From Hypericibacter terrae (lineage in GTDB: Bacteria; Pseudomonadota; Alphaproteobacteria; Dongiales; Dongiaceae), in contig NZ_CP042906.1 of assembly GCF_008728855.1 (NCBI RefSeq), forward strand, positions 2,046,001 to 2,110,000: a stretch of DNA of 64,000 bases, written 5' to 3'. The position numbers were made by a program, and so were the translations under genes. A model generated the notes under the pieces. That model did not search any database. It saw only the letters and a list, made by a program, of their open reading frames with translations, and was not told the origin of the DNA. Each line of letters starts with the position of its first letter. Position 1 is the stretch's first letter. Positions 1 through 64,000 of this stretch are shown one piece after another.

Positions 1-405
1 GTCATCTGCGCAGGCGGCGGGGGCATTCCCACCATGTATGAGCGCGGCGCCAGCCGGAAGCTCGTCGGGGTTGAGGCGGTCATCGATAAGGATTTATGCT
101 CGGAGCTGTTGGCGCGAGAGCTCGAGGCGGATCTCTTCATCATGGCGACCGACGCACCCGGCGTTTACATCGATTTCGGCAAGCCCGAAGCCAAGGTGAT
201 CCGTCAGTCGACGCCGGCCGCGATCGGGAAGTACAGTTTTCCGGCCGGATCGATGGGCCCCAAGGTGGACGCGGCCTGCCATTTCGCGACGGCGACCGGG
301 AAGACCGCGGCGATCGGCGCCCTGGCCGACATCCCGGCGATCGTCCAGGGCAAAAAAGGAACGCAGATTTCGAAGCGCTTCGACGGCATCACGTTTCATT
401 CGTGA
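1..405 (+). CDS. arcC: Carbamate kinase, C-terminal part (cut by window edge)
   Basis: The frame is open from base 1 and ends at a TGA at 403-405, giving the last 134 residues of an amino-acid-kinase-fold protein. Carbamate kinases make ATP from carbamoyl phosphate and ADP in the cytoplasm, or run the reverse reaction. The visible part has [10 protein letters not shown] at the very start, the nucleotide-binding stretch [13 protein letters not shown] and the SMGPKVDAA motif near the C-terminus, all characteristic of the family. The N-terminal half lies outside the window, so the operon partners (for example arginine deiminase, carbamoyltransferase or allantoin genes) cannot be seen. No frameshift is visible in this part. 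Confidence 0.9.
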
Positions 406-486
406 CGGTCGCGGGCGAGGCGCAGGATCGAACGTCAATAATGGCCGGCAATCCCGACCCGACGGGGCTGCGCAAAGGAGCAGTGA

Positions 487-921
487 ATGAGCAGCAAGAT
501 CAGTCCGCCCAAGGACCTTCGCAAGATCACCGAAGACGTGGAGATGGCCAAGGCCAAGGAAGCCCTGAGCCGAAGCGACACACTGGCCAACGCCGAGCGC
601 GAGCTTCGCGAAGAATTCATGCAGAAGGATCTGCGGCCCGACGTTCATGAACGTGTCGAAACGGCATTGCGCCGGGCGGCAGAGATGGGCATGACTTCCG
701 TCAAGGTGATGGAGTTCCCGGCGACCTATTGCACCGACAGCGGACGCGCCATCAACAATGCCGAGCCTGACTGGCCCAAATCGCTGCAAGGCTGGGCGGA
801 GCGCGCCTACAAGTTCTTCCAGAAGGAGCTGGCGCCCAACGATTTCCATCTCCGGGCCGAGATCGTCGATTTCGATTCGGCCGGCCGGCCGGCCCATGTG
901 GCCATCTATCTGGCCTGGTAG
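487..921 (+). CDS. Conserved-looking hypothetical protein, 144 aa
   Basis: A good ribosome binding site, AAAGGAG, lies about 8 bases before the ATG, supporting this start. The protein is soluble, with a charged, probably helical N-terminal half (many K/E/R to about residue 65) and a mixed C-terminal half containing VKVMEFPATYCTDSGRAI and HLRAEIVDFDS. There is no signal peptide or membrane segment. I do not recognise the family. It follows the carbamate kinase gene by 81 bases on the same strand and could be co-transcribed with it, but nothing visible gives it a role. Confidence 0.7.
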   Translation: MSSKISPPKDLRKITEDVEMAKAKEALSRSDTLANAERELREEFMQKDLRPDVHERVETALRRAAEMGMTSVKVMEFPATYCTDSGRAINNAEPDWPKSLQGWAERAYKFFQKELAPNDFHLRAEIVDFDSAGRPAHVAIYLAW

Positions 922-950
922 AGATCGGGTGCGCCGGCGCCCGATCGGCC

Positions 951-1661
951 TCACGCCGCGGTTAGGGAGCCCGGCCCGCTCTTGGCGACGTCGGCCAGCT
1001 CCGCGATGAGCTGATCGGTGGTGCGCTGCCGGCAATAGCCCTTGATCGCGCGCTCGGAGAAATCCTGCCGCTCCTGGCTGTAGGTGGCGCAGCAATCGGT
1101 CACCAGCGTCACCAGGTAGCCGAGATCGCCGCCGACCCTCACCGTGTTCTCGACGCATTGGTCGCTGAGCACGCCGAACACGATGATCTGGTCGAATCCC
1201 ATGTTGCGCAGCAGATAGTCGAGATTCGTGGTGCCGAAGGGCCCCGAGGCGGTCTTGCGGATGATGATGTCGTCCTCCTCCGGTGCCACCTCGTCGATCA
1301 CCGCCGCCTCCCAGGATCCGCGCGGATAATGCATCTGCGAGGCCTTGTGATCGATGCCGCGGTCGCGGCCGTCCCGGGTCAGGCTTTCGATCACGATATA
1401 GATGTTCTCGATCCCCATCTTGCGGGTCGCGGCCTGGAGCCGTCGCTGGTTCGGGATGACCAGTTTCTCGAGCCGGTCATAGAAATAGCGATAGCCGTCG
1501 TTCTTCGGCGTGGGCTCCAGGGGCCGATGCCGGACCTTCGCCGCGCAATCGGCATTCTGCATGTCGACGCTCAGCAGCGCGGTGCGGGCAGGGACGATGG
1601 CACGCTCGCGATAGCGCGGACCCATGGCTTCGGGGCTGTCGGGGCGGATCACATAAGTCAT
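951..1661 (-). CDS. Isochorismatase-family cysteine hydrolase
   Basis: A 236-residue cytoplasmic hydrolase of the isochorismatase-like superfamily, which includes ureidoacrylate amidohydrolase (RutB), N-carbamoylsarcosine amidase and nicotinamidase. The family triad is readable: Asp33 in LLSVDMQN, Lys136 in IIIRKTASGPF and Cys169 in LSDQCVENT. The Cys shows it is an amidase-type member rather than a true isochorismatase, which lacks it. The substrate is probably a carbamoyl- or amide-containing small molecule. Carbamate kinase lies nearby, but on the opposite strand and convergent, so a shared pathway is only a possibility. The substrate cannot be assigned from sequence alone. Confidence 0.85.
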   Translation of the reverse strand: MTYVIRPDSPEAMGPRYRERAIVPARTALLSVDMQNADCAAKVRHRPLEPTPKNDGYRYFYDRLEKLVIPNQRRLQAATRKMGIENIYIVIESLTRDGRDRGIDHKASQMHYPRGSWEAAVIDEVAPEEDDIIIRKTASGPFGTTNLDYLLRNMGFDQIIVFGVLSDQCVENTVRVGGDLGYLVTLVTDCCATYSQERQDFSERAIKGYCRQRTTDQLIAELADVAKSGPGSLTAA

Positions 1662-2030
1662 CGGTTCGGTCCTTCGGTCCTCTCTCGGGCGCCGCTCGTC
1701 TCGGGGGCGGCCGGATTATAGGCGAGCTTCCGGCGGGGCGGGAGGCCCCCTTGAGGCGGGGACCGAGGCCGGTGACGGCTCTCGACAGGGGGCAGCAGCG
1801 TACCGCTCGCGCTATGCAACGATAGCGCGGGAATGACCGCGAGGGCGCAGCTTTCCGGCTCGCGATCTGGTTACCGCATGGATGGGGCGTAGGCTGGGTC
1901 TCCGCCTATCTCTCGCTCACGCCGTTCGGCGATGTCGGCGAGAGTTCTTTCGGACCGGATGCTGCGGTCTATTGAGCGCGATGCGCGCTTGAGCTAAAGC
2001 GTCGCTCCCGATCATCTGGAAATCGAATCG
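1662..2030. other. Intergenic region between divergent genes, 369 bp
   Basis: This separates the minus-strand isochorismatase-family gene from the plus-strand GroEL-like gene, so it should hold both promoters; I could not pick a convincing -35/-10 pair. An open stretch of about 45 codons on the plus strand ends in TGA just before 1980 and has no start or ribosome binding site. It may be a chance frame or a remnant. No repeat or RNA was recognised. Confidence 0.4.
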
Positions 2031-3608
2031 ATGGGGCTACCGGTCACGATCAGGGGCGATGGACAGGCCAGGCTTTGCCTGGCGCAGGGGATTCGCCTGG
2101 CGGCCAGGGCTATTGCCCCGAGCCTGGGCCCCAAAGGACGCACCGTTCTGCTGCATCGACCGCCGGCGCCGCCTGTCCTGCTGACTCACGGCTACGATAT
2201 CGCCCGCGAAGTGGCGGCGAGCTGTCACGGGCCGGAAGCCCATGGCGCGCGGATCTTGAAGGAGACGCTGTTCGAGGTCGACCGTGACTTCGGCGACGGA
2301 ACGTCCGCGGTCGCGCTGATGATGGCCTCGATCGTGTCGGCCGCAGTGCCCTTGGCTCATGCCCGCCTCCCCATGGGCGAGGTCGCCGATGCGCTGCTGG
2401 AGCTGGCGCCGGAGCTGAGGGGAAAAATCCAGTCCTACCGGGTCGATGCGCGCTTCGACGACATTGCCCTGGCGGTTGCCCGGACCGCCGCCCGCGACGA
2501 GGAGATAGCCCATCGTATCGGTGCGTTGTTTCTGGAACTCGGCGGCGACACGGTCATTCAGGTTCAGGAGGGCGAGGGCAGGGATATCGAAAGCGACATC
2601 AGACCGGGCACGACCATCGAAGCGTCTCTGGTGTCGCGCCATCTCTCGGACGATCCCGACCGGATACTGGTCCAGCTCAAGGAGCCTTATATCCTCGTCG
2701 CCGACGAAGAGATCAGCGATTTCGGCAGCTTGCTGCCTGTTCTCGAAGGGTTTGCCACAAAGCAGAAATCCCTGCTCATCGTCGCCCGCGACGTGACGGG
2801 GGCCGCCTTGCAGGCGCTCGTCCGCAACAAGGCCGAGGCGGGATTGCGGGTCGCGGCGCTCAAGGTCGGAAGCGTCGCCGAACGCGGCTATGACGCGCTC
2901 GAGGATCTGGCGATCGCGACCGGGGCGGAACTGCTGTCGGACCGGTTCGGAACGGATCTGCGAAAGATGCGCCCGCAGATGCTGGGCCGGGCCGAAGAGG
3001 CGAAGGTCGAGCAGAATTTCACCACGGTGATCGGCGGCGCTGCGTGCGGCGGTGCCCTGGAAACCAGGCGTAAAGAGATCCGGCAGCGGATCCTCGACGA
3101 ACGATATTTGAGTTACGACCGCGAACAGCTCGAATTGCGATTGGCGCGTCTCGGCCGGGGCTTTGCCCGGCTCCATATCGGCGGCGTCACATCGGCGGAC
3201 CGGTCCATCCGCCTGATGGCCGCTCGAAAGGCGGTCGCCGGCCTGCAAGCGGCGCGAAGCGGTGTGGTGCCCGGTGGCGGGACTGTCTTCCTGCAGCTCG
3301 CGGGAGGGCTTGCCGCGGGATCCGGCGATGGCGGGTCCCGCCAGCTCGCACGGCGTCTGGCGCGCAAGGCCTTGCGGCAGATTCCGGCCACGATGATCGG
3401 CAATGCCGGCGAGGACCCGCTCGTCTGGCTCGGGCGTCTCGAGGGCGCCAAGACGGCGAACGTCGGTCTTGATCTTGAGACCATGGCCTTCGGCGATCTG
3501 CGGCAGGCCGGCATCCTCGATCCCGCCTCCGTCCTCGGGGCCGCCATCGAACGGGCCTTTTCCGCTGCGGCAACACTGCTGCGCGCCGACCTTCTCGTCA
3601 CCAGCTAA
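2031..3608 (+). CDS. Divergent GroEL/chaperonin-60 paralogue
   Basis: A 525-residue protein aligning by eye along the whole length of GroEL. SLGPKGRTVL (31-40), GDGT (88-91), GGVTSADR (384-391), VVPGGG (412-417) and GILDPASV (494-501) match the family's ATP-binding and equatorial motifs. Two aspartates essential for ATP hydrolysis appear changed: the TKDG aspartate (D52 in E. coli) reads LTHG, with His53, and the D398 position falls on Arg399 or Lys400. D87 is kept as Asp89. The usual Gly-Gly-Met tail is absent; the protein ends LLVTS. No groES lies beside it, and the intergenic flanks contain no CIRCE-like repeat that I could see. Some GroEL-like accessory chaperonins (for example MmoG) sit with monooxygenase operons, but none is present here. 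Confidence 0.85.
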   Translation: MGLPVTIRGDGQARLCLAQGIRLAARAIAPSLGPKGRTVLLHRPPAPPVLLTHGYDIAREVAASCHGPEAHGARILKETLFEVDRDFGDGTSAVALMMASIVSAAVPLAHARLPMGEVADALLELAPELRGKIQSYRVDARFDDIALAVARTAARDEEIAHRIGALFLELGGDTVIQVQEGEGRDIESDIRPGTTIEASLVSRHLSDDPDRILVQLKEPYILVADEEISDFGSLLPVLEGFATKQKSLLIVARDVTGAALQALVRNKAEAGLRVAALKVGSVAERGYDALEDLAIATGAELLSDRFGTDLRKMRPQMLGRAEEAKVEQNFTTVIGGAACGGALETRRKEIRQRILDERYLSYDREQLELRLARLGRGFARLHIGGVTSADRSIRLMAARKAVAGLQAARSGVVPGGGTVFLQLAGGLAAGSGDGGSRQLARRLARKALRQIPATMIGNAGEDPLVWLGRLEGAKTANVGLDLETMAFGDLRQAGILDPASVLGAAIERAFSAAATLLRADLLVTS

Positions 3609-3658
3609 ACCGGTCTTCGCCCCCGTATTCGCTCGACAAAATCAGAGTCGCCATCTTG

Positions 3659-3675
3659 ATGTTATATGATATATC
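3659..3675. promoter_or_regulatory. Putative GntR operator, copy 1
   Basis: ATGTTATATGATATATC lies upstream of the polyamine-type importer operon. The identical 17 bases occur inverted at 8823-8839, between the GntR regulator and pxpA. It contains the palindrome GATATATC and is strikingly AT-rich in a GC-rich context. Inference: binding site of the GntR/FCD regulator at 7956-8717. Confidence 0.6.
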
Positions 3676-3793
3676 GTGTTTCAGGAGACGATGATCGAAA
3701 CCGAGGGCCGATGCGGGTTTCACGCCAATCTCTCAGGACGTTTTGCAGGGCCGGCAGGTGGGCTCGCCGGCCGCTTCCGACCGGGGGATCGCG

Positions 3794-4957
3794 GTGAAGG
3801 AAGCTCCGACGGGTTCGATCGCGCGGCCGCCGCGGGCCCGCCCGCGGCCCGGACGCGAAGGTGTCGTCGCCGACGCCCGTGATGATCGGCCGATGCTCGA
3901 GGTGGTGGGGGCCACGCATGCCTATGGGCCGGTGGTGGCGCTCGACAACGTCTCGCTGACGGCCGAACGGGGCGAGTTCCTGACCATCCTCGGCGCCAGC
4001 GGTTCGGGCAAGACGACGATGCTTCGGATCATCTCGGGCCTGGAACGGCCGAGCCGGATAGAGCGCCTGGCCATTGATGGCGCGGATGTCTCCGACAAGC
4101 CGGCGTCGATGCGCAACTGCACGACCGTCTTTCAGAACTACGCGCTCTTTCCCCATATGTCGGTCGGCGAAAATGTCGGCTATGGCCTCAAGGTCCGCGG
4201 CGTGCCCAAGCCGGAAATTCAGTCACGGGCACTCGATGCGCTGCGTCTTGTCCAACTGGCGGACAAGGCCGATCGCCGCATTCACCAATTGAGCGGCGGC
4301 GAGCGCCAGCGCGTGGCGCTGGCGCGCGCGCTGGTGACGCGGCCGGCGATCCTCCTGCTGGACGAGCCGCTGGGTGCACTCGACGAGAAGCTGCGCCAGG
4401 AAATGCAGTCGGAGCTGGTCGAGCTGCATCGCACGTTGGGCATGACCTTCGTCTATATCACCCACAGTCAGGAAGAAGCCCTGACCATGAGCGACCGGGT
4501 CATTCTGATGCGACGGGGCCGCATCGAGCAGAGCGGATCGCCCGAGGCGCTGTTCGACCGCCCCGTCAGCCGCTTCGCCGCCGAGTTCATGGGGTTCGAG
4601 AACATCATTCCCGCCGTGGTGCGCGAGATCAGCGCGGGCCGGGTGATCGTCGAGATCGGGCCCCATGTCATCAGCGGCATCTGGACCGCGCCGGTCGAGC
4701 CGCGCCAGGGGGACCGCGTTCTGATCGCCGTCCGGGCCGAGCGGCTCATGCCGGTGCGCCAGGGTCAGTCCGGCGCCAAGGAAAACCTGATCGAGGCGAC
4801 TCCGGGCCCGCGCACCTATCGCGGCAAATATGTGGATCAGGCGGCAACGACCTCGATCGGAACGATACGCCTGCGCGTGTGGGATCGCTCGACCCCGGTC
4901 GAGGATTTCAACGCCGTGACGTGGAGCCTGACGGACTGCGTGATCATACCGGCATAG
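3794..4957 (+). CDS. ABC importer ATP-binding protein, polyamine (PotA) type
   Basis: The ATPase of a type I importer, powering uptake through the two permeases downstream. It shows Walker A GASGSGKTT, signature LSGGERQRVALARAL, Walker B LLLDEPLGALD, switch histidine in YITHSQEEAL, and a C-terminal TOBE-like extension of about 100 residues. The start is uncertain. GTG at 3794 follows a GGGGGA; TTG at 3743 and ATG at 3893 are also in frame, and the conserved domain begins with the last of these (MLEVVGATHAYG). The 30-50 residues before the domain are Pro/Arg-rich and may not be translated. It is first gene of the operon ATPase, binding protein, permease, permease, with an operator-like site about 120 bases upstream. 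Confidence 0.85.
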   Translation: MKEAPTGSIARPPRARPRPGREGVVADARDDRPMLEVVGATHAYGPVVALDNVSLTAERGEFLTILGASGSGKTTMLRIISGLERPSRIERLAIDGADVSDKPASMRNCTTVFQNYALFPHMSVGENVGYGLKVRGVPKPEIQSRALDALRLVQLADKADRRIHQLSGGERQRVALARALVTRPAILLLDEPLGALDEKLRQEMQSELVELHRTLGMTFVYITHSQEEALTMSDRVILMRRGRIEQSGSPEALFDRPVSRFAAEFMGFENIIPAVVREISAGRVIVEIGPHVISGIWTAPVEPRQGDRVLIAVRAERLMPVRQGQSGAKENLIEATPGPRTYRGKYVDQAATTSIGTIRLRVWDRSTPVEDFNAVTWSLTDCVIIPA

Positions 4958-5000
4958 GGCAAACCGGATCCAAAACAACGCCCGAGGACAGGAGGAGACG

Positions 5001-6203
5001 ATGAGTAAGACGAAGGGGACATTCACTCAATTGGAGTTGCTCCGACGCGATTTCCTGAAGGCGATGGCCGCCGCCGGTGTCGGCGCCGTTGCGGCACGGG
5101 TTGCGGCACCGGGCGAGGCGATGGCGGCCAATCCCGTGGTTCATGGCTATGGCGTCACGACCGCCCAGCTCAAGGATTGGTCGATCATGTCCAAGTCGAT
5201 CGGTATCGACATGGATTTCACCGGCACGAACAACTCCGTCGGCGTCTATCTGCGCGACGTCGTTGCGTCGCAGCTCGGCGACAAGGTCGACATCTTCATT
5301 TTCGAATCCGGCACTGAGGACATCCTCGGGCCACAGGGTATTTATCTCGTGATCGACGAGAAGAATCCCGAGCTGACCCTGTGGGATCGCACGCCGGACG
5401 AATGGAAACATTCCGAAGTCGTCATGGGCAAGGACGGCAAGCAGTATGGCGTGCCGGTCATCGGCAATGCCGACAGCTTCGGCTATTTCCCCGACAAGAT
5501 CGGTGCGGAGGCAAGCGGCGAGCAGGACATCTCCTGGGAAATGTTCTTCGAGAGCGACAAGACCCGCGGGCGCGTCGCCTACGACCAGACCTGGACCTAC
5601 TCCATGCCGGAAGCAGCTCTCTATCTGCAGCAGTCGGGAAAGGCGCAGATCAAGGACGTGGCCGACATGACGAAGGAGGAGGCGAAGGCCGTCGTCGACT
5701 ATCTTGTGGCGCGGAAGAAGGCGGGCCAGTTCCGCACGCTTCATTCGGCCTTCGAGGAGCAGGTTCAGCTTCTGACCAACCGCGAAGTCGACATGATCAA
5801 TTGCTGGGAACCGGCGACGCGCGAGGCCAACAACAAGCTGGGCGCCGGCACGGTGCGTTATGCCTACACGAAGGAAGGCTACTTCAAGTGGGGCCATGGC
5901 GCCTATGTGGCCAAGCAGGTCGCCGATCGCGGCAACATCAACGACGTCTATAAGGTTCTGAACTACTTCCTCGGCGGCGAATATCGTGCGCTTCAGGCCC
6001 GGGATCGCGGCTATGCCGGCCCGAACATGGATCTGGGCGTCGAATATGCGCAGAAGCAGGGATGGGCGCAGGACCAGATCGACGCCCTGAAGGCGACAGA
6101 AACCAAGGTCAAGCGCAAGTTCCAGAAGCCTTTCGTCAGCACCACGACGCCGACGAATGCGGACGCGATGGAAGAGGAGTGGCAGCGGTTCCTGAATGCC
6201 TGA
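5001..6203 (+). CDS. Periplasmic solute-binding protein, polyamine (PotD) type, Tat-exported
   Basis: A 400-residue extracellular solute-binding protein of the spermidine/putrescine group. A strong AGGAGGAG precedes the ATG. The N-terminus carries a twin-arginine signal, RRDFLK at residues 15-20, then a hydrophobic Ala/Gly stretch and probable cleavage after AMA near residue 42, so it is exported folded. Later regions such as YGVPVIGNADSFGY and INCWEPATREANNK fit the ligand-cleft pattern of the family. It lies between the ATPase gene and two permease genes and is followed by a strong hairpin. The ligand is unknown. The neighbouring oxoprolinase and aminotransferase genes suggest a nitrogen compound, which is inference. 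Confidence 0.88.
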   Translation: MSKTKGTFTQLELLRRDFLKAMAAAGVGAVAARVAAPGEAMAANPVVHGYGVTTAQLKDWSIMSKSIGIDMDFTGTNNSVGVYLRDVVASQLGDKVDIFIFESGTEDILGPQGIYLVIDEKNPELTLWDRTPDEWKHSEVVMGKDGKQYGVPVIGNADSFGYFPDKIGAEASGEQDISWEMFFESDKTRGRVAYDQTWTYSMPEAALYLQQSGKAQIKDVADMTKEEAKAVVDYLVARKKAGQFRTLHSAFEEQVQLLTNREVDMINCWEPATREANNKLGAGTVRYAYTKEGYFKWGHGAYVAKQVADRGNINDVYKVLNYFLGGEYRALQARDRGYAGPNMDLGVEYAQKQGWAQDQIDALKATETKVKRKFQKPFVSTTTPTNADAMEEEWQRFLNA

Positions 6204-6218
6204 ACCTGCCTGACTTAA

Positions 6219-6260
6219 GCGGGATCGGGCTTCCCTGTTGCCCGATCCCGCATTTCTCTT
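6219..6260 (+). terminator. Intra-operon hairpin after the binding-protein gene
   Basis: GCGGGATCGGGC (6219-6230) pairs perfectly with GCCCGATCCCGC (6240-6251) around a 9-base loop and is followed by the T-rich ATTTCTCTT. It sits 15 bases past the stop of the binding-protein gene and before the first permease. Likely an attenuating terminator or an mRNA-stabilising structure. Confidence 0.75.
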
Positions 6261-6282
6261 CGGCAAGGATCGCCAGCAGCGC

Positions 6283-7197
6283 ATGAGCCTCGCTTTGCCC
6301 GGCCAGATGTCTTTCGCCCAGCGCTACACGGCGCTGTCTGGGGCCAGGGTGGTGACGATTCTGTTTCTGGCGGTCTGGATCGGTCTGGTCATCCTTCCGC
6401 TGCTGGTGCTGTTTGCCTACAGCTTCTTCGAGACCAAGACCTTCGTCACCGTCTACGACCCATCCCTCAAGACCTGGATGACGCTCTTCGAGTCCGGGCG
6501 CTGGGAAGTGGCCATTCGCACCGTGCGCATCGCCTTGACGGTGACCTTGATCGAACTGGCCTGCGGCTTTCCCTTCGCGCTCTGGTTGGCCAAGGGATGC
6601 CGCTACAAATCGGTGCAGGCGGCGGTGCTGACGCTGCTCACCATTCCCTTCTTCCTCGACATGTCGTCGCGCACCATCGTCTGGCGCGCCATTCTGGGCC
6701 GCGAAGGCTTGATCAACAGTCTGCTGATGGGGCTGGGAATCACCGATCAGCCGATGGAATGGATGCTCTACAGTGAGTTCTCGGTCCATTTTGGCATGAT
6801 CGCGCCTTATTTTCCGACCATGGTGCTGCCGATCTATCTCGCCATGACCTTCATCGACGACGATCTGATCAAGGCGAGCAATGATCTGGGCGGCAGTCCC
6901 TTGCAGACGCTGCTGAATGTCATCATTCCGTTGTCGCTGCCTGGAATCATCGCCGGCGTCGTCTTCACGCTGGGACCGGCGCTGGCGGCCTGGGTGGAGC
7001 CGGGGATGCTGGGCGGCGGCTTCGTCAATCTGCTCAGCAATTCGGTCGAGAGTGCCTATACCGCGCTCAAATACCCCGTGGTAGCCGCGCTTTCGACCTT
7101 CGTCATCCTGATCCTGGCGGTGCTGCTGGGCCTCTTGCTGCTGCTCTCGCGCCGCGTGGCCGATCTTGGCGCCTCCTTCAAAGTGATGCGGAGCTGA
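6283..7197 (+). CDS. ABC importer permease, PotB type
   Basis: A polytopic membrane protein of 304 residues from ATG 6283. The frame is open from TTG 6238, but that codon lies inside the hairpin after the previous gene, so the ATG is preferred. Long hydrophobic segments alternate with short loops. The cytoplasmic EAA-like loop that contacts the ATPase reads IKASNDLGGSPLQTLLNVIIPLSLPG, split here as IKASNDLGGS and PLQTLLNVIIPLSLPG. It forms the channel with the permease that starts 4 bases after its stop. Substrate as for the binding protein: unknown, polyamine-like by family. Confidence 0.88.
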   Translation: MSLALPGQMSFAQRYTALSGARVVTILFLAVWIGLVILPLLVLFAYSFFETKTFVTVYDPSLKTWMTLFESGRWEVAIRTVRIALTVTLIELACGFPFALWLAKGCRYKSVQAAVLTLLTIPFFLDMSSRTIVWRAILGREGLINSLLMGLGITDQPMEWMLYSEFSVHFGMIAPYFPTMVLPIYLAMTFIDDDLIKASNDLGGSPLQTLLNVIIPLSLPGIIAGVVFTLGPALAAWVEPGMLGGGFVNLLSNSVESAYTALKYPVVAALSTFVILILAVLLGLLLLLSRRVADLGASFKVMRS

Positions 7198-7201
7198 CCC
7201 C

Positions 7202-8050
7202 ATGGCGGATGTCGGCATGGCCTTGACCTTTCCGGCCGCGCCCGCCGTGCAGCGCGGCCCGAGCTACTGGCGCGGCTGGCCGAAGCTTGCCAAATGGGCC
7301 GGTTATGCCGTTCTCGCCCTGACTTATTTCCCGCTGATCTGGCTCGCCCTGATGTCGATCAGCGAGCGGCCGCTCTCCGGCATTCCCTTTCCGCTGTCGC
7401 TGGAGAACTATGCGGCCTTGTTCGAGGACCGGCGCTGGACCGAACCCTTCGGCGTCAGCCTCCTGCTGGCGCTCGCTGTCGGACTGATCTGCATGATCGT
7501 GGCGACCGCGGTGGGGCGGGCGATTCCACAGCTCCGACGACCCGGCGGCGTGGTGCTGCTGGCGGTGCTGCCGCTTTTCGTGCCCGGCATGACGATGGGG
7601 GCGGCACTCTTCATCTTCCTGCGCTCGTTCCTGGGGCTGAAGCTGGGGTTCTGGGCGATCTTCCTGGGCCATATCGTCTGGGCCCTGCCGTTCTCGCTCC
7701 TGACGGTCCTGGTGCTGGCGACGAAGTTCGATCACCGCCTGCTGGAGGCCGCCGAGGACCTCGGCGCTTCGAAATGGGAGCGATTCTGGGATATCGAGTT
7801 CCCGATCCTGCGGCCGGGGATCGTCGGGGCCGGGCTGTTCGGCTTTCTGTTGTCGTTCAACGAGGTGCTGCGCTCGGTCTTCCTGCGCGGCACCGATACC
7901 ACCATGCCCATCTGGAACTGGCTGATGGCGGCATCGCAGCAATCTCAGGTGCCGATCATCTTCGCGCTGTCGAGCCTTGTCCTGACGGTGACCTTGCCGC
8001 TGCTGGCCGGCTTCTTCTGGGTGCTGTTTGTAAAGTTGGACCGTTCTTGA
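7202..8050 (+). CDS. ABC importer permease, PotC type
   Basis: A 282-residue inner-membrane permease, the second half of the translocation channel. It has about six hydrophobic spans and an EAA-type loop, LLEAAEDLGASKWERFW followed by DIEFPILRPGI. The start ATG comes 4 bases after the upstream permease stop, so translation is probably coupled. Its last 95 bases overlap, tail to tail, the coding end of the minus-strand GntR gene at 7956-8717, which is an unusually long convergent overlap. Last gene of the 3.8-8.0 kb importer operon. Confidence 0.88.
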   Translation: MADVGMALTFPAAPAVQRGPSYWRGWPKLAKWAGYAVLALTYFPLIWLALMSISERPLSGIPFPLSLENYAALFEDRRWTEPFGVSLLLALAVGLICMIVATAVGRAIPQLRRPGGVVLLAVLPLFVPGMTMGAALFIFLRSFLGLKLGFWAIFLGHIVWALPFSLLTVLVLATKFDHRLLEAAEDLGASKWERFWDIEFPILRPGIVGAGLFGFLLSFNEVLRSVFLRGTDTTMPIWNWLMAASQQSQVPIIFALSSLVLTVTLPLLAGFFWVLFVKLDRS

Positions 8051-8717
8051 GCGCGGCCTCGGCCTCCATTTCCCGCAGCCGTACCATCAGGCTCTCCGCC
8101 GCTTCGGAGATGTCCCAGACGACACTGTCGCGGACTGCCTCCGGCTTTCCGCTGCGGATCGCCGTGACGATCTTGCGATGACCGTCATTGGCCTCGCGCA
8201 GATAGCCGGTATCCTCGAACAGGCAGTAGAGGAAGGGGCCCACCTGGGTCCAGAGATCCTGGATGATCTGAAGCGTGTGGGGCGACTGCGCCCGTTCATA
8301 GATCACGAAATGAAACTTCTCGTTCCGCTTCAGATAGCCGGCGGCGTTCTTGTCTTTGATGTCGCGGTCGATCTCGACGATGGTGCTCTCGAGCCGCGCG
8401 AGATCGCTGTCGCGAAAATGAGGCGTCGCGAGCTCCGCTGCCAGCCCCTCGAGCAGGCAACGGATCCGGCGAAGCTCGACGAATTTGTCGAGCGTGAGGA
8501 TGGGCACGGCGATCGACCGGTTGCGCAACAGTTCGAGCGAGTGCTCGGCGACGAGCCGCTGCAATGCCTCGCGAACCGGTGTGGCGGAGATTCCGTAATC
8601 ATGCGCAAGCTGGCGGATCGTCAATACCTCGCCGGGCTTGAACTGCCCCGACATCAGTCCCTTCTTGATGGCCGCGTAGGCGCGGTCGTTCAGCGTTTGA
8701 TGTTCGATCTTGGCCAT
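7956..8717 (-). CDS. GntR-family transcription regulator, FCD subfamily
   Basis: A 253-residue regulator from ATG 8717; a GTG at 8735 is also possible. The N-terminal winged helix-turn-helix is clear (FKPGEVLTIRQLAHDYGIS, then ATPVREALQRL), followed by an all-helical FCD effector domain with RNEKFHFVIYERA and the late histidines of its metal/ligand pocket. The C-terminal 30 or so residues are Arg/Pro/Ala-rich, are encoded on the complement of the permease gene, and lie beyond the FCD fold, so they may be non-functional. It probably controls the importer on its left and the pxp operon on its right through the duplicated 17-bp site. FCD regulators usually sense organic or amino acids. Confidence 0.88.
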   Translation of the reverse strand: MAKIEHQTLNDRAYAAIKKGLMSGQFKPGEVLTIRQLAHDYGISATPVREALQRLVAEHSLELLRNRSIAVPILTLDKFVELRRIRCLLEGLAAELATPHFRDSDLARLESTIVEIDRDIKDKNAAGYLKRNEKFHFVIYERAQSPHTLQIIQDLWTQVGPFLYCLFEDTGYLREANDGHRKIVTAIRSGKPEAVRDSVVWDISEAAESLMVRLREMEAEAALKNGPTLQTAPRRSRPAAARSPSGQGSTARR

Positions 8718-8822
8718 GATCCCCACTCTCGCCACAGCCCGCGTTGGCCGGGGCCGGGACTCACTGTTGGACCCAGAATAGACCGAAATCGGGCATCCGG
8801 GCGGAAATCGCTTTGCTGTGTT

Positions 8823-8839
8823 GATATATCATATAACAT
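8823..8839. promoter_or_regulatory. Putative GntR operator, copy 2
   Basis: GATATATCATATAACAT is the exact reverse complement of the 17 bases at 3659-3675. It lies in the divergent region between the GntR gene (start 8717) and pxpA (start 8943), where it could control both. Confidence 0.65.
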
Positions 8840-8942
8840 AAAGCGACGGCCGGCGCCCAGCATGCCGGCATGATCGAGGACGCCCGTCCAGGCCGCGGCC
8901 GGCGGGCGCCGCCGGGAGCATGCACCTCACGAGGCAGATGAA

Positions 8943-9671
8943 ATGTCGGTTACGATCAATTGCGATATGGGCGAGGCCTACGGCATTTATCGGCTCGGCG
9001 ATGACGAGGCCTGCATGCCTTACGTCACGCATGTGAACATTGCCTGCGGCTTTCACGCATCGGACCCGATGGTGATGTGGAAGACGGTGGCGGCAGCGAA
9101 GCGCCATGGCCTCAAGATCGGCGCGCATCCGGGGCTGGCCGATCGCGAAGGATTTGGCCGGCGCGAGATCAAGTTGTCGCGGAAGGAAGTCGCGGCCTTG
9201 GTTCTCTACCAGGTCGGCGCTTTGCAGGCCTTTCTCGACGCCGAGAACATTGCGATGTCGCATATCAAGCCGCATGGCGCGCTGTTCGGGATGGCGCAGA
9301 AGAATGAAGCGGTAGCGAACGGCATCGCCGATGCGGCGCTCGCCATGAAGCTGCCGGTAATCGGCTACGCCAACTGCGTCATGTCCGATGTCTTCACCCA
9401 GCGCGGCGTGGCGTTCAGTTGCGAGTTCTATGCCGACCTCGATTACGATGGCGAGGGGCGCCAGGTCATCACCATGACGCATGACCCGGTTGCGCCCGAG
9501 GCCGCCGCGCAGAAGGTTTTGCGCGCGATCCGCGAGGGCAAGACGCGGGCGCTCGACGGCAGGGATGTTTCCGTGGTCGCCGACACCATCTGTGTCCACA
9601 GCGATACGCCAGGTGCCGTCGCGGTCGCCAAGGCGGTTCACGCCGCGTTGAAGGACCAGCTCGCGCATTGA
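8943..9671 (+). CDS. pxpA: 5-oxoprolinase subunit A (LamB/YcsF family)
   Basis: A 242-residue cytoplasmic protein, the usual length for PxpA. With PxpB and PxpC it forms the ATP-dependent bacterial 5-oxoprolinase that opens 5-oxo-L-proline (pyroglutamate) to glutamate. Family motifs are visible: VTINCDMGEAYG at the start, VNIACGFHASDP, KIGAHPGLADREGFGRR, HIKPHGALF and the final ICVHSDTPGAV. Many homologues have CGFHAGDP; here the Gly is Ser. It is first in the pxpA-pxpB-pxpC order and reads away from the GntR regulator, with a probable operator about 105 bases upstream. Confidence 0.93.
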   Translation: MSVTINCDMGEAYGIYRLGDDEACMPYVTHVNIACGFHASDPMVMWKTVAAAKRHGLKIGAHPGLADREGFGRREIKLSRKEVAALVLYQVGALQAFLDAENIAMSHIKPHGALFGMAQKNEAVANGIADAALAMKLPVIGYANCVMSDVFTQRGVAFSCEFYADLDYDGEGRQVITMTHDPVAPEAAAQKVLRAIREGKTRALDGRDVSVVADTICVHSDTPGAVAVAKAVHAALKDQLAH

Positions 9672-9713
9672 GCATGCGGGGCTGCAGGGGATGCCGAAGA
9701 GCGAGGCCGTCCG

Positions 9714-10592
9714 ATGATCTATGACCGGCCCAGATTTGCGCCTGGTGGCGACCGCATTATCGAGTTCGAGCTCGGCGACGAAATGAGCTTCGAACTGAAC
9801 TTCCTTGTTCATACGCTGGCGAGACGTATCCGCGAGAGCCGCGTCAAGGGCGTGATCGAGCTCATCCCCGAGATGGCGTCGATCCAGGTTTCCTATGATC
9901 CGGATTTGATCTCCTATCGCGATCTGACGGAAGAGTTGCTGACGCTACGCGCCTCGATCGGCGACTTGAGCTCGCTCGAGCTGGCGAGCCGCATCTATTA
10001 TGTGCCGATCCTCTATTTCGATCCCTGGACCCGCGAATGCACCGAGGATTATCGCGCCAAGCTGGCGGAGAAGGAACCGGACCCGGATCTGCTGGTGCGG
10101 ATGAACGGCCTCAAGGATCGCGCCCATCTCAAACAGGTGCATTCCGGCACGGAATATTGGGTGGCAGCGCTGGGCTTCTGGCCCGGACTCTGCTCTCTCA
10201 TGCCGCTCGATCCGCGCTGCCGCCTGACGGCGCCCAAATACAATCCGCCGCGGACCTGGACCCCCAAGGGCACGATCGGGCTCGGTGGCGCGCTGACTTG
10301 CATCTATCCGGACCAGACGCCCGGCGGCTATCAGATCTTCGCGCGCACGCCGATGCCGATCTGGGATCGGTTGCAGCGACTGAAGGCGTTCAAATCGAGC
10401 CTGGCCTTGTTCAAGGCGGGCGACCGCGTGCGCTTCGTTCCGGTCGATCGCGCGGAGTATGATGAGATCGCCGCGCGCGTCGACGACGGCAGCTATGAAC
10501 ATCAGTTCGCCGACTATCAGAAATTCTCCATTCGCGGCTACCAGTCCTGGCTGGCCGAGATCGCGTCGCCGCAGCGGGAAGCGGCGCAATGA
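9714..10592 (+). CDS. pxpB: 5-oxoprolinase subunit B (KipI family)
   Basis: A 292-residue PxpB/KipI-type subunit, longer at the N-terminus than the typical 220-240-residue protein. The conserved core includes SIQVSYDPDLISYRDL and, further on, LGFWPGLCSLMPLDPRC, LTAPKYNPPRTWTPKGTIGL and the QTPGGYQIFARTPMPIWD region of the family. It follows pxpA by 42 bases and overlaps pxpC by four bases (ATGA), implying coupled translation. With PxpC it forms the ATP-using carboxyltransferase-like half of the oxoprolinase. The orthologous Bacillus KipI also inhibits a sensor kinase, but nothing here suggests that role. Confidence 0.92.
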   Translation: MIYDRPRFAPGGDRIIEFELGDEMSFELNFLVHTLARRIRESRVKGVIELIPEMASIQVSYDPDLISYRDLTEELLTLRASIGDLSSLELASRIYYVPILYFDPWTRECTEDYRAKLAEKEPDPDLLVRMNGLKDRAHLKQVHSGTEYWVAALGFWPGLCSLMPLDPRCRLTAPKYNPPRTWTPKGTIGLGGALTCIYPDQTPGGYQIFARTPMPIWDRLQRLKAFKSSLALFKAGDRVRFVPVDRAEYDEIAARVDDGSYEHQFADYQKFSIRGYQSWLAEIASPQREAAQ

Positions 10593-11563
10593 TCGGCGTC
10601 GTCACCCCGGGCCTGGAGACGTCGGTGCAGGATCTGCCCGGCCGCATCGGTTATTGGGAGCAGGGATTTCCGCCTTCGGGGCCCATGGATTCCTGGTCAT
10701 TCAGGTTGGCCAATCTGCTGGTCGGCAACGGGCCGGAAGCGGCGGCGCTGGAATGCCAGTTCATCGGGCCCGCGTTGCGCTTCGACGCGGCCACCGTCAT
10801 CGCGGTGACCGGCGCGGACATGAAGCCGAAGCTCGACGGCCAGCCGATCGAGAGTTGGACCACCATCCCGGTCCAGGCGGGGCAGGTCCTGGCCTTGGGA
10901 TCGGCCGCCGCGGGAGCCCGTGCCTACATCGCAATTGCCGGCGGGATCGACACGCCGCCCGTGCTGGGCTCGCGGTCGACTTTCCACATGGCCGGCGTTG
11001 GTGGCGTGGAAGGCTATGCGCTGAAGGCCGGCCAGGCGCTGCCGGTCGGCCGGGGCAGAGCCGTGCCGCGGCGCAGGGTCCGCCGGGATCGCCGGCCCGA
11101 GATCGTGGCGCGGCGCGACTGGCAGATCGAGGTGGTCCGCGGCCCCAATGACGATTGGATCGACGAGGAGGGGCATCGGCGGTTCTTTGCCAGCGACTGG
11201 AAGCTGCAAGCCAAGAGCAACCGGACGGGGCTTCGACTGACGGGGCCGGAATTCACCTTTGCACCGCGTGCCTATGAGAAGCGCCCGGAACATGGGCAGC
11301 ATCCCTCGAATATCCTGGATCACGGCTACCCCCTGGGAGCCATCAACCTGGCCGGCCAGACGCCGATCATCCTGGTGAACGACGCCCCCAGCACTGGCGG
11401 GTTCATCAATCCTTACACCGTGCCGACGGCGACATTCTGGAAACTGGCCCAATCGCGCCCTGGCGATATATACAGGTTCATCGAAATCGACATCGAAGCG
11501 GCCCAGACCCTGCGCCGACAACTCGATCGTCTCTGCAGCCTCGACAGCCTGGAACCGATCTGA
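10589..11563 (+). CDS. pxpC: 5-oxoprolinase subunit C (KipA, biotin-dependent carboxyltransferase-like)
   Basis: A 324-residue protein starting inside the pxpB stop (ATGA). It opens IGVVTPGLETSVQDLPGRIG and then FPPSGPMDSWSFRLANLLVG, the hallmark start of PxpC, and carries AYIAIAGGIDTPPVLGSRST and GFINPYTVPTATFWKLAQ later. These cyclophilin-like-fold proteins act with PxpB. It completes the pxpABC set, so the cell can be expected to use 5-oxoproline, a breakdown product of glutamine and glutathione. Confidence 0.93.
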   Translation: MIGVVTPGLETSVQDLPGRIGYWEQGFPPSGPMDSWSFRLANLLVGNGPEAAALECQFIGPALRFDAATVIAVTGADMKPKLDGQPIESWTTIPVQAGQVLALGSAAAGARAYIAIAGGIDTPPVLGSRSTFHMAGVGGVEGYALKAGQALPVGRGRAVPRRRVRRDRRPEIVARRDWQIEVVRGPNDDWIDEEGHRRFFASDWKLQAKSNRTGLRLTGPEFTFAPRAYEKRPEHGQHPSNILDHGYPLGAINLAGQTPIILVNDAPSTGGFINPYTVPTATFWKLAQSRPGDIYRFIEIDIEAAQTLRRQLDRLCSLDSLEPI

Positions 11564-11627
11564 CGAGGTCCCGCCGGGCCCTCCCAAACCCAGACCCTAC
11601 ACCAACTCTCGAACTGGACCCACCCGA

Positions 11628-13004
11628 ATGGACACCATCCCGAATTCACCCGCCGCCCGCGACATCGCCTACTTCTTTCACCCAGTGACGAATGCGCGCC
11701 GGCATGAGCAGGTCGGCCCGCGCATCATCGAGCGCGGCAAGGGCATCTATGTCTATGACGACCAGGGACGGGAATATATCGAGGCGCTGGCCGGGCTCTG
11801 GAGCGTGGCGATCGGGTTCGGCGAGCCGCGGCTGGCGAAGGCGGCGGCGGCGCAGATGGAGAAGCTGCCCTACTACCATTCCTTCAGCCACAAATCGCAT
11901 ATGCCGGGCATCGAGCTCTCGGAGCGCCTCGTCAAGATGGCGCCCGTCAAGATGTCCAAGGTCTTCTATACGAACTCCGGCTCCGAGGCGAACGACACGG
12001 CCGTCAAGCTGGTCTGGTACTACAACAACGCCATCGGCCGCCCGAACAAGAAGAAGATCATCTCGCGGATCAAGGCCTATCACGGCATCACGATCGGGGC
12101 CGGCAGCCTGACGGGCCTGCCGCTCAATCACCGCGATTTCGACCTGCCGATCGCCAACATCCTCCATACCTGCTGCCCGCATTATTACCGCTTCGGGCGC
12201 GACGGCGAGAGCGAGGAGGATTTCGCGACCCGCATGGCGCAGGATCTCGAGGATCTGATCCTGCGCGAGGGGCCGGACACGGTGGCGGCCTTCATCGGCG
12301 AGCCGCTGATGGGAGCGGGCGGCGTCATCGTGCCGCCCAAGACCTATTGGGAGAAGATCCAAAAGGTCTGCCGCAAATACGACCTGCTGATCATCGCCGA
12401 CGAGGTCATCAACGGCTTCGGGCGTACCGGAAAGACCTTCGCCTGCGAAACCTTCGGCATCAAGCCGGACATGATGGTGCTGTCGAAGGCAATCACCTCG
12501 TCCTATCAGCCGCTGGCGGCGGTCCTGTTCACCGATCAGATCTATCAGGCCGTCGCCGACAACACGAACAAGATCGGGGCCTTCGGCCATGGCTTCACCG
12601 CCAGCGCGCACCCGGTCGTGCTGGCGGTGGCGATGGAGAATCTCAACATCATCGAAGAGCGCAAGCTGATCCAGAACGCGGCGGCGATGGCGCCGGTGCT
12701 GCAGGACGGCTTGCGGAAGCTCAGCGCTCATCCGCTGGTGGGCGAGGTGCGCGGCCTGGGGCTCATTGCCGCCGTCGAGCTGGTGGCGGACAAGGCGACC
12801 AAAAGGCCGTTCGATCCGATCGGCAAGGTCGGCAACTGGGTCTTCGAGCGCGCCCACGATCACGGGCTCATCGTCCGTGCCATCGGCGACAGCATCGCCT
12901 TCTGCCCGCCGCTCATCATCGACGCCGCGCAGATCGGGGAAATGATCAGCCGCTTCCGCAAGACGCTCGACGACGCGCAAGCCTGGATCCGTCAGCAGGG
13001 ATGA
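11628..13004 (+). CDS. Class III (omega) aminotransferase
   Basis: A 458-residue pyridoxal-phosphate enzyme of the class III aminotransferases that transfer amino groups from omega-amino acids or amines such as putrescine, GABA or beta-alanine. The cofactor pocket is intact: FYTNSGSEAND near 113-123, AYHG near 150-153, Asp258 in IIADEVINGFGRTGK and the Schiff-base Lys287 in MMVLSKAITSSYQPL. It lies 64 bases after pxpC and overlaps the following dehydrogenase by four bases. Context with a polyamine-type importer makes an amine or omega-amino acid the likely donor. This is inference. Confidence 0.9.
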   Translation: MDTIPNSPAARDIAYFFHPVTNARRHEQVGPRIIERGKGIYVYDDQGREYIEALAGLWSVAIGFGEPRLAKAAAAQMEKLPYYHSFSHKSHMPGIELSERLVKMAPVKMSKVFYTNSGSEANDTAVKLVWYYNNAIGRPNKKKIISRIKAYHGITIGAGSLTGLPLNHRDFDLPIANILHTCCPHYYRFGRDGESEEDFATRMAQDLEDLILREGPDTVAAFIGEPLMGAGGVIVPPKTYWEKIQKVCRKYDLLIIADEVINGFGRTGKTFACETFGIKPDMMVLSKAITSSYQPLAAVLFTDQIYQAVADNTNKIGAFGHGFTASAHPVVLAVAMENLNIIEERKLIQNAAAMAPVLQDGLRKLSAHPLVGEVRGLGLIAAVELVADKATKRPFDPIGKVGNWVFERAHDHGLIVRAIGDSIAFCPPLIIDAAQIGEMISRFRKTLDDAQAWIRQQG

Positions 13005-14071
13005 AAAGCAAGCATCGCATCGCCGTCATTCCGGGCGACGGCATCGGCAAGGAGGTCGTGCCGGAAGGGATCCGCGTGCTCGACGCAGCGGGTCGTCGTT
13101 TCGGGATCGAGTTCCAGTGGGACCATTTTGACTGGTCTTGCGAGACCTATCGCAAGACCGGCCGGATGATGCCGGAGGACGGGCTCCGGCAGATCGCGAA
13201 GCATGACGCGATCTTCCTGGGCGCCGTCGGCTTCCCCGGCGTGCCCGACCATGTCTCGCTCTGGGGCCTGCTGATCCCCATCCGCCGCACCTTCCAGCAA
13301 TATGTGAATCTGCGCCCGGTGAAACTGCTCGAGGGCGTGCGCTCGCCGCTGGCCGATGTGAAGCCGGGCGACGTCGATTTCTGGATCGTACGCGAGAACA
13401 ACGAGGGCGAATATTCGGAGATCGGCGGCCGGCTCTTCGCCGGCACCGACCGCGAGATGGCGATGCAGGAAAGCGTCTTCACCCGCCATGGCGTGGACCG
13501 GATCCTGCGCTACGCCTTCGATCTGGCCCGGACCCGCCCGGCCAAGCATGTGACCTCCGCCACCAAGTCGAACGGCATCATCCATACGATGCCCTTCTGG
13601 GACGAGCGCTTCGCGGCGATGGCCAAGAGCTACCCGGAGATCCGTGCCGACCAGTACCATGTCGATATCCTGACGGCGCATTTCGTCCGCAATCCGCAGC
13701 GCTTCGACGTGGTGGTGGGGAGCAATCTCTTCGGCGATATTCTCTCCGACCTGGGGCCGGCGGTGGCGGGCACGATCGGCATCGCCCCCTCGGCCAACCT
13801 CAATCCGGAACGCGAGCATCCCTCGATGTTCGAGCCGGTTCACGGCTCGGCGCCTGACATCGCGGGCAAGGGCATCGCCAATCCGATCGGCCAGATCTGG
13901 TCCGGCGCCATGATGCTGGAGCATCTGGGGCATCCCGAGGCTGCGGCAGCGGTCGAGCGCGCCTTCGCCTCCGTGCTGGCCGCGAGCAACAACCTCACGC
14001 CCGACATGGGCGGCAAGGCCTCGACGCGGGAGATGGGGGAGGCGGTGGCTCGGGCGGTGGAGAGGGCCTGA
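13001..14071 (+). CDS. Tartrate dehydrogenase / D-malate dehydrogenase family enzyme
   Basis: A 356-residue NAD-dependent beta-decarboxylating dehydrogenase of the isocitrate/isopropylmalate family. ATG 13001 overlaps the aminotransferase stop as ATGA; the frame is open far upstream but the domain starts here with HRIAVIPGDGIGKEVVPEG. Family motifs include LWGLLIPIRRTFQQYVNLRP, the FWIVRENNEGEYSEIGGR loop, and the metal-binding NLFGDILSDLGPAVAG. The ENNEGEYSEIGG sequence and 350-residue length fit tartrate/D-malate dehydrogenases rather than LeuB. It probably oxidises a 2-hydroxy or keto acid produced in the pathway with the aminotransferase. Confidence 0.88.
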   Translation: MKSKHRIAVIPGDGIGKEVVPEGIRVLDAAGRRFGIEFQWDHFDWSCETYRKTGRMMPEDGLRQIAKHDAIFLGAVGFPGVPDHVSLWGLLIPIRRTFQQYVNLRPVKLLEGVRSPLADVKPGDVDFWIVRENNEGEYSEIGGRLFAGTDREMAMQESVFTRHGVDRILRYAFDLARTRPAKHVTSATKSNGIIHTMPFWDERFAAMAKSYPEIRADQYHVDILTAHFVRNPQRFDVVVGSNLFGDILSDLGPAVAGTIGIAPSANLNPEREHPSMFEPVHGSAPDIAGKGIANPIGQIWSGAMMLEHLGHPEAAAAVERAFASVLAASNNLTPDMGGKASTREMGEAVARAVERA

Positions 14072-14149
14072 CCTATCGACGGACGCGCCGGCGAGGCGGA
14101 ACCGCCGGCCGGAACCGGTCTCACCGGATTGGGCCCAAAATCATGCCTA

Positions 14150-14170
14150 ACCCCCGGAAATCCCGGGGGT
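14150..14170. terminator. GC-rich hairpin after the pxp-aminotransferase-dehydrogenase operon
   Basis: ACCCCCGG (14150-14157) pairs with CCGGGGGT (14163-14170) around a 5-base loop, about 80 bases after the dehydrogenase stop. No T-tract follows, so it is at best a weak or Rho-assisted terminator. Confidence 0.45.
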
Positions 14171-14344
14171 CTGTCGGTGCTGGCGCTGGCGCCCGCCAAA
14201 GTCCTCTACTAACATCCTTGCCGGTCTCGCCGAGGGGGCTTGGACCAGTATCCCGCTATTGCTGTCGCGCGACCTGCAGTGGCGTGTCTGGATCCAGGAG
14301 ACAACTGTCCCCCCGGCCGAAACAGGGAAGCAGGGTCGACAGCT

Positions 14345-15355
14345 TTGGCGCGAGTGAATTTCCTCAAGAACCTGTCTCAGGAGCGGATCGTCTTTGCGCT
14401 GGCGCTGGCGATCTTCATCGCCTGCTCGATCACGCTCGGGGGCTTTCTCCAGGCCGACAATCTGATCGCCATCGTGCGTAGCGTCAGCGTGCTGGGCATC
14501 CTCGCGGTCGGCATGGGAATCGTGATCATCGGGCGCGGCATCGACCTCTCGGCGGTCGCTATCATGGCGATGTCGGTCGCCTGGTACCTGCAGATGCTGC
14601 AGAACGGCGTTTCCGGCGGCGAAGCCCTGGCCCTGACCCTCGCCGGCGTCGTCGCCATCGGCCTCATCAACGGTTTCATGGTGGCCTACGCCGATGTGCC
14701 GGCGATCTTCGCGACCCTGGCCAGCGGCGCCTTCGTCTACGGTTTCTGCCGCTCGCAACTGATCGCGCAGGACGCGACCCCGGTGCCGGCGGGCAACTGG
14801 ATCAACGAGCTCGGCCAGATTCCGAGCCGGATCGACCAGTTCGCGCAGATCCATCTGGGGGAGATCCCGGTCGAGGTGTTCATCTTCTCGGGGGCCGCCT
14901 TCCTGGCGTTCCTGTTCCTGCGCTTCACCAAGTGGGGCCGCTACGTCTATCTGATGGGCGACAATTTCCTGGCGGCGCGCAATATGGGCATCCCGGTCCG
15001 GCCGATGACCGTGTTGCGCTATGTGATCTCCGCCCTGATCGCGTTCTCGGCGGGCATCCTCACGGCCTCCAGCCTGCACAGCATCAATGTCCGCGTGGTA
15101 AATTCGACCCTGCTCTATGACGTGATCCTGGTCGTGGTAATCGGCGGCATCGGGCTTTCCGGCGGCAAGGGCGGCATGCGCAACGTCGTCGTCGGCGCCC
15201 TGCTGATCGGGATCCTGCAGAACGCCATGACCATCCTGGATTTCTCGAACGTCTATCAGAACCTCATCAAATCGACGATCCTGCTGATCGCCATCATCGT
15301 GGACAGCCTGCTGAATCCACGCGACGAGCAAACGGCGCAGCAAGGCGACATCTGA
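14345..15355 (+). CDS. Ribose-type ABC importer permease (first of two)
   Basis: An inner-membrane permease of about 336 residues in the RbsC-like family, with roughly ten hydrophobic segments. Typical sequences are GMGIVIIGRGIDLS and the late cytoplasmic loop GGIGLSGGKGGMRNVVVGALL. TTG 14345 has an AGGG nine bases upstream and is preferred; GTG 14354 is in frame nine bases later. The extra N-terminal residues of the longer frame (from 14240) look non-coding. It opens an operon of permease, binding protein, permease-propeller fusion, propeller protein and ATPase (14.3-21.2 kb). Substrate is probably a sugar or sugar-like compound. Confidence 0.85.
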   Translation: MARVNFLKNLSQERIVFALALAIFIACSITLGGFLQADNLIAIVRSVSVLGILAVGMGIVIIGRGIDLSAVAIMAMSVAWYLQMLQNGVSGGEALALTLAGVVAIGLINGFMVAYADVPAIFATLASGAFVYGFCRSQLIAQDATPVPAGNWINELGQIPSRIDQFAQIHLGEIPVEVFIFSGAAFLAFLFLRFTKWGRYVYLMGDNFLAARNMGIPVRPMTVLRYVISALIAFSAGILTASSLHSINVRVVNSTLLYDVILVVVIGGIGLSGGKGGMRNVVVGALLIGILQNAMTILDFSNVYQNLIKSTILLIAIIVDSLLNPRDEQTAQQGDI

Positions 15356-15400
15356 AGCGGGCACGCACAAGAGATCATCTGACAGGAAAGGGAGTGCATC

Positions 15401-16420
15401 ATGAGACTCAAGGGAATGCTGACTGCCGTCGCCCTGACGCTGCTGGGCACGGTGGCCGTCAATAGCGCGGCAAACGCCCAGGAAGATCCGGGCCCGGCCG
15501 CTTACCAGAAGGCCTTGCAGGGCAAGCGTGTCGTGCTGGTGCCGATGGCGATGGGCTTCGACCTGGCCCAGGGCTGGGCCGCCTATCTGAAGCGCGAAGT
15601 CGAGGGCTGGGGCGGGACCTTCGAGACCCGCGACCCGAACTGGGATACCAGCGCGGGCGCTCAGGCCATCACCGATCTGATCTCCGGCAGCCAGAAGCCG
15701 GACGTGCTCGTGGTCCATTCGCCCGACCTCAACTCCTATTCCAAGCTGCTGAAGAAGGCGCAGAAGGATGGGATCTATGTGGTGCTGGTCGATAACCCGA
15801 TGAACTATCCGGCCGACGCCTTCGTCGGCAGCGACTGGGACCGGCTGGGCCAGCTCGAGGCCGAAGCGGCCGTCAAGGGCTGCGGCGAGAATTCCTCGAA
15901 GAAGATCGGGCTGGTGCAGGGTGACGCCGCCAACGCCTCTTCGATCTATCAGTATAACGGCATCATGAAGGTCCTGGAGAAGCACCCGGACTTCAAGGTG
16001 GTCGCGAAGCCGTTCTCGAACTGGGATCCGACCACGTCGCGCAACGTCACCACGACCATGCTGCAGCAGAATCCCGACATCTGCGCCATCATCGACTTTT
16101 GGGACGGCGACGCGACGGGCGCTTCGGCCGCGATCCATGACGCCAAGCTCGACGGCAAGGTGTTCCTGGTCACGACCGGCGGCGGCGAGATGGTCGATTG
16201 CAAGGCACTCGAGGACGGAACCTTCGGAGCCGTCGTCATGACCGATCTGGCCAACCAGTCGCGCGACATGAACGCGATCATCAAGTTCCTGCTGCAAAGC
16301 GGCCAGCCGGCGGGAACCTCCAAGACCTACATCTATACTTTGGAGAAGGCGACCACGAAGGCCGACCTGAAGCCGAGCACCTGCTGGGACGTCAAGGCCC
16401 TGCAGGCCGGGCAGTACTGA
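15401..16420 (+). CDS. Periplasmic sugar-binding protein, ribose-type ABC importer
   Basis: A 339-residue class B periplasmic binding protein with a Sec signal peptide (LTAVALTLLGTVAVNSA, cleavage near ANA-QE, residue 26). The mature domain begins LQGKRVVLVPMAMGFDLAQGW and contains the two-lobed pattern DLISGSQKPDVLVVHSPD, GIYVVLVDNPMNYPADAFVGSD and IGLVQGDAANASS, as in RbsB-like proteins. It is placed between the two permease genes. A strong hairpin with a T-tail lies 15 bases beyond its stop. The ligand cannot be named; the family binds pentoses, hexoses, polyols and related molecules. Confidence 0.87.
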   Translation: MRLKGMLTAVALTLLGTVAVNSAANAQEDPGPAAYQKALQGKRVVLVPMAMGFDLAQGWAAYLKREVEGWGGTFETRDPNWDTSAGAQAITDLISGSQKPDVLVVHSPDLNSYSKLLKKAQKDGIYVVLVDNPMNYPADAFVGSDWDRLGQLEAEAAVKGCGENSSKKIGLVQGDAANASSIYQYNGIMKVLEKHPDFKVVAKPFSNWDPTTSRNVTTTMLQQNPDICAIIDFWDGDATGASAAIHDAKLDGKVFLVTTGGGEMVDCKALEDGTFGAVVMTDLANQSRDMNAIIKFLLQSGQPAGTSKTYIYTLEKATTKADLKPSTCWDVKALQAGQY

Positions 16421-16435
16421 CGCCTCTTCGATAAA

Positions 16436-16472
16436 GGGAGCGGCCGCGACGGGCCGGCCGCTCCCGTTTTCC
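16436..16472 (+). terminator. Intra-operon hairpin after the binding-protein gene
   Basis: GGGAGCGGCC (16436-16445) pairs with GGCCGCTCCC (16456-16465), followed by GTTTTCC. It has terminator form yet lies inside an operon, before the fusion permease gene at 16489. Probably attenuates transcription or protects the upstream mRNA. Confidence 0.75.
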
Positions 16473-16488
16473 TAAACCGGATCGGCTC

Positions 16489-18630
16489 ATGACCTTGCGA
16501 GAGCGGGCACTGCGCCTGCGCTATAACTACATCCCCGATCACCTGATCGGCGAGATCCTGACCAAGCGCTGGACCGACAATGCGATTCCGTTCGTCGCGC
16601 TGGTCGTGACCATCGTCGCTTTCGGCAGCACCATTCCCGGGTTCTTCCTGCCATCCTCCTTGAGCGATTCCACCCGCCAGCTCGGCGAGTTTTCCATCGT
16701 CGTCGTCGGGCTCACGATCGTGGTCCTGGGCGGCGGGATCGATCTTTCCGTGGGCTCGATCTTCGCCCTCGCCAATTTCGCGGCGGTCGGCTGCTTCTTC
16801 GTCTGGAACCAGCCGGTCTGGGTGGCCTTCCTCGCCGCCATGCTGACCGGCCTGATCTTCGGCTGCATCAACGGCTATCTGGTCGGCTATATGCGGCTGC
16901 GCGCCTTTCTGACCACACTGGTCACATTGATCATCGGTCGCGCCGGATTCGACATCCTGGTGATCGACTACAACACCCAGATACAGACCTCGATGGCGTC
17001 CTCGGATCTCTGGGATTTCGTCGGCGACGGCTCCATCTTCGGCGATTGGGCGCCCAACGGCCCGTCGATCGCCGTGGCCGCGGCCGCCGTGATCGCGATC
17101 ATCGCCCATATCGCCATGACCCGCTCGAGACCGGGCTGGCACATCCTTGCGGTCGGCGGCTCGCGGCGCTCGGCCTACAACTCCGGCATCCGCGTCAAGC
17201 GCACCGTGTTCCTGACCTATGTGATCTCCGGTCTCTGCTGCGGCCTGGCGGGCTTCCTGATCGCCTGCCGCCTGAGCGGCGCGGGGCCTGGGACTGGTGC
17301 CGGCATGGAGATCGCGGCCTTGACGGCCGTGGTGGTCGGCGGCAACAGCCTGGGTGGCGGGCGCGGGTCGATCGCCAAGGCGGTCATGGGCGCCATCATC
17401 GTGCTGGTGATGACCAACGGCCTCATCCGCCTGGGCTTCGGCACCGGCTTCAATCAGATGGTGCTGGGCCTGTTGCTGGGGGCCGCGGTCACCCTCGACA
17501 TCCGCTGGCTCAAGAACCGCGACAAGGTCCTGAGCGAGGTCTATGTCACGCCGATCCATCACCAGATGGGCGAGACCCAGTCGGCGCTGCCCGGCTCGGG
17601 CACGCCCTATGCGCTCTCCGACAAGCTTTCCAAGGCGGAACCCATCGGGCTCGGCGAGCTCGAAGGGCCGGAGGACGTGATCCTCGACCAGCAGGACAAT
17701 CTCTATGCGGGCACGCGCCATGGCGAGATCGTCCGCTATCTGGCGCCGGACTATAAGCGCTCGGAGGTTTTCGCCCATATCGGCGGGTTCCCGCTGGGCC
17801 TCGCCATCGACCGCGACGGCGCGATCAAGACCTGCGTCGGCGCCATGGGCCTCTATTCGATCGACAAGGACCGCAAGGTCACGCAGCTCTCGACCGAGAC
17901 CAACCGTTCCTGGACCTCGATCCTCGACGATGCGCGGCTGCGCGATCCCAACGATTGCGACATCGCGCCCGACGGCCGTATCTATTTCACAGATTCGACC
18001 ACGCGCTACGACGCGCATGACTGGGCGCTGGACAGCATCGAGGGGCGGCCCACCGGGCGGCTGCTGGTTTACGATCCGAAGGACGGCAGCACGAAGACCC
18101 TGCTCAGCGGCCTGCGCTACGCCAACGGCGTCTGCATGGCCCATGACGGGCAGTCGCTCTTCATGGCCGAATCTTGGGCCTGCCGCGTGCATCGCTACTG
18201 GTTCGACGGGCCCGACAAGGGCAAGTTCGAATGCGTGATCCGCGATATGCCGGGCTATCCCGACAACATCAATCGCGCCTCGGACGGGACCTATTGGATG
18301 GCCTGGCTCGGCATGCGCACGCCGAGCTATGACCTGGCCCTGCGCAAGCCCGGCATGCGCAAGCGCATGACCCGCCGCCTGCCGCAGGACGAGTGGCTGT
18401 TCCCCAACATCAACACCGGCGGCGTGGTGAAGTTCGACGAGAGCGGCCGCATCGTCGAGGCGCTGGGCGATCTCGGCGGCGAGCGCCATCCGATGGTGAC
18501 CTCGATGCGGGAGCATAAGGGTTACCTCTATATCGGCGGCATCCTCAACAACCGCATCGGGCGCTACCGCATCGAAGGCGCCGATCCGAACTGGACGAGC
18601 TGGTCCTCCTACTGGGGAGGCAAGGGCTGA
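16489..18630 (+). CDS. Ribose-type ABC permease fused to an SMP-30/strictosidine-synthase-like beta-propeller
   Basis: A single 713-codon frame with two parts. Residues 1-345 are an RbsC-like permease with GGGIDLSVGSIFALANF (82-98) and VVGGNSLGGGRGSIAKAV (283-299). After a linker (about 346-385), residues 386-713 form a six-bladed-propeller-like domain with LEGPEDVILDQQDNLYAGT, RDPNDCDIAPDGRIYFTD, LRYANGVCMAHDG and MPGYPDNINRASDGTYW, as in gluconolactonase/strictosidine-synthase relatives that bind a divalent metal. There is no frameshift at the joint. RbsC-type permeases have a cytoplasmic C-terminus, so the propeller probably faces the cytoplasm, where it could act on the incoming substrate, for example as a lactonase. 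Stop and next start overlap (TGATG). Confidence 0.88.
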   Translation: MTLRERALRLRYNYIPDHLIGEILTKRWTDNAIPFVALVVTIVAFGSTIPGFFLPSSLSDSTRQLGEFSIVVVGLTIVVLGGGIDLSVGSIFALANFAAVGCFFVWNQPVWVAFLAAMLTGLIFGCINGYLVGYMRLRAFLTTLVTLIIGRAGFDILVIDYNTQIQTSMASSDLWDFVGDGSIFGDWAPNGPSIAVAAAAVIAIIAHIAMTRSRPGWHILAVGGSRRSAYNSGIRVKRTVFLTYVISGLCCGLAGFLIACRLSGAGPGTGAGMEIAALTAVVVGGNSLGGGRGSIAKAVMGAIIVLVMTNGLIRLGFGTGFNQMVLGLLLGAAVTLDIRWLKNRDKVLSEVYVTPIHHQMGETQSALPGSGTPYALSDKLSKAEPIGLGELEGPEDVILDQQDNLYAGTRHGEIVRYLAPDYKRSEVFAHIGGFPLGLAIDRDGAIKTCVGAMGLYSIDKDRKVTQLSTETNRSWTSILDDARLRDPNDCDIAPDGRIYFTDSTTRYDAHDWALDSIEGRPTGRLLVYDPKDGSTKTLLSGLRYANGVCMAHDGQSLFMAESWACRVHRYWFDGPDKGKFECVIRDMPGYPDNINRASDGTYWMAWLGMRTPSYDLALRKPGMRKRMTRRLPQDEWLFPNINTGGVVKFDESGRIVEALGDLGGERHPMVTSMREHKGYLYIGGILNNRIGRYRIEGADPNWTSWSSYWGGKG

Positions 18631-19733
18631 TGTTCATCGACCGCCTGCTCGATCCGTTCCGCGGCAAGGCCGTTACCATCCCGCCGATGGATGGCGCCTT
18701 GAAGCCGAATACCGCCCTGGACGATGCCGCGGCGCTGCTGACGGTCGAGGCGCCGGATAATCTGGCGGTCGCCGACGGCCGGCTGTATTTCTCCAGCGGC
18801 TCCACTCTGCTCACGGTGCCGCTCACCCAACCCTCCTCGACCCCGCAGATGGTGGCGCAGTTCGGCTGTGCCGTGACGGCCCTGTCCGCGACACCGGACG
18901 GTGGCATCGCGATGGGGCTGGATGACGGGCGGATCCTGTTCAAGGGCGGCGCCCTCGACGGGCGCGAGCTCAAATCGGTCGGACCGGATCGCCTGGTCTG
19001 CCCGACGGCGCTCGCCATGCCGCATCCCGGCAGCATCCTGGTGACGCAGGGGTCGGCCCCGCACCGGCCCGGCGACTGGGTGGTCGACCTGATGGGCAAG
19101 GGCGCCAGCGGGTCGGTCTGGCGGATCGACCTCGAGACCGGCACGGAAACCTGTCTCGCCCGTGGGCTGGCCTGGCCCAATGGCATCCTGGTCGAGCCCG
19201 ATCACCGGATGGTGATCTCGGAATCCTGGCGTCATCGCCTGCTGCGCCTCTCGGCCGATGGGCGCGGTCAGGCCGGGCCCGTTCTGTCGAAGCTTCCCGG
19301 TTATCCGGCGCGGCTGGCGCCGTCGCCGGGTGGCGGCGCATGGCTCGCCTTGTTCGCGCCGCGCAATCGCCTGATCGAGTTCGTCCTCGACGAGAACGAC
19401 TACCGCACCGACATGATGCGCGACATCGACCGCGAATTCTGGATCGCGCCGTCGCTCTCTTCGAGCGTCAGCTTCCTCGAGCCGCTGCAATGCGGCAGCG
19501 TGCGGACCATGGGCATCCGCAAGCCCTGGGCGCCCAGCCGCTCCTACGGGCTTGTGGTCAGGCTCGATGAGGCGTTGCAGCCGGTCGAAAGCTTCCACAG
19601 CCGCTCCAACGGCAACCGCCACGGCGTCACCAGCGTCGTCGAGGCGGGGGGCCGCGTGCTGGTCGCCGCCAAGGGCGGCCATGCCATCCTCGCGATCGGC
19701 GCGACGCCGGGCGGGGGGAGGGCCGCGCTATGA
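18630..19733 (+). CDS. SMP-30/strictosidine-synthase-like beta-propeller protein
   Basis: A 367-residue protein similar in layout to the propeller half of the upstream fusion: LTVEAPDNLAVADGRLYFSS, GLAWPNGILVEPDHRMVISES, KLPGYPARLAPSPGGGAWLA and a closing GNRHGVTSVVEAGGRVLV. No signal peptide is evident, so it is probably cytoplasmic. The family covers lactonases and related metal-dependent hydrolases. It starts in the stop of the permease fusion and overlaps the ATPase start (ATGA), so all three are translationally coupled. Two propellers in one importer operon suggest either tandem duplication or a paired enzyme for one substrate. Confidence 0.82.
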   Translation: MFIDRLLDPFRGKAVTIPPMDGALKPNTALDDAAALLTVEAPDNLAVADGRLYFSSGSTLLTVPLTQPSSTPQMVAQFGCAVTALSATPDGGIAMGLDDGRILFKGGALDGRELKSVGPDRLVCPTALAMPHPGSILVTQGSAPHRPGDWVVDLMGKGASGSVWRIDLETGTETCLARGLAWPNGILVEPDHRMVISESWRHRLLRLSADGRGQAGPVLSKLPGYPARLAPSPGGGAWLALFAPRNRLIEFVLDENDYRTDMMRDIDREFWIAPSLSSSVSFLEPLQCGSVRTMGIRKPWAPSRSYGLVVRLDEALQPVESFHSRSNGNRHGVTSVVEAGGRVLVAAKGGHAILAIGATPGGGRAAL

Positions 19734-21229
19734 CCGCGCTCTTCGAAATGCGCAAGGTGACCAAGGCCTATCGCGGTATCCCGGCGGTGAAGTCGGTCGA
19801 TTTCGACCTGCTGGAAGGCGAGGTCCATGCGCTGGTCGGCGAGAACGGCGCCGGCAAGTCGACCCTGACCAAGATGATGGCGGGCGTGGTCGAGCCGACC
19901 GAGGGCACGATGCTCTATCGCGGCGCGCCGATCACCTTCACCACCCCGGCCGAGGCCCTGAAGCAGGGTATCGCGATGGTGTTCCAGGAGACGAGCCTGG
20001 TCCCTTCCATGACCGTGGCACAGAATCTCTATCTGGGCGACGAGAAGTTCCTGAACCGGCTGCGCGGCATCGCCATCGCGGCGCAGCAGTTCCTGCAGTC
20101 GCTCAATTTCACGGTCGATCCCGCGGCCACGGTCGCGACGCTGGGCGCCGCCAAGCGCCAGATGGTCGAGATCGCGCGCGCCGTGCGGCTCAATGCACGG
20201 ATCATCATCTTCGACGAGCCGACCGCCTCCCTGACGCCCGAGGAGAAACGGCATTTCTTCGCCCTCATCCGCCGCCTCAAGGCGCGCGGCGTCTCGATCG
20301 TCTTCATCAGCCATGCGCTCGAGGAGGCGCTGCTGATCTCCGACCGGATCACGGTGATGCGGGACGGCGAGCGGGTCGTCACCGACGCAACCTCGAGCTT
20401 CGACCGCGAGAAGATCGTGCGTGCCATGGTCGGCCGCACCATGTCGGACGAGCTCTATCGCCGGCGGGTCGAGCGCAAGGGCGCGCGGGCACCGGGCGCC
20501 AAGGTGCTGAGCGTCCAGGACATCTCCATGGGCGCCATCGTCCGCAACACCTCCTTCTCGATCTATGGCGGGCAGATCACCGGCGTCTTCGGTCTGATCG
20601 GGTCGGGACGCACCGAGACGGCGAAGATCATCGCCGGCATCCTGAAGCGCGATTTCCTGCGCGGCGGAGAGATCGAGCTCGAGGGCAAGCCGGTCCGCTA
20701 CAACGTGCCGAGCCCGGCGGTGAAGGACGGCATCATCTATGTGACCGAGGACCGCAAGACCGAGGGCTTCTTCGAGACCATGTCGATCGCCGAGAATTTC
20801 TATTCGGGCCTGCTGGCGGCGGGACTGAACAAGGTCCCGATCGTCAGCCGGACCGAGATGAAGGAACTGGCCGCGGAATGGACCAAGACGCTGTCGATCC
20901 GTGCGATCGACCCCGAGGCGCGGGTGATCGAGCTCTCGGGCGGCAATCAGCAGAAGGTCGTGATCGGCAAGGGCCTGATTCAGAAGCCGCGCCTCGTGAT
21001 CTTCGACGAGCCGACGCGCGGCGTCGACGTGGCGGCGATCGCCGAAATCCATCATTTGATAAACAAGCTCGCCGACGACGGGCTGGCGGTGGTGGTGATC
21101 TCGTCCTATCTTCCCGAGATCTTGAATATCTCGGATCGCATCCTCGTCTGTCGCCAGGGCCGCATCGTGGAGGAGTTCACGCCGGCCGAGGCCACCGAGG
21201 AGCGGATCATGTATGCCGCGGTCCACTGA
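19730..21229 (+). CDS. Ribose-type ABC importer ATP-binding protein, two nucleotide-binding domains
   Basis: A 499-residue RbsA/MglA-like protein with two tandem ATPase domains. The first has Walker A GENGAGKSTL and Walker B IIIFDEPTASLTPEE. The second has the degenerate P-loop GLIGSGRTETAK normal for this family, with signature LSGGNQQKVVIGKGL and VIFDEPTRGVDVAA. It energises the two permeases at 14345 and 16489. The start overlaps the preceding propeller stop by four bases. It ends the importer operon proper; an aminotransferase gene follows after 50 bases. Confidence 0.92.
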   Translation: MTALFEMRKVTKAYRGIPAVKSVDFDLLEGEVHALVGENGAGKSTLTKMMAGVVEPTEGTMLYRGAPITFTTPAEALKQGIAMVFQETSLVPSMTVAQNLYLGDEKFLNRLRGIAIAAQQFLQSLNFTVDPAATVATLGAAKRQMVEIARAVRLNARIIIFDEPTASLTPEEKRHFFALIRRLKARGVSIVFISHALEEALLISDRITVMRDGERVVTDATSSFDREKIVRAMVGRTMSDELYRRRVERKGARAPGAKVLSVQDISMGAIVRNTSFSIYGGQITGVFGLIGSGRTETAKIIAGILKRDFLRGGEIELEGKPVRYNVPSPAVKDGIIYVTEDRKTEGFFETMSIAENFYSGLLAAGLNKVPIVSRTEMKELAAEWTKTLSIRAIDPEARVIELSGGNQQKVVIGKGLIQKPRLVIFDEPTRGVDVAAIAEIHHLINKLADDGLAVVVISSYLPEILNISDRILVCRQGRIVEEFTPAEATEERIMYAAVH

Positions 21230-21279
21230 CCGCCGCCTGACCTTCCGATTCCGACGATCTCGATAGACGGAGCCTGCCC

Positions 21280-22134
21280 ATGGGCAATCAACCGAACAGC
21301 TGGACCTATTTCGAGGGTCGCTGGCAGCAGGGCAACACCATGATCCTGGGCGCCCGTTCGCACGCCACCTGGCTGGGTTCGCTGGTGTTCGACGGCGCGC
21401 GATATTTCGAGGGGGTGGCGCCCGATCTCGATCTCCATTGCCGCCGGGTTTGCGATTCTGCGGAAGTCTTCGGGCTGATCCCGACGCTCCGGCCGGAGGA
21501 GATCGCCGAGATCGCGCGGGACGGCTTCAGGCATTTCTCCAAGGACGCAGCGCTCTATGTCCGCCCGATGTATTGGGCGGAGGAGGGCGGCTTCATGTCG
21601 GTGCCGCCGCTGGGCGAATCCACCACCTTCGCGCTCTGCCTGGAAGAGATCCCGATGTCGCCGCCCAAGGGCTTCACCATGACGACGACGCGCTTCCGGC
21701 GCCCGACCCTCGACACCATGCCGGTCAATGCCAAGGCGGCCTGCCTCTATGCCAACAATGCCCGGATGCTCCGCGAGGCCAAGGCGAAGGGCTTCGACAA
21801 CGCGATCTGCTGCGATGCCAACGGCAATGCCGCGGAGCTGGCGACGTCGAACATCTTCCTGGCGCGCAAAGGCGAGGTCTTCACGCCGATCCCGAACGGG
21901 ACCTTCCTCAATGGCGTGACCCGCCAGCGCGTGATCCAACTGCTGCGCAAGGCCGGCACCAAGGTCCATGAGACCGTGCTCGGCATCGACGAGTTCCGCA
22001 CCGCCGACGAGGTGTTCTCGACCGGCAACATGTCCAAGGTCATGCCGGTCATGGCTTTCGACGATCGGAAGTTCGAATTCGGGCCGATAGGCCAGCTTGC
22101 CCGCAAGCTCTATTGGGAATGGGCGCATAGCTAG
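21280..22134 (+). CDS. Class IV (branched-chain-type) aminotransferase
   Basis: A 284-residue PLP-dependent enzyme of fold-type IV, the family of branched-chain aminotransferase, D-amino-acid aminotransferase and aminodeoxychorismate lyase. Visible are VFDGARYFEGVAPDLDLHCRR near the start, a candidate cofactor lysine in TMPVNAKAACLYANNARM, AELATSNIFLARKGEVFTP, and the phosphate-binding GVTRQRVI. The sequence cannot separate BCAT from D-alanine-type activity. It is 50 bases after the ATPase gene on the same strand and may be part of the importer transcript. Confidence 0.85.
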   Translation: MGNQPNSWTYFEGRWQQGNTMILGARSHATWLGSLVFDGARYFEGVAPDLDLHCRRVCDSAEVFGLIPTLRPEEIAEIARDGFRHFSKDAALYVRPMYWAEEGGFMSVPPLGESTTFALCLEEIPMSPPKGFTMTTTRFRRPTLDTMPVNAKAACLYANNARMLREAKAKGFDNAICCDANGNAAELATSNIFLARKGEVFTPIPNGTFLNGVTRQRVIQLLRKAGTKVHETVLGIDEFRTADEVFSTGNMSKVMPVMAFDDRKFEFGPIGQLARKLYWEWAHS

Positions 22135-22166
22135 GGCGTGCGGCCGGCGATAGGGAGGTGACGTCC

Positions 22167-23144
22167 ATGTCGATGGCAGTCGTCGCGACCAAACCGGGCG
22201 GACCGAACGTGCTGGAGTGGCGCGAGGTTGCGACCGGCCGCCCCGGCCCGGACGAAGTTTTGCTGAAGCAGACGGCTGTCGGCGTCAATTTCATCGACAC
22301 CTATTTCCGCACCGGCCTCTATCCGTGGCCGCAGGGCGAGCCCCTGATTCCGGGCGGCGAGGCGGCGGGAGTCATCGAGGAGGTCGGCAAGGATGTGAAG
22401 GAGCTGGCCGTCGGCGATCGCGTGGCCTACACCACGCCCTTGGGGGCCTATCGCGAGAGCCGCGTGATGAAGGCGGAACGGCTGGTCAAGCTGCCACCCG
22501 GGGTCAGCGACGAAGTCGCGGCTGCCATTATGCTGAAGGGTCTGACCGCGCATTATCTCCTGCATCGCACCTTCCGGGTGCATTCGGGTCAGCATGTTCT
22601 GTTCCATGCGGCGGCGGGCGGCGTGGGGCTCATCGCGGGCCAATGGCTCGCGGGCCTGGGCGCCATCGCGATCGGGACCGTGGGTTCGGCCGACAAGGCC
22701 GCCCTGGCGCGGCGCCATGGTTACGCTCATGTCATCAATTATAAGACCGAGGATTTCGCCAAGCGTGTCGCCGAGATCACGGAGGGCAGGGGCGTGCATG
22801 TCGTCTATGACTCGGTCGGCAAGGATACCTATCGTGAGTCCCTGAAATGCCTGCGCCGGCTCGGGCATTTCGTTAGCTTCGGCCAGTCCTCAGGCATGAT
22901 CACCGACTTCAAGCTGTCCGATCTCGCCAGTCACGGTTCGCTCACGGCAACGCGGCCGGTGCTGTTCGACTATATCGCGACGCATGACGAACTCGAGCAG
23001 GCGGCCGATGCGCTGTTTGCCGAGATCGTGTCGGGCCGCGTGATGGTGCAGGTGCATCAGACCTTCCCGCTGCGCGATGCCGCCGAGGCGCATCGCCAGC
23101 TCGAATCCCGCAGCACCGTCGGATCGAGTGTGCTGCTGCCCTGA
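22167..23144 (+). CDS. NADPH:quinone oxidoreductase, zinc-free MDR family
   Basis: A 325-residue medium-chain reductase resembling QorA. AGGGAGG ends about 8 bases before ATG 22167, so this start is chosen over GTG 22158. The catalytic domain has VGVNFIDTYFRTGLYP and GGEAAGVIEEVGKDV; the Rossmann domain has the NADPH motif AAAGGVGLIAGQWLAGLGA and VVYDSVGKDTYRESL. The structural-zinc cysteines of alcohol dehydrogenases are missing, as usual for quinone reductases. Probable reaction: reduction of quinones or enones with NADPH in the cytoplasm. Confidence 0.9.
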   Translation: MSMAVVATKPGGPNVLEWREVATGRPGPDEVLLKQTAVGVNFIDTYFRTGLYPWPQGEPLIPGGEAAGVIEEVGKDVKELAVGDRVAYTTPLGAYRESRVMKAERLVKLPPGVSDEVAAAIMLKGLTAHYLLHRTFRVHSGQHVLFHAAAGGVGLIAGQWLAGLGAIAIGTVGSADKAALARRHGYAHVINYKTEDFAKRVAEITEGRGVHVVYDSVGKDTYRESLKCLRRLGHFVSFGQSSGMITDFKLSDLASHGSLTATRPVLFDYIATHDELEQAADALFAEIVSGRVMVQVHQTFPLRDAAEAHRQLESRSTVGSSVLLP

Positions 23145-23258
23145 GACCGCGCCGGAAATGGTTCCCTGAAAATCGACTCATGTTGAGGGTCGAGAGCCAC
23201 AGCTTTGCCACCTCGGAGAGGGGCGTCAGCCCGGCATGTGTCTCCTATCCTCAGGGGA

Positions 23259-23867
23259 ATGAAACGATGTCTTCTCCCCTGCCTGGTGGCGGCGCTGGCG
23301 CTTTGCGGCTGCACCACCGAGCGTCAATCCAATCCCGACCGGACGGCGACCGAGCAGCTGCTGATATCGACCGCGGCCGAGCGCGCCGCGACCAAGCTGG
23401 CGCTGCAGATGCCGACGGGCACCAAGGTCTTCGTCGATGCGACGAACTTCGACGGCGTCGACGCCAAATATGCGATCGCGGCGATCCGCGCGCATCTGCT
23501 CGAGCATGGCAGTTTGCTGGTGGACGACAAGGCCAAGGCGGAGAACATCGTTGAGATCCGGGCGGGCGCCCTCTCCATGGACCAGAATGCGTTGCTGATC
23601 GGCATTCCGCAGATGACCCTGCCGATCCCGCTGGCGGGGCAGGCCGTGACACCGGAGATCGCGCTCTTCAAACGTGACCGGAGGCTGGGGCTCGCGAAAT
23701 TCGCGGCCGTCGGGTACAACGTTGCGGACGGCAAGCTGGTCGCCTCGTCCGCCCCCGAATATGGCGATTCCTACGAGACCCACTGGCTGGTTCTGCTGCT
23801 GTTCGGTTGGACAACCAGCGATGTCGGGCCGGATGACGATCCAGACCATCCGCCTCCGGCCAATTGA
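23259..23867 (+). CDS. Predicted lipoprotein of unknown function, 202 aa
   Basis: ATG 23259 is preceded by AGGGG. The N-terminus MKRCLLPCLVAALALCGC is a lipoprotein signal with a lipid-attachment Cys at residue 18 (LCGC), so the protein should be anchored to an envelope membrane facing the periplasm. The mature part begins TTERQSNPDRTATEQLLIST and has regular alternating strands such as GTKVFVDATNFDG and NIVEIRAGALSMDQNAL, then an Asp/Pro-rich tail. It resembles a family of uncharacterised alphaproteobacterial lipoproteins (possibly DUF6655). The gene appears monocistronic. Confidence 0.75.
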   Translation: MKRCLLPCLVAALALCGCTTERQSNPDRTATEQLLISTAAERAATKLALQMPTGTKVFVDATNFDGVDAKYAIAAIRAHLLEHGSLLVDDKAKAENIVEIRAGALSMDQNALLIGIPQMTLPIPLAGQAVTPEIALFKRDRRLGLAKFAAVGYNVADGKLVASSAPEYGDSYETHWLVLLLFGWTTSDVGPDDDPDHPPPAN

Positions 23868-24062
23868 TCCAGATTCGCGGGTGAAACTTCACGAAACCGG
23901 CAGGGCGCGGCGCAGGAGGAAGATCGCCCTTGCCGACATGGCGGATGCGGCTCGCGCCGATCTCACGTAGAGTTGTGGTGATTTCCGGCGCTTTCCGCGC
24001 CAGTTAAGGCTGGCCCGCCGAATTCAGCGCGGGGACTCGCAAACGGCAGAGAGCCTGGACCC

Positions 24063-24929
24063 ATGGCGCCTTGGTACGACCGCGCGGGACGGTTGTCGCT
24101 TCTGAAGCTCTTCGTGTTCGTCGGCCTGTTCTTGCCGGCGGCCTGGCTTGCCGGGCTGGCCCTGACGCAGGACCTCGGCGCGCGTCCCCTCAATACCGCG
24201 ATCCATTTCGCTGGGCTCTGGATGGTGCGGTTCCTGCTGATCACGCTGGCCATCACGCCGGCGCGCAAGCTGTTCCGCTGGGCGCCGCTCATCCTCGTCC
24301 GGCGCATGCTGGGTGTCGCGACCTTCGCCTACGGGTTGCTGCATCTGGGGCTCTATATCGTCGACCAGAATTGGAACCTGATCCGGGTGATCAGCGAGAT
24401 CTGGCTGCGGATCTATCTCACCATTGGCTTCGTGGCGCTGTTCGGATTGATGCTGCTGGCCATCACCTCGACCGATGGCTGGGTGCGCCGTCTCGGCGGC
24501 AAGCGCTGGCAGGCGCTGCATCGGATCGTCTATCTGGTGAGCGCGCTGGCCCTGGTCCATTTTTTCATGCAGGCGAAGCTCAACGTCTACCCCGCAGCCC
24601 TGATGTCCGGCTTTTTCCTCTGGCTGATGGGCTATCGGCTCTGGGATCGCTTCGGCGAGATCGGCAGCATCCCGTCGCTGCTGGGGCTCGCGGGTCTGTC
24701 GGCCATTGCCACCGCCCTGACCGAGGCCGGCTGGTACGCGGTTGCGACCCACGCACCGGCCCTCAAAGTGCTCGAGGCCAATCTCGGCTTCGCCGCCGGG
24801 ATCAGGCCCGCCTGGTGGGTGCTGATCGTGGCGCTTGGCGTCACGCTTGCGGTGGCCTTGCGCCGCGCCCTCATGAAGAAGGCCCAGCCCAAGGCGCCGC
24901 CGAAGCTCGCCATGAACCGGGCCTCCTGA
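24063..24929 (+). CDS. MsrQ/YedZ-like haem-binding membrane protein
   Basis: A 288-residue protein with six or more hydrophobic segments of the ferric-reductase-like transmembrane family. RFLLITLAITPARKLFRWAP, VRRMLGVATFAYGLLHLGLY and RWQALHRIVYLVSALALVHF, with histidines in the helices that ligate haem, are the hallmark of MsrQ, the membrane partner that feeds electrons to the periplasmic methionine sulfoxide reductase MsrP. No msrP gene is next to it in either direction, and the C-terminal 90 residues extend beyond the common MsrQ core with extra hydrophobic segments. Partner and electron acceptor are therefore uncertain. Confidence 0.82.
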   Translation: MAPWYDRAGRLSLLKLFVFVGLFLPAAWLAGLALTQDLGARPLNTAIHFAGLWMVRFLLITLAITPARKLFRWAPLILVRRMLGVATFAYGLLHLGLYIVDQNWNLIRVISEIWLRIYLTIGFVALFGLMLLAITSTDGWVRRLGGKRWQALHRIVYLVSALALVHFFMQAKLNVYPAALMSGFFLWLMGYRLWDRFGEIGSIPSLLGLAGLSAIATALTEAGWYAVATHAPALKVLEANLGFAAGIRPAWWVLIVALGVTLAVALRRALMKKAQPKAPPKLAMNRAS

Positions 24930-24946
24930 TAAGGACGATCAGAAGG

Positions 24947-25405
24947 TCAGTCGATCTGGATCGGGATCACCACCTGAAAGCCGGGCTGCGGATAGACGTA
25001 AACCGGCGGGGGCGGGGCGTAATAGACCCGGGGCGGCGGCGGGTAGTAGTAACGGGGCGGCGGAGGCGGGTAGTAATAGCGCGGCGGCGGTGCCCAGTAG
25101 CCATAGCTCGGATACTGTTTGCCATAATATCCCCGGCCCTGCTCGTGATGTTTGTTCCAGCCGTTATTCCAGCCGTCGTTCCCACCGTTGCCGTGATTCC
25201 AGTCGTTGCCATGGCCCCCATTGCCATGGCCGCCATTGCCCTGGTTCCAGTGGTTCCCATGGCTCCAATCGTCGTCGTCGGCGCGGGAAGGGCTGCTGAC
25301 GGCCAGGACTGCCAGGACAGCGGCAAGCGCCAGGAGCAAACGTCCGGCGCCTCGCCGGTTCGCGGAAGGGCCGGTTGAGATGAGAGCTCGGGTTTTGTCC
25401 TTCAT
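24947..25405 (-). CDS. Secreted low-complexity protein rich in His-Gly-Asn and Tyr-Pro repeats
   Basis: A 152-residue protein with AGGAGAG just before the ATG. A signal peptide (LLLALAAVLAVLAVSSPSRA, cleaved near residue 42) precedes an acidic DDDD patch. A segment of repeated HGN/NGG units runs to about residue 85, then Tyr-Pro repeats with RYYYPPPPP units, then a hydrophobic end FQVVIPIQID. Similar small alphaproteobacterial proteins are annotated only as hypothetical. The His-rich half could bind metal and the Tyr/Pro half resembles cell-wall or adhesive sequences; both are guesses. It converges with the MsrQ-like gene. Confidence 0.75.
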   Translation of the reverse strand: MKDKTRALISTGPSANRRGAGRLLLALAAVLAVLAVSSPSRADDDDWSHGNHWNQGNGGHGNGGHGNDWNHGNGGNDGWNNGWNKHHEQGRGYYGKQYPSYGYWAPPPRYYYPPPPPRYYYPPPPRVYYAPPPPVYVYPQPGFQVVIPIQID

Positions 25406-25558
25406 TCTTCTCTCCTGAGTATCGGTGCCGAAGTCCGGGCTGCCGTCTTCACGGTCTGCCGGTTGGAATTGCGGTCCCTGACCTACACGGACGAGAAGGG
25501 GATTAACTGCGCTGTCATTTCGCCGCCCGGTTTATGCCACGGGGGCGTGGCCGACCGT

Positions 25559-26227
25559 TCAGGATCGGGCGGCGGCCCGGGCGCTCCGCTTCCTGGGCGA
25601 GATGAACTCGACCTGGCGGCCGAGATGCTGCTCGAAATCGTCCCGGTCGCGCAGGCGCCGGGCCTGGGCCTTCGAGATCAGCCGGTAATGGCGGATGCCG
25701 TCGAGCTCCTCGGCGACGTCCCAGCAGGGCTCGGGGTTGGTGACCCAGCGCTCCGGCGCCACGCGGCGCAGATCGAACGGTCGGGAGTAAGCCCGCAGGG
25801 TCTTCTTGGACTCGTTTACATATTCGTGGATGTAGGAGATCGCGAGCTCGCGCAGGGTCCGATAGACCGGGTCGCGCCAGCGCAGCCAGACATGATTGCT
25901 CTTCGAGATCGCGCCCCAGCAATCGCCGCGCTTGAACAGCGTGACGACATGGTCGTCGTCGCCTTCCGCATGGAAGTCCATGAGCAGCGGCGGCTCGCCC
26001 TGCAGCCATAGCGCGCATGCCGCGACGAAGGCGCCTTCGATGCAATGCGCGTGGCGGTGCTCGAGCACGCCGACGACGGAGAGGCAGCTGTCACCGTTCA
26101 GTTCGTGATTGATGCTGAGCGAGGTGATGAAGTCCTGGATTCGCTCCGGCGTGCGCAGACGCAGCAGAAGATCGGTTTGAGCACGGGTGAGGCCGAGCCG
26201 CTGGCCCAGGGCGAATCGAGACGTCAT
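25559..26227 (-). CDS. Transglutaminase-like (papain-fold) predicted protein
   Basis: A 222-residue soluble protein from ATG 26227; a start at 26245 is also in frame. A cysteine in the segment HRHAHCIEGAFVAACALW (Cys62) is followed by LLMDFHAEGDDDHVVTLFKR with His93 and then GAISKSNHVWLRWRDPVYR. This spacing of Cys, His and an Asp/Asn matches the catalytic core of transglutaminase/cysteine-protease-like proteins. The C-terminal region is basic (RSARAAARS). There is no signal peptide. Substrate and activity are unknown; I give only the fold inference. Confidence 0.65.
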   Translation of the reverse strand: MTSRFALGQRLGLTRAQTDLLLRLRTPERIQDFITSLSINHELNGDSCLSVVGVLEHRHAHCIEGAFVAACALWLQGEPPLLMDFHAEGDDDHVVTLFKRGDCWGAISKSNHVWLRWRDPVYRTLRELAISYIHEYVNESKKTLRAYSRPFDLRRVAPERWVTNPEPCWDVAEELDGIRHYRLISKAQARRLRDRDDFEQHLGRQVEFISPRKRSARAAARS

Positions 26228-26439
26228 GGGAATCGAGCCTGCCACAGAGAACCCGTCCCCGTCGATTCCCCCGGACGGGCGAGGCGCGGACCGAAGTCCT
26301 TAACCAGCCCCATGACCGGCCGCTATGGAAACCAGAGCGCGGCGGCATTTCCGTGTTGTCCGGGGTTCCGCAATTCTCAAGCCGTTGCCGCGGTGAAGAC
26401 GCCGCCCATTCAGCCAAGAGAAGAAGAGGAGACCTTTCC

Positions 26440-26943
26440 ATGATCATGAACAGCAAGACCAGCCGCGCCGTCTGGCGGGGCCTGGCATTGGCCGGCATTG
26501 TCGCCGGCGCGATGTCGGCGGGCTCGATGTCGGCTTTCGCCGGCAGTTGCCCGGCCGACAAGGTGGTTCCCGCGGGCCAGGGCCAGAAGCCCGGCGCCAC
26601 CATGCCCAAGGACGTGACCGATACGGTCATCGGCTCGATCGACCTGTCGAAGGAGCCGGCGGCGATCAACGATCGCACCTTCCGCCTGCGCAAGCTGGTG
26701 ATCCAGGCCGGCGGCATCGTTCCCTGGCACAGCCACGAAGACCGCCCGGCGATCATCTATATCGTCAGCGGCGAAGTCACCGAATATGCCAGCACCTGCG
26801 CGGTGCCGATCGTCCACAAGAGCGGCGATGTCGCGGTCGAGAGCCACGACACCTCGCATTGGTGGAAGAACACGGGCAAGACCCAGGCCGTGCTCCTCTC
26901 CTCGGACCTGCTCCATGACCCGATGGACGCGAACATGATGTGA
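26440..26943 (+). CDS. Exported cupin-domain protein
   Basis: GAGGAG precedes ATG 26440. The 167-residue product has a signal peptide (VWRGLALAGIVAGAMSAGSMSAFA) and a single cupin barrel: RKLVIQAGGIVPWHSHEDRPAIIYIVSGEVTEY contains the metal-binding pattern G-x5-H-x-H-x4, quoted here in pieces as GGIVPWHSHEDRP and IIYIVSGEVTEY. A second motif has HDTSHWWKNTG with a late histidine. Exported cupins may bind metal or small ligands or act as dioxygenase- or isomerase-like enzymes. The function is not determinable. It precedes an MFS transporter gene by 95 bases. Confidence 0.75.
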   Translation: MIMNSKTSRAVWRGLALAGIVAGAMSAGSMSAFAGSCPADKVVPAGQGQKPGATMPKDVTDTVIGSIDLSKEPAAINDRTFRLRKLVIQAGGIVPWHSHEDRPAIIYIVSGEVTEYASTCAVPIVHKSGDVAVESHDTSHWWKNTGKTQAVLLSSDLLHDPMDANMM

Positions 26944-27038
26944 GGGTCCGCCGATGCGGGACCTATGGGATCGGCTCGTAACGCGGTGGACGCAAGGAGG
27001 CCCGTCACAGCCGATCGCTGCTTTTGCCGGAGCCGAGC

Positions 27039-28271
27039 ATGACCATGATCGCCAAATCCTCGCCGACGCCGATGGCCATGCTGGCGGCGATCGCCGGCCC
27101 GGCCGCCTTCCGGACCTTGATCATCGGCATCGTCGCCTTCCTGACGGTGGTCGATCTCTTCGCCACCCAGGCCATCCTGCCGACCCTGACCCGCGCCTAT
27201 GACGTCAGTCCGGCGGCGATGGGTTTCGCGGTCAATGCCAGCACCATCGGCATGGCGCTGGCCGGCCTCGGCATCGCGCTGGTCAGCCGCCGGATCGACC
27301 GCCGCCGCGGCATCCTGGTCAGCCTGATGCTGCTCTCGATCCCGACGGCGCTGCTGGCGGTGGCGCCGACTCTTGCCGTCTTCACCGGCTTGCGGATCCT
27401 GCAGGGGCTCTGCATGGCCTCGGCCTTCACGCTGACTTTGGCCTATCTGGCGGAGCGCAGCAGCGCCCGGGACGCGGTCGCCGCCTCGGCCGCCTACATC
27501 ACGGGCAATGTCGCCAGCAATCTGTTCGGCCGGCTGTTGTCGGCGGCGGTTGCCGAGCATTGGGGTTTGGCCACGAACTTCTATCTCTTCGCCGCCCTCA
27601 ATCTCCTGGGCGCGCTGCTGGTTGCCGTGAGCCTGCGCCGCGCCGTTCCCATGGAGCGCCCCGCCATGGCGCGTTCGCCGCTGTCGATCTGGACCGAGCA
27701 TCTGCGCAACCGTCCCTTGCGCGCGAGCTTCGGCGTGGGTTTCTGCATCCTCTTCGCCTTCATCGGCACCTTCACCTTCGTCAATTTCGTATTGGTGCGG
27801 GCGCCGCTTGCGATCGGCCCGATGCAGCTGGGTTTCGTCTACTTCGTCTTCCTGCCGGCGATCCTGACGACGCCCTTGGCCGGGCGCGCGGCCCATCGCT
27901 TCGGCACGCGCAAGACTGTGGGCGGTGCCTTGCTCCTCGCTGCCCTCGGTCTGCCCCTGCTGCTGCTGCCGAATATCGTCGCTGTCCTGGTGGGGTTGGC
28001 CCTGATCGGCGTCGGCACCTTCTTCGCGCAAGCCGCCGCCACCGGCTTCATCGGCCGGGCCGCGACCACCGACCGGGGCTCCGCCAGCGGAATCTATCTC
28101 GCCTGTTATTTCGGCGGCGGCCTGGTCGGCACGGCGCTGCTGGGTCAGGTCTTCGACGGGTTGGGGTGGGAAGCCTGCGTCTTCGGCATCGGGATCGCGC
28201 TCGCCGCCGGCATGGCTCTGGCGTTCTGCCTGAAGAAACATTCCAAGCCGGCCGAGGCTCCGGGCGCCTGA
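27039..28271 (+). CDS. MFS transporter
   Basis: A 410-residue membrane protein with about twelve hydrophobic segments and the MFS loop pattern (GIALVSRRIDRRRGILVSLMLL split as GIALVSRRID and RRRGILVSLM) between helices 2 and 3. It resembles drug/metabolite:proton antiporters of the YnfM/AraJ type. ATG 27039 is preferred to the TTG at 27024. The C-terminus is cytoplasmic and basic (FCLKKHSKPAEAPGA). Possible substrates are drugs or metabolites; no neighbour identifies one. A cupin gene lies just upstream on the same strand. Confidence 0.85.
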   Translation: MTMIAKSSPTPMAMLAAIAGPAAFRTLIIGIVAFLTVVDLFATQAILPTLTRAYDVSPAAMGFAVNASTIGMALAGLGIALVSRRIDRRRGILVSLMLLSIPTALLAVAPTLAVFTGLRILQGLCMASAFTLTLAYLAERSSARDAVAASAAYITGNVASNLFGRLLSAAVAEHWGLATNFYLFAALNLLGALLVAVSLRRAVPMERPAMARSPLSIWTEHLRNRPLRASFGVGFCILFAFIGTFTFVNFVLVRAPLAIGPMQLGFVYFVFLPAILTTPLAGRAAHRFGTRKTVGGALLLAALGLPLLLLPNIVAVLVGLALIGVGTFFAQAAATGFIGRAATTDRGSASGIYLACYFGGGLVGTALLGQVFDGLGWEACVFGIGIALAAGMALAFCLKKHSKPAEAPGA

Positions 28272-28340
28272 CCATCGAAGACAAGACGGGCGGCGCTTCA
28301 TCGGCTAGGCTCGGGACTCCTGATCTTCGAGGGGAAGCCG

Positions 28341-29828
28341 ATGCGTCTCGTCATTGCCGCCATGAAGCATGAAACCAACACCTTCTCTCCGGTGCCGACG
28401 CCGCTGGCGCGGTTCGGCAAGGCGGGCGACGAACTGCTCGAAGGGAAAGCGGCCTACAAGGCCCTGAAGGGTACTGGTGCCGGGGTCGCGGCCTTCATCG
28501 ATCTCGCTGAGCAGCATGGCGCCGAGTTCGAGATCGCGATCTCGGCCGAGGCCTGGCCCTCGGGGCCCGTCGAGGACGAGGCCTATGAATATATCTGCAA
28601 CAAGATCTGCCGTGCGGTCGCGAAGGGTTGCGACGCGCTGCTCCTGGATCTCCATGGCGCGATGGTGACGCGCTCGCGTGAGGATGGCGAAGGCGAGCTG
28701 CTGTCGCGGCTGCGGAAGCTGGCACCCCGTTTGCCCATCGGCGTCTCGCTCGACATGCACACCAACTTTTATCCGGCGATCGCCGAGAATGCGACGGTGA
28801 TTGCCGGCTACCAGACCTATCCCCATATCGACACCTACGAGACCTCGATGCGGGCGGCGAAGCCGATCTTCGCCATGCTCAAGGGCGAGGCGCGCCCGAC
28901 CATGGCCTGGGGCAACCGCCCGATGCTGCCGCATGTCATGCGCCAGGGGAGCGACGATTTCCCCAACAGGGATCTCCAGGCGATGGCCCGGCGGATGGAG
29001 CGGGAAGGGGCGCTCTGCGCCACCCTCTTCACCGGCTTCCCCCATGCCGATATCTCGCAGGCCGGCTTGTCGGCCGTGGTGGTGACGAACGACGACCCGG
29101 ACCTGGCCAGGCGTTATCGCGACGAGCTCCTCGATTTCGCCTGGACCCACCGCGAGGCCTTCGTCTATCGCCTCGAACCGCTGGAGGAGTCGCTGGCGCG
29201 GGCCAAGGCCGCGACCGAGTTCCCGGTGGTCCTGCTCGATCACTACGACAATTGCGCCTCGGGCGGCACCATGGACACGATGAAGGTCCTGGGCGCCATC
29301 CTCGATTCAGGGCTGGAGGATGTGGCGGCCTTCGCGATCCATGATCCGGCGGCGGTCAAGACGCTGATCGCGGCCGGTGTCGGCGCCAAGGTCTCGGTTC
29401 CCTTGGGCGGCAAGCTCGACATGCCCTCGATCAAGCGCAAGGGCGAGCCGCGCGAGGTCACGGGCACCGTCAAGCTCATCTCCAACGGGCAGTTCCGCAA
29501 TCGCGGCAAGGCCTGGCACGGGATGCTGATGGATATGGGGACGGCGGTGGTGCTCGATACGGGCAAGGTCGAGATCGTGGTCATCTCGAAACATCTCGAG
29601 CCTTTCGACCTCGGCTGCTTCACGTCGCTGGGGATCGATCCCACGGCGAAGAAATATCTGATGCTGAAGAGCCGGGTCCATTATCGCGCCGGCTTCAAGG
29701 CGATCGCGAAACAGATCATCGAATGCGCCGGCGTCGGCGTGTGCACCTCCGACTATTCCATGCTCGATTTCAAGCATGTGCGCCGGCCGATCTACCCGCT
29801 CGACAACCTGAACGATCCGAACCCGTAG
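28341..29828 (+). CDS. M81-family metallopeptidase (MlrC/microcystinase-C-like)
   Basis: A 495-residue protein of the MlrC family, named for the enzyme that degrades linearised microcystin. Conserved metal-site segments are visible: RLVIAAMKHETNTFSPVPT at the N-terminus, ALLLDLHGAMVTRSREDGEGE and GVSLDMHTNFYPAIAENA, followed by a C-terminal domain with LLDHYDNCASGGTMDTMKVL and YSMLDFKHVRRPIYPLD. Family members are common in soil alphaproteobacteria beside peptide or amino-acid transporters, and most do not act on microcystin. It is probably a cytoplasmic zinc amidohydrolase of unknown substrate. It is the last high-G+C gene before the low-G+C defence-type gene. Confidence 0.88.
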   Translation: MRLVIAAMKHETNTFSPVPTPLARFGKAGDELLEGKAAYKALKGTGAGVAAFIDLAEQHGAEFEIAISAEAWPSGPVEDEAYEYICNKICRAVAKGCDALLLDLHGAMVTRSREDGEGELLSRLRKLAPRLPIGVSLDMHTNFYPAIAENATVIAGYQTYPHIDTYETSMRAAKPIFAMLKGEARPTMAWGNRPMLPHVMRQGSDDFPNRDLQAMARRMEREGALCATLFTGFPHADISQAGLSAVVVTNDDPDLARRYRDELLDFAWTHREAFVYRLEPLEESLARAKAATEFPVVLLDHYDNCASGGTMDTMKVLGAILDSGLEDVAAFAIHDPAAVKTLIAAGVGAKVSVPLGGKLDMPSIKRKGEPREVTGTVKLISNGQFRNRGKAWHGMLMDMGTAVVLDTGKVEIVVISKHLEPFDLGCFTSLGIDPTAKKYLMLKSRVHYRAGFKAIAKQIIECAGVGVCTSDYSMLDFKHVRRPIYPLDNLNDPNP

Positions 29829-29973
29829 GGAAAAGACTGGGCCACTTCGTATTATCAAGAGGCTTTTGCTCAGGAAAATTTCAGATCTGAGTGGCCTTCT
29901 AAGCACTCGATATAGTACGTCAGCGCAGGCTTGGCAGACGCGGAAAAGCATGTCGCACTGGACTAATGGGTGA

Positions 29974-32900
29974 CTAGTGCCGTTCGTAGCTACTCATCTC
30001 ATTGCGCATGTCGTGGAGATTACAGGCGAGATAGGTATCGAAGAGGTCCAGCAGTTCCCGTTCCCGCCCGCTGTCGCCTTCCGTTGCTCGGTAAAGCTCG
30101 ATAAGAAGACGTCCTAGATGATGGCCAGTCATGTAGTGGCCTTGGAGGCCTTCCTTCGTCCAGACCGGGTAGAGCGCCAGTATCCGGTGGAGCATCTCGA
30201 ACGCTAGGTCTGGGTAGCGATCAACACGCTCCTCCAGTGCGCGAACCAAGTCGTCAGAATGCTCTTCAAATGTCGCCGAGCTCAGGTATGCTCTTACAAG
30301 GCTTGACCGATCCGTCTGCCCATCCAGGACTTCGCCCCAGTTCATATGATTAAGCTCGTCCCGCACCACTTTCTCGCGGTCATCAACTAGCACGAAAAGC
30401 CACCGAGCAGCGCGGTCGCCAACTTTGTCTGATGTCAGGTTGCAAGAGCCGCGAAAAGCCGCGACCTGCCGCCGGAGCACATCATTAGCCGCGCTATCGA
30501 GAAACGCGGCACTTGCTGTGTCATCATCCAGCGCATTTCCGGATTCAAGGAAAAGTCCGAGAACCCTCAGTTCCTTGTCCTTGGAGGCAATCAAATGCTG
30601 AACGATATCCGTTGCCTGATCGGGATAGCTGAAGCTGATCCATCGCAGCATGTGGTGTCCGGGTTGAGACCGCATAAACTTTAGATCACGGCTAGCGATC
30701 CGCTTTAGAAGGTCGATCCCCCGTTCGGCATCATGCTTCGCAATGGAGTTTACAGTGTGCATCATGCACATCAAAACAGATACAAGTGGCTCCGCATCGA
30801 CTCGGCGTTCGACAAGCGTCGCGACGTCATCAAAAGTGCTGGGGTCATTCCACAGAACAGTAGCAAGAGCTTCATATGCAGAGCCTCGCTCTTGATTGAT
30901 GCCACTCGCATAAAGATCGCCATTCTCGCTCAGGAGTTCACGCACGGAGTTACGCGGGTCCCGGGAAGGTGTTGTGGTATGCACGGCTGTGTCTGACGCC
31001 GTGCCGAACTCAGCGATCCGAAGCACAAGATCCAGTATTTCAGAGTCAGTCGCCGCACTCGGATGCTTCTGGATAGTCCAGCTGATCGTCCGGTTGAACG
31101 AGTGATCAGGCCACTTGGTGACCGCCTTGATCGCACGCGCGACCAATGACGCCTCAGCGGTACTCTCGCGCACGCCACTCAGAATTGACTCGGCATACTC
31201 GGCGTTCACCGACAGCGGAATCCGTTCCAGCAGGTTGATAAAGCGCTCAGGCTCGTCTTTTGCCCTTGCTTGGAGAACGGAGCCAAGCTGCCGCGCCCCT
31301 CCTATGACCCGCTCCCGTTCGTAGCGGTGGTAGTTGTCGTCGCTATATCGCTCCATCGCCGACAGCCACTGATTATCTGTCATGAAGATCGCCTTGTCTG
31401 GCGGGATCGGCGATTGAACCCAGCCACCTCTTATGCCGTGGGCGTCGGGTAATGGCCCATGCCTAAACTTGCGGTCTAGTTCGTCGAGACGGCGGAGCGC
31501 ACTGAGACTTAAATGTTCCCGGCCAATTGTCGTCAGAATGGCCCTCTCGTCCTCTCCGGAGGAGTTGAGAATACGCATGACGTATCCCTCAGCATGCTTG
31601 AAATCCAGCGTCTCATCAGCCCTCGTGCGAGCGCAATACTTCTTGGCCCAGTCGAGTTCTGGACGATGGGCCATTACGATAGCTTCAATAGCCAAACGAT
31701 TCTTGGGAGAAAGATGAGGGAAAGCGGCTTTGGCGGCCTTGGCAACTGGTGCCCATTGGCCTCCTATCTCGCCGATTTTAAACGCCTGCCTGTTCTGCAT
31801 GAGTGGAAGCAGCCGGTCGCCGAGATGCTCGCCATTCGCTGCTATGGCTATCAAGTGAAGATACAGCGCAACAGAACCAATGGGTTCAATCTTATCTAGA
31901 TAGCCTGACGCTCCCTCTGGATCTCGGGTGGCGAAGCTGGTAAGCGCCTCGGCGAGGAAGCGCACATAGGGCTGGTCGTACTCGCTGAATGGCACCCTAA
32001 TCGTCTGCCGATCTCGTTCCTGATGCCCGACCGCATCACAGTTTCGCCGGAGAGCTTCCGCGAAAGGCGTCACGACCGCATCAAGGAATGCTTGTGGCGC
32101 ATCTTCGACAATTTTCTTCAACCAGTGAGTCGTGCTTTGGCCATCATGAACGTCGTCAAACGGATGGCATTGCGGGAATGCGTTCATCCATCGCTGAAGC
32201 CAGAAAGCGAGTATGCGCGCGCCAAGCTCTTTATTCTTGTGCGTCCAGGCTCCGAGATCGAAGTTCTCAGATAGCTTCTTGGCAACGTCCTTGTCGCTCG
32301 TCGCCGCAACGAGATCGCCATACAGCGTCTCAAGTTCACCAATCGGTCCGTCAGCGTAAAGTCTGTTTAGCCAGGCGATGAGATGAACGCCCCGCTCCGC
32401 ATCGCCAGCCCACCACTTCCGAAGCAGCGCGGCGGCGATACTAGAGTGACGCGGGGCTCCCTTTCGAAGGACTGAGAAGGCAAGGTCCTTGGTCTCATCG
32501 CTCTCATCGATCCATCTTTGCATCAGTCCAGAATTAATGATGAGCGGCAACCAGTCGCGGCCATGCAGAATGAGCCTGGCGAGATTCTTCCGGGTATGTT
32601 CCGTAGTGAACCAGGGCTGAACAATCTCCAGCTCTCCGCATGTCGGCGTGTCCACTTCGGCGAGCCAATGGGCCACCGCGTCCTTGACGATGTAACGTAT
32701 GTCATCGCCGTCCATAACCTGTTTGAGATCAGCGAGATATCTGCGCGTCACCCCCAGATCGCGAAGACGTGAGAAGATTTGGCGAACCTGGGTTCGTCGG
32801 AAAAGGCGCTGCTCGTCGGCTGTTAGCAGGTCATGGACCGACTGCCCGGTAGTGAGAAAGTGACGGGAGAATGTGTGGTCAAAGAAAGACTCGTGGGCAA

Positions 32901-34500
32901 ACTGTAGCTTTCCACCAACCGCACTAATGAGCCCGTGGGAACTCAAAGCATCAACCGAGCCGGGAAAAGCCGCCAGCACCGCTGGCGGCGCTATCAGCTC
33001 CTGATTCTCGCTCATACTCGCGGCTATTGCGCCCAAGGCGGCGTCAGGCGTCCATGAAAGGCCGGCGGCAATAAAATCACGCCCCCGAACTTCCATAAGT
33101 CGGTCGAACAGCCGACCGCTGGAAATCTCGCCTTCCATTTCTTCACCCGCGAGGACGATGCTCGCGAAGAGCTGAAGATTGATTGGGATAGAAAGGATCG
33201 TTCGCTCTCGGATATTGAATTGGCGGTCGGCCAGTCCAAGTCGCACCATTACAGGCGCTACCGCGTCATCCCAACTGAGCGGCCGCATTGTGATCGAGCG
33301 CGTTAGAATATTTTCGGATAGCGGCTTAAGGCGACTATCTCGTTCCAGATCGTAAGAGCGGCAGGCGATGACTACTTTCATCTTCGGGTAAAAATGAGAG
33401 TCGCCCAGCATACGGAACAGCAGCTCACGAATCCGGCCGGATCGTCCGGAGGCCTCGCTGACTGCATCGACCTGATCGATCACCAGTAGGCAGGATTGGT
33501 TTCCGTAGCGGTTACCCAGCAGGCCAACCGGGCTCTCCGCTCGGCCCACAAGGGCTGTGCCGATCTCGCCGACCGCGTGACAGGACAGAAATCGATCAAT
33601 CCGGAAAGCCAAAACCGGACATCCAGTTGCCCGAGCACTCTCAACGATCTTGGCGAGCGCAACGCTTTTTCCGCTCCCAGCGCCGCCAGCCACCACGGTA
33701 AGGTGGTGGCCCTGATCCATCGCCAGCGCCGCAGCCTCATCGACATCCGCGATCGAAATCGCATGGTTGGCAATCCGCGGCGGCAGGGAAGCGAGATAAT
33801 CATCAGTTGCCTCAGAAAACTTACCGTCTAGTCTCGTATCAAGGCGTGCTTTCCAGCCGATCCCAAGCTCATCAATCGCAGCCCGGAAGCCTTCGGTCGT
33901 GATTGTTTGCGTGAGCTTTGATATCAGGAAACGAGACAGACGATCGCGGACCTCCTCTGGGTCAGCCTCAAACAGAAGCGAGGCGGTTCCCGTGAACTCT
34001 CGGAGTATGGAGTAGTCGGATACAGTTTCTACCTGGCACCGCTTGAGCCAATCTAGCTCTGTTTGCGAGTCGATATCCCAAGCTTCGCCCAGTTGCTTTC
34101 GTGTCTCACGATCCGAGTCGGAAAGCCCGTCAATGAAGTCTTTTACGGTCTCTGCGAGATGAGCCTTCTCCAGCAGCGACTTAAACGCAGCGGTGGGGTC
34201 TGCGGAAACAAACACGCAGTGGTTGGACGGATCGACTAGTTTACCGGCGAACGCTTGGATGACACCCTCATTTTTGAGGGCGATCATAGTCCAGCTTCCG
34301 GATGTCCGACGCCGCTTGCACTGATGCCAGAAATTCAGCCCATCTGCAGACAGCCTGAACTCCAAGCCTGTGGAGTTTTCGTTGAAGGGCTCAAGGCGAA
34401 TTTCATCCGCCTCACCCCGCAGCACTTTTAGCGCCTCGATCAGCGTCCAATGCGCTTCGTACTCGTTGCCGAGCTTATCTGCGACGCCTCCAGCCAACAT
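29974..34500 (-). CDS. Large Avs-like protein: predicted Cap4-type nuclease, STAND P-loop NTPase, helical sensor
   Basis: A 1508-residue protein from ATG 34500 (MLAGGVADKLGNEY); TTG 34506 is also in frame. Residues 1-130 look like a Cap4/DUF4297-type PD-(D/E)xK nuclease: IRLEPFNENSTGLEFRL with Glu47 and WHQCKRR with Gln60 and Lys62. A P-loop NTPase follows: Walker A GGAGSGKS (272-279), Walker B LLVIDQVD (338-345) and VVIACRSYD with Arg381, then a winged-helix-like part. The remaining thousand or so residues are predicted helical, without recognisable enzyme motifs. This order matches Avs/STAND anti-phage proteins, in which the C-terminus senses a phage protein and activates the nuclease. The gene is visibly poorer in G+C than its neighbours (about 50-53% in two lines counted), suggesting transfer. 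No partner gene or mobile element is adjacent. Confidence 0.78.
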   Translation of the reverse strand: MLAGGVADKLGNEYEAHWTLIEALKVLRGEADEIRLEPFNENSTGLEFRLSADGLNFWHQCKRRRTSGSWTMIALKNEGVIQAFAGKLVDPSNHCVFVSADPTAAFKSLLEKAHLAETVKDFIDGLSDSDRETRKQLGEAWDIDSQTELDWLKRCQVETVSDYSILREFTGTASLLFEADPEEVRDRLSRFLISKLTQTITTEGFRAAIDELGIGWKARLDTRLDGKFSEATDDYLASLPPRIANHAISIADVDEAAALAMDQGHHLTVVAGGAGSGKSVALAKIVESARATGCPVLAFRIDRFLSCHAVGEIGTALVGRAESPVGLLGNRYGNQSCLLVIDQVDAVSEASGRSGRIRELLFRMLGDSHFYPKMKVVIACRSYDLERDSRLKPLSENILTRSITMRPLSWDDAVAPVMVRLGLADRQFNIRERTILSIPINLQLFASIVLAGEEMEGEISSGRLFDRLMEVRGRDFIAAGLSWTPDAALGAIAASMSENQELIAPPAVLAAFPGSVDALSSHGLISAVGGKLQFAHESFFDHTFSRHFLTTGQSVHDLLTADEQRLFRRTQVRQIFSRLRDLGVTRRYLADLKQVMDGDDIRYIVKDAVAHWLAEVDTPTCGELEIVQPWFTTEHTRKNLARLILHGRDWLPLIINSGLMQRWIDESDETKDLAFSVLRKGAPRHSSIAAALLRKWWAGDAERGVHLIAWLNRLYADGPIGELETLYGDLVAATSDKDVAKKLSENFDLGAWTHKNKELGARILAFWLQRWMNAFPQCHPFDDVHDGQSTTHWLKKIVEDAPQAFLDAVVTPFAEALRRNCDAVGHQERDRQTIRVPFSEYDQPYVRFLAEALTSFATRDPEGASGYLDKIEPIGSVALYLHLIAIAANGEHLGDRLLPLMQNRQAFKIGEIGGQWAPVAKAAKAAFPHLSPKNRLAIEAIVMAHRPELDWAKKYCARTRADETLDFKHAEGYVMRILNSSGEDERAILTTIGREHLSLSALRRLDELDRKFRHGPLPDAHGIRGGWVQSPIPPDKAIFMTDNQWLSAMERYSDDNYHRYERERVIGGARQLGSVLQARAKDEPERFINLLERIPLSVNAEYAESILSGVRESTAEASLVARAIKAVTKWPDHSFNRTISWTIQKHPSAATDSEILDLVLRIAEFGTASDTAVHTTTPSRDPRNSVRELLSENGDLYASGINQERGSAYEALATVLWNDPSTFDDVATLVERRVDAEPLVSVLMCMMHTVNSIAKHDAERGIDLLKRIASRDLKFMRSQPGHHMLRWISFSYPDQATDIVQHLIASKDKELRVLGLFLESGNALDDDTASAAFLDSAANDVLRRQVAAFRGSCNLTSDKVGDRAARWLFVLVDDREKVVRDELNHMNWGEVLDGQTDRSSLVRAYLSSATFEEHSDDLVRALEERVDRYPDLAFEMLHRILALYPVWTKEGLQGHYMTGHHLGRLLIELYRATEGDSGRERELLDLFDTYLACNLHDMRNEMSSYERH

Positions 34501-34869
34501 GGACAAGGTCTACTCTCGTCAACACCCCGACAACCAAAACGGGTCGAGTCTCAAGCATCTTAACCGTCTAAGTGTCGACAATCTATCCGCGAAGGCCCGT
34601 CAACACGCAAGCACTCGGCGAGGCCAGGGTAGAGTAGCCCAGCATAAAGGAGGACTGGGCGGATTCTAGGAGGCAGCAAGGAACATGCGGCACCCCCGTC
34701 AGATTGCTTTAAGAAATTGTTGTTGCATGAATTTGGGTTAGGAAGTTGTCGCGGTTATTCGATTGCCGCTCTCGGTGAAAACAAAGGCTTATGCCGAGGA
34801 TCCAGTAGCTTGGCTGCCAGGTTGAGTTGAGTAAGACGGGAGGAGTGAGGAAGTGGACTCAGGACGGGG
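34501..34869. other. Intergenic region upstream of the Avs-like gene, 369 bp
   Basis: AT-richer than the surrounding genes, continuing the composition of the Avs-like gene, so the transferred segment probably extends to roughly 34.85 kb. It must hold the promoter of the minus-strand gene; I found no convincing -35/-10 pair. No tRNA, terminal repeat or intact open frame was recognised. The DeoR-family gene ends at 34870. Confidence 0.4.
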
Positions 34870-35751
34870 TCAGGGCGCCGCGACCAGCATCTCGACCTTG
34901 GCCTCATCGAGTGCGCGGCGCAGATGGGGCGGGGGTGCCCGGTCGGTGACGATCATGCCGGCATCGCCGAGTGCGCAGATCCGCGCCAGCGCGCGATGAT
35001 CGAATTTGGACCCGTCGCACAGCACGATCACCTGGCGCGCTCGAGCGATGAAGGCGCGCTTCATTTCGGAATCCTCGAGCGCGTAGTCGAAATAGCCGGC
35101 TTCGGTGACGCCCGAGACGCCGAGGAACACGCGGTCGAAATAGTAATCGTTGACCTGGGCAGTGGCCGCCGGGCCGACCACCGCCAGTTCGGCCCCGCGA
35201 AGTTGGCCGCCCAGCAGATAGACCGGGCTCCGGCTGCGGGTGAGGGCGATGGCGGCGCGGAGGTTGTTGGTGAAGACGCGGAGATCGTCGCGAGCGACCA
35301 GCTCCTCTGCGAGGGCCAGGGTCGAGGTGCCGACATCGAGCGCCACGGTTTCGCCGGCGCCGACCAGGCCGGCCGCGGCGCGCGCGATCCGCGCCTTCGC
35401 TGTCGCATTGCGACGGCGGCGCCTTTCGAAGGCCGGCTCTTCCGCATCGTAGGTTTCGCCGCGCGCAGCACTGTCGGATCGGCCGGCTGTGTCGGCGCGC
35501 TCGACCGCCATGGCCATGGCGCCGCCATGGGTGCGGGTCAGAAGCCCGCGCGCTTCCAGTCGCTCCAGATCGCGCCGGATGGTCATGCCGGAGACGCCGA
35601 GCGTAGCGGCGACCTCGGCGACCGAGACGAAGCCGATCCGTTCGACGATCTCGGCAATCCGCGCCTGGCGCGCGCCCGCCAATATCCGGCCCGCCTCGCC
35701 CTCGGTCTGGCGACCCTTCGTCGGAGCCGGCGCGCTTCGCCTCGATGTCAT
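34870..35751 (-). CDS. DeoR/GlpR-family sugar-operon repressor
   Basis: A 293-residue regulator from ATG 35751; the frame is open 11 codons further. After a basic N-terminal extension, the helix-turn-helix reads RIGFVSVAEVAATLGVSG followed by MTIRRDLERLEARGLLTRTHGGA, the defining DeoR signature. The C-terminal effector domain has ETVALDVGTSTLALAEEL, VFTNNLRAAIALT and YLLGGQLRGAELAVVGP, the sugar-phosphate-binding pattern. The domain is interrupted by an Arg-rich stretch (AFERRRRRNATAKARIARAA). It is divergent from the sugar importer operon at 35.9-43.4 kb, which it probably represses until a phosphorylated sugar binds. Confidence 0.9.
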   Translation of the reverse strand: MTSRRSAPAPTKGRQTEGEAGRILAGARQARIAEIVERIGFVSVAEVAATLGVSGMTIRRDLERLEARGLLTRTHGGAMAMAVERADTAGRSDSAARGETYDAEEPAFERRRRRNATAKARIARAAAGLVGAGETVALDVGTSTLALAEELVARDDLRVFTNNLRAAIALTRSRSPVYLLGGQLRGAELAVVGPAATAQVNDYYFDRVFLGVSGVTEAGYFDYALEDSEMKRAFIARARQVIVLCDGSKFDHRALARICALGDAGMIVTDRAPPPHLRRALDEAKVEMLVAAP

Positions 35752-35779
35752 TGGCTTCCATGCCCCCTGGGGCAATTCG

Positions 35780-35800
35780 CACAAATTATAACATATTGTG
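35780..35800. promoter_or_regulatory. Candidate DeoR operator in the divergent promoter region
   Basis: CACAA (35780-35784) and TTGTG (35796-35800) form an inverted repeat around 11 AT-rich bases, 29 bases upstream of the DeoR start. The region 35780-35840 is strongly AT-rich and also contains TTAT-N7-ATAA further right. Assignment rests on position and symmetry only. Confidence 0.4.
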
Positions 35801-35884
35801 GGAGTAGATGTTGTTATTTGTTCGATAATGTGAAAATCTAGGGGTCAGACGGCGGGATGATGGTGCGCGCCGTGGCGGGGATTT

Positions 35885-37000
35885 ATGGCGTCGATCGAAC
35901 TGCGGCATGTCACGAAGCGCTATGGCCACGCGGTTACCGCGGTGCGCGACGTCAGCCTCGAGATTCGCGACGGAGAGTTCATGATCCTGCTGGGGCCTTC
36001 CGGCTGCGGGAAGTCGACGGCGCTGCGCATGATCGCCGGCCTCGAGAGCATCACCGAGGGAGAGATCTATGTCGGCGGCCGTCTCGTCAACGACGTGGCG
36101 CCGCGCGACCGGGACATCGCCGTGGTGTTCCAGAACTACGCGCTCTATCCGCATATGACTGTGGCTGAGAACCTCGCCTTCGGTCTCAAGATGCATGGCC
36201 GGTCCACGGCCGAGATCGGCCCGCAAGTGCAGCGGGTCGCGGCCATGCTGGGGATCGAAGGCTTCCTCGCCCGGAAGCCGGGGGCGCTCTCGGGCGGGCA
36301 GCGCCAGCGCGTGGCGCTGGGCCGGGCGCTGGTCCGCGAGCCTGTGGCGTTTCTGCTCGACGAGCCGCTCTCGAACCTCGATGCGCGGTTGCGGGCGGAT
36401 ATGCGCCTCGAGCTGGTCAAGCTGCATCGGCAGCTCGGCACCACCATCATCCATGTGACGCATGACCAGGTCGAGGCCATGACCATGGGCCAGCGGATCT
36501 GCATCATGAAGGATGGCCAGATGATCCAGGCGGGCGCGCCGCTCGATGTCTATCGCAACCCGGTCAATACCTTCGTCGCCGGATTCCTCGCCAGCCCGCC
36601 GATGAACCTCCTCGAGATGACATTGAGCGCCGGTCCGTCCGGAGCGCCGGTCATGGCGAGCGGCGGCCTTCGTCTGACGGTACCCGACGCCTACGCCCAG
36701 AGCGTCAAGCCCTGGGTCGGCAAGACTGTCATTCTCGGCATCCGATCCGAGGATCTCCACGAGAAGCAGGAGAACGCCGGATGGCAGCCGATCGAAGGCG
36801 ACGTGGTCGCCCTCGAGGCGCTGGGCGCGGAAGTGATCCTGGTGCTGGCGCCGCGAGGGATTCCCGGCAAGGAGATATCGGCCCGGCTCGGCCGAAACTT
36901 TCGCGCCGCCATCGCCAGTAATCAGCGCCTCTTCGTCGACGGCAACGAGATCAGATTGTTCGACCCCGGGACCACAAACGCGATCGCGCGGCGGGCCTAA
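35885..37000 (+). CDS. Sugar ABC importer ATP-binding protein (UgpC/MalK type)
   Basis: A 371-residue ATPase of the carbohydrate-uptake CUT1 type. It has Walker A GPSGCGKSTALRMIAGLE, Q-loop VVFQNYALYPHMTV, signature LSGGQRQRVALGRAL, Walker B VAFLLDEPLSNLDARLR and HVTHDQVEAMTMG, then a C-terminal regulatory OB/TOBE domain of about 130 residues. GGCGGGGATTT precedes the ATG. It opens the operon ATPase, BtpA/SgcQ protein, FGGY kinase, SDR dehydrogenase, permease, binding protein, permease, which reads away from the DeoR gene. Confidence 0.92.
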   Translation: MASIELRHVTKRYGHAVTAVRDVSLEIRDGEFMILLGPSGCGKSTALRMIAGLESITEGEIYVGGRLVNDVAPRDRDIAVVFQNYALYPHMTVAENLAFGLKMHGRSTAEIGPQVQRVAAMLGIEGFLARKPGALSGGQRQRVALGRALVREPVAFLLDEPLSNLDARLRADMRLELVKLHRQLGTTIIHVTHDQVEAMTMGQRICIMKDGQMIQAGAPLDVYRNPVNTFVAGFLASPPMNLLEMTLSAGPSGAPVMASGGLRLTVPDAYAQSVKPWVGKTVILGIRSEDLHEKQENAGWQPIEGDVVALEALGAEVILVLAPRGIPGKEISARLGRNFRAAIASNQRLFVDGNEIRLFDPGTTNAIARRA

Positions 37001-37047
37001 TCCCGGAGACGGGTCCCGGTCCGGCGGAACTTTATGGAGTAGACGTC

Positions 37048-37845
37048 ATGCTCAAGGAAACCTTCGGCAGCCACAAGCCCGTCATCGGCATGGTGCATCT
37101 GCACGCCTTGCCCGGATCGCCGCTCTATGATGCCAAGGGCGGGATCGGTGCCATCATCGACGGGGCCGCCGCCGACATCGAGCGTCTGCAGAAGGGTGGC
37201 GTCGACGCGGTCATGTTCGGCAACGAGAACGACCGGCCCTATCTGCTGAAGGCGACACCGGAGAGCCTGGCGGCCATGGCAGCAGTCATCGGCGCCCTGC
37301 GATCGACGATCAAAATTCCGTTCGGAGCCGATTATCTGTGGGACCCCGTGGCCACAGTGGCGCTCTGTGTCGCGACCCAGGCCCGCTTCGGCCGGGAAAT
37401 CATGACCGGTGTCTTCGAGTCCGACATGGGAACCTGGGAACCCGATTGCGCTGGGGCCCTGCGATTGCGCCATAATCTGGGCCGTGACGACCTGAAGCTG
37501 ATGTTCAACGTCAATGCGGAGTTTGCTTCCTCGGTCGGTACCCGGTCGGTGGCGCAGCGCGCCAAGAGCGCGGTGTTCTCGGCGCTTGCCGATGTGATCC
37601 TGGTGTCGGGGCCGATGACCGGGCAGGCGGCATCGACCAGCGACCTCCGCTCGGCCAAGGAAGCTGTCGGCGATAAGCCGGTCTTCGCCAATACGGGTGT
37701 CAATATCGATACGGTGAAAGAGATCCTCTCGATCGGCGACGGGTGTATCGTCGGCACCCATTTCAAGGTCGACGGCAAGACCTTCAATGCCGTCGATGGC
37801 GATCGTGTGAAGCGTTTCATGGATCTGGTCGGAAAGTCGCGGTAA
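37048..37845 (+). CDS. BtpA/SgcQ-family protein
   Basis: A 265-residue TIM-barrel-like protein. The start KPVIGMVHLHALPGSPLYD is the family signature. KGGVDAVMFGNENDRPYL, NVNAEFASSVGTRSVAQRA, ADVILVSGPMTGQAAS and FANTGVNIDTVKEIL follow, ending with GTHFKVDGK. BtpA is linked to photosystem I stability in cyanobacteria, while SgcQ belongs to a sugar operon in enterobacteria; the latter context fits here. It is probably an enzyme acting on a sugar or sugar phosphate, but no activity can be assigned. It is co-directional with the kinase gene 4 bases downstream. Confidence 0.85.
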   Translation: MLKETFGSHKPVIGMVHLHALPGSPLYDAKGGIGAIIDGAAADIERLQKGGVDAVMFGNENDRPYLLKATPESLAAMAAVIGALRSTIKIPFGADYLWDPVATVALCVATQARFGREIMTGVFESDMGTWEPDCAGALRLRHNLGRDDLKLMFNVNAEFASSVGTRSVAQRAKSAVFSALADVILVSGPMTGQAASTSDLRSAKEAVGDKPVFANTGVNIDTVKEILSIGDGCIVGTHFKVDGKTFNAVDGDRVKRFMDLVGKSR

Positions 37846-37849
37846 CCCG

Positions 37850-39367
37850 ATGGCGGTTCTGCTCGGCCTCGATATCGGCACCACCTCGACGATCGGGATC
37901 CTGATCGACAGCGAGGGCGGGACGCTGGCGACCGCGTCGCGGCCGAGCGAGCTCATCTCGCACCATGCGAGCTGGGCCGAGGAGGATCCCGAGCTCTGGT
38001 GGTCCAATGTCCAGGCGGTCACGGCCGAGCTGCTGGCGCGGACCGGCTTGAAGGGTCGGGACGTCGCAGCCGTGGGTGTCACGGGCATGGTCCCGGCCGT
38101 GGTGCTTCTGGACAGGAATGGCCGGATCCTGCGGCATAGCATTCAGCAGAACGATGCCCGCGCGACCCGCGAGATCGACGCGATGCGCCAGGCCATCGAT
38201 CCCGAGCGCTTCTTCCGCCTGACCGGGGGCAGCATCAACCAGCAGCTGGTGGCGCCGAAGCTGCGATGGCTGGAGCGCCATGAGCCCGAGGTCTTCCGGT
38301 CGATCGCGACCGTGTTCGGTTCTTACGATTTCATCGCCTACCGCCTGACCGGGGCGCGCCATGTGGAGCATAACTGGGCCCTCGAGTCCGGCCTGATGGA
38401 TTTCGGCAAGCGGCGTTTTGCCGAGGAATTGGTGGCGGCGGCGGGTGTCGATCCCGACGTGTTCCCGTCGATCCGCCAATCTCACGAGCTGATCGGAACG
38501 ATCAGCGAGGCTGCGGCCGTCGCTACCGGCCTTGCGGCAGGGACGCCGGTCGTGGCGGGCTGTGCCGACCACGTTGCCTCGGCCTATGTCGCGGGTGCCG
38601 CGGAAGATGGCGATCTCGTGCTCAAATTCGGGGGCGCCGGCGACATCCTGCTGTCGACCGCCAAGCCGGTCACCGATCCGCGCCTCTTCATCGACTATCA
38701 CGTCATTCCCGATCACTATTTCAGCAATGGCTGCACCGCGACCTCCGGCAGCCTGCTCAAATGGATCGTCAGGGAACTGGCGGCGGGCGAGGAGCCCAAG
38801 GCCGCGGCGGCCGGTGTCTCGATCTTCTCCTGGCTCGATCGTCTGGCCGCGGAAGTCCCGGCCGGCGCCGAAGGGCTGGTGCTTTTGCCCTACTTCCTCG
38901 GCGAGAAGACGCCGCTGCATGACCCTTACGCGCGCGGCACCATCGTCGGGCTTGGGCTGCATCATCGCCTGGCCCATATCTGGCGCGCCGCGCTCGAAGG
39001 GGTGATCTTCGGCTTCCGCCACCATGTCGAGGTCTTCACCGAGCGTGGCCTTGCGGTGAAGCGCGTCTTTGCCTGCGACGGCGGGGCCGTCAGCGATCTC
39101 TGGCTGCAGATCGCGGCCGATGCGATCGGTCGGCCGGTGCAGCGGATCGAGCATCATCCGGGCTCCTGTCTGGGTGCTGCCTATGTCGCGGGCGTTGGCG
39201 CGGGCCTGATGAATTCCTTCTCAGGCGTTAGCCGTTATGTGGCCGGAGGGCGCGTGTTCGAACCGCGCCCGGCGCAGACCGCGATCTATGACCGGGCTTA
39301 CGCCAATTTCCGCGAGACCTATGAACGGCTGAAGACGCTTTATCCGAAGCTGGAACGGAATGACTGA
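37850..39367 (+). CDS. FGGY-family carbohydrate kinase
   Basis: A 505-residue kinase of the xylulokinase/gluconokinase group, phosphorylating a sugar or sugar alcohol with ATP. LLGLDIGTTSTIGILID is the N-terminal phosphate-binding loop. GVTGMVPAVVLLDRNGRIL, the substrate-contact region GCADHVASAYVAGAAEDG and the C-terminal FACDGGAVSDLWLQIAAD and GSCLGAAYVAG complete the two-domain fold. It starts 4 bases after the BtpA/SgcQ stop. The product probably serves as the effector sensed by the DeoR regulator. The exact sugar is unknown. Confidence 0.9.
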   Translation: MAVLLGLDIGTTSTIGILIDSEGGTLATASRPSELISHHASWAEEDPELWWSNVQAVTAELLARTGLKGRDVAAVGVTGMVPAVVLLDRNGRILRHSIQQNDARATREIDAMRQAIDPERFFRLTGGSINQQLVAPKLRWLERHEPEVFRSIATVFGSYDFIAYRLTGARHVEHNWALESGLMDFGKRRFAEELVAAAGVDPDVFPSIRQSHELIGTISEAAAVATGLAAGTPVVAGCADHVASAYVAGAAEDGDLVLKFGGAGDILLSTAKPVTDPRLFIDYHVIPDHYFSNGCTATSGSLLKWIVRELAAGEEPKAAAAGVSIFSWLDRLAAEVPAGAEGLVLLPYFLGEKTPLHDPYARGTIVGLGLHHRLAHIWRAALEGVIFGFRHHVEVFTERGLAVKRVFACDGGAVSDLWLQIAADAIGRPVQRIEHHPGSCLGAAYVAGVGAGLMNSFSGVSRYVAGGRVFEPRPAQTAIYDRAYANFRETYERLKTLYPKLERND

Positions 39368-39394
39368 CGGGCTGGGATTGAGGAGACACCGACC

Positions 39395-40177
39395 ATGATC
39401 AACGCCAAGCTGCTCGAAGGCCGTCTCGCCCTGGTGACCGGCGGCGGCTCTGGAATCGGCCGTGCGATCGTGGCGGCGCTCGCGGGCGCTGGCGCCCGGG
39501 TTTTCGTGACCGACAAGAACGGTGAAGCGGCAGCCGCCGTGGCGCGCGAGTTCGACCGCAAGCCGCTCTCGGCCGCCCTCGACGTGACCGACGCGGCCGC
39601 GACCGCCCAAGTCTTCGACGAGGTCTGGAAGCGGCTGGGCGGGCTTGACATCGTCTGCGCCAATGCCGGCATCTCGACCATGAATCAGGTGGTGGATATC
39701 ACCGAGGCCGAATGGGACGCCAATATGGACGTCAACGCCAAGGGCGTGTTCCTGACCAACCAGGCGGCGGTCAGGCGCTGGCGCCAGGCCGATCGGCCGG
39801 GCGTCATCGTCAATACCGCGTCGCTGGCGGCCAAGGTCGGCGCGCCGCTGTTGGCCCACTATTCTGCCAGCAAGTTCGCGGTGCTGGGATTTACCCAGGC
39901 CCTGGCGCGCGAGGTGTCGAAGCATGGCATCCGCGTCAATTGCGTCTGCCCCGGCTTCGTGCGCACCGGCATGCAGGAGCGCGAGATCGTCTGGGAGGCA
40001 AAGCTGCGCGGCATGACGCCCGAGGCCGTGCGCCAGGAATATATCTCGCTGACGCCGCTGGGCCGGATCGAGGAGCCCGAGGATGTGGCCGATATCGTCC
40101 TGTTCCTGGCCAGCGACCTGTCGCGCTTTCTCACGGGCGAGGCGGTCAATGCCAGTGGTGGCGTGTCGATGGATTGA
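39395..40177 (+). CDS. Short-chain dehydrogenase (SDR), sugar/polyol type
   Basis: A 260-residue classical SDR. TGGGSGIG near residues 15-22 is the cofactor motif, VCANAG the NNAG equivalent, and the catalytic set is Asn in NMDVNAKG, Ser in VNTASLAA and Tyr/Lys in HYSASKFAVLG. Asp at the end of the second strand (VFVTDKNG) suggests NAD(H). The C-terminus ends LTGEAVNASGGVSMD as usual. It probably oxidises a polyol or sugar brought in by the surrounding importer. It lies 27 bases after the kinase gene and 45 before the permease gene. Confidence 0.9.
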   Translation: MINAKLLEGRLALVTGGGSGIGRAIVAALAGAGARVFVTDKNGEAAAAVAREFDRKPLSAALDVTDAAATAQVFDEVWKRLGGLDIVCANAGISTMNQVVDITEAEWDANMDVNAKGVFLTNQAAVRRWRQADRPGVIVNTASLAAKVGAPLLAHYSASKFAVLGFTQALAREVSKHGIRVNCVCPGFVRTGMQEREIVWEAKLRGMTPEAVRQEYISLTPLGRIEEPEDVADIVLFLASDLSRFLTGEAVNASGGVSMD

Positions 40178-40222
40178 GGCGGGAAGCAGGATGGTTTCGA
40201 TGAGCAGCGGGATACAGGCGCC

Positions 40223-41029
40223 ATGAAGAAGGGCAGGAATATCGTCCCGCATCTGCTCCTGGTGCTGTTCTCGCTCTATATCCTGCTGCCGCCGCTCTGG
40301 GTGCTGCGCACCAGCTTCGTGCCGGATTCGCTCGCTTACCAGACATCGCTCTTTCCGGGGCTGACGCTCGCCAATTACGTCAAGCTCTTCGCCAAGGACG
40401 ATTTCGCGCTGGCCTATCAGGACAGCTTCATGGCGGCGCTGGGCTCGACCTTGCTGGCCCTGCCGCTGGCGGCGATGACAGGCTATGCCTTCGCGCGCTT
40501 CCGCACGGGCGGGCAGGCGAGCCGGTTCATCGTGCTGGCGACCCAGATGCTGCCGCCGGTCGCGATCGTGCTGCCGGTCTTCGCGATCTTCCGCTTGGCG
40601 GGCCTGACCAACTCGGTGCCGGGCCTGATGATCGCCTATGCCGCCGTCAATCTCCCCTTCCTCACCTGGATCTTGATGGGCTTCTTCGAGGGCGTGCCGG
40701 TCGAGCTGGAATGGGCGGCCATGACCGATGGCGCCACAGCCTGGGGCGCCTTCTGGCGCATCGTGATCCCGGTCTCGCTGCCGGGCCTTGCTGCGGCCGG
40801 CGTGCTGGGCTTCATCCTGGCCTGGAACGAGTTCCTCTTCGCCCTGGTCCTGACCGGCCCGACGACCGCCACGATCCCGGTCGCGCTCTCAGGGCTTCAA
40901 TCGCAGAACGGCGTGCAGATCGCCGAGGTGTCGGCCGGCGTGGTGCTGGGCGTGGCGCCGCTGCTGATCGCTTCGCGCTTCATCCAGAGATATCTCGTCA
41001 GCGGATTGACCTTTGGCGCGATCAAGTAA
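40223..41029 (+). CDS. Sugar ABC importer permease, MalG/UgpE type
   Basis: A 268-residue inner-membrane protein with about six hydrophobic spans. It contains LAALPLAAMTGYAFARF-like sequence early (written LALPLAAMTGYAFARFRTGG in the protein), and the EAA loop reads VELEWAAMTDGATAWGAFWR followed by IVIPVSLPGLAA. It ends VSGLTFGAIK, typical of the MalG group. The partner permease of MalF type is not adjacent but lies after the binding-protein gene at 42491, an order reversed from the usual binding protein, MalF, MalG. Confidence 0.88.
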   Translation: MKKGRNIVPHLLLVLFSLYILLPPLWVLRTSFVPDSLAYQTSLFPGLTLANYVKLFAKDDFALAYQDSFMAALGSTLLALPLAAMTGYAFARFRTGGQASRFIVLATQMLPPVAIVLPVFAIFRLAGLTNSVPGLMIAYAAVNLPFLTWILMGFFEGVPVELEWAAMTDGATAWGAFWRIVIPVSLPGLAAAGVLGFILAWNEFLFALVLTGPTTATIPVALSGLQSQNGVQIAEVSAGVVLGVAPLLIASRFIQRYLVSGLTFGAIK

Positions 41030-41131
41030 GGGAGCGTTCGTACCAACACCATTACCGGCCCAGATCCAAGCCCGGCGGAACCAAGCCGGGTACAACGAGA
41101 GTCGATCGATCAGACACAAGGGAGGATACCC

Positions 41132-42424
41132 ATGAGGTTCAGACATTTGACGGCCTGGCTCGGCGGCATTTCGCTCGCCGCGCTCATGACGACGGGAACG
41201 ACGGTCGCCCATGCCGACCAGATCACGCTCCATGCCTTGATGGAGGACGTGCCGGAGACGCAGATCATCGAGGCGATGCTGCCGCAGTTCGAGAAGGACA
41301 CCGGCATCAAGGTCGAGTTCCAGAAGCTGGTCTATTCGGAGATGCACGACAAGCTGGTGACGCAGCTCACCGGCAGCAGCAGCTACTACAATGTGCTCGA
41401 GGTCGATTTTCTCTGGGCCGGCGAGTTTCCCGAAGCCGGCTGGCTCGCCGACCTGAAGCCCTTCGTCGACAAGAGCGGCTTCGATCTCAAGCCCTTCTTC
41501 CCCTCCATGCTCGATCTGGTCGGGAACCATAAGGGCACGCTCTATATGATCCCCATGTACAACTACTCGATGGGGCTCATCTATCGCACCGACCTGCTGG
41601 CCGATGCGAAGCTGGCGGCGGCCTACAAGACCGCGACCGGCAAGGACCTCGCTCTGCCGACCTCGCTCGCCGACTATGTGGCGCTCAGCAAGTTCATGAA
41701 AGCCAGTGGCGGCGTCGCCGGGTCGGCGATGCAGGGCCAGCGTGGCGACCCCAACAGCATGGAGTTCTCGAACTATCTCTTCTCCGCCGGCGGTGCCTAT
41801 CTCGACAAGGACCGCAAGGTGGTGCTGAACAGCCCCGAGGGCCTGAAGGCGCTCGAACTCTATGTCGACAACATCAAGAATGGCGCCCAGCAGGGCGCGC
41901 TCTCGGCCACGCTCGACGACACCTACCGCCTGATGTGCGACGGCAAGGCCTTCAGCATGGTCACCTATTGGTGGATGCTGCCGCAGCTCGACAACAAGGA
42001 GAAATGCCCCAACGTCGCCGGCAAGGTGGCGCTCGCGGTGATGCCGGGCGGGCATGGCGAAAGCGGCGGCTGGGGCTGGGCCATTCCGAAGAACGAGAGT
42101 CCCGAGCTGCAGGAAGCGGCGTGGAAGTTCATCAGCTGGGTCCAGGGCGAGAAGATCTCGATCGCCCGCGCCCTCGAGGGTCATGCGCCGGTCCGCAGCG
42201 ACACCTATGAGAACAAGGACGTGCTCGCGAAGTTCCCCTTCTATAAGCAGGCGCTGGACGTGGTGGCGAGCGGGGATGCCTTCCCGATCTTCGCCTATTC
42301 GGCGCAATACGAGGATGTGCTGGGCCGTCAGCTCTCGCTGGCGGGCTCGGGCGAGTCCAAGCCGGCCGATGCGCTCAAGGAAGCGGCGGATGGGCTGGAC
42401 GGCCTGATGAAGAAAGCGCAGTAG
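41132..42424 (+). CDS. Periplasmic sugar-binding protein of the DeoR-linked importer
   Basis: A 430-residue extracellular solute-binding protein, cluster of maltose/glycerol-3-phosphate-type proteins. GGGAGGATACCC precedes the ATG. The signal peptide (LGGISLAALMTTGTTVAHA) is cleaved near residue 28. The mature protein begins DQITLHALMEDVPETQII and has EKDTGIKVEFQKLVYSEMHD, YMIPMYNYSMGLIYRTDLL and GWGWAIPKNESPELQEAAWK, typical of the family. A terminator-like hairpin lies 13 bases after its stop. The ligand is a carbohydrate by family, not identified. Confidence 0.88.
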   Translation: MRFRHLTAWLGGISLAALMTTGTTVAHADQITLHALMEDVPETQIIEAMLPQFEKDTGIKVEFQKLVYSEMHDKLVTQLTGSSSYYNVLEVDFLWAGEFPEAGWLADLKPFVDKSGFDLKPFFPSMLDLVGNHKGTLYMIPMYNYSMGLIYRTDLLADAKLAAAYKTATGKDLALPTSLADYVALSKFMKASGGVAGSAMQGQRGDPNSMEFSNYLFSAGGAYLDKDRKVVLNSPEGLKALELYVDNIKNGAQQGALSATLDDTYRLMCDGKAFSMVTYWWMLPQLDNKEKCPNVAGKVALAVMPGGHGESGGWGWAIPKNESPELQEAAWKFISWVQGEKISIARALEGHAPVRSDTYENKDVLAKFPFYKQALDVVASGDAFPIFAYSAQYEDVLGRQLSLAGSGESKPADALKEAADGLDGLMKKAQ

Positions 42425-42437
42425 CGACCCCGGGTGC

Positions 42438-42475
42438 CGGCGGAGTCCCGTTTTGGGCCTCCGCCGATACCTTCA
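42438..42475 (+). terminator. Intra-operon hairpin after the binding-protein gene
   Basis: CGGCGGAG (42438-42445) pairs with CTCCGCCG (42459-42466); inside, CCC and GGG pair across a GTTTT loop. ATACCTTCATT follows. It lies between the binding-protein stop and the MalF-type permease start at 42491, as in the other importers here. Confidence 0.7.
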
Positions 42476-42490
42476 TTCCCGAAGGACTCC

Positions 42491-43396
42491 ATGACCGATC
42501 TGGCGATAGGAACGGCGCGGCCAAGGCGAACGAGGGACCGGTGGGCCGTCACTGGCTGGAAGTTCGCGCTGCCGGGCCTGTCGGTGATCGCCATCGTAAT
42601 GGGATTTCCGCTGGCCTATGCGGTGCTGCTTTCGATTTCGAGCTTCACGTTGCTGCATCCGAAGCTGTTGCCCTTCGTGGGCATCGAGAATTTCGCCACC
42701 GTGATGGCCGACGAGTATTTCTGGAACTCGGTCTGGCTCACGATCAAATATTCCGGCATCACTGTCTCGGCCGAGTTTCTGCTGGGGCTGGCCGTCGCCC
42801 TCATGCTCAATCGCGTGGTGCGTCTCAAGGCGGTCTACTTCGCCGTGCTCACGATTCCGATGGCGATGTCGCCGGTCAGCGTGGCGCTGATCTGGCATAT
42901 GCTGCTGCAGCCCAATCTCGGCATCGTCAATCGCCTGTTCGAGCTTTTCGGCCATCCGGGGTTCGATTGGCTGGGCTCTACCGGGCTCGCCTTCTGGTCG
43001 GTGGTCTTCATCGACGTCTGGCAGCAGGTCTCCTTCGTGATCCTGATCCTGGCCGCCGGCCTGGCCTCGCTGCCGCATGAGCCCTACGAGGCCGCCTCGG
43101 TCGACGGCGCCAAGGAGTGGCAGAAATTCTGGTACCTGACCCTGCCGATGCTGCGGCCGATCGCGGCCATCGCCATCATCATCCAGCTCATCAACGAGTT
43201 CCGGACCTACGATCTGGTCTATGTGCTGACCAAGGGCGGGCCCGGCATCTCGACCGACCTGCTCAGCTACTTCGCCTATAAGCGCGCCTTCCTCGGCCTC
43301 AGCATCAATGAAGGCTCGGCGGCTTCCTTCGTGCTGCTGGGCATGGTGCTGGCGCTGACGGTGCTGTTCTTCCGGATCATCACGCGCAAGGGATAG
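42491..43396 (+). CDS. Sugar ABC importer permease, MalF/UgpA type
   Basis: A 301-residue inner-membrane permease. ATG 42491 follows GAAGGA at good spacing; the frame is open from GTG 42434, but that part is the hairpin region. It has about six hydrophobic segments, YPFAYA-like start replaced by GFPLAYAVLLSISSFTLL, and the EAA loop EPYEAASVDGAKEWQKFW followed by LTLPMLRPIAA. It ends with the family's late segment YDLVYVLTKGGPGISTDLL and a final membrane span. It is the last gene of the DeoR-linked operon. Confidence 0.88.
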   Translation: MTDLAIGTARPRRTRDRWAVTGWKFALPGLSVIAIVMGFPLAYAVLLSISSFTLLHPKLLPFVGIENFATVMADEYFWNSVWLTIKYSGITVSAEFLLGLAVALMLNRVVRLKAVYFAVLTIPMAMSPVSVALIWHMLLQPNLGIVNRLFELFGHPGFDWLGSTGLAFWSVVFIDVWQQVSFVILILAAGLASLPHEPYEAASVDGAKEWQKFWYLTLPMLRPIAAIAIIIQLINEFRTYDLVYVLTKGGPGISTDLLSYFAYKRAFLGLSINEGSAASFVLLGMVLALTVLFFRIITRKG

Positions 43397-43420
43397 CGGT
43401 GGCGATCGTCTGGCCTCCGG

Positions 43421-44056
43421 TCACCGTTTGTCGGTCGTTAGGTGATCGAGAAACCAGCGGCGCGCATGATCGGTGACCAACTCGAGCGCGCCCGGCTCCT
43501 CGAACAGATGGGTGGCGCCGGGGACGGTCAACAGAGATTTCTCGCACCGCAACGCTTCCAGGGCCTGCCAATTGAGTGCGAGCACGTCGCGGTCCTGCTC
43601 GCCGACGATCAGCAGGGTCGGGGCCCGGACCTGGGGCAGCGCGGGCATGGCGAGGTCGGGGCGTCCGCCGCGCGATACGACGGCCTGGACCGGCGAGCCC
43701 GGCTCCGCGGCTGCCATCAGGGCCGCCGCGGCGCCCGTGCTGGCGCCGAAATAGCCAAGGGAGAGATCGTGACAGTCCGGGCGCGCCTTCAGCCACGCGG
43801 TTGCCGCCGATAGGCGCACCGCCAGCAGGCCGATATCGAAGACCAGGCGGCGATCCCTGCCTTCATCGGCGCGCAGGAGATCGAAGAGCAGGGTCGCCAG
43901 GCCGGAGGCGCGCAAGGCATCCGCCACCTGCCTGTTGCGCGGGCTCAGGCGGCTGCTGCCGCTGCCATGGGCGAAGATGACGAGAGCCGTGGCGCGGAGC
44001 GGGATGTCGAGCGACCCTTCCAACCCGAACGGGGGAATGGTGATGGATTGCGACAT
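43421..44056 (-). CDS. Alpha/beta hydrolase (dienelactone-hydrolase-like)
   Basis: A 211-residue cytoplasmic hydrolase with a recognisable triad: nucleophile Ser106 in GYFGASTGAA, an acid in LLIVGEQDRDVL (Asp155 or Asp157) and His183 in VPGATHLFEEPG. The early VIFAHGSGSSRLSPRNRQVA gives the oxyanion loop. Similar short hydrolases are often fused or linked to phosphoribosyltransferases; here it stands alone. It is the last gene of a minus-strand group (glucokinase, ChaB, DUF3775 protein, this gene) and begins 4 bases after the DUF3775 stop. Confidence 0.85.
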   Translation of the reverse strand: MSQSITIPPFGLEGSLDIPLRATALVIFAHGSGSSRLSPRNRQVADALRASGLATLLFDLLRADEGRDRRLVFDIGLLAVRLSAATAWLKARPDCHDLSLGYFGASTGAAAALMAAAEPGSPVQAVVSRGGRPDLAMPALPQVRAPTLLIVGEQDRDVLALNWQALEALRCEKSLLTVPGATHLFEEPGALELVTDHARRWFLDHLTTDKR

Positions 44057-44060
44057 GACC

Positions 44061-44492
44061 TCAGAGGTGATTCATCTCGACGTCGGCGCAGGACAAGCCC
44101 AGGGCGGCCATTCCCTCTTCGAGCTCGTCGCCGAGGTTCGGCGTTCCGACCAGATAGGCGGCGGTGCGGGCATTGTGGGCTTCGCGCGCCGTCGCGAGCG
44201 CCTGTTTCCACTCCCGCGCCTCGAAGTCGCCCCGGCCCAGCCAGGTCAGCGCCACGAGTTCGATCTGCTCGTCGACATTCAGCCCGTCGATGGCGTCGAA
44301 CAACTCCTGCTGGGTGGCGTCGCCGGGATAGTCCTCCAACACCTCGCGCTCGTCGTCATCGCCCGGATTCGAGCCGGCGTCGAGGTCGAGCGGTTCGACC
44401 TTGGCGTCGAATTCCCGCGCCTTGATGAGGATGAAACAGAGTTTGCTGAGGCCGATTTCGAGCTGCGGCGGTGTTACCGGGGTCATCGTCAT
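44061..44492 (-). CDS. DUF3775-family protein
   Basis: A 143-residue protein from ATG 44492, which has GAAGGA eight bases upstream; ATG 44498 and longer starts are in frame. LSKLCFILIKAREFDAKVEPLD at the N-terminus (quoted as LSKLCFILIKAREFDAK) and the segment FDAIDGLNVDEQIELVALTW match the small alphaproteobacterial DUF3775 family, whose function is unknown. It is acidic, soluble and ends with NLGDELEEGMAALGLSC. It sits 4 bases before the hydrolase gene. Confidence 0.75.
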   Translation of the reverse strand: MTMTPVTPPQLEIGLSKLCFILIKAREFDAKVEPLDLDAGSNPGDDDEREVLEDYPGDATQQELFDAIDGLNVDEQIELVALTWLGRGDFEAREWKQALATAREAHNARTAAYLVGTPNLGDELEEGMAALGLSCADVEMNHL

Positions 44493-44623
44493 GGGCATGG
44501 TCCTTCTACCGAGGATTGGCGGCGATCCTGAATACTCAAGCACGGGAACCCATGCCGGCGCCTTGACCTGGGTCAAAGGGAACTCCCGTTCGGGGAGACC
44601 TCAAAGCCGCTTCGTTGTGGACG

Positions 44624-44839
44624 CTACATGCGATCCCTGGGCACCCATCGATCGCCAATCTTGATATAGAGCCGCTTGACCGCAGCCCAAGCGACCCGGT
44701 GGGCGATTTCTTCGCGCCGCGGATCGCCACCATATTCCGCCCAGGCATTGTTGAATGCCGCCAGATAGATCTCCTGGGCATGCTGCGGGAGATGCCCGCG
44801 CACGCCGGGCGGCAGGTCTTCGATCACAGAATAGGGCAT
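44624..44839 (-). CDS. ChaB-family protein
   Basis: A 71-residue protein from ATG 44839. MPYSVIEDLPPGVRGHLPQH, AQEIYLAAFNNAWAEYGGD and AHRVAWAAVKRLYIKIGDRW follow E. coli ChaB, annotated as a regulator of the ChaA cation antiporter, closely along its length. The frame is open 16 codons further (to 44887), but the ChaB fold begins at MPY. No chaA is visible here, so its partner is unknown. It lies 66 bases after the glucokinase stop on the same strand. Confidence 0.82.
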   Translation of the reverse strand: MPYSVIEDLPPGVRGHLPQHAQEIYLAAFNNAWAEYGGDPRREEIAHRVAWAAVKRLYIKIGDRWVPRDRM

Positions 44840-44905
44840 CGCCTTGAAGACACCGGCGGGTGTGACGATCCAGAAGCGCCGGCCCATCGGCCTCGGCCTG
44901 GAAGC

Positions 44906-45859
44906 TCAGAGCATAGTCTTGTCGATCATCGATGACAGTCCAACCATGGCCGCCTCGGGGTGGGTAATCACCCAGGTCGGGATATCCTGGAGATAGGACC
45001 GGTAGCGCCCTTTGGCCTCGAACTGCTCTCGGAACTCGGTCCGGGGCAGATGCGCCGGGAAACGGGGCACGATGCCGCCGGCGATGTAAACGCCGCCGCG
45101 CGCCCCGAACGTCAGGGCCAGGCTGCCGGAGACATTCCCAAGAATGGCGCAGAAGATGTCCAGCGCGGCCCGACAGACGTCGCAGCTTCCCTCCAGCGCG
45201 GCGCTCGTGATCCCGGCCGCATCGCGCACGGCGACGATTTTTCGGTCGATCGTCGCGATGCTGTCGTAAAGCGCGACCAGCCCGCTTCCCGAAAGAACGC
45301 GCTCGGCCGATACATGCCCGTAACGCGACCGCAGATGCCGGATGATGGCGTCCTGGCGCTCGTTCGTGCTCGCCAGCGTCGCATGTCCGCCTTCGGAAGG
45401 AATGACAATGTCGCCTTCGGGGCCTGCGAACAGGCACGCAACCCCCAGCCCGGTGCCAGGTCCGAACACGAGGGCGGGTTCCCCCGGGACGGCCTTGCCG
45501 CCGCCGATGGCCACCAGGTCGGCCTTGCCGAGGCGAGGCAGCGATCGGGCGATGGCGGCAAAGTCGTTGACCACGACCACGTCCCGCAGATGGAGCGCCT
45601 GTCTCAACGCCTCCTGGTCCACGGTCCAGTTGCTGTTGGTCAGGCTGCAACGGCCGTTGGCGACGGGACCGGCGACGGCGATGGCGGCGCCGGCAATCCC
45701 GCTTCTCCCGCCGCGCGGTGCAAGATAGGCATCCACGGCATCGAGGAAGGTCGGCAGATCGGCGGTATGGCTGCGCTCGATCGGCCCGATGGCGCCCTGT
45801 TCGCACAGCGCGAAACGGGCATTGGTCCCGCCGATATCGCCCAGGAGATACGGCTTCAC
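44906..45859 (-). CDS. glk: Glucokinase (hexokinase-like Glk family)
   Basis: A 317-residue enzyme of the bacterial Glk family that phosphorylates glucose with ATP. YLLGDIGGTNARFALCEQG is the N-terminal phosphate loop. NSNWTVDQEALRQAL, VVVNDFAAIARSLPRL with the catalytic Asp, LVFGPGTGLGVA, and EGGHATLASTNERQ are all conserved. FGARGGVYIAGGIVPRFPAHL closes the nucleotide site. Length is normal. It is the first gene of the minus-strand group 43.4-45.9 kb, and no glucose transporter lies beside it. Confidence 0.92.
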   Translation of the reverse strand: MKPYLLGDIGGTNARFALCEQGAIGPIERSHTADLPTFLDAVDAYLAPRGGRSGIAGAAIAVAGPVANGRCSLTNSNWTVDQEALRQALHLRDVVVVNDFAAIARSLPRLGKADLVAIGGGKAVPGEPALVFGPGTGLGVACLFAGPEGDIVIPSEGGHATLASTNERQDAIIRHLRSRYGHVSAERVLSGSGLVALYDSIATIDRKIVAVRDAAGITSAALEGSCDVCRAALDIFCAILGNVSGSLALTFGARGGVYIAGGIVPRFPAHLPRTEFREQFEAKGRYRSYLQDIPTWVITHPEAAMVGLSSMIDKTML

Positions 45860-46257
45860 GATCGCGGTTTCCCCATTGTCATGGAGTTATCGAGATTGCC
45901 GCCATAGAGCAGCTCGCATCGATGCCGGTCCCCGCAAGTCGTAGTCATTCGCTGTCCCGTGAGGACATGGCGCAGTCCCGTCCGGGCGTCAAGACGCCGG
46001 ACCGGGGGGGCGGTCGCTCTGAGCCTAGGCATTTTGGTGGCACAATGCCCCTTTGGGTTGGCCCGAGCTGCCGATCTTGTCCCTCCCGGGATTGGAGGCT
46101 TCCAGGCTATCATGATGCCGGCCGTCCACACGCGAATCCGATGGTAGTCGGTTCTGTTGCTGCTGCGGCACGGCCGGAATCGCGGGATTGGGGGCGGACC
46201 GATCCAATGGTGAAACCCCATCGAAGCCCATGGCTTCGAAGAGCGGAGGGATGCTCG
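45860..46257. other. Intergenic region between divergent glk and cytochrome c genes, 398 bp
   Basis: No intact gene was recognised. The plus-strand frame into the cytochrome is open through much of it, but that translation is Arg-rich and looks non-coding. It must contain the glk promoter (minus) and the cytochrome promoter (plus). A perfect inverted repeat lies at its right end. Confidence 0.4.
46221..46239. repeat. Perfect 8-bp inverted repeat before the cytochrome gene
   Basis: TCGAAGCC (46221-46228) and GGCTTCGA (46232-46239) flank three bases, CAT. It ends 18 bases before the cytochrome start and just before its ribosome binding site. It could be an operator or a leader hairpin that affects translation. 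Confidence 0.5.
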
Positions 46258-46584
46258 ATGCATGGATCTCGACGGGCTCGCTGGCTTGCCACAGCTGTCT
46301 TTCTGGCTGTCGCCAGCGCGGCCTCCGGCGCAACGGCGGCGGACGTTGCCAATGGGCTTCAGCTCTCTCGCCAGTGGTGCGCCTCCTGCCATCTGGTGGA
46401 GCCCAGCGGTGTCGCGCGCGACTCCGCGCCTTCCTTTGCCAGCATCAGCAATGACCCGACGACCACACCGGAACGGTTGCACGCCTGGCTTGCCGATCCG
46501 CATCCGCCCATGCCGGGACTGGACCTGGCCAAACAGCAGGAAGACGACATCATCGCCTACCTGAAGAGTCTCAAGACGCAATAG
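46258..46584 (+). CDS. Exported small c-type cytochrome
   Basis: A 108-residue protein with GGAGGG seven bases before the ATG. The signal peptide (LATAVFLAVASAASGATA, cleaved near residue 28) exports it to the periplasm. The single haem site is QWCASCH (Cys41, Cys44, His45), with Met85 in HPPMPGLDL as likely axial ligand, and a C-terminal helix DIIAYLKSLKTQ. This is a class I cytochrome c of about 80 mature residues, suited to electron transfer. No oxidase or dehydrogenase partner is adjacent. A prim-pol gene follows after 21 bases, which is probably coincidental. Confidence 0.88.
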   Translation: MHGSRRARWLATAVFLAVASAASGATAADVANGLQLSRQWCASCHLVEPSGVARDSAPSFASISNDPTTTPERLHAWLADPHPPMPGLDLAKQQEDDIIAYLKSLKTQ

Positions 46585-46605
46585 TCGCTGCGCTCGGCTC
46601 GCACC

Positions 46606-47412
46606 GTGGAGAGCACCCTCAATGCGAAGGGACCACCGGGGGAATGGGCTGCGTTATATCGGCGACGGGGTTGGGCGGTCATCCCGGTCCGCCATGGAGA
46701 CAAGCGGCCCCTGGTCCGGTGGGAGCCATTCCAGCGCCGCCTCCCCACGCCGGCGGAAGTCGATGGATGGTTCCGGCAATGGCCTGACGCCAATGTCGGC
46801 ATCGTAACCGGCAATATCTCCAATCTGATCGTGCTCGATGTCGATCCCGGCCATGGCGGCGAGGAAAGCCTGGCGGAAATGCAAGATCGCCGCGGCGCCC
46901 TGCCGGTCACACCAGAGGTGACGACGGGTGGCGGCGGTCATCATCTCTATTTTCGACATCCGGGCGGAACGGTCCGCAATCGAGCCGGCCTCGAGCCGGG
47001 CCTCGATTTGCGCGCCGACGGCGGATATGTGGTGGCGCCGCCATCCCTCCACCCTTCGGGCAGACAATATCTATGGCGGGCAGACCGCGGACCGGATCAA
47101 GTGAGGCTCGCCGATGCTCCGGCTTGGCTGACAACGGTGGGAGAGGACGCCGGGACAGCCGGTCACCCGTTGCGATACTGGCGCAGTCTCGTTCAGAGAG
47201 GTGTCGATGAAGGCGAGCGCAACAGTCGGATTGCTTCGCTGACCGGCCATATGCTCTGGCATGGGGTCGATCCAGCGGTCGTGCTCGAATTGATGTTGTG
47301 CTGGAACGCCGTCCGGTGTCGGCCGCCCCTGGCCGAAGAAGAAGTCGGCCGTGTCGTCGAGAGCATCGTGCGAACCCACGCCCGCCATGCAAAAGACGAA
47401 GGCGACTCCTGA
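46606..47412 (+). CDS. Stand-alone bifunctional DNA primase/polymerase (prim-pol) domain protein
   Basis: A 268-residue archaeo-eukaryotic-primase-superfamily protein starting at GTG. The three catalytic motifs are readable: Asp78-Asp80 in IVLDVDPGHGG, His112/His113 in TTGGGGHHLYF and Asp134/Asp137 in PGLDLRADGGYVVAPPS. The C-terminal part (about 190-260) resembles the primase C-terminal PriCT domain, with NSRIASLTGHMLWHGVDPA and EEEVGRVVESIVRTH. Such domains normally prime replication in plasmids and phages and are fused or adjacent to a helicase; no helicase, replication or phage gene is near. It may be a domesticated prophage or plasmid relic. Confidence 0.85.
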   Translation: MESTLNAKGPPGEWAALYRRRGWAVIPVRHGDKRPLVRWEPFQRRLPTPAEVDGWFRQWPDANVGIVTGNISNLIVLDVDPGHGGEESLAEMQDRRGALPVTPEVTTGGGGHHLYFRHPGGTVRNRAGLEPGLDLRADGGYVVAPPSLHPSGRQYLWRADRGPDQVRLADAPAWLTTVGEDAGTAGHPLRYWRSLVQRGVDEGERNSRIASLTGHMLWHGVDPAVVLELMLCWNAVRCRPPLAEEEVGRVVESIVRTHARHAKDEGDS

Positions 47413-47449
47413 TCGCGAGGTCTGATGCGGACGGGGCGCCGAGAACGTG

Positions 47450-48016
47450 TCACCCTGCTAGCTGTCGGAGTAGGGTCGCAAAGGCGGAGCCGGCGACTTC
47501 CAGGGGTCCGCCATTATCGATTGTCACGAGAGTGGGAGCGACCGGCTGTAGCGCCGCCGAGCGCTCGAGCCGCTTCTCGATCGCGGCCGGCGTCTCCCGC
47601 TCTCGGGCGATCAGCCGTTGCTTGAGGGTTTCGGCCGGAGCCGTAATGTGAACGGGCAAGACCTGCGTCAGCGCCGCGCGGTGCTTCAAGAAATGTTGGC
47701 GTGACCCGTCGACGACTACGGTCAGTCCGGCCGCGCACCAGAGATCGACTTCCGCGCCGATGCCATAGCGCCAGCCATAGGCGTCCCAGTCGAAAGCGAA
47801 GAGGCCGTGGGCCAGGCGCAGCTCGAACTCGCCCGGGGAGAGCGCGATATAGTCCTCGATGTCGTCGCCCTGCGGCCGCGTGATGTAGCGATGGGCGAAC
47901 AGGACCGGATAGCGGCCGTCGAGCTCGCGCCGCGCGTAGCGCAGCACCGAATCCTTCCCGGCGCCGGAAGGGCCCATCACATAGACGACACGGGTGGATT
48001 GTCCCTGCGAAACCAT
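47450..48016 (-). CDS. phnN: Ribose 1,5-bisphosphate phosphokinase
   Basis: A 188-residue P-loop kinase of the PhnN family, converting ribose 1,5-bisphosphate to PRPP with ATP. VVYVMGPSGAGKDSVLRYAR is the Walker A region, followed by HRYITRPQGDDIEDYIALSP and FAFDWDAYGWRYGIGAEVD, a conserved substrate segment of PhnN/guanylate-kinase-like enzymes. ATPVETLKQRL is here APAETLKQRLIARERE. Normally part of the C-P lyase (phn) operon; none of those genes is visible in the window, so phnN is detached here. Confidence 0.9.
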   Translation of the reverse strand: MVSQGQSTRVVYVMGPSGAGKDSVLRYARRELDGRYPVLFAHRYITRPQGDDIEDYIALSPGEFELRLAHGLFAFDWDAYGWRYGIGAEVDLWCAAGLTVVVDGSRQHFLKHRAALTQVLPVHITAPAETLKQRLIARERETPAAIEKRLERSAALQPVAPTLVTIDNGGPLEVAGSAFATLLRQLAG

Positions 48017-48170
48017 GGCGACCTCCTGTCGGAGGCCGCCATGCTACCAGAATCCCTGGAAAGGCTCGTCTTCCGCCGCCGGATCGGAGCCCGGCACCCC
48101 TCGGCATTAGCGCGCTTCGGGGCTCCGGGTCACCAGATCGGCAGGGGCGATTGGGGGATCGCCGCTTCCT

Positions 48171-51100
48171 TCAGGTCTGCGGTTCGGGAACCAGGGCCTC
48201 TTCCTGGGGGACGTCTCTCTTCGAGTGATCGGCCGCGAGCAGCATGTAGAAGGCTGGGACGACGAAGAGGGTGAAGAGCGTGCCGATGGCGATGCCGCTC
48301 GAGATGACGAGGCCCATGCTGTAGCGCGACACGGCGCCGGCGCCGGTCGCGATCAGCAGCGGAATGACGCCCAGCACCATGGCGGCGGTGGTCATGAGGA
48401 TCGGGCGCAGCCGGATGCCGGCCGCCATCTCGACCGCCTCGCGCTTGCTGCGGCCCTGGCGCTGCAGGTCGTTGGCGAACTCGACGATGAGAATGCCGTG
48501 CTTGCTGACCAGGCCCATCAGCGTCACCAGGCCAACCTGGGTATAGATGTTGAGGGTGGCGCCGCCCACACTGAGGAAGATGAAGGCGAGGGCACCCGCC
48601 AGCGACATCGGCACCGAGATCAGGATGATCAGAGGATCGCGGAAGCTCTCGAACTGCGCCGCCAGCGCCAGGAAGATGATGATGAGCGCGAAGGCGAAGG
48701 TGACGATGAAGCCGCTCGATTCCTGGACATACTGGCGCGACTGTCCGCCGAAATCGATCGAGTAGCCTTGCGGCAGGTTGGTCTTGGCATAATCCTGCAG
48801 GAACTTCACCGTGTCGCCAGTGGTGACACCCCAGGCAGCGACGCCCTGGATGATCGCTGCATTGAGCTGCTGGAAATGGTTCAGCGATTGCGGAACGGTT
48901 TTCGTGGTGATCGAAGCAACGGTCGAGAGCGGAACCGTGCTGCCGTCCGCGGTGCGGATGTAATAGTTCAGAACCTGGTCCGCGTTCAGGCGCGAACTCT
49001 GCTGCACCTGCGGGATGACCTTGTAGGAACGACCGTCGAGGCTGAAATAATTAACATAGCCGCCGCCCAACATGGACGCCAGCGCGCCGCCGACATCGCT
49101 CATGGTGAGGCCGAGTTGGGCGGCCTTGTCGCGATCGATCGTCACCGTCGATTGCGGCTTGTCGATCTTGAGATCTGGGTCAAGAAACCGGAACTTCCCG
49201 CTCTGCATGGCCGTTTGCACGAAGGCCTGCACGACTTCGTTGAGCTGCGCGAAGGGCTGGGTGGTGCCGATGACGAACTGGATCGGCAGGCCGATGCCGC
49301 CTGGCAAGGAGGGGGGCTGAAAAGCCACGATCTTGGCGCCGGCGATTCCGCTGAGTTGTCCCATCACTTGGTATTGAAGCTCGGTCGCTCCGCGGGTCCT
49401 CTCGTCCCAGGGCTTCAGCACCATGCCGGCGATCGCCTGGCCCGGCACGTCGAGCTGGAACACATGATCGGTCTCGGGGTGAGCCGCGAAGATCTTGTAC
49501 TGCTCGCGGGAGTACAACTGGCGCTGCTGCAGGGTCGAATTGGCCGCGGCGGTCTGGAGCGTGATGATAACGCCCTGATCTTCCTGCGGCGCCAGCTCGG
49601 TCTTGGAAAAAGAATAAAAGACATAGACGCTGGCCAGGACCAGTGTTGCGAACACGATGGTTACGGGGCGGTAGTTCAGGCTGCCATGAAGGAGACTTTG
49701 ATAGCCGCGCCGCACCGACTCGAATACGCGATCGATGAAGTCAGACAGACGCTCCTGCCATCCGCTCCGATCGGCGGTGTGGGCTTTGAGCATCCGCGAA
49801 CTCATCATTGGAGTCAGGGTCAAGGCCACGATCGCGGAAACCGTCACGGCGCCGACCAGCGTGAAGGCGAATTCGGTGAAGAGCGATCCGGTCAATCCGC
49901 CCTGGAAGCCGATTGGCACATAGACCGCGATCAGCACGATGGTCATGGCTATGATCGGCGCCCCCAGCTCGCGCGCGGCCTGGATCGCAGCGGCGAAGGG
50001 CGACATACCCTCCTCGAGATGGCGATTGACGTTCTCGACCACGATGATGGCGTCGTCTACCACCAGACCGATCGCCAGCACCAAGGCCAGCAGGGTCAGC
50101 AAATTGATGGAGAAGCCGAACAGCAGCATCATCGTGAATGTACCGATGAGCGATAACGGAATCGCGATGACCGGGATGAAAACCGAGCGCGGCGATCCCA
50201 GGAACAGGAAGACGACCAGGGTCACGATGAGCAGCGCCTCGACCAGCGTGCGGATCACCTCATGGATCGAGCTGTTCACGAACTTGGTCGAATCGTAGAT
50301 GACCTTGCCTTCCAGGCCCTGCGGCAGCTGTGCCTGGATGTCGGGGAAGACTTTGAGCACGCCGCTGATGACATCGAGCAGATTGGCCGTCGGCGCCACC
50401 TGGATGCCGATATAGACGGCTTTCTCGCCGTCGAATCCGACCTCGGTCTCGTAGTCGTCCGAGCCCAGCATGACATGCGCCACATCTTCCAGACGGACGA
50501 TGGCGCCATTCGCCTGCTTGATCACCAGGCGCTTGAAATCGTCGACCGTATGCAGGCTGGTGGCGCCGGTCAGGTCGACCTGCACCATCTGGCCCTTGGT
50601 CGTGCCGAGGCTGGAAATATAGTCGTTCTGCGAGAGCGACTTGCTGATATCGGCGGCGGTCAGGCCATAGGCCGCGAGCTTCTGCGGATCGAGCCAGGCG
50701 CGCAGCGCGAAGTTCTTGGCGCCGATCATCTCGGCGGTCTGCACACCCGACACTGACTGCAGCTTGGGTTGCACCACGCGCAGCAGATAGTCGGTGATCT
50801 GGTTGGGCGACAGCACTTTGCTGCTGAAGCCGATATACATGGCGTCGATGGTCTGGCCGACCTTGACCGACAGCACCGGCCGCTGCGATTCCGGCGGCAA
50901 CTGGTTCAGCACCGAATTAACCTTGGTGTTGATTTCCGTGAGTGCCTTGTTGGAATCGTAGTTGAGCCGCAGATTGACCGTGATCGTGCTGATGCCGCTC
51001 TGGCTGGTCGACGTCATGTAATCGATGCCGTTCGCCTGCGAGATGGCGTTCTCGAGCGGCGTGGTGATGAAGCCCGCCACCACGTCGGGGTCGGCGCCGT

Positions 51101-51254
51101 AATAGGCGGTCGAGATCGTGACGATCCCGTTTTCAGTCCGCGGGAATTCGAGGACCGGAAGCGAGGTCAGGGCGCGAACGCCCAGGACCATGATCAAGAG
51201 GCTGACCACCATGGCCAGCACCGGACGGCGAATGAAGATGTCGGTGAATTTCAT
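48171..51254 (-). CDS. RND efflux pump inner-membrane subunit (HAE1/AcrB type)
   Basis: A 1027-residue proton-driven multidrug exporter subunit with the usual RND plan: twelve membrane helices and two large periplasmic domains. The proton relay Asp400-Asp401 is present in LAIGLVVDDAIIVVENVNRH. The N-terminus IFIRRPVLAMVVSLLIMVLG is typical. Length matches the MexF/OqxB-like group. It forms a tripartite pump with the adaptor encoded 30 bases upstream. No outer-membrane TolC-type gene is nearby, so a distant one must be used. The divergent TetR gene is the likely repressor. Confidence 0.93.
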   Translation of the reverse strand: MKFTDIFIRRPVLAMVVSLLIMVLGVRALTSLPVLEFPRTENGIVTISTAYYGADPDVVAGFITTPLENAISQANGIDYMTSTSQSGISTITVNLRLNYDSNKALTEINTKVNSVLNQLPPESQRPVLSVKVGQTIDAMYIGFSSKVLSPNQITDYLLRVVQPKLQSVSGVQTAEMIGAKNFALRAWLDPQKLAAYGLTAADISKSLSQNDYISSLGTTKGQMVQVDLTGATSLHTVDDFKRLVIKQANGAIVRLEDVAHVMLGSDDYETEVGFDGEKAVYIGIQVAPTANLLDVISGVLKVFPDIQAQLPQGLEGKVIYDSTKFVNSSIHEVIRTLVEALLIVTLVVFLFLGSPRSVFIPVIAIPLSLIGTFTMMLLFGFSINLLTLLALVLAIGLVVDDAIIVVENVNRHLEEGMSPFAAAIQAARELGAPIIAMTIVLIAVYVPIGFQGGLTGSLFTEFAFTLVGAVTVSAIVALTLTPMMSSRMLKAHTADRSGWQERLSDFIDRVFESVRRGYQSLLHGSLNYRPVTIVFATLVLASVYVFYSFSKTELAPQEDQGVIITLQTAAANSTLQQRQLYSREQYKIFAAHPETDHVFQLDVPGQAIAGMVLKPWDERTRGATELQYQVMGQLSGIAGAKIVAFQPPSLPGGIGLPIQFVIGTTQPFAQLNEVVQAFVQTAMQSGKFRFLDPDLKIDKPQSTVTIDRDKAAQLGLTMSDVGGALASMLGGGYVNYFSLDGRSYKVIPQVQQSSRLNADQVLNYYIRTADGSTVPLSTVASITTKTVPQSLNHFQQLNAAIIQGVAAWGVTTGDTVKFLQDYAKTNLPQGYSIDFGGQSRQYVQESSGFIVTFAFALIIIFLALAAQFESFRDPLIILISVPMSLAGALAFIFLSVGGATLNIYTQVGLVTLMGLVSKHGILIVEFANDLQRQGRSKREAVEMAAGIRLRPILMTTAAMVLGVIPLLIATGAGAVSRYSMGLVISSGIAIGTLFTLFVVPAFYMLLAADHSKRDVPQEEALVPEPQT

Positions 51255-51284
51255 AGCTCGATCGCCATTCAGTCTCGGGGAAGC

Positions 51285-52406
51285 TTAATAGCCGACCGGA
51301 GTCGGGGCGGCGTCGGAGCTGGGCTGAACCGAGTTGTTCACCAGCACCGGAACCCCGTTGCGCAGCTTGAGCTGGCCCGAGGTCACCACGGTCTCGCCAT
51401 CCTTGACGCCTTCGAGGATGGCAACCTGATCGCCGCGCGTTTCGCCGGTCTTGACGAAGGTCTGGCGCACGGTCAGTTTCGGCTGTCCGTCGGCACCGGG
51501 CTGCCCCTTGTCGACGAGATAGACCGTGTTGCCATAGGCGTTGAAAGTGATGGCGGTCTGCGGCAGCGTCACATAGCGCTGCGGCTCGCCGGTCGCGATA
51601 TCGACGGTGGCGTACATGCCGGGCAGGAGCTTGAGATCGGCGTTCTTGAGGACGGCGCGCGCGCGGACGTTCCGGCTCGCAGAGTCGACCTTGGGCTCGA
51701 TCGCCGCGATCTCCCCGGGGAAGTCCTGGCCGGGGTAGGTGTCGACCTTGGCGATCACTCCCTGGCCGATGCGGATCTGCTCCAGCGCCTGTTGCGGCAG
51801 GAAGAAATCCACATAGATCGGATCGAGCGATTGCAGGGTCACGACGGTCGTGCCCGCGGCGAGATATTGGCCCAGATCGACCGCCCGGATGCCGAGCCGC
51901 CCGTCGAACGGCGCGCGGATGACCTTCTTGTCGATCAGCGATTGCTGCTCGGCGACATTGGCGCGCGCGGCGTCGAGCTCAGACTTGTCGGCGTCGACGG
52001 TCGCCTGGCTGATGGTCTGCGACGGCAGCTGCTTCATGCCGCGCTGATAGGTGATGACGGCAAGATCCACGACCGCCTGCAGCGAATGGAGCTTGTTGAT
52101 ATCCTCGTCGTCGCGCAGCTTGACCAGCACCGTACCCGCTTTGACCTCGTCGCCGGAATTGAAATGGATCTCTTCGACGATGCCGGGAACCTCGAAGGCG
52201 AGATCGGCGCCGTTGGACGCCCGCAGGCTGCCTACCGCCTCGAGCTGCGGTTGCCAATTGTCATAGGCGGCAATTGTCGTGGAGACGGTATCGGGCGGAG
52301 GCGGAGGCATATTCGACATCGCCTCGATTTTCCTCATCCACATGCCATAAATGCCGCCGCACACGGCGGCCACGAGTATCAGCATGATGAGCATGCGTTT
52401 GATCAT
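51285..52406 (-). CDS. RND efflux periplasmic adaptor (membrane fusion protein)
   Basis: A 373-residue adaptor with an N-terminal hydrophobic anchor (MLIMLILVAAVCGGIYGMW), a lipoyl/barrel-sandwich region (GADLAFEVPGIVEEIHFNSG and a matching APFDGRLGIRAVDLGQYL), a helical hairpin between them and a C-terminal beta-barrel with LPGMYATVDI. The ribosome binding site AAGGA is eight bases before the ATG. It stabilises the contact of the inner-membrane pump with an outer-membrane channel. First gene of the efflux operon. Confidence 0.92.
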   Translation of the reverse strand: MIKRMLIMLILVAAVCGGIYGMWMRKIEAMSNMPPPPPDTVSTTIAAYDNWQPQLEAVGSLRASNGADLAFEVPGIVEEIHFNSGDEVKAGTVLVKLRDDEDINKLHSLQAVVDLAVITYQRGMKQLPSQTISQATVDADKSELDAARANVAEQQSLIDKKVIRAPFDGRLGIRAVDLGQYLAAGTTVVTLQSLDPIYVDFFLPQQALEQIRIGQGVIAKVDTYPGQDFPGEIAAIEPKVDSASRNVRARAVLKNADLKLLPGMYATVDIATGEPQRYVTLPQTAITFNAYGNTVYLVDKGQPGADGQPKLTVRQTFVKTGETRGDQVAILEGVKDGETVVTSGQLKLRNGVPVLVNNSVQPSSDAAPTPVGY

Positions 52407-52435
52407 CGCTCGAATCCTTGATTGCCCATTTGTTT

Positions 52436-52450
52436 CGGCGAATTTCGCCG
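52436..52450. repeat. 15-bp palindrome before the adaptor gene
   Basis: CGGCGAATTTCGCCG has 7-bp perfect arms around one central T, 30 bases upstream of the adaptor start and inside its probable leader. It could be a second TetR-type operator or a leader hairpin. Confidence 0.45.
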
Positions 52451-52480
52451 ATCCGCCTCGAGAGAAGATTTTAAACCCAC

Positions 52481-52496
52481 CCGGCGCCAGCGCCGG
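52481..52496. repeat. GC-rich leader hairpin upstream of the efflux operon
   Basis: CCGGCGC (52481-52487) pairs with GCGCCGG (52490-52496) across a two-base gap, CA; more GGCC/GGCGCC symmetry follows to 52503. Placed between the probable promoter and the adaptor gene, it should form in the leader RNA. Apart from this, the two neighbouring sites and the promoter, 52407-52766 holds no recognised gene. Confidence 0.4.
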
Positions 52497-52528
52497 CCGG
52501 CGCCGATTGCCGCAGGGGTTGATTTGAG

Positions 52529-52557
52529 GAACTAGTGAGTTTCCTATATCTTGTCAA
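52529..52557 (-). promoter_or_regulatory. Probable promoter of the RND efflux operon
   Basis: On the minus strand a perfect -35 TTGACA (52557-52552) is followed after 17 bases by TAGTTC (52534-52529), a weak -10. Transcription would start near 52521 and run into the adaptor gene. Confidence 0.5.
52530..52541. promoter_or_regulatory. Putative TetR operator overlapping the efflux promoter
   Basis: AACT-AGTG-AGTT: inverted half-sites AACT (52530-52533) and AGTT (52538-52541), with outer GG and CC partly extending the symmetry. It overlaps the -10 of the efflux promoter and lies in the region shared with the divergent TetR gene, where a repressor would act. Confidence 0.45.
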
Positions 52558-52766
52558 TGAGCGGTTGGGAAGCCCCCGTGGCGGGGTCGGCGACAATGTC
52601 GCGGTTACAATGGGACCGGTTTCGGTGCATAGTTCGGAAACCGGCGGGTTTCCTGGCTTCCCGGCGGTCGGGGCGAATGCCATAATCCTCCCGCGGGTAT
52701 TCCAGTCGCAAAGATGATCTTGATGACATTGCAAATGTTTCCATCGGTGGCGGGAGTGGGTGAGGC

Positions 52767-53477
52767 ATGAGGGGTCGCAAGGCGGTCTCGGCGGTGAGCG
52801 CTCGAAGCCGCGCGCAGGGCCTGGAAGCCAGGAAGATTGCACCGGTCAAGGAGTCGCGTCCGCGCGGCCGGCCGCGTGAAATCTCCGAGGACGAGCGCCG
52901 CCGTCTTCTGATCCCCGTGGCGGAGAAGGTCTTCGTCGAGCAGGGCTATGGCGCCGCCAGCATGGACGAGATCGCCCAGGATGCGGGCATGTCGAAGAAG
53001 ACGCTCTATCAGCTCTTCGACACCAAGGAAGCGCTGTTCGCGGCGGTCATCACCGATCGGATGCGGGTGCTGGGCGAGGGCGCGGAGAAGGGCGCCGGCG
53101 CCCGCCCCCTTGAGGAAGTGGTGGTGGAGTATCTCTGCGAGGCCGCCCGGTTCATCCTCTCGCCCCGCCATGTGGCGCTGTTTCGCGTGCTGATCGGCGA
53201 AGCCTGGCGCGCACCGGGCATGGCGCGGGCTTTCGACAATGCCTGCGCCGGCCGCGGCAAATCCGTGCTGGCGCGCTGGCTGGCCCAGGAGGTCGAAGCC
53301 GGCCGGCTCGAACTGGACGACCCGCTCCAGGCTGCCGGCATGCTGTTCGGGATGGTGGTGGGCGAGCCCCATCACCGCATGCTGATGGGCGAGGGCCGTC
53401 CGCCCAGCCGCGCCGCCATCGAGGCCCGGGTCCGCAAGGCCGTCGACATTTTTCTCCAGGGCGCGCAGCGGCGCTGA
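52767..53477 (+). CDS. TetR-family transcription regulator
   Basis: A 236-residue regulator with an unusually long basic N-terminal arm of about 40 residues, ending RPRGRPREISEDERR. The helix-turn-helix reads AEKVFVEQGYGAASMDEIAQ then DAGMSKKTLYQLFDTKEALF, the TetR signature. The ligand domain has RHVALFRVLIGEAWRAPGMA and ends VRKAVDIFLQGAQRR. Divergent transcription from the RND pump operon is the classical arrangement for a local efflux repressor such as AcrR. Inducing ligand unknown. Confidence 0.9.
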   Translation: MRGRKAVSAVSARSRAQGLEARKIAPVKESRPRGRPREISEDERRRLLIPVAEKVFVEQGYGAASMDEIAQDAGMSKKTLYQLFDTKEALFAAVITDRMRVLGEGAEKGAGARPLEEVVVEYLCEAARFILSPRHVALFRVLIGEAWRAPGMARAFDNACAGRGKSVLARWLAQEVEAGRLELDDPLQAAGMLFGMVVGEPHHRMLMGEGRPPSRAAIEARVRKAVDIFLQGAQRR

Positions 53478-53579
53478 CGCGGTGGCCTGGGCTTATCCGG
53501 ACCGGGTCAGGCCGACAGGGCCGGCCCGGGTGCCGGGGGCGGATCGATCGAATTCATTGTTCAAAGGGAGTCTGCAGGC

Positions 53580-54179
53580 ATGAAGATCGTAGTTGTGGGC
53601 GCGACCGGGACCATCGGCAAGGCCGTGGTGGGCGCGCTTCAGGATCGCCATGAGATCGTCAAGGTCGGCAAGAAGGGCGGCGATCTCCATGTCGACATCA
53701 CCGACGCGGAATCGATCCGCGGCCTGTTCAAGAAGATCGGCAGCTTCGATGCGCTGGTTTCTGCGGCGGGCAAGGTCCATTTCGGCGATTTCGGAACGAT
53801 GACCGAGAAGGAGTTCACGGTCGGCCTGAAGGACAAGCTGATGGGACAGGTGAATCTGGTGCTGATCGGCCGCGATCACATCAATGACGGCGGCTCCTTC
53901 ACCCTGACCGCCGGCGTGCTCAGCCACGACCCGATCCGCTATGGCGTCTCGGCCAGCCTGGTGAATGGCGCTCTCGAATCCTTCACCAAGGCCGCGGCGA
54001 TCGAGATGCCGCGCGGCCTCCGGATCAATGTGGTGAGCCCGGGCGTGCTGACGGAATCGCTCCCGACCTATGGCGATTATTTCCGCGGGCACGAGCCGGT
54101 GCCGGGGGCCCGCGTCGCCAACGCTTATCTGAAATCGGTGGAAGGCCGGATGACCGGCCAGGTCCTGACGGTCCTCTAG
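53580..54179 (+). CDS. Short (199 aa) SDR-fold protein lacking the catalytic lysine
   Basis: A 199-residue Rossmann-fold protein, shorter than the 250-residue classical SDRs. KIVVVGATGTIGKAVV is the cofactor-binding start and VSPGVLTESLPTYGDYF the usual loop after the active site. The expected YxxxK reads YGVSASLVNGA: Tyr is present but Lys is replaced by Ala. Such short SDRs form a recognised group of bacterial 'short chain dehydrogenases' with unproven activity. It is 102 bases after the TetR gene and converges with the GntR gene. Confidence 0.82.
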   Translation: MKIVVVGATGTIGKAVVGALQDRHEIVKVGKKGGDLHVDITDAESIRGLFKKIGSFDALVSAAGKVHFGDFGTMTEKEFTVGLKDKLMGQVNLVLIGRDHINDGGSFTLTAGVLSHDPIRYGVSASLVNGALESFTKAAAIEMPRGLRINVVSPGVLTESLPTYGDYFRGHEPVPGARVANAYLKSVEGRMTGQVLTVL

Positions 54180-54189
54180 AACCCTCGCG

Positions 54190-54948
54190 TCAGGAGACCC
54201 GCGCGAGCGCGCTCTTGTAAGCGGAGCGCGCCTGGAGCAGGCGCCGGATATTGTTGCCCGATCCCCTGACATGGCGGCGCGCCAGGTCGCCGGCGCGCAC
54301 GCCGTCGCCTGAGCAGATCGCATCGACGATCTCGACATGCTCCTCATGGGCGGCGCTCCATTGGTCGAGCCAGAGGAGCTCCATCCAGACGAAGTGATGG
54401 CAGCGATCGAGGATGCGCGAGAGGGCGTCCTTGAGCTGCCCGCTGCCGCTCACTTCCGCGATCACGTGATGCAGCTCGAGACCCAGCTGCAGCTGCTCGA
54501 CCATCTGCTCCATCGGGCGTTCGGGCCGGCGGGCGAGGGCATGGCCCCGTGCCAGGATTGCGCGCAGCCTTACCTTGTCCTCGGCGGTCGCGCGCTCGGC
54601 CGCCTGCTGTGCGGCATAGCCGTCCAGCACTTCGCGGATGCCGAAGGATTCCTCGAACGTCTTCAGGTCGAAGGCGGCGACGAAATAGCCGTGTCGCGGG
54701 CGGTTGGTGACAAGGCCGTCGCGTTCGAGGCGATTCAGTGCCTCGCGCAGGGGCGTGCGGCTGACCTTCAGCCGCTCGGCCAGCGCGCTTTCCGTGAGCC
54801 GGCTGCCCGGCTGCAACTCGCCGATCAGGATCATGGCTTTCAGCGAGCCATAGACCGCTTCCTTCAGCGTCCTGCCGCGCTTCGCCTTGATCTCGATCTT
54901 GTCGACACTGCCGTCCATCGTCCCCTGCATCTCTGCGCCCGAGGCCAT
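54190..54948 (-). CDS. GntR-family regulator (FCD) of the downstream polyamine-type importer
   Basis: A 252-residue regulator; starts at 54930 or 54918 are also possible. The DNA-binding domain shows GELQPGSRLTESALAERLKV followed by SRTPLREALNRLERDGLV. The FCD domain contains FGIREVLDGYAAQQAAERA, LELHHVIAEVSG and the late histidine-bearing HEEHVEIVDAI, likely metal or ligand contacts. It is divergent from the importer operon at 55.2-59.2 kb. Two near-identical operator-like palindromes, one by each start, support control of itself and of the operon. Confidence 0.9.
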   Translation of the reverse strand: MASGAEMQGTMDGSVDKIEIKAKRGRTLKEAVYGSLKAMILIGELQPGSRLTESALAERLKVSRTPLREALNRLERDGLVTNRPRHGYFVAAFDLKTFEESFGIREVLDGYAAQQAAERATAEDKVRLRAILARGHALARRPERPMEQMVEQLQLGLELHHVIAEVSGSGQLKDALSRILDRCHHFVWMELLWLDQWSAAHEEHVEIVDAICSGDGVRAGDLARRHVRGSGNNIRRLLQARSAYKSALARVS

Positions 54949-55000
54949 CTTCCCGAATCGCCACAGGCCGAACTCGGCTGGCCGTCGGAAGCGCCGGTCC

Positions 55001-55010
55001 TTGTATACAA
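55001..55010. promoter_or_regulatory. Putative GntR/FCD operator near the regulator start
   Basis: TTGTATACAA is a perfect 10-bp palindrome of the form bound by many FCD regulators, 52 bases upstream of the GntR gene start. TTGCATACAA at 55148-55157 differs at one base. Confidence 0.65.
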
Positions 55011-55112
55011 CTATCGCCCGGGCGCCAATTCGTTTTCCGCCCGCTGCTGTCCAAGCGGCGGAAATTATGGCGTTAAATCAAGAAAATGCACGAAATATAG
55101 GCATGCGCTTCC

Positions 55113-55141
55113 TTGACTCGCCTGTCGTACTTCATTTAACT
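55113..55141 (+). promoter_or_regulatory. Possible promoter of the polyamine-type importer operon
   Basis: TTGACT (55113-55118) and, after 17 bases, TTAACT (55136-55141) form a moderate -35/-10 pair in an AT-rich stretch. The predicted start, near 55148, coincides with the operator-like site TTGCATACAA. Confidence 0.45.
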
Positions 55142-55147
55142 CCATAA

Positions 55148-55157
55148 TTGCATACAA
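55148..55157. promoter_or_regulatory. Putative GntR/FCD operator before the importer operon
   Basis: TTGCATACAA matches TTGTATACAA (55001-55010) at nine of ten positions. With the following bases it also forms GCATAC-N6-GTATGC (55150-55167). It lies at the expected transcription start of the importer operon. Confidence 0.6.
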
Positions 55158-55211
55158 AACCGTATGCCAAGAATCAATGCAACAAATCGACTGGGAAAGG
55201 GACGCGCAATC

Positions 55212-56249
55212 ATGAGGAGACAGAGAATTACCGCGCTGCTGGCGGGGGTGGCGCTGATGGCCATCGGCAGCGTCGCGGCCAAGGCCGAAGACAGCATCAC
55301 CGTCGCATCCTGGGGTGGCGCCTATCAGGACGCGCAGCGTGTGTCGTTCTTCGAACCCACCGCCAAGGCGCTCGGCATCACCATCAAAGAAGACACCACC
55401 AACGGGCTCGACGATGTCCGCCTTCAGGTCGCCGGCAATGCGGTGAAGTGGGATCTGGTCGAGCTGGGCTCGGACGAATGCGCCCGCGGCACCAAGGAAG
55501 GCCTGTTCGAGAAGCTCGACTACAGCGTCATCAAGAGCGACGGGATTCCGGCGAAGCTCGTCCATGACGACTGGATCGGCATCACCTACTACTCGGTCGT
55601 GCTGATCTACCGGACAGACAAATATGGCGATAACGGCCCCAAGACCTGGGCGGATTTCTGGAACGTCGAGAAATTCCCCGGGAAACGGGCGCTGGGCAAT
55701 TTTGCAACCGAGACGCTGACCGTGGCGGCGCTCGCCGACGGCGTCCCGCCGGACAAGGTCTATCCGCTGGACATCGATCGCGCCTTCAAGTCCCTCGAGA
55801 AGATCAAGCCGAGCGTCTCGGCCTGGTGGACCTCGGGCGGCCAGGCCATGCAGATGGTCAAGGATGGCGAGGTCGACATGGCGAGCATCTGGAACGGGCG
55901 GGCCAGCGTGCTGGTGGGCAGCGGCGCGCCGGTGCACTTCACCTATGACCAGGGCGCCTTCCAGGCGGATTGCATGGTCATCCCCAAGGGCGCCAAGAAC
56001 AAGGATCTGGCGATGAAGGCCCTGGCGATGTTCCTGCAGCCGGACATCCAGGCCAACCTGCCGATGCATATCGCCAACGGCCCGGTGAACGTGAAGGCCT
56101 TCGAGATCGGCAAGATCCCGGCCGACAAGCTGCCGGACATCGTCTCCTCGCCCGAGAACGTCAAGAAGCAGGTGCTGATCGATCCGGATTTCTGGGCCGA
56201 GCATATGGTCGAGGTCCAGGAACGCTTCAACAACTTCCTGCAGGAATAG
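55212..56249 (+). CDS. Periplasmic solute-binding protein, polyamine (PotD-like) type
   Basis: A 345-residue extracellular solute-binding protein. ATG 55212 follows AAAGGGA and is preferred to upstream in-frame codons. The Sec signal (ALLAGVALMAIGSVAAKA) is cleaved near residue 26. The mature start DSITVASWGGAYQDAQRVSF is typical of spermidine/putrescine- and 2-aminoethylphosphonate-type binding proteins. GITYYSVVLIYRTDKYG, SAWWTSGGQAMQMVKDGEVD and ASIWNGRASVLV follow the cleft pattern. It leads the operon binding protein, ATPase, permease, permease. Ligand unknown. Confidence 0.88.
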   Translation: MRRQRITALLAGVALMAIGSVAAKAEDSITVASWGGAYQDAQRVSFFEPTAKALGITIKEDTTNGLDDVRLQVAGNAVKWDLVELGSDECARGTKEGLFEKLDYSVIKSDGIPAKLVHDDWIGITYYSVVLIYRTDKYGDNGPKTWADFWNVEKFPGKRALGNFATETLTVAALADGVPPDKVYPLDIDRAFKSLEKIKPSVSAWWTSGGQAMQMVKDGEVDMASIWNGRASVLVGSGAPVHFTYDQGAFQADCMVIPKGAKNKDLAMKALAMFLQPDIQANLPMHIANGPVNVKAFEIGKIPADKLPDIVSSPENVKKQVLIDPDFWAEHMVEVQERFNNFLQE

Positions 56250-56258
56250 CGAGCCGGT

Positions 56259-56295
56259 TGCCCTCCCCTCCGATGCGAGGGGAGGGCATTTCCTT
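56259..56295 (+). terminator. Intra-operon hairpin after the binding-protein gene
   Basis: TGCCCTCCCCTC (56259-56270) pairs perfectly with GAGGGGAGGGCA (56277-56288) over a six-base loop, followed by TTTCCTT. It lies 9 bases after the binding-protein stop and before the ATPase start at 56405. It matches the position of hairpins in the other three importers. Confidence 0.8.
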
Positions 56296-56404
56296 GGGGA
56301 CAGGGGCGATCCGCGGGTTCGCGCTCGCGATCGCCCGGTCCCTTGGCAGGCGGTTCTCGAAACCGCCGCCGGTTTGCCGATGTGCCGATGGCAGGAGAGC
56401 TTGG

Positions 56405-57496
56405 ATGAAAGCGGTCGATCGCTCGCCGCCCGTGACCATTCGCGGGATCTCGAAGCGTTATGGCGCCACCACCGTGCTGCACGGAATCGATCTGGATGTG
56501 AAATCCGGCGAGTTCGTGACCCTGCTCGGGCCTTCGGGTTCGGGCAAGACGACGATCCTCATGATCCTGGCGGGCTTCGTGCGGCCCAACGCCGGCAGCA
56601 TCAAGGTGGGTGACGAGGAAATCGTCGCCATGCCGCCGCACAAGCGCAATGTCGGGATGGTGTTCCAGAATTATGCGCTGTTCCCCCATATGGACGTCTT
56701 CCAGAACGTGGCGTTTCCGCTGCGCCAGCGCAGCATTGGGGCGGCCGAGATCGCGAGCCGGGTTCGCGAGGCGCTGGGGCTGGTCCAGCTCGGCGACTAT
56801 GCCGAGCGCCGCGTCGACCAGCTGTCGGGCGGGCAGCGCCAGCGCGTGGCGCTGGCTCGCGCGATCGTGTTCGAGCCGCGCATCCTGCTGATGGACGAGC
56901 CGCTCTCGGCGCTCGACAAGAAGCTGCGCGAGCGGATGCAGATCGAGATCCGCCATCTCCATGAGCGGCTCGGCATGACCACGATCTATGTGACCCACGA
57001 CCAGCGCGAAGCCATCACCATGTCGGATCGCGTCGCCGTGATGAACGCCGGCTGCATCGCGCAACTCGACACGCCGAAGGACCTCTATGCGCGGCCCCGC
57101 TCGCGCTTCGTCGCCGAGTTCATCGGCGAGTCGAGCTTCCTGCCCGTGGAGGCAAGCGGGACCGGCGTCATCTTCGGCGGGCAGCCCTTGCGCCTGGGGC
57201 CCGCGACCAGACCCGCCCCCGGCCGGCAATGGCTCGTGGTGCGGCCGGAGAAACTGTCGATCCTGAACGGCCATGCGGATCCCGCCCTCAACCAGTTCCA
57301 GGGGCAGGTGAAGGAGGTCGTCTATCAGGGCGAGAGCTTCATCTGCTATGTGGCGCTCGCCGACGGCAGCGAGATCAGCGTCCGCAATTACAGTCGCGGC
57401 GATGCGTTGGCGCGGCTGCCGGAAGTCGGCCAGGCGATCCGGCTCGGCCTCAGCCCCGACGACGTCGTGCTCGTGCCGGAGGATTCCGCGGCATGA
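56405..57496 (+). CDS. ABC importer ATP-binding protein, PotA type
   Basis: A 363-residue ATPase. ATG 56405 follows GGAGAG; the long upstream open frame runs antisense-like through the previous gene and is not coding. Walker A GPSGSGKTTILMILAG, Q-loop MVFQNYALFPHMDV, signature LSGGQRQRVALARAI, Walker B ILLMDEPLSALDKKLRE and YVTHDQREAITMSDR are intact, with a C-terminal TOBE domain (PEKLSILNGHAD, QVKEVVYQGESF). The last codon overlaps the next start (ATGA). It powers the permease pair that follows. Confidence 0.92.
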   Translation: MKAVDRSPPVTIRGISKRYGATTVLHGIDLDVKSGEFVTLLGPSGSGKTTILMILAGFVRPNAGSIKVGDEEIVAMPPHKRNVGMVFQNYALFPHMDVFQNVAFPLRQRSIGAAEIASRVREALGLVQLGDYAERRVDQLSGGQRQRVALARAIVFEPRILLMDEPLSALDKKLRERMQIEIRHLHERLGMTTIYVTHDQREAITMSDRVAVMNAGCIAQLDTPKDLYARPRSRFVAEFIGESSFLPVEASGTGVIFGGQPLRLGPATRPAPGRQWLVVRPEKLSILNGHADPALNQFQGQVKEVVYQGESFICYVALADGSEISVRNYSRGDALARLPEVGQAIRLGLSPDDVVLVPEDSAA

Positions 57497-58407
57497 CAGC
57501 GGTTCCCCTGCAAGCGGGCGCGGCACCCGCCGGCCTCAACGAGGCGGCGCTCGAGGCGTCCCAGCGCGCCGAACGCAACTGGATGATGGCGATCTGCTCG
57601 CCCTCGCTGATCCTGGTCGGGATCATCATCTTCGTGCCCGTGGGCTGGCTGTTCTGGCTGTCATTGTTCGATGCGCAAGGAGCGCTCACGACGGGCAATT
57701 ATCTGCGCCTGCTGGAGCAGCCCTCCTATTTCAAGACGCTGATGATGACCTTCAAGGTCTCGATCATCGTCACCGTCGTCTGCCTGCTGCTGGGCTATCC
57801 CCTGGCCTATCTGCTCTCCCAGCTGCCGCGCCGGATCTCGGGCATCCTGATGATCTCGGTGATCTTGCCCTTCTGGACCTCGGTACTGGTCCGCACCTAT
57901 GCCTGGCTGGTCATTCTCCAGCGCCGGGGCCTGGTCAACGAGTGGCTGCAAGGTCTCGGCATCATCGACGAGCCGCTGCAGCTGGCGCACAACTTCACCG
58001 GCGTCATCGTCGGCATGAGCCATGTCATGCTGCCCTTCCTGGTGCTGCCGCTCTATGCGTCGATGAAGGCGATCGACCGCGATTATCTGCGCGCCAGCCT
58101 CAATCTCGGCGCCAGCCCGACCAAGACCTTCTGGCAGGTCTTCTTCCCGCTCTCGCTGCCGGGCCTTTCCGCGGGCCTGGTGCTCACCTTCGTGCTCTGC
58201 CTGGGATTCTTCGTGACTCCCGCCCTGATGGGCGGCGGCAACGTCTTCATGTGGTCGATGCGGATCGAACAGACCTCGCGGCTCTATTCGAACTGGGGCG
58301 CCGCCAGCGCCATGGGCGTCGTGCTGCTGGTGCTGACGCTCGGCATCCTCTGGGCCTTCTACAAGCTGCTCGGAACCCGCAACCTCCTGCCGCGGGGCCT
58401 GCGATGA
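57493..58407 (+). CDS. ABC importer permease, PotB type
   Basis: A 304-residue inner-membrane protein with about six hydrophobic spans. It starts in the ATPase stop codon. The EAA loop reads DYLRASLNLGASPTKTFWQ followed by VFFPLSLPGLSAG. VRTYAWLVILQRRGLVNEWL is typical of PotB-like permeases. It overlaps the PotC-type gene by four bases (ATGA), so ATPase and both permeases are translationally coupled, while the binding-protein gene lies apart, beyond the hairpin. Confidence 0.9.
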   Translation: MTAVPLQAGAAPAGLNEAALEASQRAERNWMMAICSPSLILVGIIIFVPVGWLFWLSLFDAQGALTTGNYLRLLEQPSYFKTLMMTFKVSIIVTVVCLLLGYPLAYLLSQLPRRISGILMISVILPFWTSVLVRTYAWLVILQRRGLVNEWLQGLGIIDEPLQLAHNFTGVIVGMSHVMLPFLVLPLYASMKAIDRDYLRASLNLGASPTKTFWQVFFPLSLPGLSAGLVLTFVLCLGFFVTPALMGGGNVFMWSMRIEQTSRLYSNWGAASAMGVVLLVLTLGILWAFYKLLGTRNLLPRGLR

Positions 58408-59210
58408 GCGACGGTCTCGAGATCCCGATCTCCCATCGCAACCGGCTCTGGCTCTATCTGCTCTGCGGCATCGTCATGCTGCTGCTGATGGCGCCGTCGC
58501 TCATCATCATCCCGATGTCCTTCTCGGATTCGGAATTCCTCGAATTCCCGCCGCCGGCCTGGTCCTTCCGCTGGTACCAGAAATTCATGGAATCGGTGGA
58601 ATGGCGCGACGCGGCCCTGGTCTCGCTCAAGGCCGCCATCCTGACGATGTGCCTGGCCACACCGCTGGGCACAGCCGCCGCCTATGCGCTTCATGCCGGT
58701 CAGTTCCGTTTCGCTCATCTGGTGCAGACGATTCTGGCGGTGCCACTGATCATTCCGGTCATCCTGATCGGCATTGGCGACTTCTTCCTCTACGCCTGGC
58801 TCGGTATGAACAACACCATCTTCGGGCTGGTGCTGGCGCATACTGTGTTGGCGATCCCGCTGGTGTCGCTGACCGTCGCCTCGGGCCTCAAGAGCTACGA
58901 CATGAACCAGGAGATGGTCGCCCGCAGCCTGGGCGCCAGCCGGCTCAAGTCGTTCCTCGTCATCACCGTGCCGCAGATCCGCTTCTCGATCGTCTCGGGC
59001 GCGCTCTTCGCCTTCATCACCTCGTTCGACGAAGCGGTCATCGCGCTCTTCATCTCGGGCGGCGAGAACTCGACCCTGACGCGGCGGATGTTCAACGCGC
59101 TGCGCGACCAGGTCGACCCGACCATCGCCGCCATCTCCACCTTCCTGGTTTGCCTCTCGATCCTGATGCTCCTGCTGGTCCAGTTCTTCGGCCAGCGGCG
59201 CACGCGATGA
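58404..59210 (+). CDS. ABC importer permease, PotC type
   Basis: A 268-residue inner-membrane permease. Hydrophobic spans begin LYLLCGIVMLLLMAPSLIII, and the EAA loop is NQEMVARSLGASRLKSFL followed by VITVPQIRFSIV. SFDEAVIALFISGGENSTL near the end is a PotC-family feature. It ends the importer operon; after its stop comes a palindrome and a strong hairpin in front of the FadR-type regulator. Confidence 0.9.
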   Translation: MSDGLEIPISHRNRLWLYLLCGIVMLLLMAPSLIIIPMSFSDSEFLEFPPPAWSFRWYQKFMESVEWRDAALVSLKAAILTMCLATPLGTAAAYALHAGQFRFAHLVQTILAVPLIIPVILIGIGDFFLYAWLGMNNTIFGLVLAHTVLAIPLVSLTVASGLKSYDMNQEMVARSLGASRLKSFLVITVPQIRFSIVSGALFAFITSFDEAVIALFISGGENSTLTRRMFNALRDQVDPTIAAISTFLVCLSILMLLLVQFFGQRRTR

Positions 59211-59220
59211 ACGGGTGTTA

Positions 59221-59245
59221 TGATACCAATGATAAAATGGTTTCA
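59221..59245. promoter_or_regulatory. Putative FadR-type operator, copy 1
   Basis: TGATACCA (59221-59228) and TGGTTTCA (59238-59245) form a 25-bp inverted repeat with one mismatched pair. A related repeat of the same length is at 59318-59342. ACCA/TGGT half-sites are characteristic of FadR-group GntR regulators. Confidence 0.6.
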
Positions 59246-59273
59246 TCGTGCCCTTCCGCGGCAAGGCGGCATT

Positions 59274-59298
59274 TGCGCCGGCAGCTTGTGCCGGCGCA
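59274..59298 (+). terminator. Strong hairpin between the importer operon and the FadR-type gene
   Basis: TGCGCCGGCA (59274-59283) pairs perfectly with TGCCGGCGCA (59289-59298) around GCTTG. There is no T-tract. It may terminate the importer transcript or act in the regulator's leader. It lies between the two FadR-type operator candidates. Confidence 0.6.
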
Positions 59299-59317
59299 TA
59301 GTGGAGCCGAGCCAAAC

Positions 59318-59342
59318 TGAAACCAATAGACAATTGGCATCA
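59318..59342. promoter_or_regulatory. Putative FadR-type operator, copy 2
   Basis: TGAAACCA (59318-59325) and TGGCATCA (59335-59342) form an imperfect inverted repeat of the same 25-bp design as copy 1; the two agree at 17 of 25 positions. It ends two bases before the regulator's start codon, pointing to autoregulation. Confidence 0.6.
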
Positions 59343-59344
59343 AC

Positions 59345-60103
59345 TTGCGCCGAAGAGACCGAAGCCTCACCAAACTCTCCCAGCTGCTGAGCGACGGCAG
59401 CTATCCTACGCAAAGCCGGTTGCCCCCGGAGCGCGAGCTTGCCTCGCAGTTGGGCTTGAGCCGGAGCGCGCTGCGCGAGGGGCTGGAGTTGCTCGAAGCG
59501 GAGGGGCGCATCTGGCGCCATGTCGGTAAGGGCACGTTCGTCGGCGAACGGCCGGTCGCCGGCTCGGTCGATCTCAATCTGCTGTCGGAGATGACCAATC
59601 CGGAGGAAGTGATCGAGGTCCGGCTCCTGTTCGAACCGCTGATCGCCAGCCTGGCCGCGCTGCGCGCGACACCGGCGGAGATCGCCCATATGGAGCATCT
59701 GCTCGAAAAGGGCGAGGCGGCCCGCGATGCGGTCGCCTGGGAACGTTGGGATGCAGCCCTGCACCGGGCGGTCGCCCAGGCGGCACGCAACAAGCTGCTG
59801 ATGGCGATCTTCGACGCCTTCAACGGCATGCGCCGGCAGGCGGCCTGGGGCAAGCTCCGCGGCATGGCCCTGACGGCCGACCGTTTGTCTCTTTACCGTG
59901 CCCATCATCGGGAGTATGTCGCCGCCATCGCCGATCGCGATGGGCCGCGGGCCGAGCTGGCCATGCGCCGCCATCTGCAAATGGTGCGTGACAATATGCT
60001 GGGGCAGACGGCCATGCGGCCCGATCCGGTCCCGCCGAGATTGAATGCGGCCGCCAAGGTGCGTCGCGCGCCGGCCGAAAAGAGAGTGGGAGGGACTGGA
60101 TAG
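59345..60103 (+). CDS. FadR-subfamily GntR regulator
   Basis: A 252-residue regulator; TTG 59345 is the only start that gives a complete helix-turn-helix. DGSYPTQSRLPPERELASQL then GLSRSALREGLELLEAEGRI is the FadR-type DNA-binding motif. The FCD domain has VRLLFEPLIASLAALRAT, WDAALHRAVAQAARN and YRAHHREYVAAIADRD, with the metal-site Asp and His residues. No clear ribosome binding site precedes the TTG, and the operator candidate abuts it, so expression may be low and self-limited. Its targets are probably the CoA ligase and downstream genes. The extra C-terminal tail is Arg/Ala/Pro-rich. Confidence 0.85.
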   Translation: MRRRDRSLTKLSQLLSDGSYPTQSRLPPERELASQLGLSRSALREGLELLEAEGRIWRHVGKGTFVGERPVAGSVDLNLLSEMTNPEEVIEVRLLFEPLIASLAALRATPAEIAHMEHLLEKGEAARDAVAWERWDAALHRAVAQAARNKLLMAIFDAFNGMRRQAAWGKLRGMALTADRLSLYRAHHREYVAAIADRDGPRAELAMRRHLQMVRDNMLGQTAMRPDPVPPRLNAAAKVRRAPAEKRVGGTG

Positions 60104-60104
60104 A

Positions 60105-61628
60105 ATGCCGAATGAAACCACTGTTCGCACGCTGATCGCCGAGGGCGACGCCGCCCGTGCCGCCATCGCGGCGCCCGGCGTCGCGCCGCTTTCGCGCGGC
60201 CGGCTGCTGCAGCAGATCGACGCCACGGTGGGGGCGCTGCGCGCGCTCGGGATCAAGGCGAACGATCGGGTTGCCATCGTGCTGCCGAACGGGCCGGAAA
60301 TGGCCGTGTCCTTCCTCGCGGTCGCGTCGGGCGCGACGGCCGCCCCCCTCAATCCGAACTATCGCGAGGAGGAGTTCGATTTCTATCTCGGCGATCTCGA
60401 GGCCAAGCTGCTGATCGTCCAGGCGGGCGTGGAATCGCCGGTGCGCGCGGTCGCGCAGCGCCGCAGGGTTCCCATCGTCGAGCTGACGCCGACGGCAGGG
60501 GGGCCCGCGGGCAGTTTCAACCTGAGCCGCGAGGGCCGCCCGATCCCGGCGGCCAGCGCCAGCTTTGCGGGGCCCGACGACGTGGCCCTGGTGCTGCACA
60601 CCTCGGGCACCACCTCGAGGCCCAAGCAGGTGCCGCTGACGCACAGGAATCTGGTGGCATCGGCAAACCATATCCGCACCACGCTGGCGCTGACGCCCGC
60701 CGATCGCTGCGTCAACATCATGCCGCTGTTCCATATCCATGGGCTGATCGGCGCGCTGCTGAGCAGCCTGTCGGCGCAAGCGAGCCTGTTCTGCACGCCC
60801 GGATTCAACGCGCTGAAGTTCTTCGCCTGGCTCGACGAGGCGGAGGCCACCTGGTACACGGCGGTGCCGACCATGCATCAGGCGATCCTGCCGCGCGCCG
60901 AGCGCAATCGCGACGTGATCGCGCGGCGCAAGCTGCGCTTCATCCGCTCCTCGTCCTCGTCATTGCCGCCGCCGGTGATGGCCGAGCTCGAGGCCACCTT
61001 CGGCTGCCCGGTGCTGGAATCCTACGGCATGACCGAAGCCTCGCATCAGATGACCAGCAACCTGCTGCCGCCCAAGGCGCGCAAGGCGGGGACGGTCGGC
61101 GTGGCCGCCGGTCCGGAGGTCGCGATCCTCGATGGCGCGGGCAACAAGCTGGCGCAGGGCGAGCAGGGCGAGGTCTGCATCCGCGGACCCAATGTGACGC
61201 TGGGCTATTTCGCCAACCCCGCCGCCAATGAGAGCGGCTTCATCAAGGGCTGGTTCCGCACCGGCGATCAAGGCCGCTTCGACGAGGATGGCTATCTCAC
61301 CATCACCGGGCGGCTCAAGGAGATGATCAATCGCGGCGGCGAGAAAATCGCGCCGCGCGAGGTGGACGAGGCGTTGCTGGCGCATCCGGCGGTGGCTCAG
61401 GCCCTCGCCTTTGCCGTGCCGCATCCCAAGCTGGGCGAGGAGGTGGCGGCGGCCGTGGTGCTTCGCGACGGGCAGACGGCCGACGAGAAGGAGTTGCGCG
61501 AGTTCGTTTCGCGCCGGCTCTCGGACTTCAAGGTGCCCAAGCGCGTGCTGCTGCTGACGGAGATCCCTAAGGGCGCCACGGGCAAGCCGCAGCGCATCGG
61601 CATGGCCCAGCGGCTGGGGTTGGCTTAA
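60105..61628 (+). CDS. Acyl-CoA synthetase, probably oxalate-CoA ligase type
   Basis: A 507-residue AMP-forming ligase. GGGAGGGA precedes ATG 60105, which begins one base after the regulator stop. The adenylation motifs are LHTSGTTSRPKQVPLTH (P-loop), ESYGMTEASHQM, WFRTGDQGRFDEDGYLTI and GRLKEMINRGGEKIAPREVD, and the C-terminal Lys is in PKGATGKPQRI. SHQMTSNLLPP after the TEA motif, and the overall length, resemble the plant/yeast oxalyl-CoA synthetase group. The substrate is a short carboxylic acid; oxalate is a family-based guess. It forms CoA thioesters in the cytoplasm. Confidence 0.87.
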   Translation: MPNETTVRTLIAEGDAARAAIAAPGVAPLSRGRLLQQIDATVGALRALGIKANDRVAIVLPNGPEMAVSFLAVASGATAAPLNPNYREEEFDFYLGDLEAKLLIVQAGVESPVRAVAQRRRVPIVELTPTAGGPAGSFNLSREGRPIPAASASFAGPDDVALVLHTSGTTSRPKQVPLTHRNLVASANHIRTTLALTPADRCVNIMPLFHIHGLIGALLSSLSAQASLFCTPGFNALKFFAWLDEAEATWYTAVPTMHQAILPRAERNRDVIARRKLRFIRSSSSSLPPPVMAELEATFGCPVLESYGMTEASHQMTSNLLPPKARKAGTVGVAAGPEVAILDGAGNKLAQGEQGEVCIRGPNVTLGYFANPAANESGFIKGWFRTGDQGRFDEDGYLTITGRLKEMINRGGEKIAPREVDEALLAHPAVAQALAFAVPHPKLGEEVAAAVVLRDGQTADEKELREFVSRRLSDFKVPKRVLLLTEIPKGATGKPQRIGMAQRLGLA

Positions 61629-62606
61629 GTGAAGATCTGCATCTATGGCGCCGGTGCCATCGGCGGCTTCATCGGGGCGCGGCTGGCGCGCGCCGGTGAG
61701 GAAGTCTCGCTGATCGCGCGGGGACCTCATCTCGCGGCGATGAAGGCCGCGGGGTTGAAACTGCAGAGCGAGGAGGGCGAGTTCACCGTCACGCCGCGCT
61801 GCAGCGCCGACCCCGCCGAGCTGGGTCCGCAGGATTATGTGGTTCTGGCGCTCAAGGCGCCGAGTGTCGCCCGCATCGTCGATCAGATGCAGCCGCTGCT
61901 GGGGCCGAAGACCGCGGTGGTCATGGCCGTCAATGGCGTGCCCTGGTGGTATTTCCACGGGCTCGAGGGCGCGCTGCGCGATCGCCGGCTCAAGACCGTC
62001 GATCCCGACGACAAGCAATGGCGGGGCATCGGACCCGACCGCGTGCTGGGCTGCGTGGTCTACCCGGCGTCCGAGGTGGTCGAGCCTGGCGTGATCCGGC
62101 ACCAGTCGGGCGACCGGTTCAGCCTGGGCGAGCCCGACGGCAGCAGGTCGGAGCGGGTGCAGGCGCTGAGCCGCGCCATGATCGCGGCCGGGCTGAAGGC
62201 GCCGGTCAAACCCGACATCCGCACCGAGATCTGGGTCAAGCTCTGGGGCAACGTCGCCTTCAATCCGATCAGCGCGCTGACCGGCGCGACCCTGAAGCGG
62301 ATCTGCGACGAGCCCTCGACGCGCTCGTTGGCGCGCTCGGTCATGAACGAGGCGGAAGCCGTGGCCAACAAGCTCGGCGTCAAAATGCCGATCGATGTGG
62401 AGCGCCGCATCGACGGTGCCGCCGGCGTGGGCGAGCACAAAACGTCGATGCTGCAGGACCTCGAGCGCGGCCGGCCGACCGAGATCGATGCGATCGTCGG
62501 CGCCGTGGCCGAGCTGGGCGACGTGGTGGGCGTGGACACGCCCTATATCGATGCGATCTACGCGCTGGTCCGTCAGAAGGCCGCGCTGCTGGGCCTCTAT
62601 CCCTAA
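61629..62606 (+). CDS. Ketopantoate reductase-family (2-dehydropantoate 2-reductase-like) enzyme
   Basis: A 325-residue NADPH-dependent reductase starting at GTG immediately after the CoA-ligase stop, so probably co-translated. KICIYGAGAIGGFIGARLAR is the cofactor-binding start. VLALKAPSVARIVDQMQPLL, VVMAVNGVPWWYFHGLEG and the catalytic Lys in RTEIWVKLWGNVAFNPISALTG are PanE features. GEHKTSMLQDLERGRPTEID closes the active site. The genuine biosynthetic panE is unlikely to sit in a regulated catabolic operon, so another 2-keto acid may be the substrate. It could be a paralogue of PanE. Confidence 0.87.
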   Translation: MKICIYGAGAIGGFIGARLARAGEEVSLIARGPHLAAMKAAGLKLQSEEGEFTVTPRCSADPAELGPQDYVVLALKAPSVARIVDQMQPLLGPKTAVVMAVNGVPWWYFHGLEGALRDRRLKTVDPDDKQWRGIGPDRVLGCVVYPASEVVEPGVIRHQSGDRFSLGEPDGSRSERVQALSRAMIAAGLKAPVKPDIRTEIWVKLWGNVAFNPISALTGATLKRICDEPSTRSLARSVMNEAEAVANKLGVKMPIDVERRIDGAAGVGEHKTSMLQDLERGRPTEIDAIVGAVAELGDVVGVDTPYIDAIYALVRQKAALLGLYP

Positions 62607-62651
62607 GCCGTGCCGCACTCTCAACCCTTGATGCAGGACTGACCGATCACC

Positions 62652-64000
62652 ATGCGCGATTTCCAGCTTCCCGGCCGTTCTCCCATCCGCGTCACAGAAG
62701 CGGCCGCGGCGACCTCCCATCCCCTGGCGACCCTGACCGCGATCGAGGTCTTGCGCGGCGGCGGCAATGCGGTCGATGCCGCGGTGGCGGCGGGTGCCGT
62801 GCTGGCCGTGGTCGAGCCGCAATCGACCGGGATCGGCGGCGACGGCTTCATGCTCTATGCGCCCAAGGGCAGCGGCAAGATCATCGCCTTCAACGGCTCG
62901 GGCCGCAGCCCGGCCGCCGCGACGCGCGACTGGTATGAGCGCGAGGGCTTCGAGAGCATCCCCGTCTTCGGGCCTCATGCCGTAACCGTGCCGGGCCTCA
63001 TCGATCTCTGGGCGCGCGCTGTGGCGGATCATGGCAGCAAGGAGCTGGGCGCGCTGCTGCAGCCGGCCATACGCTATGCCGAGGAGGGCTATGTCATCCA
63101 TGACCGGGTGGCGTTCGATTGGAGTTATTGCGCAGAGCTGCTGGCGCAGGATCCGGCTGCGGCGCGGATCCTGTTGCCGAACGGCCGCGCGCCCAGGGCC
63201 GGCGAGCGCCATCGCCAGCCCGAGCTGGGCCAGACCCTGCGGCGCATCGCCGAGAAGGGTCGCGACGGCTTCTATAAGGGGGCCGTCGCCGAGGACATGG
63301 TCAACCATCTTCGTTCGCTGGGCGGCCTCCACACGATGGAGGATTTCGCCGCGGTCAAAGGCGATTATGTCGAGCCGGTCCAGACCAACTATCGCGGCAT
63401 CGGCCTGTTCCAGCTGCCGCCCAACAATCAGGGCCTGACGGCGCTCCTGATGCTGAATCTCCTCTCCGGCTTCGATCTCGGATCGCTCGATCCGGTCGGC
63501 GCCGAGCGGCTCCATCTCGAGCTCGAGGCCGGGCGTCTGGCCTATCGCGATCGCGACGCCCTGATCGCCGACCCCGCGAAGGCGCCGGTGCCGGTCAAGG
63601 AGCTGCTGTCGAAGGACTATGCCGACCGGCTGCGCCGCCATATCGATCCCGCCCGCGCGGCGACCGAGCTGCCGCCGCCGCTCCTGGGCAAGTCGGACAC
63701 GATCTATCTGAGCGTGGTCGACCGCGACCGCAATGCCGTGAGCTTCATCAACTCGATCTATTATTCCTTCGGCAGCGGCCTGATGGCGCCCAAGAGCGGC
63801 GTGGTGCTGCAGAACCGCGGCGCCAGCTTCCGCATGGATCCAGCCCATCCCAACGTCATCGCGCCCAGCAAGCGGCCGATGCACACCATCATGCCCGGCA
63901 TGGCGGTCAAGGACGGGCGGGCAATGATGCCTTACGGCGTCATGGGCGGCGATTATCAGCCCATGGGCCATGTCCATTATCTCACCAACCTGATCGATTT
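62652..64000 (+). CDS. Gamma-glutamyltransferase, N-terminal and middle part (cut by window edge)
   Basis: The frame is open from ATG 62652 to the window end, giving 449 residues of a GGT-type N-terminal-nucleophile hydrolase. TSHPLATLTAIEVLRGGGNAVDAAVA is quoted here as TSHPLATLTAIEVLRGGG and AVDAAVA; PQSTGIGGDGFMLYAP and PPNNQGLTALLMLNLL follow. The autoprocessing/catalytic Thr350 is kept in SDTIYLSVVDRDRNAVSF, but the following Thr of the usual TTH motif is Ile. SINSIYYSFGSG follows. There is no clear signal peptide, so it may be cytoplasmic. GGTs cleave gamma-glutamyl bonds, for example in glutathione; the C-terminus is missing from the window. Confidence 0.9.
   Translation, partial: MRDFQLPGRSPIRVTEAAAATSHPLATLTAIEVLRGGGNAVDAAVAAGAVLAVVEPQSTGIGGDGFMLYAPKGSGKIIAFNGSGRSPAAATRDWYEREGFESIPVFGPHAVTVPGLIDLWARAVADHGSKELGALLQPAIRYAEEGYVIHDRVAFDWSYCAELLAQDPAAARILLPNGRAPRAGERHRQPELGQTLRRIAEKGRDGFYKGAVAEDMVNHLRSLGGLHTMEDFAAVKGDYVEPVQTNYRGIGLFQLPPNNQGLTALLMLNLLSGFDLGSLDPVGAERLHLELEAGRLAYRDRDALIADPAKAPVPVKELLSKDYADRLRRHIDPARAATELPPPLLGKSDTIYLSVVDRDRNAVSFINSIYYSFGSGLMAPKSGVVLQNRGASFRMDPAHPNVIAPSKRPMHTIMPGMAVKDGRAMMPYGVMGGDYQPMGHVHYLTNLID

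Follow-up and report, generated by a model that had tools for sequence, protein, structure and literature searches.

A solitary gene of Hypericibacter terrae, apparently acquired horizontally, encodes a predicted nuclease-STAND protein and is a candidate for anti-phage defence

The window analysed here is a 64,000-nucleotide stretch of Hypericibacter terrae DNA (contig NZ_CP042906.1, positions 2,046,001 to 2,110,000), and within it we considered one long gene whose features are collected in Table 1. The open reading frame covers 29974-34506 on the minus strand when read from a TTG (1510 residues), and an in-frame ATG at 34500 gives an intact frame of 1508 codons. This start is backed by an equivalent methionine start in three relatives (L003, L005 and L006), confirming the 1508-residue gene of the original prediction. 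The motifs quoted in that prediction (E47, Q60-x-K62, GGAGSGKS at 272-279, LLVIDQVD at 338-345 and R381) all lie at the residues given, and their conservation across the family exceeds chance in the sequences compared, with 23 positions, E15, E37, H59, Q60 and K62 among them, being invariant in all eight members of the N-terminal family. Relative to the nearest copy (L002, from Mesorhizobium, 73% identical), the gene has a dN/dS of 0.086, and the values by region are 0.041 for residues 1-215, 0.09 for residues 216-640 and 0.079 for residues 641-1508, all with dS near saturation. Purifying selection of this kind supports a working gene. Promoter and terminator scans of the window gave counts no higher than chance, NCBIfam and PHROGs offered no family for the protein at E up to 1 and up to 0.01, respectively, and Rfam returned nothing at gathering scores across window positions 28000-37000.

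Table 1. Features of the gene and of the segment that carries it (window coordinates)
Feature	Position	Strand	Basis or remark
Whole gene, nuclease-STAND-helical C-terminus protein	29974..34500	(-)	1508 aa from ATG 34500
N-terminal domain, residues 1-215, predicted Cap4-type PD-(D/E)xK nuclease	33856..34500	(-)	Conservation, profile comparisons
Glu47, possible catalytic acid	34360..34362	(-)	E in 7/8 members, D in 1/8
His59-Gln60-Cys61-Lys62, QxK motif	34315..34326	(-)	H, Q and K invariant in 8/8 members
STAND/NACHT-type NTPase, about residues 216-430	33211..33855	(-)	Pfam NACHT
Walker A, GGAGSGKS, residues 272-279	33664..33687	(-)	Sequence motif
Walker B, LLVIDQVD, residues 338-345	33466..33489	(-)	Sequence motif, D342 and D345 invariant
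CRSYD, residues 380-384, invariant Arg381	33349..33363	(-)	Conservation
Post-NTPase region, residues 431-640	32581..33210	(-)	Holds FAHESFFDH (invariant His536) and LFRRTQVRQI
C-terminal region, residues 641-1508, presumed sensor	29977..32580	(-)	All-helical in low-confidence model
Segment without counterpart in congeneric genome G014	29820..34876	.	67 bp in G014

Of nine neighbouring genes scanned against Pfam, eight fall into families of metabolism, transport or regulation and one has no match; the window is not itself a defence island, and it contains no tRNA gene. The G+C content is 0.56-0.57 over the gene against about 0.65 around it, and the gene's GC3 of 0.61 is the lowest among the reading frames kept by a GC3-weighted pick, a filter which favours high GC3. 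The M81 and DeoR orthologues of the congeneric genome G014, whose M81 protein is 92% identical to that of the window, lie 67 bp apart, against 5,057 bp in the window. Taken together, the low G+C and this empty site indicate that the gene was acquired horizontally. No convincing target-site duplication or inverted repeats were found at the window insertion, and the window unit and L002 are alike in DNA only over the coding sequence, apart from chance-level matches. Three other stretches of the window (26270-28299, 35707-37057 and 39352-43440) are also without aligned DNA in the G014 stretch compared, which suggests that the whole region is variable. The Rhizobium phaseoli copy of the gene likewise lies near an M81 metallopeptidase gene, but in the other orientation and with a gene between, and we take this as coincidence; the window's genome holds four M81 matches.

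A PD-(D/E)xK, Cap4-like N-terminus had been claimed for this protein, and both a profile match and the motif residues invariant throughout the family support it. Compared profile to profile with PF14130 (Cap4_nuclease) loci, the N-terminal family gave a probability of 72 and a score of 38.5 over 70 columns, in which G-x-Y, E37, QxK and WT are aligned and shared. The Cap4 side of this comparison (alignment A7) was built from six of the eight PF14130 loci from 398 genomes, L039 and L040 being omitted. As controls, all 200 column shuffles scored 22.7 or less, the reversed alignment scored 14.4, and the NTPase region reached a probability of 0.2 and a score of 15.6. Where the profile-profile comparison was positive, HMMER was not: the window protein falls below its detection, PF14130 being absent from the protein's 12 Pfam families, none of which spans the N-terminal 215 residues, and from the 25 listed of the 26 Pfam families in six members. 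A PF14130 search of 143 genomes that gave no match, even in its control genomes, is set aside. E47 sits beside a gap in the Cap4 comparison, unaligned with the Cap4 Asp; it is aligned with an Asp of a solved protein, PDB 9n00, which the N-terminal domain alone finds at E 1e-5 and which also has the QxK motif. The N-terminal profile is also matched, at a probability of 94, by a further group of nuclease-like STAND proteins (L010 and L011); set against PF14130 members, these two reach a probability of 6.7, which is not significant. Structure prediction took the window and L002 sequences as its only input, and the resulting model of the N-terminal 640 residues was unusable (mean pLDDT 35.9), with Foldseek returning nothing at E up to 0.001. 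From its sequence, the N-terminus resembles Cap4-type nucleases, and we regard it as a predicted nuclease.

The P-loop STAND NTPase of the original prediction is borne out, since Pfam NACHT (PF05729) scores 29.4 bits against a cut-off of 26.7 over residues 269-416 (in the 1510-residue numbering); with an E-value limit of 1, five of six members match the same family. Invariant in all seven full-length members are D342, D345, R381 and, within Walker A, six of eight residues (K278 and S279 among them); we presume that R381 has a sensor-1-like role. The FAHESFFDH region that follows may be winged-helix-like.

The C-terminal region of about 870 residues is probably helical. Its model (948 residues) is all-helical, as had been claimed, but with a mean pLDDT of 51.3 it is of low confidence and resolves nothing beyond this description. 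Foldseek with the model drew HEAT-repeat proteins (CAND1, exportin and importin beta) at TM scores up to about 0.3. Among six members, Pfam finds HEAT_2 in two (best E 4.8e-4) and HEAT and HEAT_EZ in one each; it finds no HEAT family in the window protein. The profile of these 868 residues matches no solved chain at E up to 10, in agreement with the earlier statement that the C-terminus has no recognised family, and at sequence level no Avs model is matched at E up to 0.1. A match to OloA (Olokun) in this region (E 5e-4) occurred in one of eight members and is taken as chance.

The protein therefore has the three-part layout of nuclease, STAND NTPase and sensor that had been proposed for it, with the helicity of the last part of low confidence and its sensing role presumed. 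Avs2 to Avs4 carry fused nucleases. The window protein had been called Avs-like, and its membership of Avs is not supported: the only PADLOC Avs models matched are two for Avs2 (E 0.013 and 0.028), over about 120 residues of the NTPase, the best Avs2 value in any of six members is E 0.0015, and none of the Avs1 to Avs5 profiles matches over the whole length. By profile, then, the protein is not a member of Avs1-5. It is like Avs (AVAST) proteins in its layout of an N-terminal effector, a STAND NTPase and a C-terminal sensor (PMC12931631) and unlike them in a C-terminus that no Avs model recognises. The Avs1 system studied in PMC12799240 has a separate nuclease and protease, and so Avs1 is not a layout match.

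The clade 6 proteins bNACHT25 and bNACHT32 also join a PD-(D/E)xK DNase to a NACHT module in one phage-defence protein (PMC12169576), a likeness drawn by description rather than by sequence alignment. Of the NCH1 and SNaCT C-terminal domains of defined bNACHT clades, neither is among the 12 Pfam hits of the window protein, although Pfam may not hold these models. Defence and DNA degradation by bNACHT25 both depend on its nuclease residue D48, and an H506L change in its NACHT module gives a hyperactive protein (PMC12169576). Judged by position and context, not by alignment, E47 and H536 (in FAHESFFDH) could be the counterparts of D48 and H506. The nearest solved protein is PDB 9n00 (also 9n01 and 9yix), an 'AAA family ATPase' of 1523 residues, which the family profile finds over positions 49-641 at E 1.3e-36. 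It is of similar length to the window protein and homologous over the nuclease and NTPase, whereas the C-terminal profile of the family alone does not find it at E up to 10, the C-terminus showing a weak patch near 998-1121 (i-E 1.1). Searching the literature for 9N00 and 9N01 yielded no paper, and neither fold searches nor a protein search of plasmids and phages provided the identity of 9n00. The best PADLOC match of the window protein is the candidate PDC-M54A (E 1.2e-9), two models of which match six of six and five of six members; its best stretch spans only residues 271-396, and our literature search found no paper naming it.

Relatives of the gene are few and scattered. The nearest, in Mesorhizobium sp. 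WSM3626 (L002), has its 73% identity over the full length. Identities of 30-32% are found for copies on plasmids of Rhizobium phaseoli (L005) and Sinorhizobium numidicum (L006; a second plasmid record, H3, with the same protein is counted once) and in genomes G025 (L003) and G569 (L009), and of 23% for a planctomycete plasmid copy (L007). The copy in G1048 (L013) was measured by region only: over the first 215 residues it is 34% identical, and over the last 868 it is 28% identical. The family occurs in 3 of 385 genomes of the class at E up to 1e-10 (including the window's own and one partial match), in 4 of 398 of the phylum at E up to 1e-20 (including its own and two partial, distant matches) and in 3 of 394 of the taxonomic family of G569 (one partial), these three samples overlapping. 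Within the window's own taxonomic family it is found in 1 of 17 genomes, which is its own, and an order search returned the same 17. Phage records held no relative, and viral-collection contigs held one, a truncated copy. On these samples the family is rare, and its patchy distribution is not that of universally present housekeeping genes, which would have spoken against the original prediction.

A survey of the genomic settings gave a divided answer on association with defence islands, with the relatives pointing towards mobile DNA and defence genes and the window copy lying among metabolic, transport and regulatory genes. For six of the seven full-length relatives the setting is a plasmid or the neighbourhood of an integrase or tRNA gene. 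The Sinorhizobium copy is on a conjugative plasmid (PLSDB typing) with an integrase next door, and it adjoins annotated multiubiquitin, ThiF (DUF6791) and DUF6527 genes (L006 8866-10887). These look like a Ub-like conjugation module; the ThiF gene gives weak E1-E2 matches and the multiubiquitin gene is not recognised by PADLOC. The planctomycete copy adjoins the replication initiator of a 34-kb plasmid. The copy in G569 has a MobA/L relaxase about 1 kb away and an integrase, beside tRNA-Phe, about 4 kb away, and that in G025 has a HipA kinase at about 1.3 kb and integrases at a greater distance. The Rhizobium plasmid copy has annotated metabolic neighbours and a tRNA-like remnant, the G1048 copy has tRNA-Leu with the remaining neighbours metabolic by eye, and L002 has a transporter permease on one side, the rest again being metabolic by eye. 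The truncated copy on the viral-collection contig (L012 5717-8342; N-terminal, 41% over about 44 residues) directly follows Hachiman HamB (E 1.7e-235); TIR and reverse-transcriptase genes lie no more than about 7 kb away. A more distant relative (L033) is next to a gene annotated as an integrase and to a DUF262 gene that matches HEC-05 of PADLOC.

The family gene of G1048 is preceded by an intact tRNA-Leu(TAA) that ends 125 bp away (L019 14671-14882, L019 being a longer stretch of this genome), and upstream of position 12001 both the Rhizobium and Sinorhizobium plasmid copies have sequence that by eye is like the 3' end of this tRNA. ARAGORN and Rfam called no tRNA there, and we read the sequence as a putative attachment-site remnant. 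The window is without a tRNA gene, and the link to tRNA-Leu is shown for some relatives. These three close relatives (L005, L006 and L019) share the gene, about 180-208 bp before it and no more than 56 bp after it, and because only the gene and about 200 bp are common to them a one-gene system is likely. The single-gene system originally claimed is in this way supported, with no conserved partner gene seen among the relatives compared.

Nuclease-STAND proteins are the bacterial counterparts of the NLR immune receptors of animals and plants. We consider it probable (roughly 80%) that the window gene is a horizontally acquired, single-gene system encoding a candidate anti-phage alarm protein, and as such it is a new, rare relative of phage-defence proteins already known. 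By analogy, the most likely mode of action of the protein is that of bNACHT25 or of Avs proteins with a fused nuclease, namely to sense infection and abort it by cutting DNA. The helical C-terminal region would bind a phage-derived (or phage-altered host) molecule, upon which the NACHT/STAND NTPase would bind or exchange ATP and oligomerise; this would bring the N-terminal Cap4-type nuclease domains together, and by cutting DNA these would kill the infected cell, or arrest it, before phage could be released. The steps of binding a ligand, oligomerising, cutting DNA and aborting the infection are here carried over from studied relatives, whose shared plan is described as C-terminal sensing, central NTPase oligomerisation and an N-terminal effector (PMC12931631, PMC12169576), the known nuclease-STAND proteins acting in this sense-oligomerise-cut manner (PMC12169576, PMC12931631). 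Of 31 further validated E. coli systems described in PMC13092281, 13 have PD-(D/E)XK nuclease domains and 7 have P-loop NTPases, and domains of this sort are thus common among defence systems. Counting against the alarm-protein reading are the want of a PF14130 match by HMMER, the metabolic look of the genes around L002, L005 and the window copy, the position of E47 out of line with the Cap4 Asp, the low probability of L010 and L011 against PF14130, and the phage records, in which no relative was found. A more specific proposal, which we hold tentatively and lean slightly against, is that the family forms a separate nuclease-STAND lineage distinct from Avs1-5, whose helical C-terminus of about 870 residues senses a trigger unlike terminase or portal, carried as one-gene cargo at tRNA-Leu and other sites.

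The same architecture might instead be directed mainly at plasmids and other mobile DNA entering the cell, or aid the persistence of its own carrier, rather than act against phage. Three relatives on plasmids and three near tRNA genes or integrases would suit this reading, which we nonetheless think unlikely given the company of Hachiman HamB, TIR and reverse-transcriptase genes kept by the truncated copy, and given that no carrier-element gene is found among the scanned neighbours of the window copy. Appreciably less probable still is that the protein is a STAND regulator of physiology, in stress or development, whose PD-(D/E)xK-like domain lacks catalytic activity or serves only to bind nucleic acid. 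Nuclease activity is predicted from sequence, HMMER does not recognise the nuclease family and E47 is only a candidate for the catalytic acid, all of which would leave room for such a regulator; yet the invariance of H59, Q60, K62, E37 and E15 in all eight members speaks against it, and a patchy distribution with an empty site is unlike that of a housekeeping regulator. That the gene is a decayed or cryptic acquisition without present function seems to us very improbable: it is solitary and low in G+C, and promoter-like sites occur at chance level only, but the frame of 1508 codons is intact and dN/dS is low in all three regions, allowing for dS near saturation.

If the alarm-protein reading is right, this rare family, with a C-terminus that matches no solved chain, would add a receptor whose ligand can be sought. 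That the gene stands alone in the window and is linked to tRNA-Leu in some relatives also indicates that island-based searches can miss one-gene defences, a limit of co-localisation that is stated in PMC13092281. Beyond the family itself, two NTPase relatives (L021 10710-15917, 1735 residues; L022 9509-14779, 1756 residues) carry an N-terminal PNP phosphorylase domain, which suggests effector swapping, as expected of STAND receptors, and favours the alarm-protein reading. On a Tolypothrix plasmid (L034 1556-13029), a protein annotated as caspase-family has an NTPase like that of 9n00, its gene lying between one for a trypsin-like peptidase and a further one of the caspase family.
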